Program-made: the position numbers and the translations under genes
The notes under the pieces: model-generated
What the model was told of the DNA's origin: nothing
Databases searched by the model: none
What the model saw: the letters and a program-made list of their open reading frames with translations, nothing else
Assembly: GCA_001466705.2 (NCBI GenBank)
Contig: LATX02000184.1
Coordinates: 1 to 64,000 of the forward strand
Direction: 5' to 3'
Origin: Moniliophthora roreri
Lineage: Eukaryota > Basidiomycota > Agaricomycetes > Agaricales > Marasmiaceae
DNA length: 64,000 bases
Part shown: positions 1 to 64,000 of the stretch, one piece after another
Layout: the number at the start of each line of letters is the position of its first letter
Position numbering within the stretch: the first letter of the stretch is position 1

Positions 1-28
1 CTCGACCCCAGAGTCCACCGACAAAGAA

Positions 29-667
29 TTGCCTACGAACGAGAACTCAGACTCGCCAGACGAGAAGAAAGAGAACTCACCCGAAGAATCGATCAGCTCA
101 TCATCCTCCAACGACTTAGAAGACGAAACCATGTCTGAAGGTGGCAGCTCAACCCCGAAACTCAAGCCGAGAGAAGACCGGACTCAGATGCAGATGATGA
201 TGATGCAGATGATGATCGAGATCTCAACTGCCGTCCTGGAGGAAATGGAGAAGAAGAAGAACAAGGAATCCAAAGTAGTGGCTCTGGACCCTTTTGAAGG
301 AGATAGGAAGGACACAAAAAGGTTCCTAATGGAGGTCAAGATTTATCTCTGGATGCACCCCACCGAATACGACAATAACGAGAAGAAGTGCCTCTTCTTG
401 CTGTCATACTTACAAGGAAAGAACATGGAAGCTTGGAAGAAGACGCAGAGCGGAAAGATTTTTGAACCTAAGAGTGGGGCAGAAGCGCTGACTTTCAGCA
501 AACTCAAAGATGAGTTCAAGAAACATTATTTGCCAGCAGACATACAGGCTGAAGCACAGATCAAAATCGAAGAAGCCAAGATGACAGACCAAGCCAACAA
601 TTATGTAAATGACTTCAGAGTCATGGCCAATGAATCAGAATACGACGACCAGGCCCTCATTCACATC
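29..667 (+). pseudogene. Retrotransposon gag polyprotein, 3'-truncated
   Basis: Capsid precursor of a Ty3/gypsy element, which would package element RNA in cytoplasmic particles. The frame is open from the window edge, and the first ATG inside it is at 131. The region around residues 85-200 has the usual fungal retrotransposon gag texture: alternating aromatic and charged helices, LQGKNMEAWKK and EFKKHYLPADIQ. It ends with YDDQALIHI and then switches at about 667 into polymerase sequence in another frame. No zinc knuckle follows. Expression as a functional gag is unlikely. Confidence 0.75.
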
Positions 668-670
668 TCG

Positions 671-1049
671 AAACCGCTTTCCAAACGCTGAAAGCGAGAT
701 TCCAACAAGAACCCGTGTTGCACATGCCTGATCCAAAATGACCGTTTGTGATCGAAACCGATGCATCGAAGTGGGCATCGGGCGGGGTATTACGACAGGA
801 AGGACCGGATGGTGAGTTACATCCATGCGGCTACATCTCCCATGCTTTCGATTCTACCGAGCGAAATTATGAGATCTACGACCGAGAGCTATTCGCCATT
901 GTCCGAGCATTGGAAACGTGGAGACACCATCTGATGGAAGGACCCTACCCGGTGACAGTCCTTTGCGATCACAAGAATTTGACTTATTTCCGAACTGCAC
1001 AGAAGCTAAACCAATGGCAAGCCAGGTGGAGTCTTATTCTCTCCCTCTT
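671..1049 (+). pseudogene. Retrotransposon RT end plus RNase H fragment
   Basis: Begins inside the end of the reverse transcriptase (AFQTLKARFQQEPVL). It has one in-frame TGA at 738-740 and continues as RNase H to the N at 1050. RNase H would cut the RNA strand of the RNA/DNA hybrid during element replication. Visible acidic residues in [13 protein letters not shown] and CDHKNL fit the catalytic set of Ty3/gypsy RNase H. Upstream polymerase and downstream integrase are both missing. This is a fragment, not a gene. Confidence 0.8.
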
Positions 1050-1050
1050 N

Positions 1051-1735
1051 ACCACAGACCCCTTCAACCCCTTCGACGTCGACGGTGAACCTCTCGCCCC
1101 CTCCACAGTACCTTTCTTGGCAAATGGACAATTCAACCCGGCCTTCATCAGCATCAGGGACGTCGCCAGAGCCAACCCAGGGGTACCAATCTATTCACAA
1201 CCGTACACAAACGCCTGGGGTGACTGGACCCTGACCCGATACAGCCCTGCTGATTGGAGCTCCACCCGATACGGCCCCAGCAGCTTCAGTATGGGACGAC
1301 GAGACCATCTCCGAAACACCGGAACAAGTCGAACGGAGGGCGACAGTGGACGATGTCTATCAGTTTCTCTGTGCCCTGTGTGCCAACTGGCATACCACCA
1401 TGCCCGCAACTGTCCGCGCTACCGTTGCAAGGAGTGCGGACTATTTGCGCCTGGGCATATTCCTTGGCATTGTAGTCTCCGACAAAGGCCGAATCGACTT
1501 CCTCAAACGAGCAATTCCAGGAGCACACAGCCTGTTAACTACGATCTCTACAGGGGTGACTACGACGATGATCTCTACGGAGACGGAGAACAATGAAGAG
1601 ACTGGCGGGGGAGAAGTGACGGACCCTGACGACTTAGTGCCAATGTTTGTTGGCATACCTGACCACGAAGCTCAAGAGGTGACACTGCCTGACAGACGCG
1701 TTGTTCATGTAGTCAGAATGGGATCTGCTACGTAA
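1051..1735 (+). pseudogene. Fragment with a cysteine/histidine zinc-binding knuckle
   Basis: After the N at 1050 a different sequence begins. One frame stays open to 1596 and contains at 1372-1473 a Cys/His pattern: C-x2-C, then C-x4-C-x2-C, then a GH...HC end. This resembles a nucleic-acid-binding zinc knuckle. The other two plus frames are also partly open here (to 1475 and to 1735), so the true frame may shift. It could be the tail of a gag protein or an unrelated element protein. The N probably joined two contigs, so it should not be read as one gene with the RNase H to its left. Confidence 0.35.
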
Positions 1736-2795
1736 GGACGGGCTGGTGTTACGAACTCATTTTCTTTTCTTTCTTTGTACTACCATGTGACCGTATTCCT
1801 TTCCTCTTTAGTTTTCCTTCTTCTTCATATGACTCTAAAACAGCTCTGATGTAGTGTGACTAATCGTTCTATACCTTTCCACAACGTTCTAGCACTTACA
1901 AACGAGTAAATACATTGTATCTATTTAAGGCCTCTAAAACTGGGTTATAGCTCTTCAGCTTGACCTGGTTAATCATACCTTGTGCTTGCTAAAGAACCTC
2001 TGATCTCTGAACGCTCGAACCCTCAAACTTGAACCTTGAACTTTGACTTTACCTGGTCGGTATCATTGAGGTGTTGACGTTGCTGCGCAAGTGACGTANT
2101 CGCCTCCACTGGCACGAGCTAAGTCTTTGTTTCCCAATTACTTTTGTGAGGAACGAACGCTCAACAAGAAAGTTCAAGAAAAAAGGCAGGCGGCAAACTG
2201 CGACCGAGTCATCACAGGACACCCCCCCATCGCTCCCCCTAGCTTTCAATTCGGCTATTTAGAGTCGTTATTTCCGAAGGCTCGCTATTCTAGCTTATTC
2301 GCTTTTACTGGCGCCAACGCGAAAGAAATTGCAATCACTACTCGGTAGCCAGGTCTTCGTTCCCTGATACATTTTTGAGGACCGCTCAACAAGAAGGAGA
2401 AAAAAACGCAAAGGCAAATGTTTTCCGGATGCTTGCAACACGCATCGCAGGACGGCGTTGAATGGCCGCACAAGCCGCCTGGTGCGATGACACGTCTCGT
2501 CCTTCCTCTGATCCCCTGATTGCTTCTCCGAATGCTCAAATTCAATATTCAGACACATGTCAGGTAAAGGCACGGTATTTCCTGGGCAACTGACTATCCC
2601 CTTCCACCGTTAATTAGTATAATTTGACCTCTGTCATACTCATCAAGTAGCAAACCCGGCCCTTGGGCGTTTCCTTTACGTACCTGTGCTCAACGCTCAG
2701 GCTCCTTATCCGAAAATCCGAATCACCTGACCCATCCCCGGCCCCTCTTGCGCCCCTCCCCCTTTGAATTTCGTCACGAATGGCGTTGAGCCTAT
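1736..2795. other. Intergenic stretch with a diverged tandem repeat
   Basis: No supported gene. A segment near 2121-2215 recurs in diverged form near 2347-2445. Both copies carry a 'GTCTTYGTTYCC...TTTTGTGAGGA...CGCTCAACAAGAA' core, a local duplication about 225 bp apart. A single N at 2099 marks a likely join. Confidence 0.4.
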
Positions 2796-3443
2796 TTAGA
2801 GCAACATGGTTCTGAGCTTGTCGTGTGCACAGTAAGCTCCATAGCTGAGCATTGGATTGGCTTGTTGATCAGATACTAGGGAGGCCGGCCATCGGCGGAA
2901 GGGTATACAAGCAAGCCGAAAAAGCCGCAGTGAAGAGACGCCGGATCCAGTGTAGTTGCCTCGGGTGTTAGAACCCGTTTCGGCTTCCAATTTAACATCT
3001 GCTCTTGTGAAAGGTAGGTGCTGGCTCAGAAAAGTAGGTTTCTCCGCCCAAAACGAGGCAAAGCGGACGTCGGTCTGGGCAAACTGAATGGGCCCTAAGT
3101 TACGGCCAAATGCGAATTCCTTATACGAATTGTTTTGGAATATTGAATCGCCGACAGGGACAAGCGCTAAATCCGAGATAGGTTGCAAGAAGAAGTCAAG
3201 CGTCATATTGAACCAAGATTGTATAATCAGTACGTTTGACACTGACAAGAACACATCAATACAGGAAATTTGATTCGATTCAGGAGAGCAAGAAAATCTA
3301 TGGACATAAGTGACGATGGTCTTTCCTCCCATTACATCAGATATCTGATGCGTACAAAGACTTTTCACATGAAATTTCGATCCTCCTTCATCAGCAAAAA
3401 CCGGAGAGTGGTATAGCAGGTTAGCAGGGGAAATGACACCCAA
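2796..3443 (-). CDS. Open frame of unknown status (215 codons)
   Basis: The longest minus-strand open frame in this part, next to repeat-rich DNA. I recognise no domain, signal peptide or catalytic motif. It has no obvious intron signals and no paralogue in the window. Its composition is not strongly biased, and chance openness or a relic exon cannot be excluded. Listed only so the stretch is accounted for. Confidence 0.2.
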   Translation of the reverse strand: MGVISPANLLYHSPVFADEGGSKFHVKSLCTHQISDVMGGKTIVTYVHRFSCSPESNQISCIDVFLSVSNVLIIQSWFNMTLDFFLQPISDLALVPVGDSIFQNNSYKEFAFGRNLGPIQFAQTDVRFASFWAEKPTFLSQHLPFTRADVKLEAETGSNTRGNYTGSGVSSLRLFRLACIPFRRWPASLVSDQQANPMLSYGAYCAHDKLRTMLL

Positions 3444-4498
3444 TATGCATTGCCTATGAGTCCATTAGTGTTGTAACCATGTATATAAGACCCCATTACC
3501 ATACCTTGAGAATACAACATGTATCATAACCCCCCATGACCGTGAACAAGGGTTATAGCTGTAGATATAACCCCAGCTATAATCCAGTTATAACCTCTCA
3601 TGATAGCAATGGAGGGTTATAATGCTGGGTGTAGCCAGAGTTGTAAACAGGGTTATAACCCCTCGTAACTGTCATGATGGATTATAACCTTGCAGAGCTG
3701 TTACTGAGTAATATAATGTCTAAGTTTTGCTATAAGGCCTTGGGAAAGTACCTGTAAATTTAATTGCTGGGTGTTGCTGTCGACATCGTTTGAGCACAGT
3801 GGAGAAAATCAGATGCAAGGTTGGACATGTGGGATTGGAGATTTGGAGTATCAGACCCAGCCGCTTGGCTCCTCGGAGTTGATTGTAAGACACATCATTG
3901 CTTTTTGACTGGCTTTCACTCATGCTTCAACATCGTTCAAGTATCCAACACCTCCAATGCCCCTCAATAACAAAAAGACACCCCCATAACTCATGTGTCC
4001 AAAACCCTAAACCCTGGCCAGCTCTAAACTGGTCCGTGTGCACTCTCAATTCTCACATAAAGGTGGCCCAAGAATTCCTGACACCCCAACATTCCTTTCT
4101 TCCCTTCCACCACTATCTCCCCTTCTTCCTGCCCTTCCCCTCCCCCTTCCTGCCCCTACACATGCCCTTCTGACTCAATATTTGCTTTCTACAATCTACC
4201 CGCAATATATTGACACACCAAACATGTCTTTTTGAGTAAGTATTTCAGTGCTTGTCTTTTTCATTGATGATGACTAATTCCCATTCTATGTATTGTAGAG
4301 GCAGCTCAAAACTGGAACTAGCAATTACAACAGTTGGAACAGGGATGTCAGATAGTACTTAGGCTGACAGATACGTTCTTGCCCAGCTGGTTGGATTAAT
4401 GATTCTTACACTGGATCCAGCCTGATGCCAACATTCTCCTTACCTATTAAGATCTTGGCACATTGGACACATACCCATGCCCATGCCCATGCTCATGT
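3444..4498. repeat. AT-rich repeat DNA with scattered TTATAACC motifs
   Basis: From about 3460 to 3700 the sequence carries many copies, in both orientations, of a TTATAACC/GGTTATAA core. The same motif reappears around 6300-6370 and 6640, beyond the CACTA-like MITE. CpG is very scarce. The two motif-rich zones could be the ends of one larger non-autonomous element of about 3.2 kb, but no clean terminal repeats or target duplication were found. No gene is supported. Confidence 0.4.
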
Positions 4499-5245
4499 CA
4501 CTACATATGAGGTGTTCTTTTCATGCTATTAATACAAAGGAAATACACTCAGAATACTGCTATATATTCACTTCCAGACAACATTTAGAAAATTCTGTTA
4601 GTTTCAAGCTATTATCACATATTGAAAACAGCAAGCATATTCTGTATTTTAATTTCCAGAAAAGTCTGTGTTTTTTAATAATTTTATAACAATGAAATTA
4701 TAAAATTATCCTTTAGTTTTCTAATTACAGATATACTAGATTTTCTGCCTTATAAAGTAGTGAGAAAACATTCAGAAAATAACCATGAAATTTTGAATAT
4801 TATATCAAGAAAAACATGTTAAATACAAAGGGAAAATTATATGAAAACTATCTAAAAACTGCTGTAAGATATAGTGTTTCCATATGATTTCCCTACTATT
4901 TTCCTAGTGTTTTCCAGGTGTTTTCTCTGACTTTCCTATAATAGAAGATTTGAAATTTTTATCTTATCTTATCAACATTTTCTGAGCATTTTCAACCAGA
5001 AAAAATTTAATCTTTTCTCAGCATGGAAATCATTCTAATATATTGTATTGTCTATTAATTCTCAGCATTTGAAGATACTGTATCTTTTGTTGTTGAAAAT
5101 TTAGCATCCTCCAGACATATTCTTATTGAGGGGATACAATTAAAATTCAGAATTTATAAATGCTTTTTTGAAAATCTTCACTGCAAGAAGATTAAGTGTT
5201 TTCTCAATCAGAAAGCCATGTTAAAAGAACACCTCATATGTAGTG
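4499..5245. mobile_element. CACTA-like MITE, 747 bp
   Basis: Perfect 23-bp terminal inverted repeats lie at 4499-4521 and 5223-5245, beginning CACTACATATGAGGTGTTC. The trinucleotide TGT directly flanks both ends (4496-4498 and 5246-5248), as expected for a 3-bp target duplication. CACTA ends plus a 3-bp duplication are the hallmarks of the CACTA (EnSpm) superfamily. The inside is AT-rich, has no CpG in 4501-5100 and encodes no transposase, so the copy is non-autonomous and needs an enzyme supplied in trans. Confidence 0.75.
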
Positions 5246-6964
5246 TGTGTTATGTGAGTCCTTTGCAATAGCACTAAGTTCAAGTTTGAGCTTGATGGAC
5301 GAGTTCCAAAGCAGGGATGGCTAAGGAATAAGGTGCGAAAGACTAGATTTTGATGGATTAATAGAATAACCCAAACCCAACTGAGGTCAAGCTGGGGAAG
5401 CTTTGACTCTGATTATAGAGTTTAAATACAATCAGTGCCTGTCTAAATATATCTACTCTGCCAAATACAGCTACTTGATCAATAAGCTAAAGCTGAGTAA
5501 AGTCATATCGTTACTAAGAAAGAACTTGAGAGAAGGAATTGATAATGAAAAAGAACATTTGCTAAGCAGTATTTGAAGAAAATGGTTCAGAGAAAGGGGG
5601 GTCATCAAAAATAAGTAATCAGTAAGGTCATGTTGTAACAGTGTGTCCTGTATTCCAGCATTGTCCTACATCTCTGCTCACTTTGCTCTGGTTCTCTCTG
5701 AGTCATGGCCTGTGTATCACAATCTGTCATCATCTCAATGTGCCATCTTACCTGGCTTATTGATGCTGCAAATTGCACTCTTCGTTGTGTTTGCACATTC
5801 TAGAGGTACAGTCATACCTTGTTTGTCAGAGCGACTTGCACTGACACATCTCAATAGTGCCACTGACATAAATGACCCTTGGGGTCAGTCATTTTATCTG
5901 GTAAGTCCATCCCTGAGACTAATATCGACTCAACCACTGATAGCTACTCTTTTCTGCAGCCTGACTGAGTCTCCTTGACATTCTCTGTATGTGATGCTGC
6001 AGGTGGATGCCAGTGATCTGTAAGCCGCTGTGCTCATCAGGCTTGTTCTCTGTCCTTCCCTTCTGGATGAATCAGTATACCAATAATTTCACTAGGCATT
6101 ATCTCTTGTGCAGTTGCATAGGGGTTCTCTTTATAATTTACATCATTATGTACTCTCATTTGTTATTTCACACAATGAATTTACTTGTGTTCCCTATGCT
6201 TTGCTTTGACACTCAAAGTGTGATGTAAGGAATGATATGTGACATATCCTCTGCTCCTGGTAAGAAGTCTAGTAAGTAGTTGAGTCCCTCCTGAGTAGCC
6301 ATAGTGCTCATTACTGGTTATAACCCTCAATAACCTGGTGTAACCCTCCAAACTCGGTATAACTCTTCAAATTTGTTGTAAGCCCTGTTACTAGCACTAG
6401 TCTCTGTCACTTGCTATATCATTTGCTGCTCGTCATATTACACCGTACATGTTGTATTATCTGCTACTCATTGTATTATCCTCCACCCATCATATCTCCA
6501 GCAACTCATCACAATCCTTGAGACTGTTGGTGCTGGGTATTGGGCACTATATTATGCTGGAGATCAATTATGGTTGGAGCTATAATCAATGGTGACCTTA
6601 ATGGGGGATTGTCACCAATCTCAAGGGTCAGTACCCAGTTATAACTTCCCCCAGATTTTGCTGATATTCTATTCAGGGAATTCAAAGGCCCAATTCCCAG
6701 TTTTGGTCTTCCTTCAAGAGAGAGGGCGCCTGTCGTTTTGCTGGGCTGAGGCCTGGGTCGGATGGGCGCTACACACACATAGTATCAAATGATCCCACGA
6801 AACTGTTTGGCGGGTGTTAACTTATCAGGTGGGCAAGTTTATAGTAGCCTACTCATATTCACAGGTTCATATTGGGTGGGAAAATAGCATTCTACTGTCC
6901 ATACATCTGTTTCAAGATTCAAGGAGTAAGAGCAAGTGAGGTGTGGCTATTGTAATCCTCTTTG
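5246..6964. other. Gene-free CpG-poor repeat stretch
   Basis: Continuation of the repeat block. Short open frames (for example 5643-5978) show no domain and look like chance frames in degraded DNA. GTTATAACC-type motifs recur at about 6300-6370 and 6640. Nothing else can be supported. Confidence 0.4.
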
Positions 6965-7726
6965 CATCAGTGAAATGGACACCTAAATATATTGGAATAA
7001 AATGAGTGAAATACATTATAATGGCCAAAATACATTATAATCATTATGGTGTATTTTAATGTAATATAATTGTTGTTCCTTTATTTTAATGGATTAAAAT
7101 GAAGCAAAATGGTTATAATGTATTCTGGCTATTATAATGTATTTTGGCTATTATGATGTATTTCAGCTATTATAATGCATCGGCCCTACCTGGGGGTCGG
7201 AGACAAAAAGAAATAATATTTATTTGTTGCAACCCCCATGAGTTGAACTCTTCACCACAAGGTTGATTAGTCAGCAACCTTGACAGCCGCCAGGCACTCA
7301 AGACCACTGTACCACACTGCCATATGCTTATCAGCACACATAGTGCAATATATCCCCTTACTCAAAAGACCTATCTTCACCCCCCTGCTGTTTCTATTGA
7401 TCAAATCCCCAACCAAAAGCTTCCCTTCACTTTATAGAGTCCTCTCCCTGTCCTCTGGAAGGCATAAAAATGCACTGTTTTGATTGCCTCTGTTACAATC
7501 TATTTTACTACATTATAATAACCCTGTCTCATTTTATTGCATTTTAATGTACTATAATAATACCATCCCATTTTATTATATTTTAATGGATTATAATAAC
7601 ACCAGTCTCATTTTAATGCATTTTAATGTATTGTAATAGCATTGCTTGATTTTAATTTATTATAATGGACTAAAATCAGCAAAATACATTATAATTTATT
7701 ATATTTAGGTGTCCATTTTGCTGATG
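6965..7726. mobile_element. MITE family A, copy 1 (762 bp)
   Basis: Terminal inverted repeats of the form CATCAGYRAAATGGACACC, continuing into CTAAATATA, are at 6965 and, inverted, at about 7699-7726. The interior is filled with TATAATGTATTTTGGCTAT and TTTTAATG-type repeats. Relative to the short copy at 10372 it carries about 408 extra bp (7091-7498), including a tRNA-like module. No transposase is encoded. The 3-bp flanks do not match here (TTG/TAG), unlike copy 3. Confidence 0.8.
7200..7321 (-). repeat. tRNA-like Pol III module (SINE-like) inside the MITE
   Basis: Read on the minus strand, an A-box-like TGGTACAGTGG (7304-7314) is followed by a stable hairpin with arms AAGGTTG/CAACCTT. A B-box-like AGTTCAACTCA (7239-7249) and a T run (about 7203-7208) follow. 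The order and spacing fit an internal Pol III promoter with terminator, as in tRNA-derived SINEs. The T arm is imperfect, so this is not called a functional tRNA. A second, more diverged version is at 8689-8810 in copy 2. Confidence 0.45.
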
Positions 7727-7728
7727 TA

Positions 7729-8451
7729 GCAGAGCCAGTCCTGATATAAGTTCGAACCCACTGTACGTGTNCCACTTGAATTTGAGGTGTGGAAGCAGCA
7801 GAGTTGGGAATCAATTGTCGCAAGGCGAACGGGAGCACTGCGGAAGCTGGAGAAAGACATGGCCCGTCGTGCAGAGATTTTCTCGGGCATTGATGAACCC
7901 CTACAAATTCATAGCTGGTTCTTGGGGAGACCATTTGATATGGCATCCGAGAAGATTCATCGAATCAATGCGGATATTAGCTTCTTCAAGGCTACACAAT
8001 GTTTCATGCCGGAGAAGGAGGCAGAGTTGCAGGAGACCCTCAAGCATTACAACTCGCTTGATTTCATCTAAGAAGTGTTCAAGGAAGGTTTATTCAATGG
8101 AGGCCAGGAGCGGGAAAAGGCTTTCGCGCTGTTGAGAGATAAATCTAGTTTTGATGCAGCGATTAAAGGCTGTCCCGCTCCGAGAAGTTGCTACAACTTA
8201 AACTAGATCGTCTTGTCTGTATATTGAACACATGAAAATTATACAATTTTAATCATATTGCAGTAGTGTAGGCTAATAGCAAAGTGTGCAAGGCCATGAT
8301 CAACGTGGTATCAACCAAGCGGAATGTGGTTGGCATGATGCTGAGTGTAGGTTATTACAGGTCTTGGGTTTGAATTCACCTCAGTTCAAATGGGCCGCCG
8401 GTGGCAGGCACACGTACAGTGGGTTCGAACTTATATCGGGACTGGCTCTGC
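7729..8451. repeat. Segment bounded by 42-bp inverted repeats, carrying a short open frame
   Basis: Inverted repeats at 7729-7770 and 8410-8451 match at 41 of 42 positions (GCAGAGCCAGTCC...). Between them lies a 94-codon frame (7787-8071). After one stop, coding-like sequence continues (EVFKEGLFNGGQEREKAFA). I do not recognise the protein, which may be a captured host gene fragment. Both repeats contain a GGTTCGAAC core, like a Pol III B box. The segment sits exactly between two direct MITE copies. An N at 7771 abuts the left repeat, so the arrangement should be treated with care. Confidence 0.5.
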
Positions 8452-8467
8452 TAAGGGTTCAGACTGT

Positions 8468-9249
8468 CATCCTAAATATATTGGAATAAAATGAGTGAAA
8501 TACATTATAATCATTATGGTGTATTTTAATGTAATATAATTGTTGTTCCTTTATTTTAATGGATTAAAATGAAGCAAAATGGTTATAATGTATTCTGGCT
8601 ATTATAATGTATTCTGGCTATTATAATGTATTTTGGCTATTATAATGTATTTCAGCTGTTATAATGCATCGGCCCTACCTGGGGGTCGGGGACAAAAAGA
8701 AATAATATTTACTTGTTGCAACCCCTATGAGTCAAACCCTCAACCACAAGGTTGATTAGTCAGCAACCTTGACAGCTGCTGGGCACTCAAGACCACTGTA
8801 CCACACTGCCATATGCTTATCAGCACACACAATATATCCCCTTACTCAAAAGACCTATCTTCACCCCCTTGCTGTTTCTATTGATCAAATCCCCAACCAA
8901 AAGCTTTCCTTCACTTTATAGAGTCCCCTCCCTGTCCTCTGGAAGGCATAAAAATGCACTGTTCTGATTGCCTCTGTTACAATCTATTTTACTACATTAT
9001 AATAACCCTGTCTCATTTTATTGCATTTTAATATACTATAACAATACCATCCCATTTTATTGCATTTTAATGTACTATAATAATACCATCCCATTTTATT
9101 ATATTTTAATGGATTATAATAACACCAGTCTCATTTTAATGCATTTTAATGTATTGTAATAGCATTGCTTGATTTTAATTTATTATAATGGACTAAAATC
9201 AGCAAAATACATTATAATTTATTATATTTAGGTGTCCATTTTGCTGATG
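8468..9249. mobile_element. MITE family A, copy 2, left end truncated
   Basis: Same family and orientation as the copy at 6965. The left terminal repeat lacks about its outer 17 bp and starts at CCTAAATATA (8471). The right end is complete at 9249. It carries the same tRNA-like module (A-box-like 8793-8803). The copy is flanked by a perfect 19-bp direct repeat (8452-8470 and 9250-9268), far longer than a normal target duplication for this family. Confidence 0.8.
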
Positions 9250-9268
9250 TAAGGGTTCAGACTGTCAT

Positions 9269-10156
9269 GCGGGGTTCGAAACGGCTATGTTCAAACTGCG
9301 AACCCTGCGGTTACTGAATGCTTGGATTTGAGTAAATAGTTGCTCAACTAAAGACTCCTCGGCATATCTGTTGATTCTGCCAACTGTACCAGAAAACTAA
9401 GGATGAGAGTATTGAGCAACTGGCGCAAGGTCGACCCACCGTTCGACGGTTGTACCTCTACTATCCAATCAACTGTTAGATTTGGTCAATGGGACTCGTC
9501 GCCAATAGTGAAAGATTTAAATCACCAGATGCTTCAATAACGATTTGTACCACCTCAACATCGAGTAAGTATCTTCTTCAGTTCCTCCGCTCCAGATATC
9601 TGGGTCCGCTGTTTCTCCTGGACCATCAGTTTCACCATTTGGATGGAATGGAAGGATCCCAAGTGGTCTACCCTACAATCCGAGTGAGATCAAGTGGAGC
9701 GATGAGGAACGAACTTCAAACTGTCCTACCAACTTAGCCCAGAGAGTCACGCTTTCCTGGCAATGTCACGCGAGTGTTACGTAGAGTAGCTTGCCGGCCG
9801 GTACTGCTGCGAGCGGCCTGGCGAGGAGTCATATAGCTGAGTATGGAAGCCACAAAGGGTTTGCTCAGGGCACACGGCATGGCCACTTGAAGAATAAGGG
9901 ACACAGCCTGCTCTGAAGCTACTGCCAATCGTGATTGCCGCACCGATCTTCATTGCATTCACAGGCGAGTCATTTCATCCCAGAAGCTTGAATGGATAAC
10001 AAGGGCGAAAATGGCCTGACTGGTAAGCACGCGCGTGTGTGCGTGTGGTCGTCGAGTCAGAGCGTATAGNACTATGTTGGTGAGTCAGAAGTTCATGACT
10101 GCAGCATCCCTATTATATGTCGTTAAGAGGAGTCTAAATAAGTGAGTCAGACAGAC
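9269..10156. other. Intergenic stretch between MITE copies
   Basis: CpG content is higher than in the adjacent elements, so this looks like single-copy host DNA. No domain or convincing spliced gene was found. Short frames at 9489-9737 and 9734-9943 are unsupported. An N lies at 10070. Confidence 0.3.
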
Positions 10157-10368
10157 TTACTGGTCATAATACAGTGCGACAGATTTTGCAATATGAAAGG
10201 CATAGAAACATGGGAACTCCTGGTCCATCATATGACAAACTGTGTCAAAATTCTCAGCCTGATCCAGGTACTCAATTAGAGCCTCTGGGTCTTTCACGAA
10301 CTCAACTGAACTGTCGATGATTGGTTGCAGGTACTGAAGAATTTCTTGTCCTCTCTGGATTGAGGGAA
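10157..10368 (-). pseudogene. Host gene fragment interrupted by MITE copy 3
   Basis: A minus-strand frame reads VPSIQRGQEILQYLQPII, then EYLDQAENFDTVCHMM, a coding-like pattern of Leu/Ile heptads and acidic residues. Upstream, the frame passes into the terminal repeat of the MITE inserted at 10372-10725. If the element and one CTT are removed, the flanking host sequence becomes continuous. A stop codon then lies just before this exon, so an intron border may be there instead. The family is not recognised. Confidence 0.35.
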
Positions 10369-10371
10369 CTT

Positions 10372-10725
10372 CATCAGCGAAATGGACACCTAAATATATT
10401 GGAATAAAATGAGTGAAATACATTATAATGGCCAAAATACATTATAATCATTATGGTGTATTTTAATGTAATATAATTGTTGTTCCTTTATTTTAATTCT
10501 ATTTTACTACATTATAATAACCCTGTCTCATTTTATTGCATTTTAATGTACTATAATAATACCATCCCATTTTATTATATTTTAATGGATTATAATAACA
10601 CCAGTCTCATTTTAATGCATTTTAATGTATTGTAATAGCATTGCTTGATTTTAATTTATTATAATGGACTAAAATCAGCAAAATACATTATAATTTATTA
10701 TATTTAGGTGTCCATTTTGCTGATG
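10372..10725. mobile_element. MITE family A, copy 3, short form (354 bp)
   Basis: Terminal inverted repeats CATCAGCRAAATGGACACC at both ends, flanked by CTT on each side (10369-10371 and 10726-10728), which gives a 3-bp target duplication. It lacks the 408-bp middle part found in copies 1 and 2, including the tRNA-like module. Either this is the ancestral form without the inserted module or a deletion derivative. No coding capacity. Confidence 0.8.
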
Positions 10726-10767
10726 CTTATACATCTATATTTGGCCTCATGTCATATATGAAGATTC

Positions 10768-11109
10768 ATGGTCAATACTACTGGTCTTCTGACAAGACAG
10801 GCCAATATAAGACTGCAGAATGCAGAGGATCAGTGGAAGATGCTCAGACTCCCAAAACTTACTCCATATGCATATGGATCAGACTTCAGTGCAAGTGACT
10901 CGACACTTGTGGTTGAGCAGCCAGCATTTATGACATCATTTACAACTGGAAAACTGCACAGGGTCTTGACCCTACTACAGCCAATTATTAGGGATACTTA
11001 CCCTAAGTTGGGCATCACCAGAGTGAAGAGAGAAAAGCAATTTAAGGAGCCTGCCAAAGATCAAAGCAGTGAAGATATGTTTCTCATTGTAGAACTTGAT
11101 TTCCTGTAG
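10768..11109 (+). CDS. Unrecognised open frame, possible relic exon
   Basis: An open frame of 113 codons directly beyond the MITE. It has a plausible coding texture (YGSDFSASDSTLVVEQPAF, RVKREKQFKEPAKDQSSED) but no recognised domain. It may belong to the interrupted locus on the other side of the MITE or to an old transposase. Low confidence that it is a working gene. Confidence 0.2.
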   Translation: MVNTTGLLTRQANIRLQNAEDQWKMLRLPKLTPYAYGSDFSASDSTLVVEQPAFMTSFTTGKLHRVLTLLQPIIRDTYPKLGITRVKREKQFKEPAKDQSSEDMFLIVELDFL

Positions 11110-12759
11110 CTTGACTGGTACTCTCAGAAAACAAGGGGTGAGTTATGGTGGAAATAGATATGGTCCGCTAGTACGAAGGAATCGGATCTTAGCACATGAA
11201 TAATCAACATATATTTGTGTGGGAGATTTCATAAGTGCTCCATTGGAGTATTTGTGATCCAAGTTCTCCGTTTGAGTCTTACAGTAATTAAAATAATCTC
11301 CGAGCTCATATTGTATGTGCGGCTGTATCTGTGTGAACGGAGTCTTTTGGTGAATATTGCTCATCGTCACCGACGACCTTGTCAGTGTCGGCGTCTAACA
11401 GGCGGTTCCGACGGAACATTTATTTGGCTTTGTGTGCAAAAAGAGTTCCGACGGAATGAATTTCCACCCTTGACAAGCAAGGTGATTACTATAGTTCGAG
11501 GTGAATATAAAAGGAGTGCGCAGAATCTTCAACGAAGCAAGAGCAGGAACTTGCGAGGCTGTTATCCCAGTAAGTTCGGGATTTAATTTCCAGTTCACTT
11601 GAACAAGCACAAGCGGCCCTGATATTAGATATTAGATTAACCTCGGCTTTAATTTGACCAGCCCTGTGATGCTCTTCCTCCGCTACCTCCATCATTGCCA
11701 ACTCGCTTATCCCAACCGTCTTTCCCCTCTGGCCTTAATATCTGGCCGGGTATCATGATGCAGTTCCGTGAGTAACATTTATGGTGTCTATAATTAATTA
11801 ATTATCCTAACGTTACAGCTGTACATACTAGAAAGATCAAAAAGCTGAAAAGTTCCTGCCCAGCCTGATACAACTTCATGGATTTGAGGTGCGTTATTCT
11901 AGTTTGTATTCGATGCTCATTACCGTAGTCGCGAAGAAGGACACTCATTCAAACTCAGCTGCACGGATGAAAGCGTTTGGACGGACAACTTTATTCCGAT
12001 TAGAATATACCCTTACGTACGATGGTTACACTTAATAGCAAATTTCACGGGCAGCGGTGCGGACACTTGTTTTCATCACTGAATGGAACCAACATTTTTC
12101 AAGACCATCGGGTATGTGAGAGGTTTGCAATCTGATCATCATATGAAGGGATGAACTATGTGTATCTAGGAGGTACCAAAACCTGATACCGTAACCACGT
12201 GTACCGTGACGCGTTGGGCTCGACTCGCGCGCAAAGCTACTTCTGTGATATCTGAGGGAGGTAAGTATGTTCGCCGTTCTTAGTCGCATTAAGCGTTAAC
12301 TGATCTTGATGACTTGAAGGACTGGATAATGCGACCAGGAGGGACTTTGTGGGCTGTTCTCAGACTCGTTATCTCTGGGCCCTGATGCCAATACACCCGT
12401 CATTGCATACAATCCCCAAGGAAATCTCGGCCTCAATTGTGAATATCGTCATATCCGTGTGTCGTGCCATGTGTCGCGTCGAAATTAAACACTGGCTGCG
12501 GGTCTCCAAGCGGGCCAGGTTAATGTTTCAATCCTGCTATTGTTTTCGACGATTTCAGCTCAACTAGATCTGGAGATTTTCCGTGCTACATACCGCCCTT
12601 AGCTCCATCAAAGGGATGACGCCCCTGTTCAGGAATGCACTCCTGATGGTTAGGGTACACCCCGGTTTTCAATTGAAAACTCTTAATCTCAACACCGATT
12701 CGGTTGTCTTCCTTTATAAATTCACGGGCTTTTTTCGTAGTACTTGAAACCCACCACCT
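11110..12759. other. Intergenic stretch with a short dispersed repeat
   Basis: No gene is supported. A short spliced-looking open sequence near 11760-12020 shows no known domain. A dispersed repeat at about 11362-11490 with the palindromic core TTCCGACGGAAC has an inverted partner near 55685-55816. Confidence 0.35.
11362..11490 (+). repeat. Dispersed repeat with TTCCGACGGAA palindromes (partner at 55.7 kb)
   Basis: Contains GTTCCGACGGAAC, then ATTTATTTGGCTTTGTGTGC, then a second TTCCGACGGAA. It is preceded by a CGTCACCGACGACCTTGT block and followed by GACAAGCAAGGTGA. The same blocks in the same order occur on the opposite strand at about 55685-55816. Confidence 0.7.
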
Positions 12760-13748
12760 ATGACTATTGAGGATCTCCAATCCAAGTCTGCCTACGCCGT
12801 GTTAAAGCGAGGACATGGTGAATCCGAAAGGTGAGTTGAACAACTTTCTAATTCTCGCTATATTGAGCTGTACGCTCTCACCAGGTTGAATCAGCAATAC
12901 CAGTTTTACAAGAAGCTTCATCATCGTAACCTCATCAGTGACCCCAGAATTTCCATCCCTCCGAATGGCGCAGTCCTAGACTCAGCAACGGGAACAGGCA
13001 AGTATCACGAGCCAATTTTCTAGTTCGTGACAACAGAGGAACTAACTTGACTCCAGGCGCATGGATATTAGAAGTAGCCCAAGAACTCCCATCGTCGGTA
13101 TCATTGTACGCAGTGGACATCGCCCCAACTCTTTGGCCCGGGCCCTCCTCCGGCATACCGTCCAACGTCCATTACTTCGTATCCTCCGTCACCTCCCTTC
13201 CCAAACAATGGACCAACAAATTCAACCTCGTAAACCAATCCCTCCTATCAGTCGCACTCAAAGCAGTCGATTGGCCTACATCCATCTCGGAATTATATCG
13301 CGTCACGAAACCAGGGGGATACATCCAACTCGTCGAGATGAGTCGAATACCGCCCTTTCCTCGAGGCACTGGCCCTGCCTCTAACGCAGTATGGGAGCTA
13401 TATAATCGTATGGCAGTCGCAGCGGGGTTTCTTACAACTCCGATGTCTGAAGTGCCATTAATGCTTGAAGAGGCCGGTTTTTGCGATGTTACTGTCCAGG
13501 TAGAGCCAGCAGCAATCGGTGGGAAGCGATTTGGTGGGGATAACGGGGTAGAAGCATTAGATGTACTTGAGAAAGCGTTTGTTGCTTTGAAGGATATATT
13601 TATGGTTAATCAAGGATTTGGAGTCGTGAAGAAGGAGGAGTATGATGGGTTGATAGAGAGGTATCTAAGGGAAATTGAGGAGACGGGTGCACGGGCGGGT
13701 ATGGAGCTTTGCTATATATGTGCTAGGAAAGGAATGAGAGGAATATAG
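12760..13748 (+). CDS. SAM-dependent methyltransferase (class I, LaeA/UMTA-like)
   Basis: Predicted to transfer a methyl group from S-adenosylmethionine to an unknown substrate, probably a small molecule or a regulator. Proposed exons are 12760-12830, 12885-12997 and 13057-13748 (291 codons). The ATG at 12760 was chosen because it is the only start whose exon splices in frame. Motif I VLDSATGTG is at residues 54-62, followed by YAVDIAP, then the NQSLLSVAL block. RVTKPGGYIQLVE (motif III region) follows, and the C-terminus is ICARK. The second intron starts with GC (GCAAGT), a GC-AG intron. The short N-terminal part (RLNQQYQFYKKL) resembles fungal secondary-metabolism methyltransferases. The nearest oxidative enzyme is the FMO about 9 kb away. 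The substrate is not predictable. Confidence 0.85.
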
Positions 13749-16470
13749 AGCGAGTTGAATAGCTGGAGCATCGTTTAGAGGAGGAAAGCGCTTATTTACA
13801 CAACTTGAGTATCTAGCCACTGAATCCAAGTGGAGGTCGCTTGAAATTTTATTTTGTCAGAGCACGCGAGCGGTGTTTAATACTGAGACATTAGCCGACC
13901 CATGAGCGCTAAATCTACGTTGCTTTTCTTTCCACAACGCCCATTATTGCAAAACTTGGAGGTTCGGAGGTCAATATTTCGTCCTTCAGCTGGATAAAAT
14001 TTCAAACTGAGTGTGAAAAGGACCTTTTCAACTGCCAGAGATCCAAGAGTCAGTTTCCACCCGAGGAAAGAAATGATTGGATACCGTTGCCGATTTCGGG
14101 AATGCTGAATGGTCGGCTTGTGGCTTATTCTTCCCAACCGCCTCATTGCTTCTGACAATTTTTAGAGCCGAAAAAATCATCTCCTATAGCGGGGCTGCTT
14201 TTTTTAGCCAATACATGTCGCTTTCTTACGCACCTCGTTTGTTTGCAGATTCCTGAAGCTTTGGGACACGAAGCGGTCCAATTCCTACACTTATCTGCAA
14301 CCTGTTACTCAAGCTCAATTCGGTGCATTCTAAACCCTCAGTACTGCATCCATACCGTGAAAGGACAGAGAACGTTCTCGAGTTGACGAGAAGCAACCGC
14401 TTGTCGTGTGTTCACATCATTCAGTTCAATCGCTAAGGGGTCTGGTCCCTTAGGTAGCTGCTACTCGCCTTATTTATCCCTTGGAACTGCTTGTTGATTC
14501 TGCGATTAAACCAAGATCTATAGGCAATGTACGATGGGATTGGATATCATGGCCATTCGTACGTTCATCCGCCCTTTTCAATTTTCGGCTGCTGATGTAT
14601 AGCGTTACTCTTGATGCCCCAGCATAGACTGGCCACGCCAATAGATACGCGGGAAGGCATCATGAGACCCTCGCTGTCTTATTACCTGCACCTCAGCAAG
14701 TACGTACCCAGCTTATTGAGACCAATTCGCAGTGAGGCTTCAAGTTCTGGAAGGCTGGGCACTCTAACTTGACAACGATGATCCGAAGGACGTCTTGACT
14801 CTTTCCGCACGGAAAAGAGTCCATGTAAGGGAATCAAGCGTACCTGGCTCTCCCAGTCGCACCGAGTGTTTGACACACCAGTAAAGGCGATGAACCAGGT
14901 TGCTGTATGACCTTCATGTTTGCTCGGCATTAAGCAAACACTACTCTTGTATCAGTTTTGACTTTCCCTGACATCCAGCATCGAGGAAGATATCCCCGTG
15001 TGCCTTCCCGAAACCACACGACAGATTTACCCTTTGCTAGGCCGTTCGCCGGTGCCTATTCCAGAATTACCCTCGTGGGTGGATGGTAGCTCCCACTACT
15101 GGCCTTTAGTGAAATAGGGTCAAACAGGGATCCCGGACGACCAACCACGACTGATTGGGCAAAGCATGTCGGAACGTGGAATTGGAGTTTATTGTAGGGA
15201 AGAACGAATGTTCCGAAGCGAAGCTGCAGCTATTCCTAGTTCCAACTCAAGTTCACGCTACCGTGGTTAAGCTGAACCTTATCATCAGGAAAGGAAGAAG
15301 GAAAATCATGGTGGAACCCGTTCAAATGATCGTGGGTGAAGGGATATTCGGATTTCGGCGCTTGCGCCATCTAGCTCAAGTCTCCCCACGAAATGAGGTA
15401 CGTGTTGCTCATCGTTTGCGGACCTGTTCTTTCGCCTAAAGTATGCAGTCCATCTTCACAACTGGACAGTTGATTGAGCCGACAGGTGTCAAAGGAACCG
15501 AATCCTCAGAAGAAATGCCGTGTTGTTGAAAAGGCAAAGAGGGTGCTGCTGTAGTCTGGAATTCCATAGTGGTGTCATGAGTGATAAGAAAATTTGATTC
15601 CTTTATTCGTATGGAAAGACAAGAAAATGATAATAACAGAGCTCAGGAGGGAGTTCTAGGGATGGAGATGACTAGTGTAAAGACCATATTTAGGGCTGAG
15701 GGCGTCATGGGCAGTCCTAGGGGGAAGAATACAGAAATCAGTCCCCGTGATCCTTTCACTGAACTAGCAGGTGTACGTACCAGTAAGTCACTGCGTTTCA
15801 CGGACCACCTCTCAACAAGCCATCATCAATGCTGGAACCCGAATCCCCCAATGCATTAGCCTCCCTGCGTTAGCCCGACCAAAGGTGAAAAAACATGAGC
15901 TTTTGATCTGCTGAAACCTGAGGCCCGAGACTGTCATTGTCTAGGTTGTTGCAGGGTCGTCGTCATAGAGTCATTGATACTGAATTTGGCTGAATGACCC
16001 AAGATGAGCGGATTGAAGCCAGATTGAGGGCGAAATGGAGGAGGTCGGCGACGGTTGTGGAAGAAGGCGGGAGGCGACAACGACACCATGGCGTGATTTA
16101 TTATTTTTCTTGAAAGGGAATGGTGAAACGTGGACGATCTAAAAAGGAAAGCGACTCGGGAAGGATGGCTTGGAGGTTTCTGAGAGGAAGATAGAGAAGA
16201 TATTCGTGTACAGGCTTTTGATGCGGAAACCACCCGGACCGTGCCTTCTACTATGACCTTTTACCTGGGCACCATAGGTGCTGATGTTGATTATGGATTC
16301 CAACGCGCATCATGCTCGTCTGCTAAAGTTACCTTTCCAGTATGTGTTTTCTGTGGATGCATAGGGGATACAATACATGGTGCATTAAAATCGTCTCTTG
16401 GCTCCACCGGAACCCCACAACAATTCCTCAATACCCTTCCCCAGTCATGGTTCGTGAACTAACGATTCGC
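13749..16470. other. Intergenic, no supported gene
   Basis: About 2.7 kb with only short frames and no recognised domain. Some coding-like phrases occur around 14990-15110 (FARPFAGAYSRITLVGGW in one frame) amid many stops. They may mark an old, unidentified pseudogene. Confidence 0.3.
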
Positions 16471-16944
16471 CTATGCCGACGGTATAACCCCACCATTCGC
16501 CCGCGCTTGATACAGGAATTCATCCCATCCCTGTTGGCCTCCGTCGATCGTGGTGAACACCTGTACCGCAACAGAAATCGGGCTCCGCAGCACATCATAC
16601 CCTTTCTCATCATTTTCGACATCTGATCCGAGGTATACAACCTGAACAGTGCGATTATCCAACGTGTCCTCGTCTGCCACGATGAACAATGATGCGTTTG
16701 GTGCCATGTTCACGTCTAGGTCATTCTGCGCAATCCAACTGCGGTGCTTGTCGTTAAGGCTATCAAGTGATGCACCGATTTGGTCCTCGTCGGGAAATGG
16801 TGCTGGCTGGATGACATCCGGGAGGTTATAGGGTTGTGTGAATTGGCTATTAGGCTGATTGAGCTGGTCTACAAGGCTGGGGACTTCAGGCAAGAGCGCC
16901 CTGTGCGTGGTGTAGAGTAGTACAGAATCTCTGGTCGCAGTCAT
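16471..16944 (-). CDS. Small protein resembling DUF6924 domain
   Basis: A single-exon frame of 157 residues starting at the ATG at 16944. It has no signal peptide. A hydrophobic N-terminal strand (SVLLYTTH) is followed by an acidic middle and then FIVADEDTL, TVQVVYL, a VLRSP segment and WDEFLYQARANGGVI at the end. The strand-helix pattern with ADE-T and a C-terminal W-x-E-F resembles the DUF6924 family, whose function is unknown. That match is from memory and tentative. Its promoter and first 30 or so codons are duplicated downstream (17426-17968). Confidence 0.55.
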   Translation of the reverse strand: MTATRDSVLLYTTHRALLPEVPSLVDQLNQPNSQFTQPYNLPDVIQPAPFPDEDQIGASLDSLNDKHRSWIAQNDLDVNMAPNASLFIVADEDTLDNRTVQVVYLGSDVENDEKGYDVLRSPISVAVQVFTTIDGGQQGWDEFLYQARANGGVIPSA

Positions 16945-17968
16945 GGTGGTTGGTGCAAGAGATGGTTTCTGCCGTTATAGGCTCTCAGCTTGGGTGCGTC
17001 ATACTAATGTCACGCGCAAACTTCATCTGACTATATCACAAGCCTTGTTCTTTGTAGAAGGAACCATTTCAGCACTCTCGTGAAGCGAAGGCTGCAGCTG
17101 CACGGCCGTTGACTTCCACACTGATTGATTGCTCTCCGCAAAGCCCAATGCTTCCATTCTTTGCCCCGGGGTCTTCAAACACCGAACAAACATCAAAGAG
17201 ACTAACTCTAAAATCCGACCTCTTCGCGCTGATGCATACCCCGGAAAAGTTGTTATTCGCCTAGCTACAATCTTTTCCAATACGCCACAAACGCTTGTAT
17301 CTCTCAAGACGAGCGCTGGAGAGACCTCGTGAGGTCAGAGAAGTAGCATTTCACGTATACACCGCAACGTTCGACCTGATAGGTGAGATGTGAGCAGTGC
17401 AAGAAATGTCGCGCTGCTGGATCCAAATTGCCTATTAGGTTGACTGAGCTGGTCTACAAGGCTGGGGACTTCAGGCAAGAGCGCCCTGTGCGTGGTGTAG
17501 AGTAGTACAGAATTTTTGGTCGCAGGCATAGTGGTCGATGCAAGAGATGCTTTCTGCCGTTATAGGGTGCGTCATACTAACGTCACACGCAAACTTCATC
17601 TGACTATATCACAAGCCTTATTCTTTGTAGAAGGAATCATTTCGGCGCTCTCGTGAAACGAAGACTGCAGCTGCACGGCCGTTGACTTGCTCTCCACAAG
17701 GCCTAATGCTTCCATTCTTCGTCCCGGTGGTCTTCAAACACCGAACAAGAATCAAAGAGACTAACTCTAAAATCCGACCTCTTCATGCTGATGCATACCC
17801 GGAAAAGCTGTTATTCGCCTAGCTACGATCTTTTCCAATACGCCACAAACGCTTGTATCTCTCAAGACGAGCGCTGGAGAGACCTCGTGAGGTCAGAGAA
17901 GTAGTATTTCACGTATACACCGCAACGTTCGACCTGATAGGTGAAATGTTGCACTGCTGGATCCAAAG
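16841..17968. repeat. Tandem duplication of a gene 5' end and its promoter
   Basis: Copy A (16841-17425) and copy B (17426 to about 17968) are direct repeats offset by 585 bp, with scattered substitutions and a few small deletions. Each holds the first codons of the DUF6924-like gene (minus strand) and roughly 480 bp upstream of it. Both end with GCTGGATCCAAA, which fits unequal exchange or replication slippage. Confidence 0.85.
17426..17529 (-). pseudogene. Truncated duplicate of the DUF6924-like gene
   Basis: The frame starts at the ATG at 17529 and reproduces about 34 residues of the neighbouring gene (MPATKNSVLLYTTHRAL instead of MTATRDSVLLYTTHRAL). It then runs into unrelated sequence at the duplication border. 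The copied promoter may still be active, but no full product can be made. Confidence 0.8.
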
Positions 17969-19014
17969 CACAGTGACCTTAGCAAGGATAACAGTTTTTC
18001 CAAGTCACTCAAATCACTATCCTCAATGAAGACCGAACTATTCAAACGAAATCAATTATCAGTACAAGGACCAGGACAGAGAAGGCTTCAGTGTTTTCGA
18101 ATAGCATTTCTCGAATGCCTAGGCTCAAGACAGCAAAGACATTCATGTAATCGATATAGGTCTAACTGATTACGAGTCCGAGTATTACGAGGATTCGCGC
18201 CCCTTTTTCAGAATGATGGCGCCAGCAGCTGGGCGCAGAAGCCTGATGCTTACCGTTTTAACCGTTTTCATGGGCACGTCGTTCGTTTCTGGACTTCTCA
18301 GTTTGTTTGCTCACCTGCAAACCAACCGTATATGACGTCGTCGCTGTATGCAAGGGATGACGGGTGGCAGGGCTAGAAGACTGGGTGCTCTGGGCAGATA
18401 TCTGACTGTTCAAACCGGAACTGTATCATAGTGGAACGGCAGAGCTCGCTATAGAGAGGAACGTGGACATACCCTTGAACATCACCATTTTCAGCCATAA
18501 TCTGGGATAACAACTCGAAGGGTCGTTGACCAGTACTCTAGCTAGTGATGCTAGTAATGTTCCATGAATAGCTCGGACCGGACGAAGGAGTGCCATTTTG
18601 GGCGCTAAATCATATCCACGCGTTCCAATCGACAACTGGAGAACTCGTACTGGCCATCGAGGTTGATGACCCACATCCGACAAGTTCTAGTGGGCTGGGA
18701 ATCTATAGGGTGCTATAGGGTGGAGCACTCCATGGACGGTCCCATGCTGTGAGCAAATTTGCAGTTCGCTAAGCCATTATTCGGGATCCTGTAACTTCAC
18801 TTGTCCTTCCATTCATTCGAATTCCGATGGAAATGATGAGCGGCCGTTACAGACTAATTGAGCAGTATTTCGTCTCCAGTTGTGGCCGGGTTTTTTCTCT
18901 TCATAGGATCCATTCTGGTTTCACGGGCGCTCGAACGTACACCTCGAGAGTATAAAGGTCGGTTTGTTGCACCACAAACTTCAGCACTCTACTGCCCTAC
19001 TCTCGACACACACC
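17969..19014. other. Intergenic and nuclease promoter
   Basis: No gene is supported. A TATA-like TATAAAGG at about 18951 lies some 65 bp upstream of the nuclease start codon and is a plausible core promoter. Confidence 0.35.
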
Positions 19015-20073
19015 ATGATGAACACGAGCTACCTCCAGATTTTCGCTCTCGCAGCCTATCTCATCGCGGCCGTCTCTGGCGCCACTGTCACCTTCAACTG
19101 TAACACTATACCTGGTGAGTACATCGTGCTCTCATATGTCTGTTCCAATGCTCATTAGACTTGCAGAGACATGTAATAACATGGTGTGTATGCTCTTTTT
19201 GCTGTAACTAAGGACGTAGTCTCAAGTTACGCCTTCCAAAGTGCTTCGCACTCAACCGTAACGTCTACAATCCCTTGCACTTTGACCCGACCACCGCCAA
19301 TCGGAGAGGCCGCAGGCAAGCTGCTGGCTGCCTTCCCAGCCCAAACAGGTGCTCGAGGACCCCGCCTACTCCCGCACGTGTCACGTAGGTGTCCTCTCCT
19401 CTTGCGTTGTCTCGTTGCGGACATCTGTTCGTGCAGCTGTGATGAGTTTCCCTTCGCCAGCACCTATGGACTTGACCCCGCCCTCCGCCCCAACCTCGGA
19501 TGGTTCGTTGCTACTGGCGCTACGACTCGCTGCGTCAGTACTGCCGAATGCAGGAGTAAGTGTGCAGCGTTCCATCACGATACCAGATCATATTCCTGAT
19601 TGTCCGACGCAGGTCAAGGCGGTTCCTTGAGCGCTTTCTACCAGTCCTTTGGTCGTGTCGACGGTACCCTGATAAATGTCGCTTTCACGAACCCTAATAA
19701 CGCGCCCTACTGCCGTAACCCAGGCATGGCACCTGATGCGGACTTCCGAACTGGAACTAGACCTCCCAGCCGTCGTGATCTCCTTGACGGGTTCAGCACT
19801 GGAGGAAAGCCACCCGTCCGACGTGCCGAGGTCTACGAGTATAGGACGGCTAGCAACCTTACCATCCGGTCGGTTACAGGCCCACTCGAAATTGGGTCAG
19901 AGATCTTTGTTCCAAATGACGAGTGGCAGAACAACCCGAAAGTCAAGGCTATGCTTGCCCGACGACAGGGTGATGATGAAGGTTGTGCTGGTACTAGGGT
20001 CCAGATGGATGCAGCCAGTTTATTGGAGAACAACGAGCTGGGTGCCACCGACCAGATCGTCGAGCAGCTCTAA
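19015..20073 (+). CDS. Secreted deoxyribonuclease, NucA/NucB family
   Basis: Expected to be a secreted nuclease of the NucA/NucB type, cleaving DNA outside the cell. Proposed exons are 19015-19114, 19167-19183, 19242-19384, 19437-19555 and 19613-20073 (279 codons). A signal peptide covers about residues 1-22. Cysteine-rich TFNCNTIPETCNNMC follows, then NRCSRTPP and the core TCDEFPFAS (Asp89, Glu90). RCVSTAECRSQGGSLSAFY comes next. CDE(F/Y)PFAST and SQGG-LS-FY are the family signature. The third exon was placed at 19242 because that restores the expected N-N-M-C-F junction and gives a 58-nt intron. The C-terminal 100 residues are unlike short bacterial members. Role (nutrition, defence) is inference. 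Confidence 0.8.
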
Positions 20074-21590
20074 ATGCCAAGCACGATATTCGGGCCTGGA
20101 ATACAAGCTTCTAGCCTATAACTTTCGTTTCCATTCTCTGCCTCTGTACAAAGAAATAACTCCCTGTGTATGTTGAATGTGAATCTATTTAGCCTGTCCC
20201 TCTTCTCTATTGAACGGAGTCAAGTTAGTCACTACATGATCCAAAGCACTACTGCGTAGATGTCTGGCTATACATCTTAAGGCTAGTCCCCTAATGCCCA
20301 TGTCCACGCTGTCAAGCACAGTGCCACAGCTTGACAATTGCCCAGGTATTGATGGAGTTACGACTCACGGTGTGTAGTACAGATCTTTTCCCAGCAGGTC
20401 AAGATGTAGAAGTCACCCAATTTGCCGAAAGTTACCGGCCTGTTCAGCCGATTCAAGGGCCTTGAGTCTTGACAGGATGATTGGAGGTACACGGGTGCGA
20501 CGATGATGACCGGATACTATAGAATTGCAATGAGTAATGCCAAAAGTCCGGGGTGACAAAGGGAATGGTTCTTGCCTATCTCCATAGGGTCAGGTTCCAG
20601 GCCAAGTACGTTTTCTCCGACATTGAATGAACTGTTCACCGGGAGCCAGATCGATCATAGGATTTAGAGCGGACGCAGAAGATTCTAAGTATTGCCTAGA
20701 AGAGTCGTTTTCGAATTCATTACTTGTAGCTGTCACCAAGAGTGAGGTCCTGGGGCTCTTCTCGTCTTCTAATCTTGGAGCTAATACTCGGAGAATTTAA
20801 CATGAGAAGGCACCGTTTGACTTTTCAAGAAATCCTCTTTCGATTGATAAATTTCTGCTGTACCGAGAGTTCATCTAAAGTCAAGGTGTCTTCTTCCTGG
20901 TTCAAATTGTACTTGCCTATTTGTGCTGTGATAGAATACAGCATTCGAGAGGTCAAAGATGATGATCAGACGACAAAAACCCGGGCCATCACTGTCATGA
21001 CCGCACGCGGCACGGCGCAACCGCTCTTTGTCATTGACCACCATGTCACCACCATCACTGGACTCTAATCTCTAGCACAAACGAATACGATTCTCTTCAA
21101 GAAATATCTTAAATCACGGCCTATTCAGTCGAGGTTATTCCAATGAGGCTTGAACTAAGCATCACAGTAATGGCGTCATTTTGAGGTGCAGGTGCGTTTT
21201 CCACCTCCCGAAAGTCCTTTATATACTCACACTGTGATATATATGAAGAACCAGTGATCCAATCTGTGTGGCTTCCGGTCGATCGGGCGAATTGGGCGAC
21301 AGCATTAGCTGGAAGACGTAGCCGTGTGGTTAAAAAAGTGAAGTGAACCGGGAATTAAAAGTGTGTGCTTGAATCAATTGGATTACTTCCGCTGACTGAC
21401 CAACATTCCATCTTTCAGGTATCTCATTTATCTGATTATCATCTTTACATCAGGTGCTAGAAGTCTCTTCAAGCCTCAACGTTGTCCAGCCGATCGCGTG
21501 TCATTCTCGCTGTCACCTTGAACTCCCCATTGCGAGACTGTATAAGACCCTCTGTGTCACCGGACTAAACCTCAGTTATCATCCGCAAAC
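20074..21590. other. Intergenic, no supported gene
   Basis: A 108-codon frame at 20742-21068 has no recognised domain. Nothing else is supported. Confidence 0.3.
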
Positions 21591-22213
21591 ATGCTCAAAG
21601 ACAGCCTATACCGTATAAGCAATGTTGATCATGACTACCAAGCCGGCCAGTACGGTAACCAGGTCGTTATTGCTGAATATCTCAACGGCAGGGGTTTCGA
21701 TGTATGTCAGGTCCATACCCACCTAGATTTTCTTACTTCGATTCCTGATTATTGCCATTCCATCACTAGTGGGATATCGCCAGCACCAAAGACGGCAAAT
21801 ACACCTTACTAGGTAACAATAGCGGCACTGGCGAACGTCAATGGGGAATAGCACCGGCGTTAGAGCACAAGGTTCGGCTGCAGGGGTATACCGAGAAGGT
21901 TGGAATGTATGAGTGGTATATCAATGCTGTCGAGGGCAAGGACAATGTTTACACGTACGTGACCTTTTCCGGCTACGGACTCGGCTATCTCTTACTGAGT
22001 GTTTTTGTAGAATCACGAGCAAGCCGAATGATGGGTATGCTTGGACTTGCGACAGGACGCCAGGTTATGATTCCGCCGCAGTGAGCTCCAAATTTCTGAA
22101 CATTTTCTAGTGTACGGATCTGACGCTGCAGCGTTTCGCAGGATGTCCATCTTGACACTCTGGGCAAGTCTGGTCAGGAGTGGACTTTCTATGAGTATAG
22201 GTATGAGTTCTAG
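21591..22213 (+). CDS. Small cytosolic beta-trefoil-like protein (lectin or protease-inhibitor type)
   Basis: Proposed exons are 21591-21701, 21770-21954, 22011-22080 and 22142-22213 (145 codons). There is no signal peptide. The sequence has three loosely repeated units with Trp and Gly: YRISNV...FDWDIASTKDGKYTLLG, then RQWGIAP...YEWYINAVEGKDNVYTI, then YAWTCDRT...QEWTFYEY. A W-x-I/F strand recurs after each unit. This fits the beta-trefoil fold of ricin-B-type lectins and mycocypin-like inhibitors of mushrooms. No sugar-binding QxW motif is complete, so ligand and function are open. A 30-nt intron choice in the third gap was rejected in favour of a 61-nt one. Confidence 0.55.
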
Positions 22214-22426
22214 CCCTGTTTAGTAGATACTCGAGTAGAATCCGTCATAGTCAAATGCGCAAGTTCATGTGTTATTAATATAATCGTGTTACTATGCGCA
22301 CCGCGGATCCGATCAACCATTAATCCGACTTGTACAAATTCCATCGCCAGCTCACGCCATCATCGTAAATATGTTTAGATCTTCTTCGAATTTCGGCTTA
22401 TCTTTCCATCTCATCTTTGCTCATCC

Positions 22427-23985
22427 ATGTCTTCTCCGCCAAAGCGAGTCTTGGTCATCGGAGGTGGCCCTAGCGGTCTTGTAGCTCTTCGTAATCTCAC
22501 GGTACTCGGCAAAGACCATGGAATCGAACGCGTAGAGCTTGTCGAGAGAAGAGACGATATCGGTGGTGTTTGGTGCGTTTTTTAAAACTGATTTCCCCCC
22601 TTTTTTGGCCTTTTCTCTTACAAGTTATGGCCTTTTAGGTACCTCGATGATCCCACTAGAGTTCCTGAGAAACCTCACTGGCCTTCTCCAGCTTACCCCA
22701 GTCTGATAGGGAACGTTCTACCCGAATTCCTCTCTTTCAATCGATATCCAATCCCAGAACCACCCACCACCCCCCATCAACCTTTTCCGACACTCAAAGA
22801 AACTTATGACTACCTCAGAGGTTTTGCTGAGCCATACATCAAATCAGGCCAAATTCGATTGGGACATGAAGTCGTTTCGGTGGAAGAACTGCCTGACAAC
22901 GCAGGATGGAACGTCAAATTCAAGGATTGGTCGAATGGCTGGGACGGAGTAGAAAGAGATGAAGTTTGGGATGCAGTTGTCGTTGCTGTGGGGTGGTATG
23001 ATAACCCTGTGTGGCCTAATACCCCGGGGTTATCTGAGCTCATAGAAAAGGGACTTGCGAGGCACGCAAAGTCCTGGAGAGGTCCTGTGGGTCTTGCTGG
23101 CAAGGTATATCGCTTTCTTACCCATTTTTTGATACATTTTTCATTCACCTTTTTTGCGGGCAGCGCGCTCTCATCATCGGCAATGCCAATTCCTCCAACG
23201 ATATCGCAGCTCACCTCGCCCCAGTCGCTCAAAGACCCGTATACCGCTCAGTTCGACATACGGCCTTCCCTGGATTTCCTAGTCTCCCAGACGAACGTAT
23301 AGAAGACGTTGCTCCTGTTCAATCCTACGACCTTGATACCACAACAAACAAGATCACTGCTCACCTCGAGAACGGTACCATTATCAAGGATATTGACCAA
23401 GTCATCGTCGGGACAGGATATCGACCTTATCCTTCTTTCATTCACGTTCGCACCGAAGGACAGCTGGCACCACTGATGAATGGAACAATATCACCTCATC
23501 GTATACCTTCAGTCTACCGACACATTCTCTACGCACTCAACACATCATTGGCATTCATCGGTTCTTTTATGGCGTACACGCCGTTCACGGTGAACGACAT
23601 TGCTTCATCCTGGCTCGCACTCGTTTGGACTGGCGAGATAGCTATTCCGGATACCCTTGAAGCGCGGCTAGTGTTTGAGAAGGAAAGGTTGGAAGCTATT
23701 GAGGAAGGTCGGAAGGAATGGGCAGAGAAAATGATTAAAGCAGGTGAACATGATAATCGGGCAATGCCTACTTCGTTCTTGCAATACTCTGTTCTGGCTG
23801 CATCCGAAGAAGGATATGCTGGTGGTCTTAGAGAGGAGGTTGTCAAGGCCCGTCCGGAGTGGGGAGGGACCTATGTTGAGTGGAATGAAGAGAGAAGGGT
23901 TTGGAGAGAGAGGATGTTCCCGATGAAGTTTGCAGCGTTGAAGTGGGCGAGGGAGAACCAGATTAAAGGTGGAACGGAGATCTAA
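22427..23985 (+). CDS. Flavin-containing monooxygenase (FMO-like)
   Basis: FAD- and NADPH-dependent monooxygenase, likely inserting one oxygen at N, S or C of a small molecule. Proposed exons are 22427-22572, 22639-23104 and 23164-23985 (477 codons). The FAD-binding GGGPSG is at residues 12-17, with RRDDIGGVW after it. The NADPH-site region is IIGNANSSND near residue 208, where the last glycine of the usual G-x-G-x-S-G is Ser. HAKSWRGP sits where the FMO identifying motif lies. A VGTGYRPYPSF block precedes the C-terminal helical part. The length fits fungal FMOs. No membrane segment was seen. It could serve with the methyltransferase and P450s, but that is inference only. Confidence 0.85.
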
Positions 23986-25215
23986 GGTAAGCTGCTACTA
24001 GGCATTTCTGAGGCTAACTTCAAAGCACAGATGTGCGTTTTGTTTGTATAGTTATTATGAATGTATCCAAGACTGTATTGCTGCTACGAAATGAAGTCCG
24101 AAGTACTGTGGAAGCTCATCCTATTCTTCAGCGTCTCGTATCTCAAGGATGCCCTGCAAATTATGATTCATGAGTATCCTACCGGTCAGGTACATCGGTT
24201 AATCTGAGATCTCGAGTGCACTAGGCTTCTCGATGTATTCACGACGATGCATCAGCGCCTTCACTTGATTTCTATGTAGACATCCTTATCGACACATCGC
24301 AGAAGTTTCAGACTCCACGCTCCGCCAAGAACTGACTAAATGACGGAAAAGGGACCAATCTGTGCACAGCTCGTCGAACACTAGTTGTCTTCTATCAAGT
24401 TTATTCAGAGTAGGAGTCGGTGCTTTCCTTGCAGCGCGGACAGGATAGCAACGATCAACTTCCAGATATTTGTTAACGAGTTGGTCCTGAGAACAGCTCG
24501 GCAGTGGAGGTGATACATGTTAAAGCTTTAGTGCTTCCAGTGTTCTGATGGCAAGTAAGTTAGGCCCTCATCAAGAATTTGGATAGCCCCCGAGGCTCTT
24601 GAGATGCTTCGATACATCGTGCTAATGAAGACGTTGAAGCGGTAGGTGTCTTCACTGAATAAAAAATGAACATACCACTAATCAAGTAAAGAGGCAACAG
24701 ATTCCAAAGTCCAGTATGTTGTCGGCAGCCGTTCGGTTTCGGTCTGTGATTTTCACGAGCTCTCGAACCAATGTCGAGCTAAGCCGAAGCGGTCCAAATT
24801 ACCGGAAGACTCGAGTGCCCTCTTGCCCAAAATGGATGGGATCAGTCATCCAGGGCCCCGGGCGGTCCGTAATGTAAGCGCCAACACCTCGCGTATACGT
24901 ATACTTGAGATATTGTTTTACACCCCGCTTCGGCAGTATATCTCTTAATTTGGAACGACAAGACAGCACGACCACTATCCCAACTTATCCTCAGAACGTT
25001 CTAGTCGCAGGCAGCATCACGGTTAAAGACCCAGGCTCCGTTCTTCACGTACAGCTAAAAGTATGTCACGGCATCGCGTGTTGTTCTCTCCTATTGGCTA
25101 ACAACACCTCAGCTCGTGCGGAAGCTCAAAGTCAAAGTTTTCAGATCCCTGAACGATGGCTGCAAATCTGTTGAGACCATCAACCAGAATTTCATTCTGT
25201 GGCCATCCTGCTCAC
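23986..25215. other. Intergenic, no supported gene
   Basis: No gene or repeat could be supported in this stretch up to the start of the CCCCA-type element. Confidence 0.3.
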
Positions 25216-26224
25216 CCCCAGTGAGGTTTTATCAGACATTATTCGACGTTATCAGACAACGCCCAACCTTGTCTGATAGCGTCAGATAATGTCCGATAGT
25301 GTCCTTAACCCGGAATAATTCGGACGTTATCCGACGCTATCTGACATTATTAGACGTTTCTTAGGTAGCCTTCGAAAGGCTCTATTAGGCGTCGGTTTTC
25401 GTCTGGTCGTGTCTGATAGCGTCTGATAATTAGGTATATATTGATGAGGTACTAGAATACATTTAGGTGCTACTGAGTACAACTTACGTACCGAAAGACC
25501 TTGTCTATCTCAAACCCCGACTGTGCCCACACGAGTGACCGATACCCTCTGCCCTAACCCTCTGCCCAACTCCAACAGTCTTCAGCCTTCTGCTATGAAC
25601 GAGGAGGGTCACTCTAACAACATGGCGAACTGCAGCACATAGAATGTTTAGTGTAAGGATAACAGTGCTCTAGGGTCGACTCACGAGATATAGCCGTATA
25701 TTGAGTTTGGTTTGAAGCCGTCGTCCGGATCTTCTCCAAGGTGCCTGACGCGTCGAAAGATCTTTAGTTTCACAAAAATGACAAGTAAATAATACACGTA
25801 CCTCGCCTGTACCATATTTCACTCCGGTCTACGTCAGTATTCCCTCCGTCGTATCTTGAGTTATCGAGTTTCATCTTGAGAAGGAGAAAGAGCAATACAG
25901 ATGGGGAGAAAGAGTGGACTAGGGGGGAGCCGGGAAGTTGGGATGGTGGTGGTCAGAAAGAAAGAAGCGAGCGTGGGGAAATTCAGGATACAGGGGAATT
26001 TGCGCACGGACAGACTGCAAGGGACAAGTTTTTTTCTAAGTCCATCTCGAGCCACGTTCTTTTCTAAAGTCTTGTTTAGTTTCAAGTTGGTAGCCGGGGA
26101 AGAAGCTATCGAGCGAGGTTAATCGGATGGACGTCAGAAAACGTCAGGTGCATGTCAGATTTCCGCGGATTTGTCGAATAGCGTCCGATAGTGTCTGATA
26201 ACGTCCACTAACATCTCGTTGGGG
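25216..26224. mobile_element. Non-autonomous DNA element with CCCCA...GGGG ends (1009 bp)
   Basis: The ends are imperfect inverted repeats (CCCCAGTGAGGTTTTA at left, CCCCAACGAGATGTTA read inward from the right, 12 of 16 matching). CTCAC flanks both sides (25211-25215 and 26225-26229), a 5-bp target duplication. Subterminal zones are packed with degenerate copies of GTCTGATAGCGTCTGATA in both orientations. Frames inside are under 90 codons and unrecognised, so no transposase is encoded. A partial second copy in opposite orientation is at about 32697-33880. Superfamily not assigned. Confidence 0.7.
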
Positions 26225-27555
26225 CTCACCTTCTACAGAGCCTGTCCAGAATCTCTGCCGTTTGCTGCCATAACTCCGTCAAAATTTCGCGACGGTGATG
26301 AAACCTTTCCCCTACCTCCATCATACGAGGCGGGTTTGACAGAGTTCCTGGCTTGTTCGCAAATGTCAAATCATGTTCCCCCTTATGGAATTTTACGACG
26401 AAGAAATCGTAAGAGTACAAATTATGCCACGTTAATCTGTGCTCATTGGCAGCTTCTGTCTCGCTATAGACTATCTACCGCGAAGCAGACCCCCTCAACC
26501 GGTCCAAAATGGGCGAAATTTCCCTTCAGTAGTCAAAGCGTTGCCTGAGGAATGGTATCAATCCTCTCTGTCCTCAAGCCCCGATATACTTTCCGGAACG
26601 TTATGAGACCAGTGGACGTCCATGTAGGTCTGTCTCATACGTGTGCTCGACTCACTTCCTAGTTCTTCGTTCCTGTTGTCAGAATTTCTGAGATCTGGAC
26701 ACTATACCGGTGCACATTTAGTTCTGTGGCCCTGCCCCCCTACGAGTCGTACGTTCACATCTCGTACTTGAGAGCGTAACACGATGGGCCCATAGGGACA
26801 CCTCTATGGTTCTCTCAGTAGAATTGAGACGGCAGATATCGGTGGAATTCGAAGGTCGATCGGGATGGAAAAATTGGGTTATTGGAAGCGGTATCCTCCG
26901 TCCATCGACTTCGCCTTTCTATTGTCACACTCAGGGCTCCTGTAGCACCCACGATAATGAAGAAATGGACTGGGAGGGCGAAGTACGGTGCAAAGCAGAC
27001 GTCCGAATAGGTCGATTTGACTCGGGGTGTATAGCGTTAAAGGTAAGTACTTGTGTACAAATGATAACAAGTATACTTATGTGCGTTCAAGGATTTCATT
27101 CTGTTTTCCATAACTTCTCCCTCGACATCTGTCCCGTTTCACGCCATTGGAAATGCGGTAGCTATATCGCTTGTGACGGACTCGTGGTTGTCTTCAGAGT
27201 ATCATTTATAGACTATGCACTGGCTCGCCTAATACTCAAAACTGTTTATTTATCATGGGCACTTTTGTCAGGGATGCCATTCCGATAGCGTGTTCACAAT
27301 ACGGGGTTATGAATTTACTTCATGTGACTAGATGAAGCCGTGTTGGCTCGTGGCGACGAAATGGTGCAGGCGGTGGATGAGCACTCGCGGCATGTTAGGC
27401 AGACCTTTTGCGTAGAATCACTGTGTTGTATAGACTACGTACAGAGTATTTCCAAGAGCACCCAGTTAATCGCAAAAGCTTCCTCCGTTGATGGACACAT
27501 TTTGACCTGTACCAGTCAAGGTTAATTCTCATTATGTACTCAAGGAAGCCTGAGC
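26225..27555. other. Intergenic, no supported gene
   Basis: A 160-codon open frame at 26806-27288 shows no domain and contains likely splice signals, so it may be a relic. Nothing firmer can be said. Confidence 0.3.
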
Positions 27556-28638
27556 TCACCAGTAATAAATCCCGCCTTCTTGGAGACCAAATACGATACC
27601 AAGCCCGCCACATCTTCGGTATTCCCATTACGTTTTAACGGAAGATTCTGGGCAAGCTATCGAGCCGTCAGCGCAATTAATATATTCCTTTTTCAAATTG
27701 CTGCTCACCCTCTTCATCCAATCGCCTGGGGAGAGGTCATTATACTTCTCGCTCTCTTCACTCAAGTAATCCACTACCAACACCACAAAGTCATTTCAGC
27801 AAAAGAGAGAATGAACTTGGTAGAGCGAGACGCACTCATACTAGTATCAATCGCACCAGGTGCATACACATTCACCGTAGTCCCATACGGTCCAAACTCC
27901 TTTGCTGCAGTAGATACCACTCTCAGCTCTTCAGTACTATGAGAAGTATTAGAAGTACTCACAAGCACTTTGCGTGATCCCCCTAACTGCAAACTTACTC
28001 CCGCAATAAGCAGAAGCATTTAATGCACCCATTTTACCCGCAACACTCGCCGCACCTACGATCCTCCCGCCTTTGCCTTGCTTGATCATTTGCTTTCCAG
28101 CGTACTTGTAGCAGAGAAATGTTCCGCGGACATTTACCGCGAAGACTTTATCGAATTCGTCTGTTGTCACTGCGTTCATCTTCAGCGCCTGGGAAGATAG
28201 AATAGAGGAAGAGTAGGAGGCGTACTCTCCGTGATGTGTGCGTACTTGGCTATTTCGGCGTTCTCTACCATCTGCCATTGTTCAGATTCTTCAGAAAAGG
28301 AAGAAAAGATTTGAAATTTGAACGTACGACATTCAACTCTCCCCACCCCTTCACAACACCCTCCACCATGCCCTTCTTCCTCTACACTCACATCTCCAAG
28401 AAACATCGCAATTTTCCTTCCTATTGATTTCACCCGTTGGCATACAGCATTCAATGTATCTGAATTAAGCGGAATGTCGTTGAAGGCAACGTCGAACCCG
28501 TCCTGGGCTAGCTGGATGGCAATGGCGCGACCGATGCCTTGGGCTGTGGATTGATTGGTTTGGTAAAGTGAGGTGGCAAGATGAGATGAGACGGGGCGTA
28601 CCAGCTCCAATAACGAGTGCTATTCCATATTCCGACAT
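27556..28638 (-). pseudogene. Short-chain dehydrogenase/reductase (SDR), decayed
   Basis: Family members reduce or oxidise carbonyl/hydroxyl groups with NAD(P)H. Starting at the ATG at 28638, the cofactor site reads VIGAG, intron, then AQGIGRAIAIQLA. Next come FNDIPLNS, GDVSVEEE, AVNVRGTFLCYKYAGKQM, VAGKMGALNASAYCGSKFA (Ser-Tyr-x3-Lys catalytic pattern) and GPYGTTVNVYAPGAIDTSM. A C-terminal GNTEDVAGLVSYLVSKKAG is in place near 27560-27650. A one-base frame slip separates VSVEEE from the expected MVEGVVKGWGELNV. A TAG interrupts the segment just before RNGNTEDV. These breaks make a working enzyme unlikely. Without them it would look like an acetoin/diacetyl-reductase-type SDR. Confidence 0.7.
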
Positions 28639-30090
28639 CGCGGGTCAGATTGACGTGGAGGATCTGATGAGAACCTGAGCGGAGCCCTGTTACCAATATA
28701 ATTCAAATTTCCGTCCCCCATCATGATTTCAGGACAGGTGAGTTACAACGGTCGGATGATTAGGTTTTGCGTAGCTTGGATTTTCGCATATGTCGGCTTC
28801 TAAACTGTTGGACGGAGCGCAGCGATTTCGGCCTGGCAAAGGTAGAGGCACGCAGTACGAAGGTCAGAATTTCGTCGGCTAATAGTATGAGCGCTAATCT
28901 TGATGTCACTTAATCCGCTACTCCCATGTCACCACATTACACTTCCTTCGGCTGCTATTTCGCTCACAATCGAAAACCCAGGAAAACCTCCTTGCGATAT
29001 GGATGTAAATGGTGTTTAGCCTCTCAGTCAGATACGTGTACTAAGTATCGCAAGCATCCCACTGTGAAGCCAGCGGGACAAATTGGAGGATTGCTCGAGG
29101 GAAGCCCTCATCCGTTCTTTCCGTTCTTTCCTTTCTTGTCGTTTTGGAAACTCTTACTCGAAATGGAAAGATGAACGCATAAGTCTGGAGTGAAGCTTGC
29201 CCTTCCGATACCGACTATCTATAGAATGATACCTTCTGGTCTTAGGCAATACGGGACATGGTATCGCATCGCTGAATACTTGTGGCGTTGATTTCGGAGG
29301 TTGTGGACGCATCGAAGGTGAACACGAGGTGTGTTTCGCTGTGTTCAACGTCTCAGAGAGGCTGAAACGATCCCGGGTGCCGCTATTATCGTTATTTACG
29401 GCGATAGTTCAGGGCCATAATGCTTAACCATGTTCGATGCCAAGGTATCTCATTCCCTCCAGCTCTACAAACCTACAACACACCTGTTATATCTCGATCT
29501 TCGGCAACCTTTATCGTTATATCAATGGACACACTACCTAATGCAGAGCAACGAGTTAGGTACTATCGGGGAATATCATCGCACCCTTCGACATTTGGCG
29601 TTGCTCAGTAAAGCTGACTGCGTACTAAACGTTGTTATGGGGTAAACTTCTGTATTTCTCATTGTGCTTCGACCCTGCTCTTCCCGGCCCGGTTAAAAGG
29701 CGTTTTACCAGGTCGGGAGGAACTCCAAGTCCTTGCATATCTCATGCGGGAACAGCGCTCCTACGTTACCGCCCATGTTTTAGAATAGAAGGTACGCGAT
29801 TACAGCATCTGCTTCCAAAATCATTTCTGATATGCCTGGATCTGGACCCTGACTTGCAATGTCCATAACATGCCTTGGCATAGAGGGGCAGCTTACGAAA
29901 AGGAAGCTAGCAGGTGATACCATCGCACTCAAATGATCAACATGGCAGTCTATCCGAATCCTTGATTAGGCTGTTTTAGTCTGAGGGTTGTAATTGTGTC
30001 ACTCCCAAGCTCCATTTTTGCCATCGGACTAACTTAGCTTCTCCATCAGATTATTCACCTCTAGCCGATTCGGACTTGTACAAAAGTAAG
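28639..30090. other. Intergenic, no supported gene
   Basis: Only short frames without domains. It ends in the upstream region of the first P450. Confidence 0.3.
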
Positions 30091-30100
30091 TATATATATA
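30091..30100 (+). promoter_or_regulatory. TATA box of P450-1
   Basis: TATATATATA lies 57-66 bp upstream of the P450-1 start codon. A GTAAGT just before it and a TTTTAG after it could also mark an intron in the 5' leader, so the role as core promoter is likely but not certain. Confidence 0.5.
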
Positions 30101-30156
30101 TCACTAATTTTTTGTTTTAGTGCCTATATTGCCTGCTTCACTTTCTTTAGAACACT

Positions 30157-32036
30157 ATGGGATCTCCTGGAGTTTATGCTCTTGTGGTGCTTGTGCTCGT
30201 CCATTTCTTTCTGAGGAGATTTTTCCGCCGGGACCACTTAGCTCATTTTCCGGGACCAGTCTTAGCCAGGTGGACGTGGTTATACCGAGCCTACTATGAT
30301 ATTATCATTGGCGGCGGCTGGACCTCTCACCTCAAAACCCTTCACGAAGCATACGGTCAGTTTGGCTCATCACTGAGCAAATATCTAGCTCACGAACTTT
30401 AATACTCAGGTCCCGTTGTGCGAGTTGGTCTCAATGAGGTGAGCTTCGTCCGCCTGTGCTCTAGATGATATTACCTTGACGATGGCTCTCAGTTGCACTT
30501 CACCGAACCTGTCGCCTACACAGATATTTACAACTCTCCCTACAAATTACCCAAAGATCCCGACTTCTACCAGAAGACCTTTAATCTCGGTCTTCCTTTG
30601 AACATCTTCTCTACGACCGATCCTAAAGATCATTCCGCAATGAAGTCACTCTTTTCGTCCTATTTTTCTCGGAGAAACATCCTTAAGCTTGAAAGCTCCA
30701 TTCAAGAACACGTGAGTATGTCGTTCATAGCCGCATACACAGTATTTTAAAGCAGACACAGATTGATACACTTGTCTTACAACTTTTAAAGAACCACAAG
30801 GCATCCCCGGTCAGCATGCATTATGCGTTCCGCTCAGTGGGCCTTGATATCATTACCTTCTATACTCTTCGAACAAACCCGGACGCCACATCCTTTCCGG
30901 ACTTCCATCATCCTGCATTTCTCGGCATGGACAACGCCATGGAATCGACCTGGATCCTGAGGCATTTTCCGTTCTTAAAACAGATTGCCATTCGTTTTCC
31001 GGCCTGGTTACTTATACGCATCTCTCCCGGATTGAAACCCAATTTGGAGATGAATGCAGAGGTCGAGAGGCTGGTCGGTAAAGCTATCCTGGATTCTCAA
31101 CAGGATTCGGAGGAAGATGAATCCGAATTTAGCTCAAACGTTCTTCATACTCTTCTCAGGAATGCTCGTGTGGAGGGTAGACTGAAGCGGGCGGATCGGC
31201 TAACTAGGGGATGGCTGATTGCGGAAGCAGCAGGTCTTAGGATTGCGGGAAGCGACACTATTGCAAACACATGTACTATTGGAGCACGTTGCCTGGTACG
31301 GGACGACAGGGTGCGTAGCAAGCTAGTACAGGAGCTGGTATTAGCATGGCCGGACAAAGAGATGCCCATGCCCTTGGAACGGCTGGAAAAGTTGCCATAC
31401 TTGGCGAGTACAGAACTAAACGAACTCAACACTGTCACTGATAAATTTTAGACTGCTGTAATCAAGGAAAGCCTTCGCTTGACGTCTGGAATTGTAACGC
31501 CAATGAACAGAGTAGTCCCTGACTCTGGTGCTATCATTGCAGGTCATCCTATTCCTCCAGGAGTGTGTATATCGCCTTGCTCCGGAGATTTTGATTGACC
31601 AAAATTACTGCAGACAGTCGTCTCCATCGGCAATACCTTTGTCCATATGAATCCGGATATCTTTCCGGACCCAGAACGATTCTATCCTGAGCGATGGCTA
31701 GAGGACAAGGACCACTCGTTAGATCGATATCTTGTCTCGTTCGGAAAGGGTCTTCGCGCCTGCCTCGGAATCAAGTACATCTTTTGCTATCGCTCACTCA
31801 TGTTACTGATGTGTCGTACTTTCAGTCTTGCTTGGTGTGAGTTGTATATGATTCTGGGCAACGTTTTCCGCAAGCTCGATTTCCAGAGCAAGAGTGATCT
31901 GTGGTATGTCTTATCCGTTCTTTCAGATAATACTGGACTCATCATCCGCACTAGGTCGGAGATAAAATTCATGGACTATTTTGTGCCTATGTATGAGCAT
32001 AATGTGTTAGATGTTACCGTCAGCGAACGAGAGTAA
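30157..32036 (+). CDS. Cytochrome P450 monooxygenase, paralogue 1 (intact)
   Basis: Membrane-anchored haem monooxygenase of the ER, using a P450 reductase as electron donor. Substrate unknown. Exons are 30157-30355, 30410-30438, 30493-30711, 30762-31403, 31452-31562, 31614-31774, 31826-31903 and 31955-32036 (506 codons). An N-terminal anchor (VYALVVLVLVHFFLRRF) precedes a proline-containing hinge (HFPGPVLARW). The I-helix IAGSDT is at about residue 310, ExxR is KESLR at 369-372, and PERW follows FYPE. The haem loop is FGKGLRACLGI, Cys near 450. The fourth intron starts with GC (GCGAGT) where the paralogues compared have GT. The texture resembles fungal CYP58/trichodiene-oxygenase-type enzymes, which is a weak guide to substrate. 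Confidence 0.92.
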
Positions 32037-32696
32037 CTTATTCGGTCATAGCCACCGAAAGCGCTTTGCATCTTTAGTCGATTCAAATGCAGCTATTGAG
32101 TACATAATACCACGAACACTACATTGTACACAAATGGATTAATGGATTACGGTTATGAATCGGAAACTGCATCACACGCAGGAATAACACGACCCCTACA
32201 CCTCAAACACGAGAGCCCATCGGGAATCGGATTCAGCGGATACGTACCGGGGCTTCAGGTTCCGGTACCCAAAAATGGCCATGAAGCGGGACGTCGTGGC
32301 TGGAGACATTTCGCGATGATGATGATCCTTTGTAAGGACGCCGCAGTTCATCGGGATGCAGAAGTTGGGTGTCCGCTGTGCGTTGTGACAGCCAACATGA
32401 TATAAATCCAGCCAAAGGTTAGGTAGAGGATGTAGTCCGACTCGGACAGTGCGAGACCGCCCATGCTGCTCTTTGGAGAACCAAACGGAGCACTGTGGGG
32501 GTACCATAAAGTTCACGTCGAGTCAAGACGAGACACAAGTTACGCACCATGTACCATAAGTCAAATGATTCTTGACCAAACCATGCACTCCTTAGGTAAT
32601 TCCGAGAATCGTTCGCTTCCCGGTGTTTTCTTGGGATGGAGCCCAGAGACCCAAAGAAATTCTAACCCAGCCGCTGGTCCCACCGACGACGTTAGG
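32037..32696. other. Intergenic, no supported gene
   Basis: Downstream of P450-1. Overlapping frames on both strands (32124-32711) show no domain. Confidence 0.3.
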
Positions 32697-33880
32697 GCGA
32701 GGTACGCATAATGTTTACTTTTCGCTTTTACGAAACTAAAAGGTATATTGGCGCGTCAGGCACCTCGGAGAAGACCCAGACCCAGATGACAGCGCCTAGG
32801 GCTCGTTACCGTACCCGTATACGGGTACGGTCGTAAAAGTTACAGGTCGTAAAGTGTACGGGCAAGCCTGTAACCGTACCGTGCAGGCCCATCCTGGCCG
32901 CCTCGACGGTACGGGTACGGGGTCGTAACCGTACCGTTGACCGTATACGGTATGATCCGGAGAGGGTTCAAAGTTGTTGGGAAATTTGGCAAATCATGAT
33001 CATTTGCGGCATCTCCAAGCCTGCCACCGAATGTTTGTAAGCTTGTAAGTGTTGGTCATTGAATATTGCAAAGGACTGAAGGGTTTCCTATTGGCCCTGA
33101 GTATCATTCAAGACTACGAACAGTTATTAATACAGGTACACACGCGAAAAGACTGGCAGCTCACCTTCGTCACCTCCATTGCTATCCGTTCCCCCTTGCT
33201 CAAAGTTTCCATCAGCCCGACTTTCTGGTTTGATGAGGCCCTCAGAAGGTGGGCCTGACTTGCCTTGACTGAAGTGGACGGCGTTGACGAAGGTAAGGAC
33301 CGGCTTTGGATGATGTGAAGGGTACCAAAGTGATTTTGAAGGATAAAGAAAGTCGTCCGATAGCATTTTTCCCAATTTGGAAGCCATCACCGCGTTAAGC
33401 GCCCAGCCAGACCGTAATACGGTCGTAAACCGTACCGTACCTTTTCTCCTTCCATTGGCTACGGTACGGGTCCGTAACCGTATATACGACCCCGTACAGA
33501 CGGCGATGTACGGGTACGGTAACGAGCCCTAACAGCGCCGAACCATTTTCCACGTACGGCTATGTGCTGTGAGTCGATCTTGGAACGTCGCTGTCCTTTT
33601 ACTAAACATTCTATGCACTATAGCTAGTGGAAAATGTCGTGTCGTATCACACCTGGAGCTGCGCGGAGGGTTTGGAGTTGGGCAGAGGGTTAGGGCGGAG
33701 GGTTTTGCTCGCCCACTCTCGTGGTACAGCGGGAGTCTGGGTGATTTAGGTGCTACTCAGGTTGGAGAGCTCACGTTGGTATGTAAATTGTCTCAGTAGC
33801 ATTTTTAGTGTATTTCAGTATCTTCACAATATATAGGTGCAAGTTAAGGACACTATCAGACGCTATCAGCCTCACTCAGA
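32697..33880 (-). mobile_element. Second, partial copy of the CCCCA-type element, split by a hAT MITE
   Basis: Read on the minus strand, this matches the element at 25216-26224 in order. It has GATAGTGTCCTTAAC, ATGCTACTGAG, CCCTAACCCTCTGCCCAACTCC, GCATAGAATGTTTAGT, a CGACTCAC block, ATAGCCGTA, CTTCTCCGAGGTGCCTGACGCG and GTACCTCGCC. The 735-bp hAT MITE sits inside it, so the element is older than that insertion. The right-hand end of the family was not found, so the copy is truncated. Two copies about 7 kb apart in opposite orientation can pair as inverted repeats. Confidence 0.65.
32797..33531. mobile_element. hAT-type MITE, 735 bp, with perfect 8-bp target duplication
   Basis: Terminal inverted repeats begin TAGGGCTCGTTACCGTACCC at 32797 and, inverted, end at 33531. 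The flanks are the identical octamer ACAGCGCC (32789-32796 and 33532-33539). TA-rich first bases (TAGGG) and an 8-bp duplication are diagnostic of hAT. Subterminal regions carry many CCGTACCGTAC/GGTACGG units that can pair. CpG is abundant, unlike the repeats at the window edges. No transposase is encoded. Confidence 0.9.
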
Positions 33881-35560
33881 CGGATCGCAGATCGTCCGGC
33901 GGATGGGTGCTTACAGTCGAGCGCTTTGCTTTCCTCTCCGACGTCGCCTTCTCGCATGCTCTGCCAGCCTCTGACAATTCGTCAACGCCCCCAGAGGGCT
34001 CGAGAATACGTTACATGGCGATACAGGATGTTCATTTTAAGGCATGAAGACCCTGGGAGGATAAGAATTGGGTATGCAATTAAGCACCTTTCAGAGAATC
34101 TTATAGGCGAGAAACACAGCCTAATGATGGGAAGAAGTAGAGCGAAAGAGACCCGCTGGTCACAGTGTGATGGGCACGGGCTGTCGCCAAACAGAGGGAC
34201 ACCGAGTCTAGAGTGCGAACGGCTGGTGTTGACACGTGGATGGCCACATGTGATTGCGAAAGAATCGGTATGACGCGACGAGAGAAAGATAATTGCAGTT
34301 CCATCGTAGATATTCGAAAATCAATCTGTGTTCATGACAGAGTTAGCCGTCGTTGATTATAGCACTGTAGCGGTACAGTAGGATCCAAATGTGTACGAAA
34401 CTAGAACCTTCATAGAGGATCAGGGGAGAGACGATAAGTAGAATGGGCTGCTCAGAACGACGAGCCACACACTCTGCCCAGGAGCATTGGGGTGAACACC
34501 ACATCGTGATTAGCAGGGAATGCCCATCGTGTCGGAGTATGACTTGGCTAGACTTGGCTAGCATAAGCTGCTGGCTTATGATAGAGGATGAGTTACCTTG
34601 CGCACGGTAGAAGCTAGAAACGCATACCCCCTCGTAAAAATTTGCCCTGTCTGGCTAGTATCCATCCTCGCAGCAGCGCGCATTCATTCTGGCCTCCCCC
34701 CTCGGGCTCGTTCCGGAAAACATAGAAAGCGCCTCTAGAGAGAATCGGAGCAGAACTACTTGGCATCGGTGCACGAGAGCCAAGTTCTGACTCGGAGCTG
34801 TGCTTTTGAGTCGGCTGGTCCAGGTATTGGTTGACAAGTCTTGTTCGGAAGGACGGTCGGTATCTCCTGATATGAGCACCATGAGATGTCTTCGCAAAGC
34901 TTTTCCCGAGCGTATTTCTTCTGGGGTTCCTGCAAGGTAAAGAGTTGCTTCAGGTGGAAACTCGGAAGGAGATCCATCCTACGCACCACTCATCATCCAG
35001 AGGCCAGAAACCTTGATTTCTCAAATGATTTTCCCAATAGCAGCTCCTTTGGTCGTCTCCCAGAAATCTTCCAATGTAAGGTCGTCAGAAGCTGAAGTAT
35101 GCCCATCCGAGTCAACGAGACATCACTGCATCGAGAGCGGCATTGATTGGACTAGAGAGGAGTACAGGTGAGCACTCGAAGCATTAATGGTAGCAAATAC
35201 CGAACGAAGACGCACCATGCTCGAAAAAACCAATTGCTGGTGTGGAATTGGGCGGGAGAGCTCAGAGGAGAGCTTTGAAGATTTGGGTGAGGCGTTCAGT
35301 TATCCGGAGCCGGAGTGGATCAACACGGCCCCGGGCACATCGCCACAAAGAACCTCTTCAACATCATTTGAAGCACGTTTCCAAGGTTGGAACAAACTCA
35401 CACATTAGTAAATAGGTTGCTTCTTACTGCTTCCTATCCTCGAAACCACTCCCTCAGTCATCGATACGGCGAGAGTACCAAACCGAGCGAGGTAAAGTCG
35501 ACTGCTGGTGCCGGATATTGCATTTTCGGAAGCTGCTGGAATAATACGGTCACCTTCACA
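33881..35560. other. Intergenic, no supported gene
   Basis: Only short frames. The right part (about 35190-35560) may hold the first exons of the MYND-family relic that follows, but no domain is recognisable there. Confidence 0.3.
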
Positions 35561-36501
35561 TATGTCGGTCACAGTGCGCCTTCAATGGTTCATCCAATTT
35601 CTAGGCATGCTAATGCTCCCCTCCCTAGCTCCCGGAAAACATGGGCTACAAAGGTAGGTCTATATACTATCAGAGCATTCTTGTCCATCGTGCACGACAA
35701 CGATATAGCTCCGGTAGTAAGGCCATCGTTGGACTCCGCAGACTTGGAAATCGCCCTTCCTCTCCTCTCTCCAAAGACATTTCTATTCTGGATAATGCTT
35801 TGGACGCATTGATTCTCCTGGGCCAGAATATGGGAATTCCATCATTCCGTGATCAGACATTGGGCTACATCAAAAACAATTGGGAAGCGTGCATCGGTCC
35901 TTGGGTCGAATTCTTTTTTGACCATTATGCCCTTCCTGATACTGAAGGAGCAAACATTGGTTTTATTGACAAAGTCTATTTTGCTATCGGGCTTATCATC
36001 TGTTATCCGAAAGCATATAGCGCTACCTCAGATGCAGGGAGGGATCAGTTGTTGCGCATGGCTCCATACCTCCCGACATACTCGTCCAGAGTATGGCTCA
36101 AGCTCATGCACCTGGACCCTGTGCATTGGACGCTCCAGTATTGGTGTTCCATACTTAATTACATCATTCACATACCGGGCAGTTCCTTGCCTTTCGTCGA
36201 GACCCTCACTAATGCCAGCCCCGGATATGACCTGGTCCACATTTGCGTCCGATACCTCAATCGCGTTACCCGTAGTATCGACGTAATGGACGATCTCGAA
36301 TTAATTGTCTTCCGGGAAACCCTGTCCATATTTGCCTTCTCTCTAGGCTTCGATACACCGTACGCAGCACCCCTCAATATCATTTTTCTCCAGTATGGCG
36401 GTGCACCAGTACCGTTTACAGTCTGGATAGTAATCCTGGGTGCTACCTTGCGTTTTAGGGTGTTGGCTTCTGGGAGAAGAACTTGGACACAAGCGACCTA
36501 G
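35561..36501 (+). pseudogene. MYND-family protein relic, helical repeat part only
   Basis: A long alpha-helical segment such as precedes the zinc finger in many Agaricomycete MYND proteins. It reads KTWATKVGLYTIRAFLSIVH, IALPLLSPKT, then ISILDNALDALILLG, then WEACIGPWVEFFFDHYALPD and further helices to 36501. The reading frame shifts by one base between LLSPKT and ISILDN (about 35780), where one A appears to be missing. No MYND finger follows before the next gene, so the C-terminal part is lost. The partner relic at 42759-43993 has the finger but lacks most of this middle part. Confidence 0.5.
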
Positions 36502-38184
36502 TGTGACGATGGATGTAAGCGAATGAACGGAACCTTCGGCGTTAAGAACGGCAGCTACACCGTCTTTTGCACCGATAATGACGCTATCGGCCCCGGAAAC
36601 AGATGAGAGATGTAGCCGTCAGAGCTTTCACAATGATGTAGACATGTGCTAACTATTTCTGCCTTCATTTTGCCTGAGGAATCGGTCAGGATACTTCGTC
36701 CTCCCCTTACTAGCTGTCTTCGCTACCACGTAACCGAATCTCATCAGAAGACAGCAGAAAGTGGGCGAAGAGAGTCAGACTCACAATATCCCCCAACGCC
36801 GAAACCCAGCGTATCTCTATAGTCCACTATCAGTAGCGTTTCATACCCGAACATGCATCGCATACGACTGAACGTTGTGTGTCGTCGGTATGGCTTCATC
36901 TCTTCAAAATCAGTACCAGTGTAAAAGGATGGAGAGAATATCTGAACGTACAGATCTCCTTCGTTAACATACTTGCGAACCGCACTCTGCTATGCAATCT
37001 CAAGAACCGATAATGGGTTGACAGGTCCTCGATCATCGCTTGCATTTGTACCATTCACCCACATCAGCTATTCCGCCTTCAAGACCAAAAATTGAGTTGG
37101 ATTAGGTGCGAAATCACCCGGAGATGTCCGTGAAGACAGAGCGAGTCAGCCAACGGAATGTTCAACGCTCAATATCCCAGCATGTGAACGTCCTTGCAAC
37201 GATAGGTAGAAAAGCTATTAGGGTACATTACTGTAAAAATGGCTACGATGGGTGTGTGGAGTCTCGCACCTTGTCAAATTTCTTCGCCGCTCGTCCATCG
37301 TATTTCATCTCGGTTCCCTCGATCTCTGTATCCTTTTCGATAACTGAAGTCTGTTCTATGGTCGTAGGTCATTATTCAACGGCTGAAAGAAGGCCAGGCC
37401 GAGCTCACCAGGTGCCATGTGAGCCAAGAGATCAAGCTATAAGTTTGATAACCGAGAAAGTCTTCCCTCGATGAAAATGGTATATGATTATCACTTCCAA
37501 GAGACAAGCGACGAAGCGAGCTGGTTCTCACGCGCGCCTCCTGAAACTCGACTACCATCACTTCCTGTTCAAGGGAAAATCATTATTCTGTTCATCTCAC
37601 TCGCAATTCTGAAACTTGAAGACTAATTTCGCTCCAGGTACTCACCGACAATACTCGAAGACCCGGTCAAATTACAGCATAACCTTCAAGCAACCAATAA
37701 TTCAGAACATCACGACTATTAGCCCAGTCCGTTTGATCTACATGGAAGGAGGGCCGTCATTCACGGAGGGTAGTAGACTCGTCAAGACCAGGTGCGCATC
37801 ATTTCTGACCTACTGTGTTCTCTATTGTGACTCACCCAGTTCCTCAACAGCTGCAGACGTTCTGCGCATTCACAGCCAGCTCTACATATGGGTCGACTGT
37901 TATTGCCATATACCCCTTTGTCCCGTAATCATCAGTACACTCTGTTTACGCTCTGTCAGTTGCTGTACAGCTTTCCTTAGCTTTCTTTAGCCTTGTTCGC
38001 TTCAACCCTCGTTGTACACACGTCATTCTCTTCGGTACCCTGTGGTTCGATGATGAAAACCTGGGCCCTCGCCAGCGCGCATTGTGACTCCTTATTGGGT
38101 ACCTGGGCAATGGCATCCAGCGCCCGGGCATGATATAAGGTTGTCATTCGCCCCACACCAGTGCCCCCCCAATTGACTGCGAAG
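36502..38184. other. Intergenic, no supported gene
   Basis: No domain found on either strand. Frames of about 120 codons at 37106-37474 and 37616-37990 are unsupported. Confidence 0.3.
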
Positions 38185-40082
38185 ATGGAGCTCTTCGCAA
38201 CCTTCCTTCTTGCCACGTTCATTCTCTTATCGCTGCGTTTGGCAGGAAAGCATTTCTCGGATCCATTAAAGTGGTCTCCTGGTCCAAAGCTAGCCAAATG
38301 GACACGGTTGTATCGATTCTACTATGACAGTATCGTAGGCGGTGGTTGGCTTCGTCATCTTCAGGAGTTGCACGAAGAATATGGTGAGTTTGAGCTCACA
38401 CCGTTATCTTGAATCCTTGCTCATGTATGGCTACTTCTTCAGGTCCTGTTGTAAGGGTCGGGTACAACGAGGTCTCTTCTCTGTTTCTGTTGTGATCAAG
38501 CAGGTACTCAATGTTTGTCCTAGTTGCATTTCGCCGATCCCAACGCCTATGCCGACATCTACTCCTCACCTACCAAATTACCTAAAGAGCCACGCCTTTA
38601 CGCTACTTTTGAACTTGGGCTACCACCGAATGTCTTCTCCACGGTTGATCCGAAAGAGCATTCGGTAATGAAATCCATGCTGGGCTCGTTCTTCTCAAGG
38701 CAAGGGGTACTCAAACTCGAACATGTTATCCAGGAGCGTGTAAGTCATGCACTGCCGATCATTTGTTGCTACTATACTTACTTATACATCTAGGTTGACA
38801 AACTCATCTCGCAGCTGGTCAAGAATCACAAATCTACTTCTGCCAATATGAACTGCGCCTTCCGTTCTGTTACCCTCGATGTAATCATCCTTTACGTCCT
38901 CCGAACCAACCTCGACGCAACCTCGTTTCCTTCTTTCAACCATCCCGCTATTCACGCAACAGACACTGCCAACGCACAAGTATACGCCCTCAGACACACA
39001 CTCTGGCTGGGACGTACCCTTAATTATCTTCCGAGATGGCTAGTGTTGCTGCTCGCTCCTTCATCAAGACCCATACTAGAAGTGAAGGGGCAGGTTGAGG
39101 ACCTGGTCGATGCAGCCTTAAAGGACTCCCATAATCCCGAATATGACCCCAATTCCGGTCCTGAACGAAACGTGTTCCATACCCTCATCAGTAATGCTCG
39201 CTCGGAGGAGATGACGACAACTCGGGTAACGAGGGACTGGCTCATCTGTACGGCCGGAACGCTTCATGTTGCTGGAAGTGATACCGTCGGGAATGCATGC
39301 ACTATCGGGAGTCGTTGTCTGATCCGAGACGACAGAGTGCGTACCAAGTTGGTGCAGGAGTTGGAGACGGCATGGCCAGATAAAGAAAGCCCGATGCCTC
39401 TAGAACGTCTGGAAAAGCTACCATACTTAGTGAGCGGAGATCTCGAGTGGCTTCTATCCCTCCGAACTGACTCATCTGTTATTTAGACTGCTGTCATCAA
39501 AGAGAGCCTGCGGTTGTCATATGGCGTGTTAGTCCAATGCAAAGGGTAGTTCCTGATTCAGGCGCTGTCATTGCCGGTCACTCGCTTCCTCCTGGAGTAC
39601 GTATATCAGCACCAACAAGACCAATGCATTCTAACTCTTATCGTTCCAGACAATTGTGTCTACTGCCAACTCCTTCGTACATATGAATCCAGACGTCTTT
39701 CCTGAACCAGAAAGCTTCTGTCCTGAACGATGGCTCGAAGACAAGGATCGCACCCTAGACCGGTACCTGGTATCGTTTGGGAAGGGACCCCGCAGTTGTC
39801 TCGGGATCAAGTAAGCCAGACATTCCCGTTGTCTTAGCATTAGCTGACGTTGCTTTCAGTCTCGCATGGTGTGAATTGTATCTGATCATGGGTAATGTGT
39901 TCCGAAAGTTGAACTTGAGCAGTGATAGCGATCTATGGTGTGTCCAGATGAAAGGGTACTGTACTGCATCATGCTAACGCAATGATGATTCTTTCAGGTC
40001 GGAGGTCCGTTTCAAGGAGGTTTTCGTACCGGTGTATGAAGGGGACGTGTTGAGTGCTACTGCCGAGGAGAGACGTAGTTGA
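38185..40082 (+). pseudogene. Cytochrome P450, paralogue 2, one-base frameshift in exon 5
   Basis: Same 8-exon design as paralogue 1: 38185-38383, 38443-38471, 38524-38739, 38794-39429, 39487-39596, 39650-39810, 39860-39937 and 39998-40082. The anchor (ATFLLATFILLSLRLAG), VAGSDTVGNACTIG, IKESLRL, PERW and FGKGPRSCLGI are all present. Exon 5 is 110 nt where the paralogues have 111. At 39527-39530 the sequence GGCGTGTTAGT lacks one base relative to the siblings (GGCGTGGTCAGC), which throws the frame before MQRVVPDSG. The protein would lose the haem-binding end. All splice sites look intact, so the break is recent or an assembly error. If the base were present it would encode about 504 residues. 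Confidence 0.85.
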
Positions 40083-40366
40083 CGCCTTGTATATGCTCTC
40101 CGTTCACTAGATTTTGACAAAAATCAACGATGTACCAATAGATACATATATTGAGTTTTGTCACATGAGTGAACTTCGCCGCATCTGATAGGGCATGAGC
40201 GCTGTTTCTGACTTCCATCATACCCTGCATTCATTCTATCTTGATCATCTGCACCTCTACTCACACCACTATACATTTGTGCAACATGTGGAGAGCCATT
40301 CGGACACAATCACAAAAACGGCACCCTTGAAAAAGAAAAACTGTCGATAATCACGCCCTATCCACC
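40083..40366. other. Short spacer before the hydrolase gene
   Basis: A 284-bp gap between the end of P450-2 and the start codon of the hydrolase, both on plus. No clear TATA box stands out. Confidence 0.3.
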
Positions 40367-42673
40367 ATGGGTGCTATTCGACATCTGCTTGTTCTTCTCT
40401 CCCTACAAGTTTCGGTTTGGGCTCAGAGAGTTCAGCATCCTCTTCAGCACGCTCAATCCCAAATTCTTACACCAGAAATTGATGATTTCATCCAAGGAAT
40501 TCTCTCTTCATGGAATTCACCTGGCGGTGTCAGTGTCGCAGTCGTCAAGCAAAACGATGGAGATGGTGGATGGCAGGTTGAGACGAAAGGATATGGGATT
40601 GAAAAAGTAGCGGAAAGGAAGAAGATGGATGGCAATTCCATGTTCTGCATCGCATCCAATTCCAAGGTGCGCGTTATTCAGTTTGAGGCTCGCGAGCTGA
40701 TTTTTCATTGCCTTTGATAGCTCTTCGCTACGCTGGCTGTAGGGCTGCTTATTTCCAACGAGAGCCTGTCGCCTCGCATCTCATGGGAATCGAAAATTGC
40801 AGACATCCTGCCCGAAGATATGTGGAAGCTCGAAGACTCAATTGCAACACAGGAAACTACAATTGTCGATGCGATGAGCCATCGTACTGGCCTTCCGTCA
40901 CACGATTTGATGTATAGCCGGACAGATACTATCGAGTCGATTGTAGGTCCCATTCTTTTACCTCTTATTTTCAGCCTCACCGACCACCTCGTAACAGTTG
41001 CAAAAGTCTCGCTACCTGAAACCATCAGCCAGCTTCCGATCGACGTGGCAGTATAACAACATTATGTACGTACTGCTCTCGTATCTTCCTACTAGTCTCC
41101 TCTGGGAGAAGCCACTATTCGCGAGATATGTCAAAGAACATATCTTTGAACCTCTTGGGCTGAACTCCACCACGTATTCTCCTTCGGTCGCCATGCGTAG
41201 TGGACATCTCGCGGATCCTATCGCCAGGGAAGGCATCATCATGTCAGAAGACACATTTGGGAAGGGTAAGACACGAGCAATGAGGTATCCTGGCTGGTTC
41301 CTTGACCAGAGCGAAGATGGAAATTGTACGTGCATTTCCGGGCCTCTGAAGCGCAGCTCGCTTATAGCGATGTCTTCCAGATGTGTCTGGAGCTGGCGGC
41401 GTCATCATGAGTGCAAAAGATGCGGTAATTGCAATTCTTTGGGTCGTTGTCTCGTTCAGCCGCTTACTCCGTGCTTTCTCGTAGGCTACTTGGCTGCAAG
41501 TTCTCCTTCTGGAAGGCCAACACCCCGAAACACACGAACAAATCATACCAAAAGAAGTCGTTCGCAAGGTAGCATCTGGGATTACTGTGCAAACAGCTGA
41601 ACCGTATGTATCAGTCCCCATCTCCATTTCTCGACGTTAATGGCTCCAACAGGAGGTTTCCTGAATTGTCACCTGTGGTGTATGGTGGCGGCCAAGAAAG
41701 GGGATCTTACCGAGGACACAGTACGTTCACTGCCATCTCGTCTCATATGATTTCTTTGCGACTCATGCACGTTAGACTACATCGAGCATAGCGGCAGTAT
41801 TCTTGGTAAGAACATCTCAACCTCCCATCTACCCGCTCTTACTTATCAATTGAACTAATACAGGCTACAGAAGCAGGATTACCCGTCTTCCTGACTCCAA
41901 GTTTGGCGTCGCGGTATTCACTAACGACCACGATTATGGCTCCTACTTGCATGAAATCATCAAATTCCGTATCATAGATAGTTTTCACGGTTTGGAACCA
42001 GTTGACTGGGACTCGCGGTACGTTTGCTTACCAACTTTGCTTGTATGAGTGCGATGCTAACAAAGTGATGCAGAATGAAGCACCTTCTCCGTGAAGCGCA
42101 TGAAAAACGTATCTCGAGGGAAAAACCGAGACCAAAGAACCCAAATCCACCTCCGTTACCTCTCGAACGACTTGCAGGCCTATACAGGAATCCGGGCTAT
42201 GGCGACATCGAACTGTGCTATGTCAACCGGCGTTCACATGTACAATCAGAATCATGTCGGAAATTAGTGGACGAGCAGCCAGTGGTTCTACCTGGAGCCA
42301 TAAACGACAGTGTACCCACTCTCCTCACTCGATGGGACAGGTACTGGGATTCGCATGCCAAGCTGGAGCACTTTGATGGATCATTTTTCAACTTCACGGA
42401 GCTGGATAGTAGGGTATGCGCGTCCTGATCCATAATCTGACTACTAACCCATTCGTGTGCCATGTAAAGCCCACAGATGACGAATCGGATCCGTACTGGA
42501 CAGGTACCATTCAGGCCACTGGGGATGAACTGACTGCCGAATTCGTCGTGGATGCTGATGGAATCGTTGGGTTTGGTATCACAGGTGGGATATGGGGTGC
42601 TGGAGAAGGTGTTCATGGCCCTGTCGGGAATAGTGTCCAGGAAAGGGCAGAAGTATGGTTTAACAAGGTCTAG
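40367..42673 (+). CDS. Secreted serine hydrolase of the beta-lactamase/transpeptidase-like family
   Basis: Class C beta-lactamase fold serine hydrolase, fungal type. Likely an esterase or amidase rather than an antibiotic-resistance enzyme. Ten exons were read: 40367-40666, 40721-40942, 40998-41325, 41381-41424, 41485-41603, 41653-41720, 41776-41805, 41864-42017, 42074-42413 and 42470-42673 (602 codons). A signal peptide covers about residues 1-19. Ser97-x-x-Lys100 (SNSK) is the nucleophile motif and Tyr193-Asn-Asn (WQYNN) the second motif. EHSGSILG lies where the third (H/K-x-G) motif belongs. The last 170 residues form the usual C-terminal beta-rich lipocalin-like domain. Every intron keeps frame, so the gene appears intact. 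It may act on ester or lactone substrates; linkage to the P450s is positional only. Confidence 0.82.
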
Positions 42674-42758
42674 GTTGATCCCTGCTTGTACGCTTATTGA
42701 AAAGACTTGCAAGAGATGTACAACAGAAACTATGAATGCTATACACGTTTACCGTGAT

Positions 42759-43448
42759 TCATCCTCGCCGGTCCGTAGCCTCCAACGGCAAGCTGTATAT
42801 TATTCCCTCTGGATATGCACGTCCAAGGCCTACACCTGTGGTATCGGGGAAGAAAGCCAGTACTAGCATCTGTGTATCCTTCACCGACATATACTGGTCC
42901 CCCAGCAGCTGTGGATGTTTCGTGTCTTCAAGTCCCTTGTCTTTGATGACGTCCTCGATATGTCGGATGCTGAGACGCGCCAAAGCGTAAAGCCCGATCT
43001 CATGAGTTTCCTTCTGCGAGAAATCGAGCACTACAAGGCCCCGATTTTCAGATGCCCTCCGCAAATGCAAGCCGTGGCCTCTATCGTTGAAAGCAGAGGG
43101 ATCGAACGATGTCGGTGTAACAAGTTTGAATAGACCATTGAGGATAGCTCGAAGGTGCTTCTCGGCGTAAAATGTCATCGCGCTGGTGAAGAACGCATGG
43201 TCTAAGTATGATGGATTAGGATGTACGTCTTGACGAGCGTGATCAGTATTTGCACATTCGTTACTAAAAGATGAGACGGCAGTACCTTTCAACATTTTTC
43301 TGAAATTGCCGCACTTGTCTCTGTGACTAGTTTTCCAATGCTTCCTACTGCACATACGAGAGCAGTACATCGCGTTCTCGCACGCAGAGCAACGAAGGAA
43401 TCGCCGAAAGCCCTTGGAAGTCCCAATTGGAAGATCGGCCTCTCTCAA
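42759..43448 (-). pseudogene. MYND zinc-finger protein, C-terminal part
   Basis: A MYND-like zinc cluster, CSACENAMYCSRMCSRKHW, then SHRDKC, fits the second half of the C-C-C-C-C-C-H-C pattern. The first cysteines probably lie in the preceding exon (CPLREAD just beyond 43448). Downstream, MTFYAEKHLRAIL and ETHEIGLYALARLSI resemble the C-terminal region of mushroom MYND proteins. A stretch at about 43232-43288 could be a 57-nt intron that happens to stay in frame. MYND fingers bind proline-rich partners. Together with the fragment at 43727-43993 this looks like one gene that lost its middle. Confidence 0.55.
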
Positions 43449-43726
43449 TGGACACTAACAACACCATGATTAAATGATGAATCGGTGCAAAAGGAATAAA
43501 TACTCACCGAAATATAGCTGCAAACTGACTCGGATCAACCCAAAACTACCGGACCTTTCATGCGATCCTTTATGAGTTGCAGTCTCCTCGCTCTGGCTTT
43601 ACACCGCTCCCAAACCGCCCAAAAACAGGCTCTTATCGGACCTGAGTGGTTCTTCAAGTCCTCTGTCGACAACGCAACGCATGGCCTCCCGGGAGTGTTG
43701 TGAAACTTCTGGATATACTAGATACA

Positions 43727-43993
43727 TTAATACAATCCATAGTCTGCATCCACGAAGTCGAATAAGAGCTTCAACCATGGCCCAATTGATGAAGTCCAAT
43801 TTGCTTTGGTGACGCCTATGTGAGTTTCTGAAGCATCGTCACTAAGGACGGCCAGAGCATCCAGAGCTGTGATAGTTTTGTTGTCAAAAGATGAGGTATT
43901 AATGGGGGCTCGCCGAGTTCGAGTTGGTGTAGAGCCACGACGGCTGCTCGCGGAGAAGCAAAACGTTGTTTGCTTCGCGAAATTCGTGTTCAT
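43727..43993 (-). pseudogene. MYND-family relic, N-terminal helical fragment
   Basis: Contains TITALDALAVLSDD and SIGPWLKLLFDFVDADY, matching ILDNALDALILLG and CIGPWVEFFFDHYA of the relic at 35.9 kb. Just beyond the end of this match the frame closes, and the next sequence toward the finger (43449-43726) does not continue the family. A large internal deletion is the simplest reading. Confidence 0.45.
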
Positions 43994-44963
43994 TGAAATT
44001 ATTACTATCCTGTCCCTCCATTGTAACTGCGATAATTTTGGTGAGTATACTAGGCTATGTATTACAACAAGAAGTTACTTACAGGCCAGCCGGCGAGCGA
44101 CTCGGAACGAGGCAGTAGTTTCAGGAGACCTCAACCTAAGCTACTTTCTGACGACTAAGATGCATTATATTGAGGGAAATTCTGAGGATACTCACCAGCA
44201 GTCTTATCACCCCAGTTTGTGTAGAGAATGCAGCTAGAAGGTGAGTGAAAGAACAAAGAATCAATCACGAGCGGTGCACAACGTTGTGTGTTTCGACCAC
44301 GATTACCATTTACCCACCTTGTTTTCGATCCACTCATAAATCTGTCAGCGGATATATTAACCCTCAGTACCGTGTAGGATTGAAGTCAGAATGCTGGTAG
44401 CACCGCCTCGAAACTTGTTCACAACGCAGGCAGCCGCAGCTGGTGACAGAGGGTGAGCTCGGATCGCCTTATAAGTTATTCTCAGCTATTGATGCTTAAC
44501 AAGGCTCCAGCCATATGCTATTATCGCAAGAATAGATGCCAAATTTTGGATGGATGTTTGAGGAGGGAAGGACTGCAGCGGTCAGGGAGGAGAGAGTCTG
44601 CTACTGTAAACATGAAAAATCGTACGTCGTCCAAACTCAGTCCTTGGCGGATAAATCCTCACTCGGCCTTCATAGGCTTTCAATTCATACACCTTTCACG
44701 GCGACATATATGCTTTCCTGATACCTGGTCATACTGTCGTCTCCTCAAGTTGGGTGCCTACGAGTCACCATGTCCGACACTGAAACGCTTCAGAAAACTA
44801 TACCTTGACTGCACCCCAGCTCCTTTCAATCGTTGTGCAGGGCCGGCGGGGACTCGGAACCACACACGATGCCCATGACGACGGATATCAGACTCTGATT
44901 ATTATCAGGACAATAATTGCGGATTTACCACGTCGTCTTCACTGGCATTTTCCCCTTCATATC
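43994..44963. other. Intergenic, no supported gene
   Basis: A short start at 44770 (MSDTETLQKTIP) stops after 12 codons and was not joined to the downstream gene. No other feature. Confidence 0.3.
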
Positions 44964-45941
44964 ATGAAGAAATACCTCACATTTCGGAATGCTCACATCA
45001 TCGTCCTCCTCTACCCCATAACCTTACAAATTGGGTTCCCGTTCGTCTCCAACTCGACGCAAGTCCTGATAAAGGAACACCTGAAAACCTTCACCGCCAT
45101 TTACACCACCCTCTGCTTCTCAATCATCATGCATGCTATGCTTGCAACATTCGTTTTGAGATTGTCGTGCAAGCTCATATTCCTGTACGCCACTCGTTGG
45201 CGTGGGCTAGAGGTGGAGTCACCGAGTCGTTCCGAATCCGAGAAGCAGCGGGCAAAGGAAAGAGTTCAAGCAGAGTGGAGAGCCTTCTATGTTCATGCTG
45301 CGATGCAAGCCGTGACGGTCATGAACATGGCGGTTTTCACTCGAGTAGGGCACACTGGCATCGCTGCAGATTCGTTGGCCAATTTGCACAGCATCATCGC
45401 TTCTGCTCTCTTTTCCGGCCTCTGCTGGCGCATTCCTATTGGTGTAGCACATGGTATCGGTCGCCTACTCGGGCGGGAACTCATAAAGGGCTTATTTGCG
45501 TCCCGGCGAAACAGATGCATTGCCAGTACTACCCTGCTCATCCTCCTACCTCTCATCTGTCGCTTCACATCCATGACTGACATTGCGTTTGTCCGGATGA
45601 CCGAGGCTTACATGAGCATATATGCAACCTGGTTCTGGGTCGACGCGATCAATTTCTTGTATCAGTGCATCTTTGGTACCCAGCGTGACGAAGAAGACAG
45701 GTGGACATTACTTGGAACAGTCATGAGCACGGCTATGGCATTCTTCTTTATGCAGGATGCATACAGGGATCTGGGCTGGGTTATGGGGACGATCTTGACG
45801 CTTTGGAGAATGCTAGAGTACGGAATGTTTATCCTCCTAATCATAGGGATAGTGATTATGTGCGCAGGATACCTGTTCCTCACTCCAGAACAGCGTGCGG
45901 GTTCAGTGGTAGAGAAGGCGGAAAGTGAAGTACCAGTATAG
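44964..45941 (+). CDS. Multi-pass membrane protein of unknown function
   Basis: A single-exon frame. Start set at the first in-frame ATG, 44964 (325 codons), because the 53 codons upstream begin with TTG. About eight hydrophobic segments can be seen, for example IIVLLYPITLQIGF, TLCFSIIMHAMLATFVL, SIIASALFSGLCWRIPI, STTLLILLPLICRF, GTVMSTAMAFFFM and FILLIIGIVIMCAGYLFL. A charged loop (SRSESEKQRAKERVQAEW) lies between the second and third. The short C-tail is acidic. There is no catalytic motif and no similarity to known transporters that I can recognise. It might be fungal-specific. Confidence 0.65.
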   Translation: MKKYLTFRNAHIIVLLYPITLQIGFPFVSNSTQVLIKEHLKTFTAIYTTLCFSIIMHAMLATFVLRLSCKLIFLYATRWRGLEVESPSRSESEKQRAKERVQAEWRAFYVHAAMQAVTVMNMAVFTRVGHTGIAADSLANLHSIIASALFSGLCWRIPIGVAHGIGRLLGRELIKGLFASRRNRCIASTTLLILLPLICRFTSMTDIAFVRMTEAYMSIYATWFWVDAINFLYQCIFGTQRDEEDRWTLLGTVMSTAMAFFFMQDAYRDLGWVMGTILTLWRMLEYGMFILLIIGIVIMCAGYLFLTPEQRAGSVVEKAESEVPV

Positions 45942-46774
45942 CACTTGCTGCTCCCGTGGCGGCGTAGTGACCACTATACATGCGTTGGTATGTACTTAGT
46001 CCTAGATAGGACTAGAATTTATCACCATTCCTTCGAAACACTGATGGGAACGCAAGGCTTTTTGAAGGATTGTTCGGGCCATAAGCTGTGGAAACATGTT
46101 CCGGGACGAAGAACCGGTTCCCAGAGCTCCTTATCGCAACCGTCAATCTACCCTGATCATGACGCGATATCAAGTACGGGCGGGATATGTATCACACAGC
46201 TTTAAACCACTATCTGCCCTCGCAACCACTAAACTATGATATGAAGGTGATCAGTATGCGCTGGAATCTCCCATAATGAATTGGACTAACTATTGTTACT
46301 CATGGACTTTGAGGTTTGTAAATGGTGGCTCATCGAAGCTCTCACACGGCGTCAACAGGCTAAACCAGGAGCTTGCTCCATATGAAACGGTGCTTCAGTG
46401 TCTTTGTGTCCAAATCAACACAGCTTGGACACAGGTGGTGATCATTGATGCGTTCGTCGTTGCTGTGACGCCGGCTTAAGTGCGATAGCCGCTCCCTCGA
46501 GCCCACTCGCACCCATCCAGCTTCAAGTTCTCTGCTTCAAGAATAGACTATGTTTGTTTCGGTATCATTCAAAGAGCGGGACATGCTTCATTTGTGCCAG
46601 TGAAACGGAACGAAATGCAAGGAATCAGTCACTAGCTGATGAGCTTGAGCTCGAGAAGCGCTCGAGGGCCGTTAAAGGGAGGCGCTCTCAGTGCAGCTTC
46701 CTTCAGCCTGGTGCCCTTTCGCATTTTCCACTAATCTCTTTTCTCTTCCTCTCCTGACCTTCTTTTGGTTAATT
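45942..46774. other. Intergenic, no supported gene
   Basis: Short frames only. The last 60 bp are pyrimidine-rich (CTTCAGCC...CTCTTTTCTCTTCC), typical of a fungal 5' leader next to the following gene. Confidence 0.3.
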
Positions 46775-47962
46775 ATGATGAGATCGAGTCTCTTCATTCT
46801 CCTCACCGTTCTTCCCGCCTTGATGGTGGCTGCGTTTCCTCTAGAATTGGACAAACGAGCTGCCAAAAACAAATGCGCCGATAATGGTTTACCGCCTTGT
46901 GCCTGCAATAACGGGCTTGGTTTACGTCGGTCCAGTCTCACATGTCCAGCAAAAGCATTCGGCTTCAAGGACAAAGCCAGCGTTTCTGATGGGACGCTGA
47001 AGGAATTCAGCGTGCGTGCACATTTGCATTCTCCAGTCATTCTCCTCTCACCCATATCTCTAGTCCAAGGCCGGCTTTGATACTCAGTGCGGTAAGTTCA
47101 GCGCGACACACCCGAGATACTGCGTAAACTTACCGACTCGCGTCCCACATCAGATCACATCGTCGAACTTCAATACATCGCTAGCAAAATGGATAAGGAA
47201 ATCTGCGACGTGTTCTTGGCCAATAATGCAAAATTCAAACAGTTTTTTAATTTCATAAACGACACACCTAGGCTGGTCAATGTAGAAGGAGCAGTAAACA
47301 ATGCCAAGGGCGTATTATTTTCAACCACTGCCAGTGGCAGGCCGAAGAAATTCAAGAAAACTACCAAGAAAGCTGCTGTATGTTTCCGAGTCTGATCTGT
47401 ATATCAATGTAGTATTCGCTGATCAAAATTCCATTTCAGAACGGCCTAGCGAGCTATTTACAACTCGTCAAGAACGATGCCAAAGATATAGCAAACGATA
47501 TCGATGCGGAGATGAATCGTCTCGTTTCGGGTACCAGTAGTTCCGGGTTCAGCAACTTTGAGAGTGACTATACAGCCAAGCTCAGCAGCATCATAACAGA
47601 GTGGGTGGTTTCCTTACTACATATTATTCCAAAGACTCATAAGAACTGTCCTCAGTGCAAAGCAGCAGGCGTTGACGCTCTCAAATGCACCAGTCACCTT
47701 TGCTCCACCGTCAAGCAGCTCCGCGACTACTTCTGCACCAAGTGTGCCAACAAGTAGCTCAGTGCCTTCCAGCAAAAAGAGACCAGCACCTGGAAGTCCT
47801 CCTGCACCACCCCCGCCTGCGAAGAAACCCAAGACAAACGCACCTGCACCACCCCCACCCGCGAAGAAACCCAAGGTGGCGCCGCCTAAACCTCCCGCGC
47901 CGAAGAAAAAGCCAGCGACAAAGACGACCACTAAGAAGGCAGTTCCAAAGAAGAAGACATGA
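46775..47962 (+). CDS. Secreted protein with Kex2 site and proline/lysine-rich tail
   Basis: Proposed exons are 46775-47011, 47064-47091, 47154-47377, 47440-47600 and 47656-47962 (318 codons). A signal peptide (about residues 1-20) is followed by LELDKR at 23-28, a Kex2-type cleavage site. The mature part begins AAKNKCADNGLPPCACNN and has CDHIVELQYIASK across an exon join. That His-containing phrase recalls the D-H-I core of HNH/His-Me nucleases, but no other motif confirms it. The last about 90 residues are low-complexity, with repeated PPPPAKKPK and KKK runs that would bind acidic polymers or cell-wall glycans. No known family. Start chosen at the first of two ATGs. Function unknown. Confidence 0.65.
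47816..47956 (+). repeat. Coding repeats PAPPPPAKKPK
   Basis: Two near-identical units (CCTGCACCACCCCCGCCTGC and the like) encode PAPPPPAKKPK and grade into KPPAPKKKPAT. The minus strand is accidentally open through this stretch and should not be called a gene. Confidence 0.8.
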
Positions 47963-48060
47963 TATTTGTATCGGAGTGCGACTGGATTGCATAGATTCTG
48001 TAGAACAGACATCCTACTATAGAGTATGCAAACAGACATTAAAGTCGCCAGTTCAACCCA

Positions 48061-49962
48061 CTACAACCGTTCGCTTACAGTAGCGCTCAACACGTCTCCT
48101 TTATAGAGGGGTACAAAGAAGTCCTTGTACTGCACCTCCGACCTAGCAGCAGTGTCAATAGGTCACTCGAGAAGGTGAAAGAGAGACGATGTACCGTAAA
48201 TCACTATCGCCGTGGAAGTCCAGCTTTCGGAAGATGTTCCCCAAAATTAAGTAGAGCTCACACCACGCAAGGCTGAGAGCGAGGTCTTTGAGTACGATGG
48301 GTAAAATCGATGAACGGAAAGACGTACTTGATACCAAGACAAGACCGAGGTCCCTTCCCGAATGAAACCAGGTATCGATCTAATGAGTGGTCCTTGTCTT
48401 CAAGCCATCGTTCAGGATTGAAGCGGGCTGGATCGGGGAAGATCTCTGGATTCATATGGACGAAAGGGTTTGCAATTGAGACGATCGTCTATAGAAGCAT
48501 TGGTTAGTCAAGATGTATGAGAATCTGAAATATGACACACGTACTCCGGGAGGAACTGGGTGCCCTGCGATAACAGCACCTCCCTCGGGAGCCACCCTGT
48601 TCATCGGGCTGACAACGCCAAACGACAAGCGAAGACTTTCTTTGATAACAGCGGTCTAAACACAGTTCAGCTCGACAGTCGTTCGCACAGATATGGCGTG
48701 CTCACCAAGTACGGTAATTTCTCCAATCGTTCCAACGGTAAATGGTTCCCTTGATCCGGCCACGCCGTCTCTAGCTCCTGTACAAGCTTGGCTCTGACCG
48801 CATTGTCCCGCACAAGACAGCGAGCACCAATCGTACAAGCGTTTCCAACAGTATCGCTACCAGCAACCTGCAGACTCGTTCCCTCTGTAATCAACCATTC
48901 TCTCGACACTCTGTTTGGGCGCCTTAGTTTGCCTTCGATTCGGGCGTTACTGAGAAGAGTGTAAAAGACATTGAGATTTGATTCTGAATCGGGATCGTAT
49001 TTCTGAGAATCTCGCATGGCGTATCGACCTGCTTCTCGATCTCCGCTTGTATCTCCAATCTCGCACTGGATGTAGGTAAGATACGCATAATCAACCAGGT
49101 AAGAAGTCGGATGGCAATGTTTTTCAGCAATGTCAGATGCTTGAAAACCCACGTAGCTGCAATGGAATCGTCGACGCCAAGAATCGCGGGATGATGGAAG
49201 GTAGGAAATGAGGTCGTGTCTGGATTCGTTCGAAGGGTGTAAAGAAAGATCACGTCGAGAGTGACACAGCGAAATGCGTGATTCATACTAGCCGGGATCG
49301 TCTTGTGGTTTTTCAACAGTTGCGAGATGAGTTTGTCGATCTACGTCGTTGACCATGATAAGTCTTGAAAAGGTGTGGTTGAGGTCCGAAAATGAGATAC
49401 TTACACGTTCCTGAATGACATTTTCGAGTTTAAGAACAGATTTTCTTGAGAAATAGGATGAGAACAGTGATTTAATCTCGGAGTGGTCTTTCGCATTGAC
49501 AACTGAGAAGACGCCGGGAGGAAGACCAATCTCAAACGCTCTACGGTAAAGGTCGGGATCTTTGGGCATTTTGTAAGGAGAGTTGTAAATGTCGGCATAA
49601 GCAGCGGGTTCGGTGAAGTGCAGCTAGACAAAATGTCGGAATTAGTACGGCTGCGAGACTCCAAATATGATGGTCGTACCTCGTTGCGGCCAACTCTGAC
49701 GACAGGGCCTGAAAGTGGGAGTAATGTGAGCAGCAACCGAGTACGCAGAGTTGATGAATGTGAACTGACCGTATCGTTCGTGGAGATTGTGAAGATGAGC
49801 TACCCAGCCCCCGCCGACTACAATGTCATAGTAAGCTCGATACAGCCATGTCCACCTGGCCAAGAGTGGCCCCGGATAGCTCTTCAGAGGATCCGGGCGG
49901 ACGAGCCTGACGAAGAGAGTAGCAGCGATAGCCAACGCAATGGCGATGAAAGCTTGATTCAT
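48061..49962 (-). pseudogene. Cytochrome P450, paralogue 3, one-base frameshift in exon 4
   Basis: Exons on minus: 49962-49770, 49708-49680, 49623-49405, 49340-48706, 48655-48545, 48488-48328, 48272-48195 and 48142-48061. The anchor (AFIAIALAIAATLFVRL), VAGSDTVGNACTIG, IKESLRL, PERW and FGKGPRSCLGI are all present. Exon 4 has 635 nt, one less than a multiple of three. Near 49018-49022 the order GATACGCCATGCG lacks a base relative to siblings (QVDxALRDS), so the frame changes before RDSQKYDP. Splice sites are intact. The closest relative is paralogue 4 (shared promoter block and exon text). Either a young pseudogene or an assembly error; restored length would be about 502 residues. Confidence 0.85.
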
Positions 49963-50000
49963 CGCTTCAATGAAGATGAAGTAGGAGACGTCGACAAAGG

Positions 50001-50010
50001 TATATATATT
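50001..50010 (-). promoter_or_regulatory. TATA box of P450-3
   Basis: TATATATA about 40 bp upstream of the start codon. The leader between box and ATG (GACGTCTC...CATCTTCAT) is shared with P450-4, so these two promoters derive from one ancestor. Confidence 0.55.
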
Positions 50011-51222
50011 TTCCAAGTTCGCGGTGCCGCCTCCTAAGTACCGAGTCCGAGTCACGGATCTATGGCAAAGCAACCGGTTCTGGCGAATTACGAGAAGCGC
50101 CAGCGACACCACTGAATAACAGGCGCAAGAAATAAGCGGCAAAGAGGGGCCTGAGAGCGAATCAGGATGAGAAATGACAACATGTAAGTACGAGTATGGG
50201 AAGATCTCACCAACCACCGACGGAACAACTTGGTCTGCAACTCGAGTACCAAACGATGCACTTGCACTGTCGTCAAATAAGTCATTGAGCACGTCAGGAG
50301 AATGGGGTCATAGAGGTTTGTAGATCATGAGCAGGTGGGGTCGAAGCATCCCGATGAATTGAAGAACTAAGACCGCCATTTTCGGCGTTGGATTCACGGC
50401 ATATCTGAGAAATGTCATCCTTAGGAGAAAGTTAAAACTTGAATCCAACATTGAGTTTCGACCCTGATATAGCCAGAACGGTCAGTCAAACAAGGGGCAG
50501 TACACGAGTCAGAGATAACACCTGCATAATTCACTAAATAGTAGATCGCCAAGATTCGGAGTTAATGTGTAAGCCCACGCCGAAGATGGCCGATATTCCC
50601 CGCCCTGTGGGCCCTATGAGAAAAGTTTATAACCATTCTGAACACGCACGTAGGACAAAGAGAACTTGGCCCACCATTCTGTACTTCATCCCCGGTTTCC
50701 TCCGCACCTCTCGCTCTGGTATCGTTTCTGAACAAAGTAGAATCTTTTGTTCTGCAATGAAATGGTCACTCAGCGTTCCGAACGCTTAAAAGAACTAACG
50801 AGACGCACCGTGAAAAAAAGACGAAGATTCCTCAAAAAGCCTCATGATCCTGGGGACCCCAAATTCAAGGTAATCCCACTCGGGCAAAGACCATCAAGCT
50901 GCTTCAAAATGGTTGTCGACCGCGAACGGAGCGCAATTCTAGCCGGTACTCGAAGAGTTGATGTTTATTGTACGAATCCTGGGCCGAGAGCGTCGAATGA
51001 TATGTGGTGCCGGATGTTCGTCAAATGTGGACCCAAAAGGATCTCTCAAAGTCTTTGCAGCTGAAGGTCAACATGTGAAGCTGAAATCACTAGTGATTCG
51101 ACGGGATCCGGAAAATATTGGTGGTTGAACCGCTTTAGCTCTGGCACGTGATGGCTGGTTCTCTAAAATCGGCGTTTCGCCTGCCCTCACCCCCTGTGGA
51201 GAAGGACGTCCTACGTATACCC
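50011..51222. other. Intergenic, no supported gene
   Basis: No recognised coding sequence. Frames at 50565-50789 and 50747-51064 show no domain. Confidence 0.3.
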
Positions 51223-52030
51223 ATGGTGAGCTGGAAGTCTCTACTGGCTGCGATTGGCCTTATTCCAAACACCTATGCTGCGGTCATCGTTCCTGGAGCT
51301 ACCTGAACTGATACGAGCGGGAACGTTATACATGCCCATGGGAGAAATTTTCTGAAGGTATGTGGTGCTCTTGACTGGCCTTCTTAAGCCTGAGTGTCTT
51401 TTGTAAGGCTGGATCTGCTTTGTACTGGTATGGAGAAGACAAGGCCCATAACTATGGCTTATTCCCGGTTCCGAGCTATCTTACGCAGTACGGAGTTTGT
51501 CATGCTAATGTTATACTAGAACAGGTGTTAATGAATCAGCGCTGTTCTGTTTTCGACTAGGACAAGACTAGGACCTCATTTGCATCAAGGTACATCATAC
51601 CTTCTCTACGCGTCAGACAACAACCAGAACTTCAAGATATCACGATTGGAAGATTGGCTATTACAACGCCACCCAACAAAGGTCAACGTGAGTTCAAGTG
51701 CGCTAAATATTCATTTTCAGTCGCCGGTCTCAACTTATTCTCTACCCAGGTTCCAAATTAGAGTCACCCGGCGTCATCGAATGTAACGATGTAAGTTCCC
51801 CCATTAGAACAATTTCGTTGATTCCATAAAATTGAGGGTACAGCATTTCGTCTCCTACACCGCCTATACTAATTTTGTGTCAGGTAATGGAAGCTCCCTT
51901 ACGATTAATAACGTACAAGGAACTGGCAATGGCGCGGCTCTTAGCACACTGTACTCTCCGTACCAGTCAAACTTAACTTGCATTGTGGTGCTCATTCCAT
52001 TACATTCTCGTCGGAATCTAGTATGTCAGT
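51223..52030 (+). pseudogene. GH43 exo-beta-1,3-galactanase-like gene, dead
   Basis: Members cleave galactose from beta-1,3-galactan side chains of plant arabinogalactan proteins. From the ATG at 51223 a signal-like MVSWKSLLAAIGLIPNTYAA leads into VIVPGAT, then a TGA (51304-51306) where the family has Trp. After it come TDTSGNVIHAHG and the spliced ALYWYGEDKAHNYGLF, matching the family's start (VIVPGATW-TD-x-G...YYWFGEDK). Further on, YLLYASDNNQNFKISRLED is the blade motif, and GSKLESPGVIECND follows in another frame. The end (GNGSSLTINNVQGTGNG) may be a carbohydrate-binding module. Multiple stops and frame slips show decay. Confidence 0.6.
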
Positions 52031-52527
52031 AAATCACCCTGCTCATTGGACATCTCATAGATTATGCAGCAAATGAAATTATCGTTTAAACTGCGACTTG
52101 AGGATTGAATGGTATCACTGATGGAGTATTTAGACCTCGGCTATGTAGTGTCGCTTATATTATGGAAATGCTTTTTTTTATTATTTCTTTTAGTGTTAGG
52201 GAGAGACGTTGGGACAAGATTTTCCGAAGACGCTGCAATACTCGTCTGGCTGCATCTCTTCCAGACTGGCCATCAGAAAAGTGCGAATGAAAAATCTGCA
52301 GAGCTGGAATTGTGGGCTATCGCGTTCATACGTTCGAGTGATGAGAGGTGATATTTCTGGCTACTACTGTGAAACTAGCGGTTAAGTTACAGCAATGGAT
52401 CGTAGCGGTCATCTGGATTATCTATCTCAGCCATGGACCGACTCCCACTTTCGCCATTCCAGTTCGGTACCACATATATCGGACTCTAGGTCCTGCTGTA
52501 CGCCCATCTAACGCTAAGCTATAGCCT
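52031..52527. other. Spacer between GH43 relic and P450-4
   Basis: No feature recognised. Frames at 52105-52351 are AT-rich with no domain. Confidence 0.3.
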
Positions 52528-54439
52528 CTACAACCGCTCGCGGACAGTCGCGCTCAAAGCGTCTCTCTTATAGAGCGGTACAAACTGGTCCCTAAATTGT
52601 ACTTCCGACCTAGTAGCAATAGGAACACACAATCAGTGACCGTTCAAAACTCGCAGATGGAAGGCAAGACGTACCATAGATCACTGTCACTTTGAAAGTC
52701 AAGCCTTCGGAAGACATTCCCCAAAATCATGTACAGTTCGCTCCACGCGAGGCTGAAAGCGAGAATTATGAGCACGGCAGGTAAAGATGGCATACGAACG
52801 ACGTACTTGATCCCAAGGCAAGCCCGAGGGCCTTTCCCAAATGAAACTAGATAACGATCCAATGTATGGTCCTTGTCTTCAAGCCACCGTTCAGGGTAGA
52901 AGCGTGCTGGATCTGGGAAGATATCCGGGTTCATATGAACGAAGGGGTTTGCAATCGAAACGATTGTCTGGGGGAACTTTGTCAGTTGAATGCATGAGAT
53001 GGACGAACGAATACGCGTACTCCTGGCGGAACTGCGTGACCAGCGATGACAGCGCCTGCGTCGGGGACCACCCTGTTCATTGGGCTGACCACGCCAAATG
53101 ACAAGCGAAGGCTTTCTTTGATGACAGCGGTCTGGTACCGATCGGTTCAATGACTGCTTCCATGAGTACGTCATAGCACCCACCAAGTATGGCAACTTCT
53201 CCAAACGCTCCAAAGGCAGTGGGTTTCCTTTATCGGGCCACGCTGTCTCCAGCTCCTGCATAAGCTTGCCACGTACCGCATCATCTCGTACTAGACAACG
53301 TGTTCCAATAGTACATGCATTCCCAACAGTATCACTCCCGGCAATGCGAAGGGTAAACCCCTCTGCAATCAACCATTCCTTCGTCACCCTATTCGATTGC
53401 TTCAGTTTGCCTTCGATACGGGCGTTAGTGAGGAGGGTGTAAAACACATTGAGGTCAGGATCCGAGTCTGGGTCGTATTTGTGCGAATCCCGAAGGGCAA
53501 TATCGACCTGCTGCTCGATCTCCGCTAGCACCTCCAATGCCGATTCGGATGCCGGTGAGATGCGCACGGCTAACCATTTCGGTAACCTGGTGGCAATTTC
53601 TTTAAGGGTAGGAAAATGTTTGAAGATCCAGTTCGATGCAACAACGCCGTCGACGTCAAGGATGGCAGGGTGGTGGAAGGAAGGAAACGAGGTTGTGTCC
53701 GGATTTAATCGAAGAGTGTAGAGAGTGATAATGTCAAGAGTGACAGAGCGAAATGCGTGATTCATATTGGCCGGGCTCGTCTTGTGGTTCTTCAATAGCT
53801 GCGAGATGAGTTTGTCGACCTATATAAGCGGTGAGCACTGATAAGGCGTGCATGAAGTCAAGAAGGGATACTTACACGTTCTTGAACGACACTTTCAAGT
53901 CTGAGAATATATTTTCTTGAGAAGTACGAGGAGAACAGCGACTTCATTTCGGAGTGGTCTTTCGAATTGACAACAGAAAAGACGGCGGGAGGGAGACCAA
54001 TATCAAACGCGTTATGGTAGAGGTCGGGATCTTTAGGCATCTTGGAAGGAGAGTTGTAGATGTCAGCATAGGCAGCGGGCTCAGTGAAGTGCAGCTAGAT
54101 AGAAAGTGGTGTCAAAGTCAATGCGTTTGGGAGACGAATTTGGCAATGGTACCTCGTTGCGGCCAACTCTGACGACAGGCCCTGAAAAAGCGTTTTGTGA
54201 GCAAGTGTGTGCGTAGCATTGATTACGAGAACTTTCAGCTGACCGTATTGTTCATGGAGGTTATGAAGATGAGCTAGCCAGCCTCCGCCGACTACAATGT
54301 CATAATAGGCCCGGTACAGCCATGTCCACTTGGCCAATAGTGGGCCTGGATAGCGGTTTAGAGGGTCCGGACGAAGAAGCCTCACAATGAGAAGTGCGAC
54401 GACAGCAAGCAAAATGGCGATGAAAGCTTGAGAATCCAT
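52528..54439 (-). CDS. Cytochrome P450 monooxygenase, paralogue 4 (intact)
   Basis: Exons on minus: 54439-54244, 54181-54153, 54094-53876, 53819-53184, 53131-53021, 52967-52807, 52752-52675 and 52609-52528 (503 codons). An N-terminal anchor (FIAILLAVVALLIVRLL) precedes the hinge RYPGPLLAKWTW. The I-helix is IAGSDTVGNACTIG, with IKESLRLS for ExxR, FYPERWLE, and the haem loop FGKGPRACLGI continuing into NLAWSELY after the splice. No stop or frame slip was found. The long open frame across introns 4 and 5 is accidental. It shares a leader and TATA with P450-3. Electron donor would be the ER reductase; substrate unknown. Confidence 0.92.
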
Positions 54440-54482
54440 AGCTTTCGATGAAGATGGCGTAGAAGAGACGCCAACCAAGGCA

Positions 54483-54491
54483 TATATATAT
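54483..54491 (-). promoter_or_regulatory. TATA box of P450-4
   Basis: TATATATAT about 44 bp upstream of the start codon, same distance and context as in P450-3. Confidence 0.55.
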
Positions 54492-54770
54492 CGAAACTAT
54501 AGAGGCAGTATGACAATCACAGAATCCCGTAAACGCCGGATTGTCGGAGTCCTAGCAGTGACATTATGGGGCCAACCAGTCCGACACCGTGCGAGGGAGA
54601 TGCAAGGACAAACGCCTCCAGATCAATTGCAAGCGGTAAATCGGAGTCTGAGAACGAATCAAAATCATAATTGATAATCTCTTACGAGTACAAGATCTTA
54701 CCAATAGAACTTTGTCATGGAAGATGTACTCTGTGTAGAGTCCACGATGACAGCGCTTGTAGAGCGTCCC

Positions 54771-55025
54771 AGTGAGTCAGCGCAAACACTCCATGAACGT
54801 GAAGTCCGAAAGTCTTTCATGGCCAAGTCATTCGAATGAATTGAATTGCGGCATAACTACACCGAAATCAGACCAAAGTTCGATGATGCGTGAGGTACAG
54901 CGACCTACCCAGTGAGTCAGCGTAAACACTCCATGAACGTGAGGTCCGAAAGTCTTGCATGGCCAGGACATTCGAATGAATTGAAGTGCGGCATGACTAC
55001 ACCGAGATCAGACCAAAGTTCGATT
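54771..55025. repeat. Tandem direct repeat, 140-bp period
   Basis: AGTGAGTCAGCGYAAACACT starts at 54771 and again at 54911. About 115 bp of each unit matches closely (through ATCAGACCAAAGTTCGAT). It lies upstream of P450-4 in a region without genes. Confidence 0.85.
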
Positions 55026-55684
55026 TTGTATAAGGCGCAGCAACGATACCAAGCTCATGAACTGCAACCCCAATCCGACATGCAGCACCATCCCTACCAC
55101 CCTGCATTAACTCCGCACGTTCAATGACACAATTCGCTTGGATATCGAGCAATTAGGGTATTATGTAGTGAAATTGTTTCCCTCTAAAATGAAATGATGG
55201 ATCAGCACATTGAATGCTGAAAGGAACAAAAGAGACGGACCAATGCTAACGAAGAGATGACGGTATACCTTTGCGAGCTGTAACGACTTGATCCAGACGC
55301 GTCGTCAAGCCAAGTCAAGCTATTAAATCCAGTCACCTGTTGTACCTATCCATCGAATTGCGAACGCCGATAGCCAACACGGGAGTTCGTCGGTCGTGAA
55401 CGCGCAAAGTCAGGAGATATCGATTTCGGCGTAAGTTGATGGCCCTAAAGGTTTTCTTGTGCACGATAGATGTAGAACCTCAGTGAAAGGCGTAGCTTTG
55501 CGAAGTCTGAATGTAAAGAAACTCGTTATATCAGTTGAAAAAAGTACAAAGGGGCCTGATACGCACTGTGAATTTTTCAACTCTCGATCCTGCTCTTCTA
55601 GCTCCAGATCGTCTTGTTCGTTTTTGCTTCGGCAACCCTTCTCATAGGACTCTTCTTGGTGATCCAGACCAATTGAAAGGGCTA

Positions 55685-55816
55685 CAAGAACTGTCTGAGG
55701 TGTCACCTTGCTTGTCGAGGTCCTTCGTTTGTGGAAGTTCATTCCGTCGGAACTCTTTTTGCACACAAAGCCAAATAAACGTTCCGTCGGAACTACAAGG
55801 TCGTCGGTGACAATGC
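55685..55816 (-). repeat. Dispersed repeat, inverted partner of the one at 11.4 kb
   Basis: Carries TTCCGTCGGAAC at both ends of a segment with AAAGCCAAATAAA, flanked by ACAAGGTCGTCGGTGACA. This is the reverse complement of the block order at 11362-11490. Confidence 0.7.
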
Positions 55817-56824
55817 CCATCACGGCTTCGCATCGCAGTTCTTCTCATACTTGACTCTTTCTTCCAGGATAAGCTTTGTAGCATGTTTAGTCTGACACAT
55901 GCCAAGATCTATGCTATGCATCATTCCAGTCATAGTATCTTGCCCAACTCTTGCCTTCACCTTTGCTAGGGTACGGGGAATAATGTGATATTTACTCACA
56001 TGTGTGAATAAGTTGTGAAAGGCTAGACCCCATGTGAACAATTCAATCGTGAAGAGAGTGGTACAGGACGAAGTTCAAGTAGGCTGCTCAGTGCTTTCGA
56101 AGCAACCAGATCATTTCATCACCGTATCCTAACCTTCGTGGCCTTACGAATGAATACTGTTGACATTGCAATTGACTTGGGAGCCCAAGGTATGCTAAAA
56201 CTACCTCAAGTCACACCAATTGGAAGAGTGGACACAAGGCTAACTTACTGCCATGTCCATTTTTTTCGTATCTACCGAAAGTTTTCATACCTACGTACTC
56301 ATACAGCCTGAGATTCATACATACTCGAGTCTGCCGCTAACTCGACAAGCGAGGTTAGGCGCCGCTGCAGGCGGCACTTGCCGAGTACAAGTCTACAAGA
56401 CGGAAGGAATGTCGGTTCCAACGTCAGTACGCGCGTCAGTTCTGGACCGGGGTGTTATGTAGCCGGCAATGCTGACTTTGACCAATGACCACCAACTCGT
56501 CCATGCAGCGCAATCAGGATATCAAATCAGTGTAGTCGAGTGAAGGATTCAGGACGACGCGCTCGTCAAATGCTCGTACAGTTGCAGCCGCCGCCACTGA
56601 ATTTGAATGAAACTCATCTACTACCAAAGTGCGCTCTGGCTCATCTGAGTCGCTATACCGCGACGGGCTCGCCGCTCACCCAAGCGCGTATAACAGTCAA
56701 CAAGTATACAGTATTTGGGATGAAGAGTTGCAGTGCTCGTTTCCTTTAATGGTTACACAAGGCTATTTATCTTAGCAGTCTGGTTACTATTGAAAAGTGA
56801 AGGGGACCATTTCGTGTTAAGCCA

Positions 56825-58743
56825 CTACTCACGTTCCCTCGCTGTAGCACTCAATACATCCCCTTTGTACATCGGCACAAAATACTCTCTAAACTGGACT
56901 TCAGACCTACATATTGTTTGGATGTTCGGTTAGGTTTGGACTGCTTGATTAGAAATAATAAAAAAGACGTACCATATATTGCTATCACTACGAAACTCCA
57001 GTTTCCGGAACACATTTCCGAAAATCATGTACAATTCGGACCATGCTAGGCTAAAAGCGAATGTACATCAGCATGGTGATGGTGAGAATTACAGTAGAAG
57101 CCTTACTTTATCCCAATGCAAGAGCGAGGTCCTTTTCCGAAAGTGACCAAGTATCGATCCAAAACATGGTCCTTGTCTTCCAACCATCGCTCCGGGTAGA
57201 AGCGTGCTGGATCAGGGAATATCTCCGGATTCATGTGTACAAAGTAGTTTCCAATCGAGACAATTGTCTGCAGTAGAGTTTATGTTAGACGAAATGAATA
57301 GCGGAAAAAACTATGGTACACGTACTCCTGGAGGAACTGGATGATTCGAGATGACGGCGCCCGAATCAGGAACAACTCTGGTCATCGGAGTGACTACACC
57401 GATAGACAGACGGAGGCTTTCCTTGATGACAGCAGTCTAAAAAGAACTGATCATTAATTCGCGCTTTGTAGAGATCCGTGAAACTGACCAAGTACAGTAA
57501 CTTCTCCAAACGTTCCAAAGGGATCGGATTCCCTTTGTCCGGCCACGCATTCTCTAGCTCTTGAACAAGCTTGATGCGTACTCTGTCTTCTTTGATCAGG
57601 TAACGCGTTCCAATAGTGCATGTGTTTCCAACAGTATCGCTCCCAGCAATCCGAAGATTGGCTCCCTCTGCAATCAGCCAGTCTCGCGTCACCCTGCTTG
57701 ACTGCTTCAATTTGCCCTCGATACGTGCATTCTTGGTGATAGTGTAGAACACGTTGGAATCGTCGTCGTCGTCATGGCCATTCATATTGGGTTCGTTCTC
57801 AGAGTCCCGTAAAGCCTTGTCAACCAACTGTTCGATCTGTGTATTCATTTCTACGTTTGCTTTCAGACCGGGGTCCATGCGTACCGCTGGCCAGCTTGGA
57901 AGATGGATAGCAATCTCTTTGAGGGCCGTGAAGTGCTTGAAGGGCCATGCAGATGCAATGACATTGGTGACACCAATGATTGCCGGGTGTTGAAACGATG
58001 GGAAAGACGTCGCGTCCAAACTCGTTCGAAGAGTGTATAGGGTGATAATATCAAGGGTGACAGAGCGGAACGCGTGATTCATGTTGGCCGCAGAAGTCCT
58101 ATGATTCTTCAAGAGCTGTGAGATGAGTTTGTCGATCTACAGTTAGTTGTCAGTAGGCCGCACAGGGGGTTGTAAAAAGTACACATACACGTTCTTGAAC
58201 AACATGTTCCAGCCTGAGGATGCCTTTTCGCGAAAAATAGGATGAGATGAGTGATTTGATTTCGGAATGGTCTTTGGGATTGACCGCTGTGAAACTATTG
58301 GGAGGCAGACCAAGTTGGAAAGCCTTTGAGTAAAGCGCAGGATCTTTGAGCATTTTGTAAGGAGAGTTGTAAATCTCAGTATAAGCAGCAGGGTCAGTGA
58401 AATGCAGCTAGTAGAGATTAAGATCGGTGAGAATGTCGCTGGGATGACACAAACGTACCTCATTGCGCCCAACTCTGACGACGGGACCTGAAAGAAGAGC
58501 TCAATGAGAGAGTAATGTATTTGATATAAGGGATGTAAACGTACCAAACTCCTCATGTAGGTTCTTGAGGTGAGAGAGCCAACCACCACCGACTACGACG
58601 TCATAGTAGGCTCGATACAACCACGTCCATCTGGCTAATGCTGGACCCGAAAACTGGTCCAAGGGATGTGGGCGAAGAATCCTCCTGAGGAAGAAACCAA
58701 CAATAAACAGAGTGAGGAGAGTATAGACTTCAAAGAGTTGCAT
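56825..58743 (-). CDS. Cytochrome P450 monooxygenase, paralogue 5 (intact)
   Basis: Exons on minus: 58743-58545, 58487-58459, 58407-58189, 58136-57489, 57436-57326, 57267-57107, 57050-56973 and 56906-56825 (508 codons). The anchor is VYTLLTLFIVGFFLRRIL. IAGSDTVGNTCTIG, IKESLRLSIGVV, FYPERWLE and FGKGPRSCIGI (Ile in place of the usual Leu after Cys) are all present. Exon 4 has an Asp-rich insert (GHDDDDDSNVF), four codons longer than in P450-4. No stop or frame slip seen. It is the parent-like sister of the decayed copy at 59.7 kb (same insert region). Confidence 0.92.
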
Positions 58744-59417
58744 GATTGTCGACAGAAGTGACGGTGAGGAGAGCTTCACGAAAAGTTAGCATTATGTACC
58801 TCTGTGAGATGGACTCAGACGTAAGTTCAAGACAGAAAGGATATGAATAATTGACCGGGAAAACGGGGCATTAGGAAGACAGCTGAGTGGAAAGTTATTA
58901 AGGTGGTCACAACTATATAGAGTTGTGCCAATGATAGAGCTCATGCCGAACACATTTCATTGGCAGAACAGACGGCTCTGCTCCGAAATTTCTCATAAAA
59001 TTACATGATGACATGAGTGCAGATTTCCCCCTTGAGACATGAAGTGAGCCCTAGGAGAAATCCATCATGCGCCAAGGCAAAACGTACTTGAAAGCCGTAA
59101 AATCATATTTAAGCCTATTAGGATCTCATCTTCCAGCAGTGATTTTCGGAATCCGATGCATTAGATTCGAGAAGCGGATACCCGGTGGCTCCTTATCGAA
59201 TGGTACCAGGGAGTGGGAAGCGGTGAATCCGATGGTAATGGTTGACATCAAAGAAGTATTAGTGCCGGCGGCGAGCCAACGGCGAGCAGCCGGGCCAACA
59301 ACCATCTGCAATGTCCGATCACGGCCAAGCTCCCCTAAAACAGATACCCCGATTCCGCTTTAACGATTCAAAAGAATATCTCAATCTTACTTTCATACCT
59401 TCAACTCCCAAATCTAC
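58744..59417. other. Spacer between P450-5 and the P450 relics
   Basis: No gene. A TATA-like ACTATATAG at about 58912-58920 lies some 170 bp upstream of P450-5. Confidence 0.35.
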
Positions 59418-59486
59418 CTCCACTCAGGCACTGGGTGACCAATGATGATGACAGCACCGGAATTTCCTTGATACCGGCTGTCTAAT
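59418..59486 (-). pseudogene. P450 exon-5 relic with internal deletion
   Basis: On the minus strand ACAGCCGGTATCAAGGAAA (T-A-x-I-K-E) runs directly into TCCGGTGCTGTCATC (S-G-A-V-I) and GGTCACCCAGTGCC (G-H-P-V-P). This is exon 5 of the family without its middle. It hints at a further, nearly erased P450 copy between paralogues 5 and 6. Confidence 0.4.
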
Positions 59487-59737
59487 ATTCGGGAACGAGT
59501 TCCATATAAGTAATCCTGAATAGGATGTGGTCCTTGTATGTTCTCCTTATCTCCAGCGTTCAGAGTGCTGACATTGCTTCGCCACAGGGCCTGCTTTCAT
59601 CATGCAAAACAGGAGATTTTTATCTTCCATTAGGCAACGACAAAGTCATCGTTCATATCGTGCACCCTGTGAATACTATGTATACCCCGAAATTCTATTG
59701 GCACTCGAGGTAAAGGCGCTCGCTCCACGTTGAACTA

Positions 59738-61615
59738 TTATTCACACTCCTTTGTTGTAGCACTCAATACATCCCCTTTGTACATTGGCACAAAGTACTC
59801 TCTCAGCTGAACTTCCGAACTATCGTTCGCATGTTTAGTCAGGTTTGGTCAGAAATATGGAAAAGACGTACCGTATATCGCTGTCACTATACAGGTCTAG
59901 TCTCCGGAACACATTTCCAAAAATCATATATAATTCAGACCATGCTGGACTGGAAATGAATATAGATCAGCATGATGAACAATGATGATTCTAGTAGCAG
60001 AATCCTTACTTTATCCCAATGCAAGAGCGAGGTCCTTTTCCGAAAGCAACCAAGTATCAATCCAAAGCATGGTCCTTATCCTCCAGCCATCATTCAGGGT
60101 AGAAGCAGGCTGGATCACAGAATATCTCTGGATTCATGTGCACAAAGAAGTTTCCGATTGAAACAATTGTCTGCATTAAAACATAAGGCAAAGTGTTTAA
60201 TGGGAAAAGGTGTGATACACGTACTCCTGGAGGAACTGGATAACCTGAGATAACAGCACCAGAGTTAGGAATGACTCTGGTCATCGGAGTTACTATGCCA
60301 AAGGACAAACAAAGGGTTTCCTTGATGACAGCAGTCTAAATGAATCAGTGATTCAGATCAAGAAATTCTGGCTAAGATTCAGAGGGCTGACCAAGTACGG
60401 TAACTTCTCTAGATGTTCCAAAGGGATTGGATTCCCCTTATCTGGCCATGCAGTCTCTAGTTCTTGTACAAGCTTGATGCATACTCTGTCTTCCCTGATA
60501 AGGTAACATGTTCCAATAGTGCATGTGTTTCTGACAGTATCACTTCCTGCAAGCCAAAGACCCACTCCCTCTGCAATGAGCCAGTCTCTTGTCACCCTAC
60601 TCGACTGCCTCAATTTGCCCTTGATATGTGCATTCCTGATAAGAGTGTAGAACATGTTCGAATCGTCATTGTCAAGGTCACCCATATTGGAACTGGTGTT
60701 GTTGTCTGAATCCTGTAGAGCCCTGTCAACCAATTCCTTGACCTGTGTGTTCATTTCTATCATTGCTTTCACTCCAGGATTCATGTGTACTGCTAGCCAA
60801 TATGGAAGTCTGAGAGCAATGTGTTTGAGACTTGTGAAGTGCTTGAAGACTCATACTCAGAAAAGAGATTTGTCAACACTGGTGACTGTAGGTGAAATGA
60901 AGGAAAAGATGTCACATTCAAATTTTTTTGAAGAGTGTATAAGGTGATAATATCAAGGGTGACAGAGTGAAATGCATGGCTCATATTAGCAGGAGGAGCT
61001 TTGTAATTCTTTACAAGTTGTGAGATAAATTTGATAATCTATAGGTGGGTTTCAGTGGGCTACTCACAGGGCTATTGTAAGAGGTATACATACATGTTCT
61101 TGAATAACATGCACCAGCCTGAGAACGTGCTTTCATGAGAAATAGGGCAAAACAAGTGATTTTATTTTGGAATGGTCTTTAGGATTGATTACTAGGAAAC
61201 TGTCAGGAGGTAGACCGAATTGGAAAGCTTTTGTGTAAAGCACAGGATCCTTGGGCATTTTGTAAGGAGAGTTGTAAATGTCAGCGTAAGCAGCCAGGTC
61301 AGTGAAGTGCAACTAAGAAAGAAGTTAGGTTTAGTGAGAACATGCTACTGAGCTGACACAAATGTACCTCATTGCATCCAACTCTGACAATGGGACCTGT
61401 TAGGTCTTCATAAGTGGTTATTGTATATCATACTTCTTGTGTAGGGTTGAGAGGTGAGAGAGCCAGCTGCCACTGACTACAATGTCATAATAGGCTTGGT
61501 ACAACCATGTCCATCTGGCTAATATGAGGCCCAAGGGATCCAGACAGAGAGTTCTCCAGACAATGAGACCAAAGATGGCTGGAGTGAGAAGAATATAAAC
61601 TTTGAAGAGTTGCAT
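59738..61615 (-). pseudogene. Cytochrome P450, paralogue 6, decayed by CpG-to-TpG changes
   Basis: Closely related to P450-5 in gene order and text: MQLFKVYILL, LARWTWLYQAYYDIV, AGSDTVRNTCTIG, IKETLCLSFG, FGKGPRSCIGI and SEVQLREYFVPMYKGDV. Exon 1 lost the PG hinge through a small deletion and its GT donor site. Exon 4 has a frame slip near HLQSPVLTNLF. Exon 6 carries two stop codons exactly where P450-5 has CGA (arginine) in ERW and LDRYL, each a C-to-T change at CpG. The start codon would be at 61615 and the stop at 59738. It cannot make an enzyme. Confidence 0.88.
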
Positions 61616-62947
61616 TGTTGTTGGCAGAAATGGTGGTGAGGGAGAGCTTTGCAAAAGAGCAGCATTATATATTTCTCTTAGACTTAAACATAAGCTAAAC
61701 ATGGTAAAATTGTGAAATTGAAACATACCAGACTGATAATAATCTCAGAACCCAAGGCCCTTAGTACTATGCAGATGAATAAAATTTGTGAATTGATAAT
61801 GAATTTGAGAAGACCTATAGTAACAAGTTACACAGAGCCATCCATATTGAAAGTCTTCAACATGAGAGTATCACAATGACACAATCAAGGACCACTTCCC
61901 AGAGGAATGAAGTGAGCCATCAGGGAGACTGCACTGATTGGAGAATACTATGCCAACTTGAAGAAATGAGCACTCTTGATGTCTAAAGAACTATATCCAT
62001 GCCTAGTGTGGACACATCTTATCTGGCAAGTGTCCCAGACTCCTAGACTTCATAAAGCACTTTTGGAATGATTGATTACTAATAAAATATTAAAAACCAG
62101 CTATTAACATAATCAAATTGTTGTCATCATACCTTTTATCCAGTCAATGCATTTATACTGTATGCTTTGAGGCTCATAAACAATTAAGATGACTATTGGA
62201 CCAATGAAAGATGCTGACACAAACTGTTTTACCATTGACACATGTCACAAGGGGAAGGGCATATGCTATTTTGTCATTGCCATGACATCTGTGCAGTTCC
62301 AGCCTTTCATGTTTTGTCGTTTACACATGTTGACTATCCATCCAGTATGGTAGAGACAGGCTTGACTTGCTAGGAATCTTTAATGTCCAAGTTTGAGACT
62401 GAACCTTGTTTTGTATAGGTGGGTGGGTGGGGTGGCCATCAGGAAATGACCATACTACTCTCTACTTCCATCACTTTCATGACTTTTCTGCAATATAGAC
62501 CATTGGCTGTATTGCACAGGAAGACTAATGGAGCATATTTGAGCAACTCACTTCCCAGGTCCAAAACTCTCTTTTCTACTTTTTACTTTCTGGGGCTCTT
62601 TGCCAAAAAATCATCAACTACTGTACCATTTTGATCATTCGAACAGGTGGTGTGACATGTGACCAAACAAATGAAAACTTTTCGCTGTCAGATTGGAAGC
62701 TGGACTGTGACATTAGGAAAATTTTGGCAGTTTTTAAGGTAGTTTCTAGTGTCCAATAACCCCAATTGGCTGTCAACTCACACAGTGACCTGTGACTGAC
62801 TGTGACATTTCATCAAATTTGAGGTCTCTGTAACCCATTAATTTGTCTAAGATAAGACTAATGGAAAACTACCCAAAAGATAACCTCCAAAAGTCTAACT
62901 CAGGTTGTTGTGCAAGTGTGGATTGACGTGATCAGAGTTACCACACT

Positions 62948-62988
62948 TAGAATGCCAACAAAACTCTTAGCTAGGTTGATTTTCTCTT
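62948..62988. repeat. 41-bp direct repeat, left copy
   Basis: Starts TAGAATGCCAACAAAACTC and is identical to 63960-64000, which follows the N at 63959 and ends at the window edge. It may be the second end of an LTR-like element or overlapping contig ends at the gap. Confidence 0.7.
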
Positions 62989-63959
62989 ATTGAAGCAATC
63001 TACTTCAAAGTGTTCACCTCCAGAGGAGTATATATGGGTTTTAAAAGAGTTTATATCCAAACACACAAACACACACACAAGAACACAGTGCACAAAGCAC
63101 AAAGCACAGGAGCTACAGTCCTACCAAAAGACTCAGTAGCCAATATAGTCTGACTCTATGGAGTTCAAGACTTCTTTAAGACAACTACAGTACACAGTGT
63201 ACTGAAAAAGGTCCTAGACCAGTTTCTACAAAGAGCTTAATTGCAGGCCCAATTCCTTTGTTAAGACTCTAAGTGTGTCACAACCTGATATCCAACACAG
63301 GCCACACACTAAAAGCCACCAGAACTTTTGGTATAAAGTTATCTCTTAGAAAAGTGCTATGAGGCACTCAAGATGTTATTTCTTGTCTCTTACAATGCAA
63401 GTTTGTTATCAGATTTCTATCTCTCTGGAGTCACTCAGGACCAATCTCCAGAGCCTGAAGTGAGGAAGCAAAACTGGAATGGCACACACAATTATACGCC
63501 AAACAAACTCGTCATGTATTCACAATTAGAGGAGGCATAGTTACTTGAGTATATATGAATATTTAGCTGTCCTTATATACTGTCTAAGGAATATTTCTAT
63601 AGGAAAATGTAAATAATGCCTGATAATTCAGGAAAATAATAAATGAGTGACTGAGATGCTAAAAGAGGGAATATTCAGATGTCACAGAGTCTGGCCATTA
63701 GGGTATCTGATCATATCCACACAGGTATCTGCTTTCCAGGTATTCTGGACTCTTAGATATTTGATTTTTCTCTTTTCTAGATGGGTCTGGATGGACAGAT
63801 GAGTCTATCTGTTCTGCATTCTCTTTTCCAGCATCCACACAGCCACTGATGTCCAGGTTTCAAAGCTTCTGAGGCTGGAACATACTGTTCCTGTTCCTGT
63901 CTCCTTTGATAATTCATTCTTGATCTTATCTAGAACTTCACATTTCTTAGATATCAATN

Positions 63960-64000
63960 TAGAATGCCAACAAAACTCTTAGCTAGGTTGATTTTCTCTT
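63960..64000. repeat. 41-bp direct repeat, right copy, cut by window edge
   Basis: Identical to 62948-62988. Its true length beyond the window is unknown. Confidence 0.7.

What the first reader, a model, noticed from the sequence alone, without database searches (positions are those of the whole stretch)
59700..64000. CpG-to-TpG mutation front inside the P450 array
P450-5 is CpG-rich (17 CpG in 57481-57780). Its sister P450-6 has 3 in 60361-60660, and the flank has 1 in 600 bp (61741-62340). Line-by-line comparison shows changes at CpG: CGATGG to TGATGG (stop), GATCGATAC to GATTGATAC (stop), GCGCCC to GCATCC, GACGACGG to GACAATGG. This is what cytosine methylation with deamination, or a RIP-like process, leaves behind. 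It suggests a methylated domain starting near 59.7 kb that has swallowed a host gene.
Basis: partly seen in the sequence, partly recalled or inferred. Interest (0 to 1): 0.75.

Follow-up and report, generated by a model that had tools for sequence, protein, structure and literature searches.

The report
CpG decay scar across P450 gene
In a cacao-infecting fungus, one of a row of duplicated enzyme genes sits beside a block of repeats and has lost nearly all its CG letter pairs, the scar expected if DNA methylation spread out of the repeats for a long time, and this has helped to kill the gene.

Summary
The window belongs to Moniliophthora roreri, a basidiomycete (contig-length match). P450-6 has a CpG-normal homologue on another contig (C116-B), which allows polarisation. 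Of 53 aligned CpG sites shared by P450-5 and C116-B, 47 are TG/CA/TA in P450-6 and 6 remain CG; in the control, 14 of 70 are TG/CA/TA in C116-B. The change favours CpG strongly, affects both strands equally, and shows no TCG preference and no CpA-dominated RIP signature. The switch is sharp, at 59,976-60,058, inside the 3' part of the gene and 2.4-2.5 kb from the nearest repeat found. The depleted domain runs on past the window to about 83.9 kb and is largely repeats beyond the gene. It includes about 0.7 kb with no other listed match. P450-6 is a pseudogene; three of five in-frame stops are CpG transitions. The genome encodes DNMT5-like and DNMT1-like enzymes. Best reading: CG methylation spread from repeats, then deamination. 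Methylation itself was not measured. This is a clear new example of a known kind of process.

The parts
59976..64000 (.). CpG-depleted domain (o/e 0.05-0.2 per kb); continues outside the window to about 83.9 kb of the contig
59976..60058 (.). the switch: of C116 CpG that are CG, TG, CA or TA here, 38 of 53 are kept to its left and 8 of 89 to its right
   Evidence: change-point on CpG fate against C116, log-likelihood gain 31; composition-only estimate 59,882-60,051
59739..61682 (-). P450-6, cytochrome P450 pseudogene, all but its last 0.24-0.32 kb inside the domain
   Evidence: self-comparison, in-frame stops and a 4-bp deletion, CpG effects
56826..58809 (-). P450-5, tandem paralogue with an open 508-residue model (last intron uncertain), CpG o/e 0.89
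   Evidence: best protein match 99% identical over 94% of the query, M. roreri MCA 2997
58920..59638 (.). intergenic stretch conserved (80%) with C116:63544-64295, outside the depleted domain; shows that P450-6 is in its ancestral place
61700..62433 (.). host flank upstream of P450-6 with no other listed match in the genome, 1 CpG in 734 bases; two short weak matches to the C116-B upstream flank
62434..62837 (.). older low-copy repeats (68-84% to ten other listed places), nearest repeat edge found
62838..64000 (.). interspersed repeat with about 40 other listed places, mostly 86-95% alike; class not established
   Evidence: capped list; 19 best copies have median CpG o/e 0.05
52525..54489 (-). 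P450-4, outgroup copy, CpG-normal
48058..50009 (-). P450-3, outgroup copy, CpG-normal

Best explanation
Repeats settled upstream of P450-6 and were silenced by CG methylation, kept up by the DNMT5-type and DNMT1-type enzymes that the genome encodes. The methylated state spread about 2.4-2.5 kb out of the repeat block, across host DNA and through P450-6, and stopped near the 3' end of that gene. Over a long time methylated cytosines deaminated to thymine on both strands, turning CpG into TpG and CpA. This placed three of the gene's stop codons and many arginine replacements; the gene also decayed by ordinary mutation. Shown: the CpG-specific, symmetric, one-sided mutation pattern, its sharp edge, the repeats behind it, the pseudogene, and the methyltransferase homologues. 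Inferred: the methylation, its direction of spread, and that decay followed silencing rather than preceded it.
For: 47 of 53 shared CpG are TG/CA/TA in P450-6 and the rest still CG, against 14 of 70 TG/CA/TA (and 5 otherwise changed) in C116-B and 17 of 71 in P450-5. TG and CA equal, 22 and 24. CpG transition rate about 8.8 times the non-CpG rate on the P450-6 branch and about 1.3 times on the C116-B branch. Sharp change-point inside conserved, collinear DNA. Flank without other listed copies equally depleted. The domain is largely repeats. In the 19 best other copies of the adjoining repeat, 38 of 38 flank segments within 300 bases and 34 of 38 at 1.2-1.5 kb have o/e below 0.4. DNMT5-like gene with MTase and SNF2 parts and a DNMT1-like gene. 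[quoted passage not shown] The derived residues are largely shared by strain MCA 2997: 50 of 58 comparable sites, so they are not sequencing errors.
Against: No 5mC data. Non-CpG C-to-T is also raised on the P450-6 branch (64 of 549 against 27 of 568); transversions rise by a similar factor (odds ratios 2.6 and 2.6), so relaxed constraint may explain it, but A/T transitions did not rise. Within P450-6, CpA transitions exceed CpC plus CpT (34 of 209 against 30 of 340, p 0.009), a hint of some non-CG component. In the repeat block TpA/ApT is 0.89-0.96 against 0.76 outside, which leans slightly towards a RIP-like or AT-rich make-up. The inward gradient of CpG loss is significant in one set of sites (p 0.007) and not in a larger one (p 0.18). 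By raw identity C116-B is closer to C116-A (85%) than to P450-6 (80%); the pairing with P450-6 rests on the tree (support 0.99) and on transversion distance seen from P450-6.
Confidence: 0.83

Rival explanations
1. Repeat-induced point mutation of the Neurospora kind struck the duplicated P450s and repeats in a sexual cycle.
For: P450-6 is a duplicated gene beside repeats and carries C-to-T changes on both strands. Non-CpG C-to-T is raised, with a mild CpA excess. TpA/ApT is 0.89-0.96 in the repeat block against 0.76 outside.
Against: Preference is CpG (56 of 145) over CpA (34 of 209). (CpA+TpG)/(ApC+GpT) is 1.52 in P450-6, 1.47 in its flank and 1.25-1.38 in the repeats, against 1.15 outside; RIP is known to lower it (recalled), and TpA/ApT is only 0.68-0.70 in P450-6 and its flank. 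C116-A and C116-B are not hit and P450-5 hardly. Depletion covers a flank with no listed second copy. M. roreri is described as asexual and haploid (PMC10468315, start of abstract and passages).
Confidence: 0.06
2. A basidiomycete RIP-like burst with CpG targets, as proposed for Microbotryum, mutated the repeats in few generations and leaked into the gene, without standing methylation.
For: CpG signatures are attributed to a RIP-like or MIP-like process in basidiomycetes (PMC4352252, PMC6980582, passages).
Against: The TpCpG preference reported for Microbotryum (PMC4352252, passages) is absent: 21 of 47 TCG against 35 of 98 other NCG, p 0.36. TG and CA are interleaved with no significant strand blocks (19 runs against 24 expected, p 0.09).
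Confidence: 0.16
3. The gene was already dead and merely drifted; low CpG reflects general AT-ward decay of a pseudogene.
For: 142 of 240 changed codons are replacements or stops, a 4-base deletion and at least one further stop are not CpG changes, and non-CpG changes are raised.
Against: CpG loss far exceeds other C/G loss and stops abruptly inside the gene; drift would not respect that edge or reach o/e 0.04-0.16.
Confidence: 0.04
4. Assembly artefact: P450-6 is a misplaced repeat-borne copy.
For: Single-N joins with duplicated flanks lie nearby, at 63959 and beyond.
Against: 10,071-63,958 contains no N, so array, edge and first repeats are in one gapless contig. C116 shows the same gene order.
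Confidence: 0.02

Closest known systems
CG methylation of transposon-rich regions in Basidiomycota with DNMT1-RFD and DNMT5 (PMC13297926, passages read)
   Same: CpG context, repeat-rich domain, both enzyme types encoded, CpG depletion expected from 5mC deamination
   Different: there methylation is measured; here only its presumed mutational scar is seen
Repression of genes near transposons in methylating fungi, Pleurotus ostreatus and Laccaria bicolor (PMC4905642, passages read)
   Same: host gene next to a repeat cluster; [quoted passage not shown]
   Different: that work shows lower expression; here the outcome is permanent mutation, over about 2.4 kb, and expression is unknown
CpG hypermutation in Tricholoma matsutake repeats with 702 TE-surrounded genes, 83.2% untranscribed (PMC6980582, passages read)
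   Same: agaricomycete, CpG-biased C-to-T in repeats, TE-surrounded genes
   Different: the authors call it repeat-induced point mutation of repeats, do not follow it into a host gene in the passages read, and leave the mechanism open
CpG bias in Microbotryum transposons (PMC4469406, PMC4352252, passages read)
   Same: CpG signature in a basidiomycete
   Different: TpCpG preference is reported there; none here
Neurospora RIP (recalled, and PMC4352252 passages)
   Same: C-to-T on both strands near repeats
   Different: CpA preference and mutation of both duplicates are absent here

Membership tests
5mC-deamination scar of a CG-methylated domain | transitions concentrated at CpG, both strands | tested here: met
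   56 of 145 CpG bases against 64 of 549 others; 22 TG, 24 CA
5mC-deamination scar of a CG-methylated domain | coincides with repeats, sharp edge to CpG-normal DNA | tested here: met
5mC-deamination scar of a CG-methylated domain | CG maintenance methyltransferase genes in the genome | tested here: met
   DNMT5-like, DNMT1-like; partial gene models only
5mC-deamination scar of a CG-methylated domain | cytosines in the domain are methylated | not testable with these tools
   no methylation data held
RIP, Neurospora type | CpA preference and RIP indices | tested here: not met
   CpG 56 of 145 against CpA 34 of 209; indices in P450-6 and flank not RIP-like, TpA/ApT in the repeats 0.89-0.96
RIP, Neurospora type | both members of a duplication are mutated, single-copy DNA spared apart from leakage | tested here: not met
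   C116-A and C116-B are not hit, P450-5 hardly; the flank without other listed copies is depleted
RIP, Neurospora type | RID-class methyltransferase | tested here: inconclusive
   five PF00145 places: DNMT5-like, DNMT1-like, DNMT2-like, two short ones unassigned
RIP-like process of Microbotryum | TpCpG preference | tested here: not met
   21 of 47 against 35 of 98, p 0.36
TE-mediated repression of neighbouring genes | lowered expression of the neighbour | not testable with these tools
   no RNA data held
cytochrome P450 (PF00067) | P450-5 is a member; P450-6 derives from one | tested here: met
   P450-5's listed database matches carry PF00067; DNA homology of P450-6 to it

The most novel reading that the evidence does not exclude
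The locus records a heritable CG-methylation front that advanced about 2.5 kb out of a repeat block into an ordinary gene and then stopped, with more CpG surviving in the outermost stretch. If so, graded CpG loss could date the advance. The matched, untouched gene pair on C116 would make it a ready test of how epigenetic spreading turns into permanent gene loss in a fungus described as asexual and haploid, where sexual-cycle RIP should not act.
Probability: 0.33. Interest if true: 0.6.

Novelty: new member of a known kind. Interest (0 to 1): 0.45.

Why it matters
In the papers seen here, silencing of genes next to transposons in methylating mushrooms is shown by expression. Here the same contact seems to have left a permanent mutational record, with a sharp edge inside one gene and an untouched homologous gene pair as control. 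It shows a simple route by which repeat neighbourhoods prune tandem gene families. It also warns annotators: a predicted protein that matches this decayed gene stands in public databases as a cytochrome (P0034). Three paper searches that named the genus (capped listings) and term searches of one M. roreri genome paper (no occurrence of methylation, CpG or repeat-induced) brought up no study of methylation or CpG decay in Moniliophthora. The one listed methylation paper that holds the genus name has it only in a table of sputum reads (PMC4699840, passages). This is no proof that none exists.

Tried and rejected
Second swallowed gene: a weak Nup188 match (E 0.0006, below cut-off) at 82.1-82.6 kb lies in a repeat with dozens of listed matches, so it was dropped. 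Repeat class: 20 of 47 open stretches of 75 or more codons from the two depleted domains (12 of 37 and 8 of 10) gave no transposon domain in Pfam, and an RVT_1 search (150 of 604 candidates scored) listed no match in this domain. Copies of the 79.3-81.8 kb repeat lie about 0.9 kb from an RVT_1 match at six places elsewhere, counted by hand, so part of the block is probably retroelement-derived. No TG start was seen at the copy boundary near 62,838, so it is not called an LTR.

Uniqueness of the flank: a first search suggested that all of 61.7-62.84 kb was single copy. A narrower query showed old low-copy repeats from 62,434, and the claim was cut to 61,700-62,433; a permissive alignment also found two short weak matches to the C116-B upstream flank. 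These searches skip very common words and score only the best candidates. The first flank table for the 19 repeat copies used a wrong flank length and was redone. A CpA component was considered: the excess within P450-6 (p 0.009) was not tested against the general rise over C116-B and is left open. A gradient of CpG loss inward from the edge holds in 53 shared sites (p 0.007) but not in 89 sites (p 0.18).
Full report
Where it is. The window is the first 64,000 bases of a 713,406-base contig (C86) of a 59.4-Mb genome in 154 contigs. Proteins from contigs of exactly 713,406 and 369,283 bases are named Moniliophthora roreri in a protein search. These are the lengths of C86 and C116, so the organism is taken to be M. 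roreri, a cacao pathogen.

The observation. CpG observed/expected per kilobase is 0.68-1.18 between 11 and 60 kb, 0.20 at 60-61 kb and 0.05-0.11 after that in the window. On the contig it stays at or below 0.40 until 84 kb and is then 0.71 or more until a further short depleted stretch at 91-94 kb; the change-point is 83,886, support 83,779-83,957. P450-1 to -5 have o/e 0.87-1.09 and P450-6 has 0.16.

Polarising the changes. A search with P450-5 found two close relatives on C116, a second two-gene unit. C116-A is 86% identical to P450-5. C116-B pairs with P450-6 in the tree (support 0.99), and P450-6 is nearest to it by transversion distance, though by raw identity C116-B is closer to C116-A (85% against 80%). 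The unit is collinear with C86 56.8-61.7 kb, including the intergenic stretch, and the 9.9 kb read there are CpG-normal (o/e 0.77-1.18 in 500-base steps). Of 56 CpG shared by P450-5 and C116-B, three fall in gaps of P450-6; of the other 53, 24 are CA, 22 TG, 1 TA and 6 CG. In the control, of 70 CpG shared by P450-5 and C116-A, 51 stay CG, 14 are TG/CA/TA and 5 other in C116-B; of 71 shared by C116-A and C116-B, 51 stay CG and 17 are TG/CA/TA in P450-5. Per base, P450-6 lost 56 of 145 CpG bases to transitions and 2 to transversions, against 64 and 19 of 549 non-CpG C/G bases. A simple multiple-hit correction puts the CpG rate at 8.8 times the non-CpG rate in P450-6 and 1.3 times in C116-B. A first pass with P450-4 as outgroup gave the same picture: 48 of 123 against 59 of 461.

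The edge. Of 200 C116 CpG mapped onto C86, 46 fall in gaps and 12 have other states; these were dropped. The remaining 142 give one change-point at 59,976, support 59,976-60,058. To the left 38 of 53 are kept; to the right 8 of 89. The edge lies inside homologous, collinear DNA, within the 3' part of P450-6, so no insertion or duplication junction explains it. Survivors lie towards the outer end: among the 53 sites above, 6 of 29 up to 60,664 and 0 of 24 beyond (Mann-Whitney p 0.007). Among the 89 sites it is 6 of 40 and 2 of 49 (p 0.18). A gradient is therefore suggested, not shown.

The gene. P450-5 can be modelled as an open gene of 508 residues on the minus strand; the last intron is uncertain, and codon counts after leave the last exon out. 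In its frame P450-6 has five in-frame stops in the dependable exons, three of them CpG transitions, a 4-base and a 12-base deletion, and a damaged first intron. Of the 47 CpG changes, 6 fall outside modelled coding sequence, 17 are silent, 21 replace a residue and 3 make stops; 16 of the last 24 hit arginine codons. A predicted protein of strain MCA 2997 (P0034) carries 50 of 58 comparable derived residues (2 ancestral, 6 other), agrees with P450-6 at 351 of 375 comparable codons, and ends where P450-6 has a stop. Most of the decay therefore seems to predate the split of these strains.

What surrounds it. Between the gene and the repeats, 61,700-62,433 has no other listed match in the genome and holds one CpG. 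Two short weak matches tie it to the C116-B upstream flank, as expected of host DNA. Low-copy repeats start at 62,434 and a repeat with about 40 other listed places at 62,838. All of 79-83.9 kb and most of 64.8-74 kb match elsewhere; 65.5-67.0 kb has no listed match, whose capped list also lacks the query's own place. The 74-78.8 kb stretch was not queried itself, but 76.8-78.3 kb matches the queried part. In the 19 best copies of the 62.8-kb repeat the median o/e is 0.05; 38 of 38 flank segments within 300 bases and 34 of 38 at 1.2-1.5 kb are below 0.4. Many of those flanks may be repeats too, so this is not an independent test of spreading.

Machinery. PF00145 matches lie at five places. One is DNMT5-like, matching chain 7r76 along the methyltransferase and SNF2 parts; the PDB table names it Rad8, and that it is the Cryptococcus DNMT5 structure is recalled. 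One is DNMT1-like, one DNMT2-like, hence probably an RNA enzyme. Two short ones are unassigned, one of them below Pfam's cut-off in its reading frame. Basidiomycetes use DNMT1-RFD and DNMT5 and methylate mainly CG in TE-rich regions (PMC13297926, passages).

Mechanism and rivals. CpG specificity, strand symmetry, RIP indices that do not fit in P450-6 and its flank, absence of TCG preference, little or no change in the paralogues and depletion of DNA without other listed copies together favour standing CG methylation with deamination over RIP. Results that do not fit neatly: non-CpG C-to-T and transversions are up (odds ratios 2.6) while A/T transitions are unchanged, CpA is mildly favoured among non-CpG sites, and TpA/ApT in the repeats is 0.89-0.96 against 0.76 outside. 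Methylation was not measured, and the time order of silencing and gene death is not known.

Verdict. It is a clean example of a process already known in kind; its value lies in the matched control and the sharp edge. After the recount I lowered confidence slightly (0.85 to 0.83), raised the RIP-like rival by 0.01 and lowered the novel case (0.4 to 0.33), because of the weaker gradient and the TpA/ApT values.

Noticed in passing
window 3409-11269: A second CpG-depleted domain with internal repeats (o/e 0.37 overall), with two CpG-dense islands at about 7.75-8.45 and 9.27-10.2 kb beside single-N joins.
   Followed up: partly
C86 91-94 kb (L011, end of stretch; outside the window): A further short CpG-depleted stretch (o/e 0.15-0.28) with repeats shared with the 76-84 kb block.
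   Followed up: no
window 63959; also contig positions 74809, 78147, 91927, 93942: Single-N assembly joins; around 63959 two pieces of 341 and 540 bp are repeated at 99.7-100%, around 78147 1.98 kb at 98.6%, suggesting scaffold joins with unresolved overlap.
   Followed up: partly
L048 (C116:60500-70400): A second, CpG-normal copy of the P450-5/P450-6 unit with conserved intergenic DNA: a segmental duplication or dispersed part of the P450 cluster.
   Followed up: yes
window 59980-61682: The decayed P450-6 is matched by a predicted database protein of strain MCA 2997 (P0034, 381 aa, named cytochrome), which looks like an over-annotated pseudogene.
   Followed up: yes
window 16841-17391 and 17426-17949: Tandem duplication of about 0.55 kb, 89% identical.
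   Followed up: no
L044 (C128, about 77 kb): A stretch matching an OTT_1508-like deaminase family (PF14441) lies next to the DNMT2-like gene.
   Followed up: no
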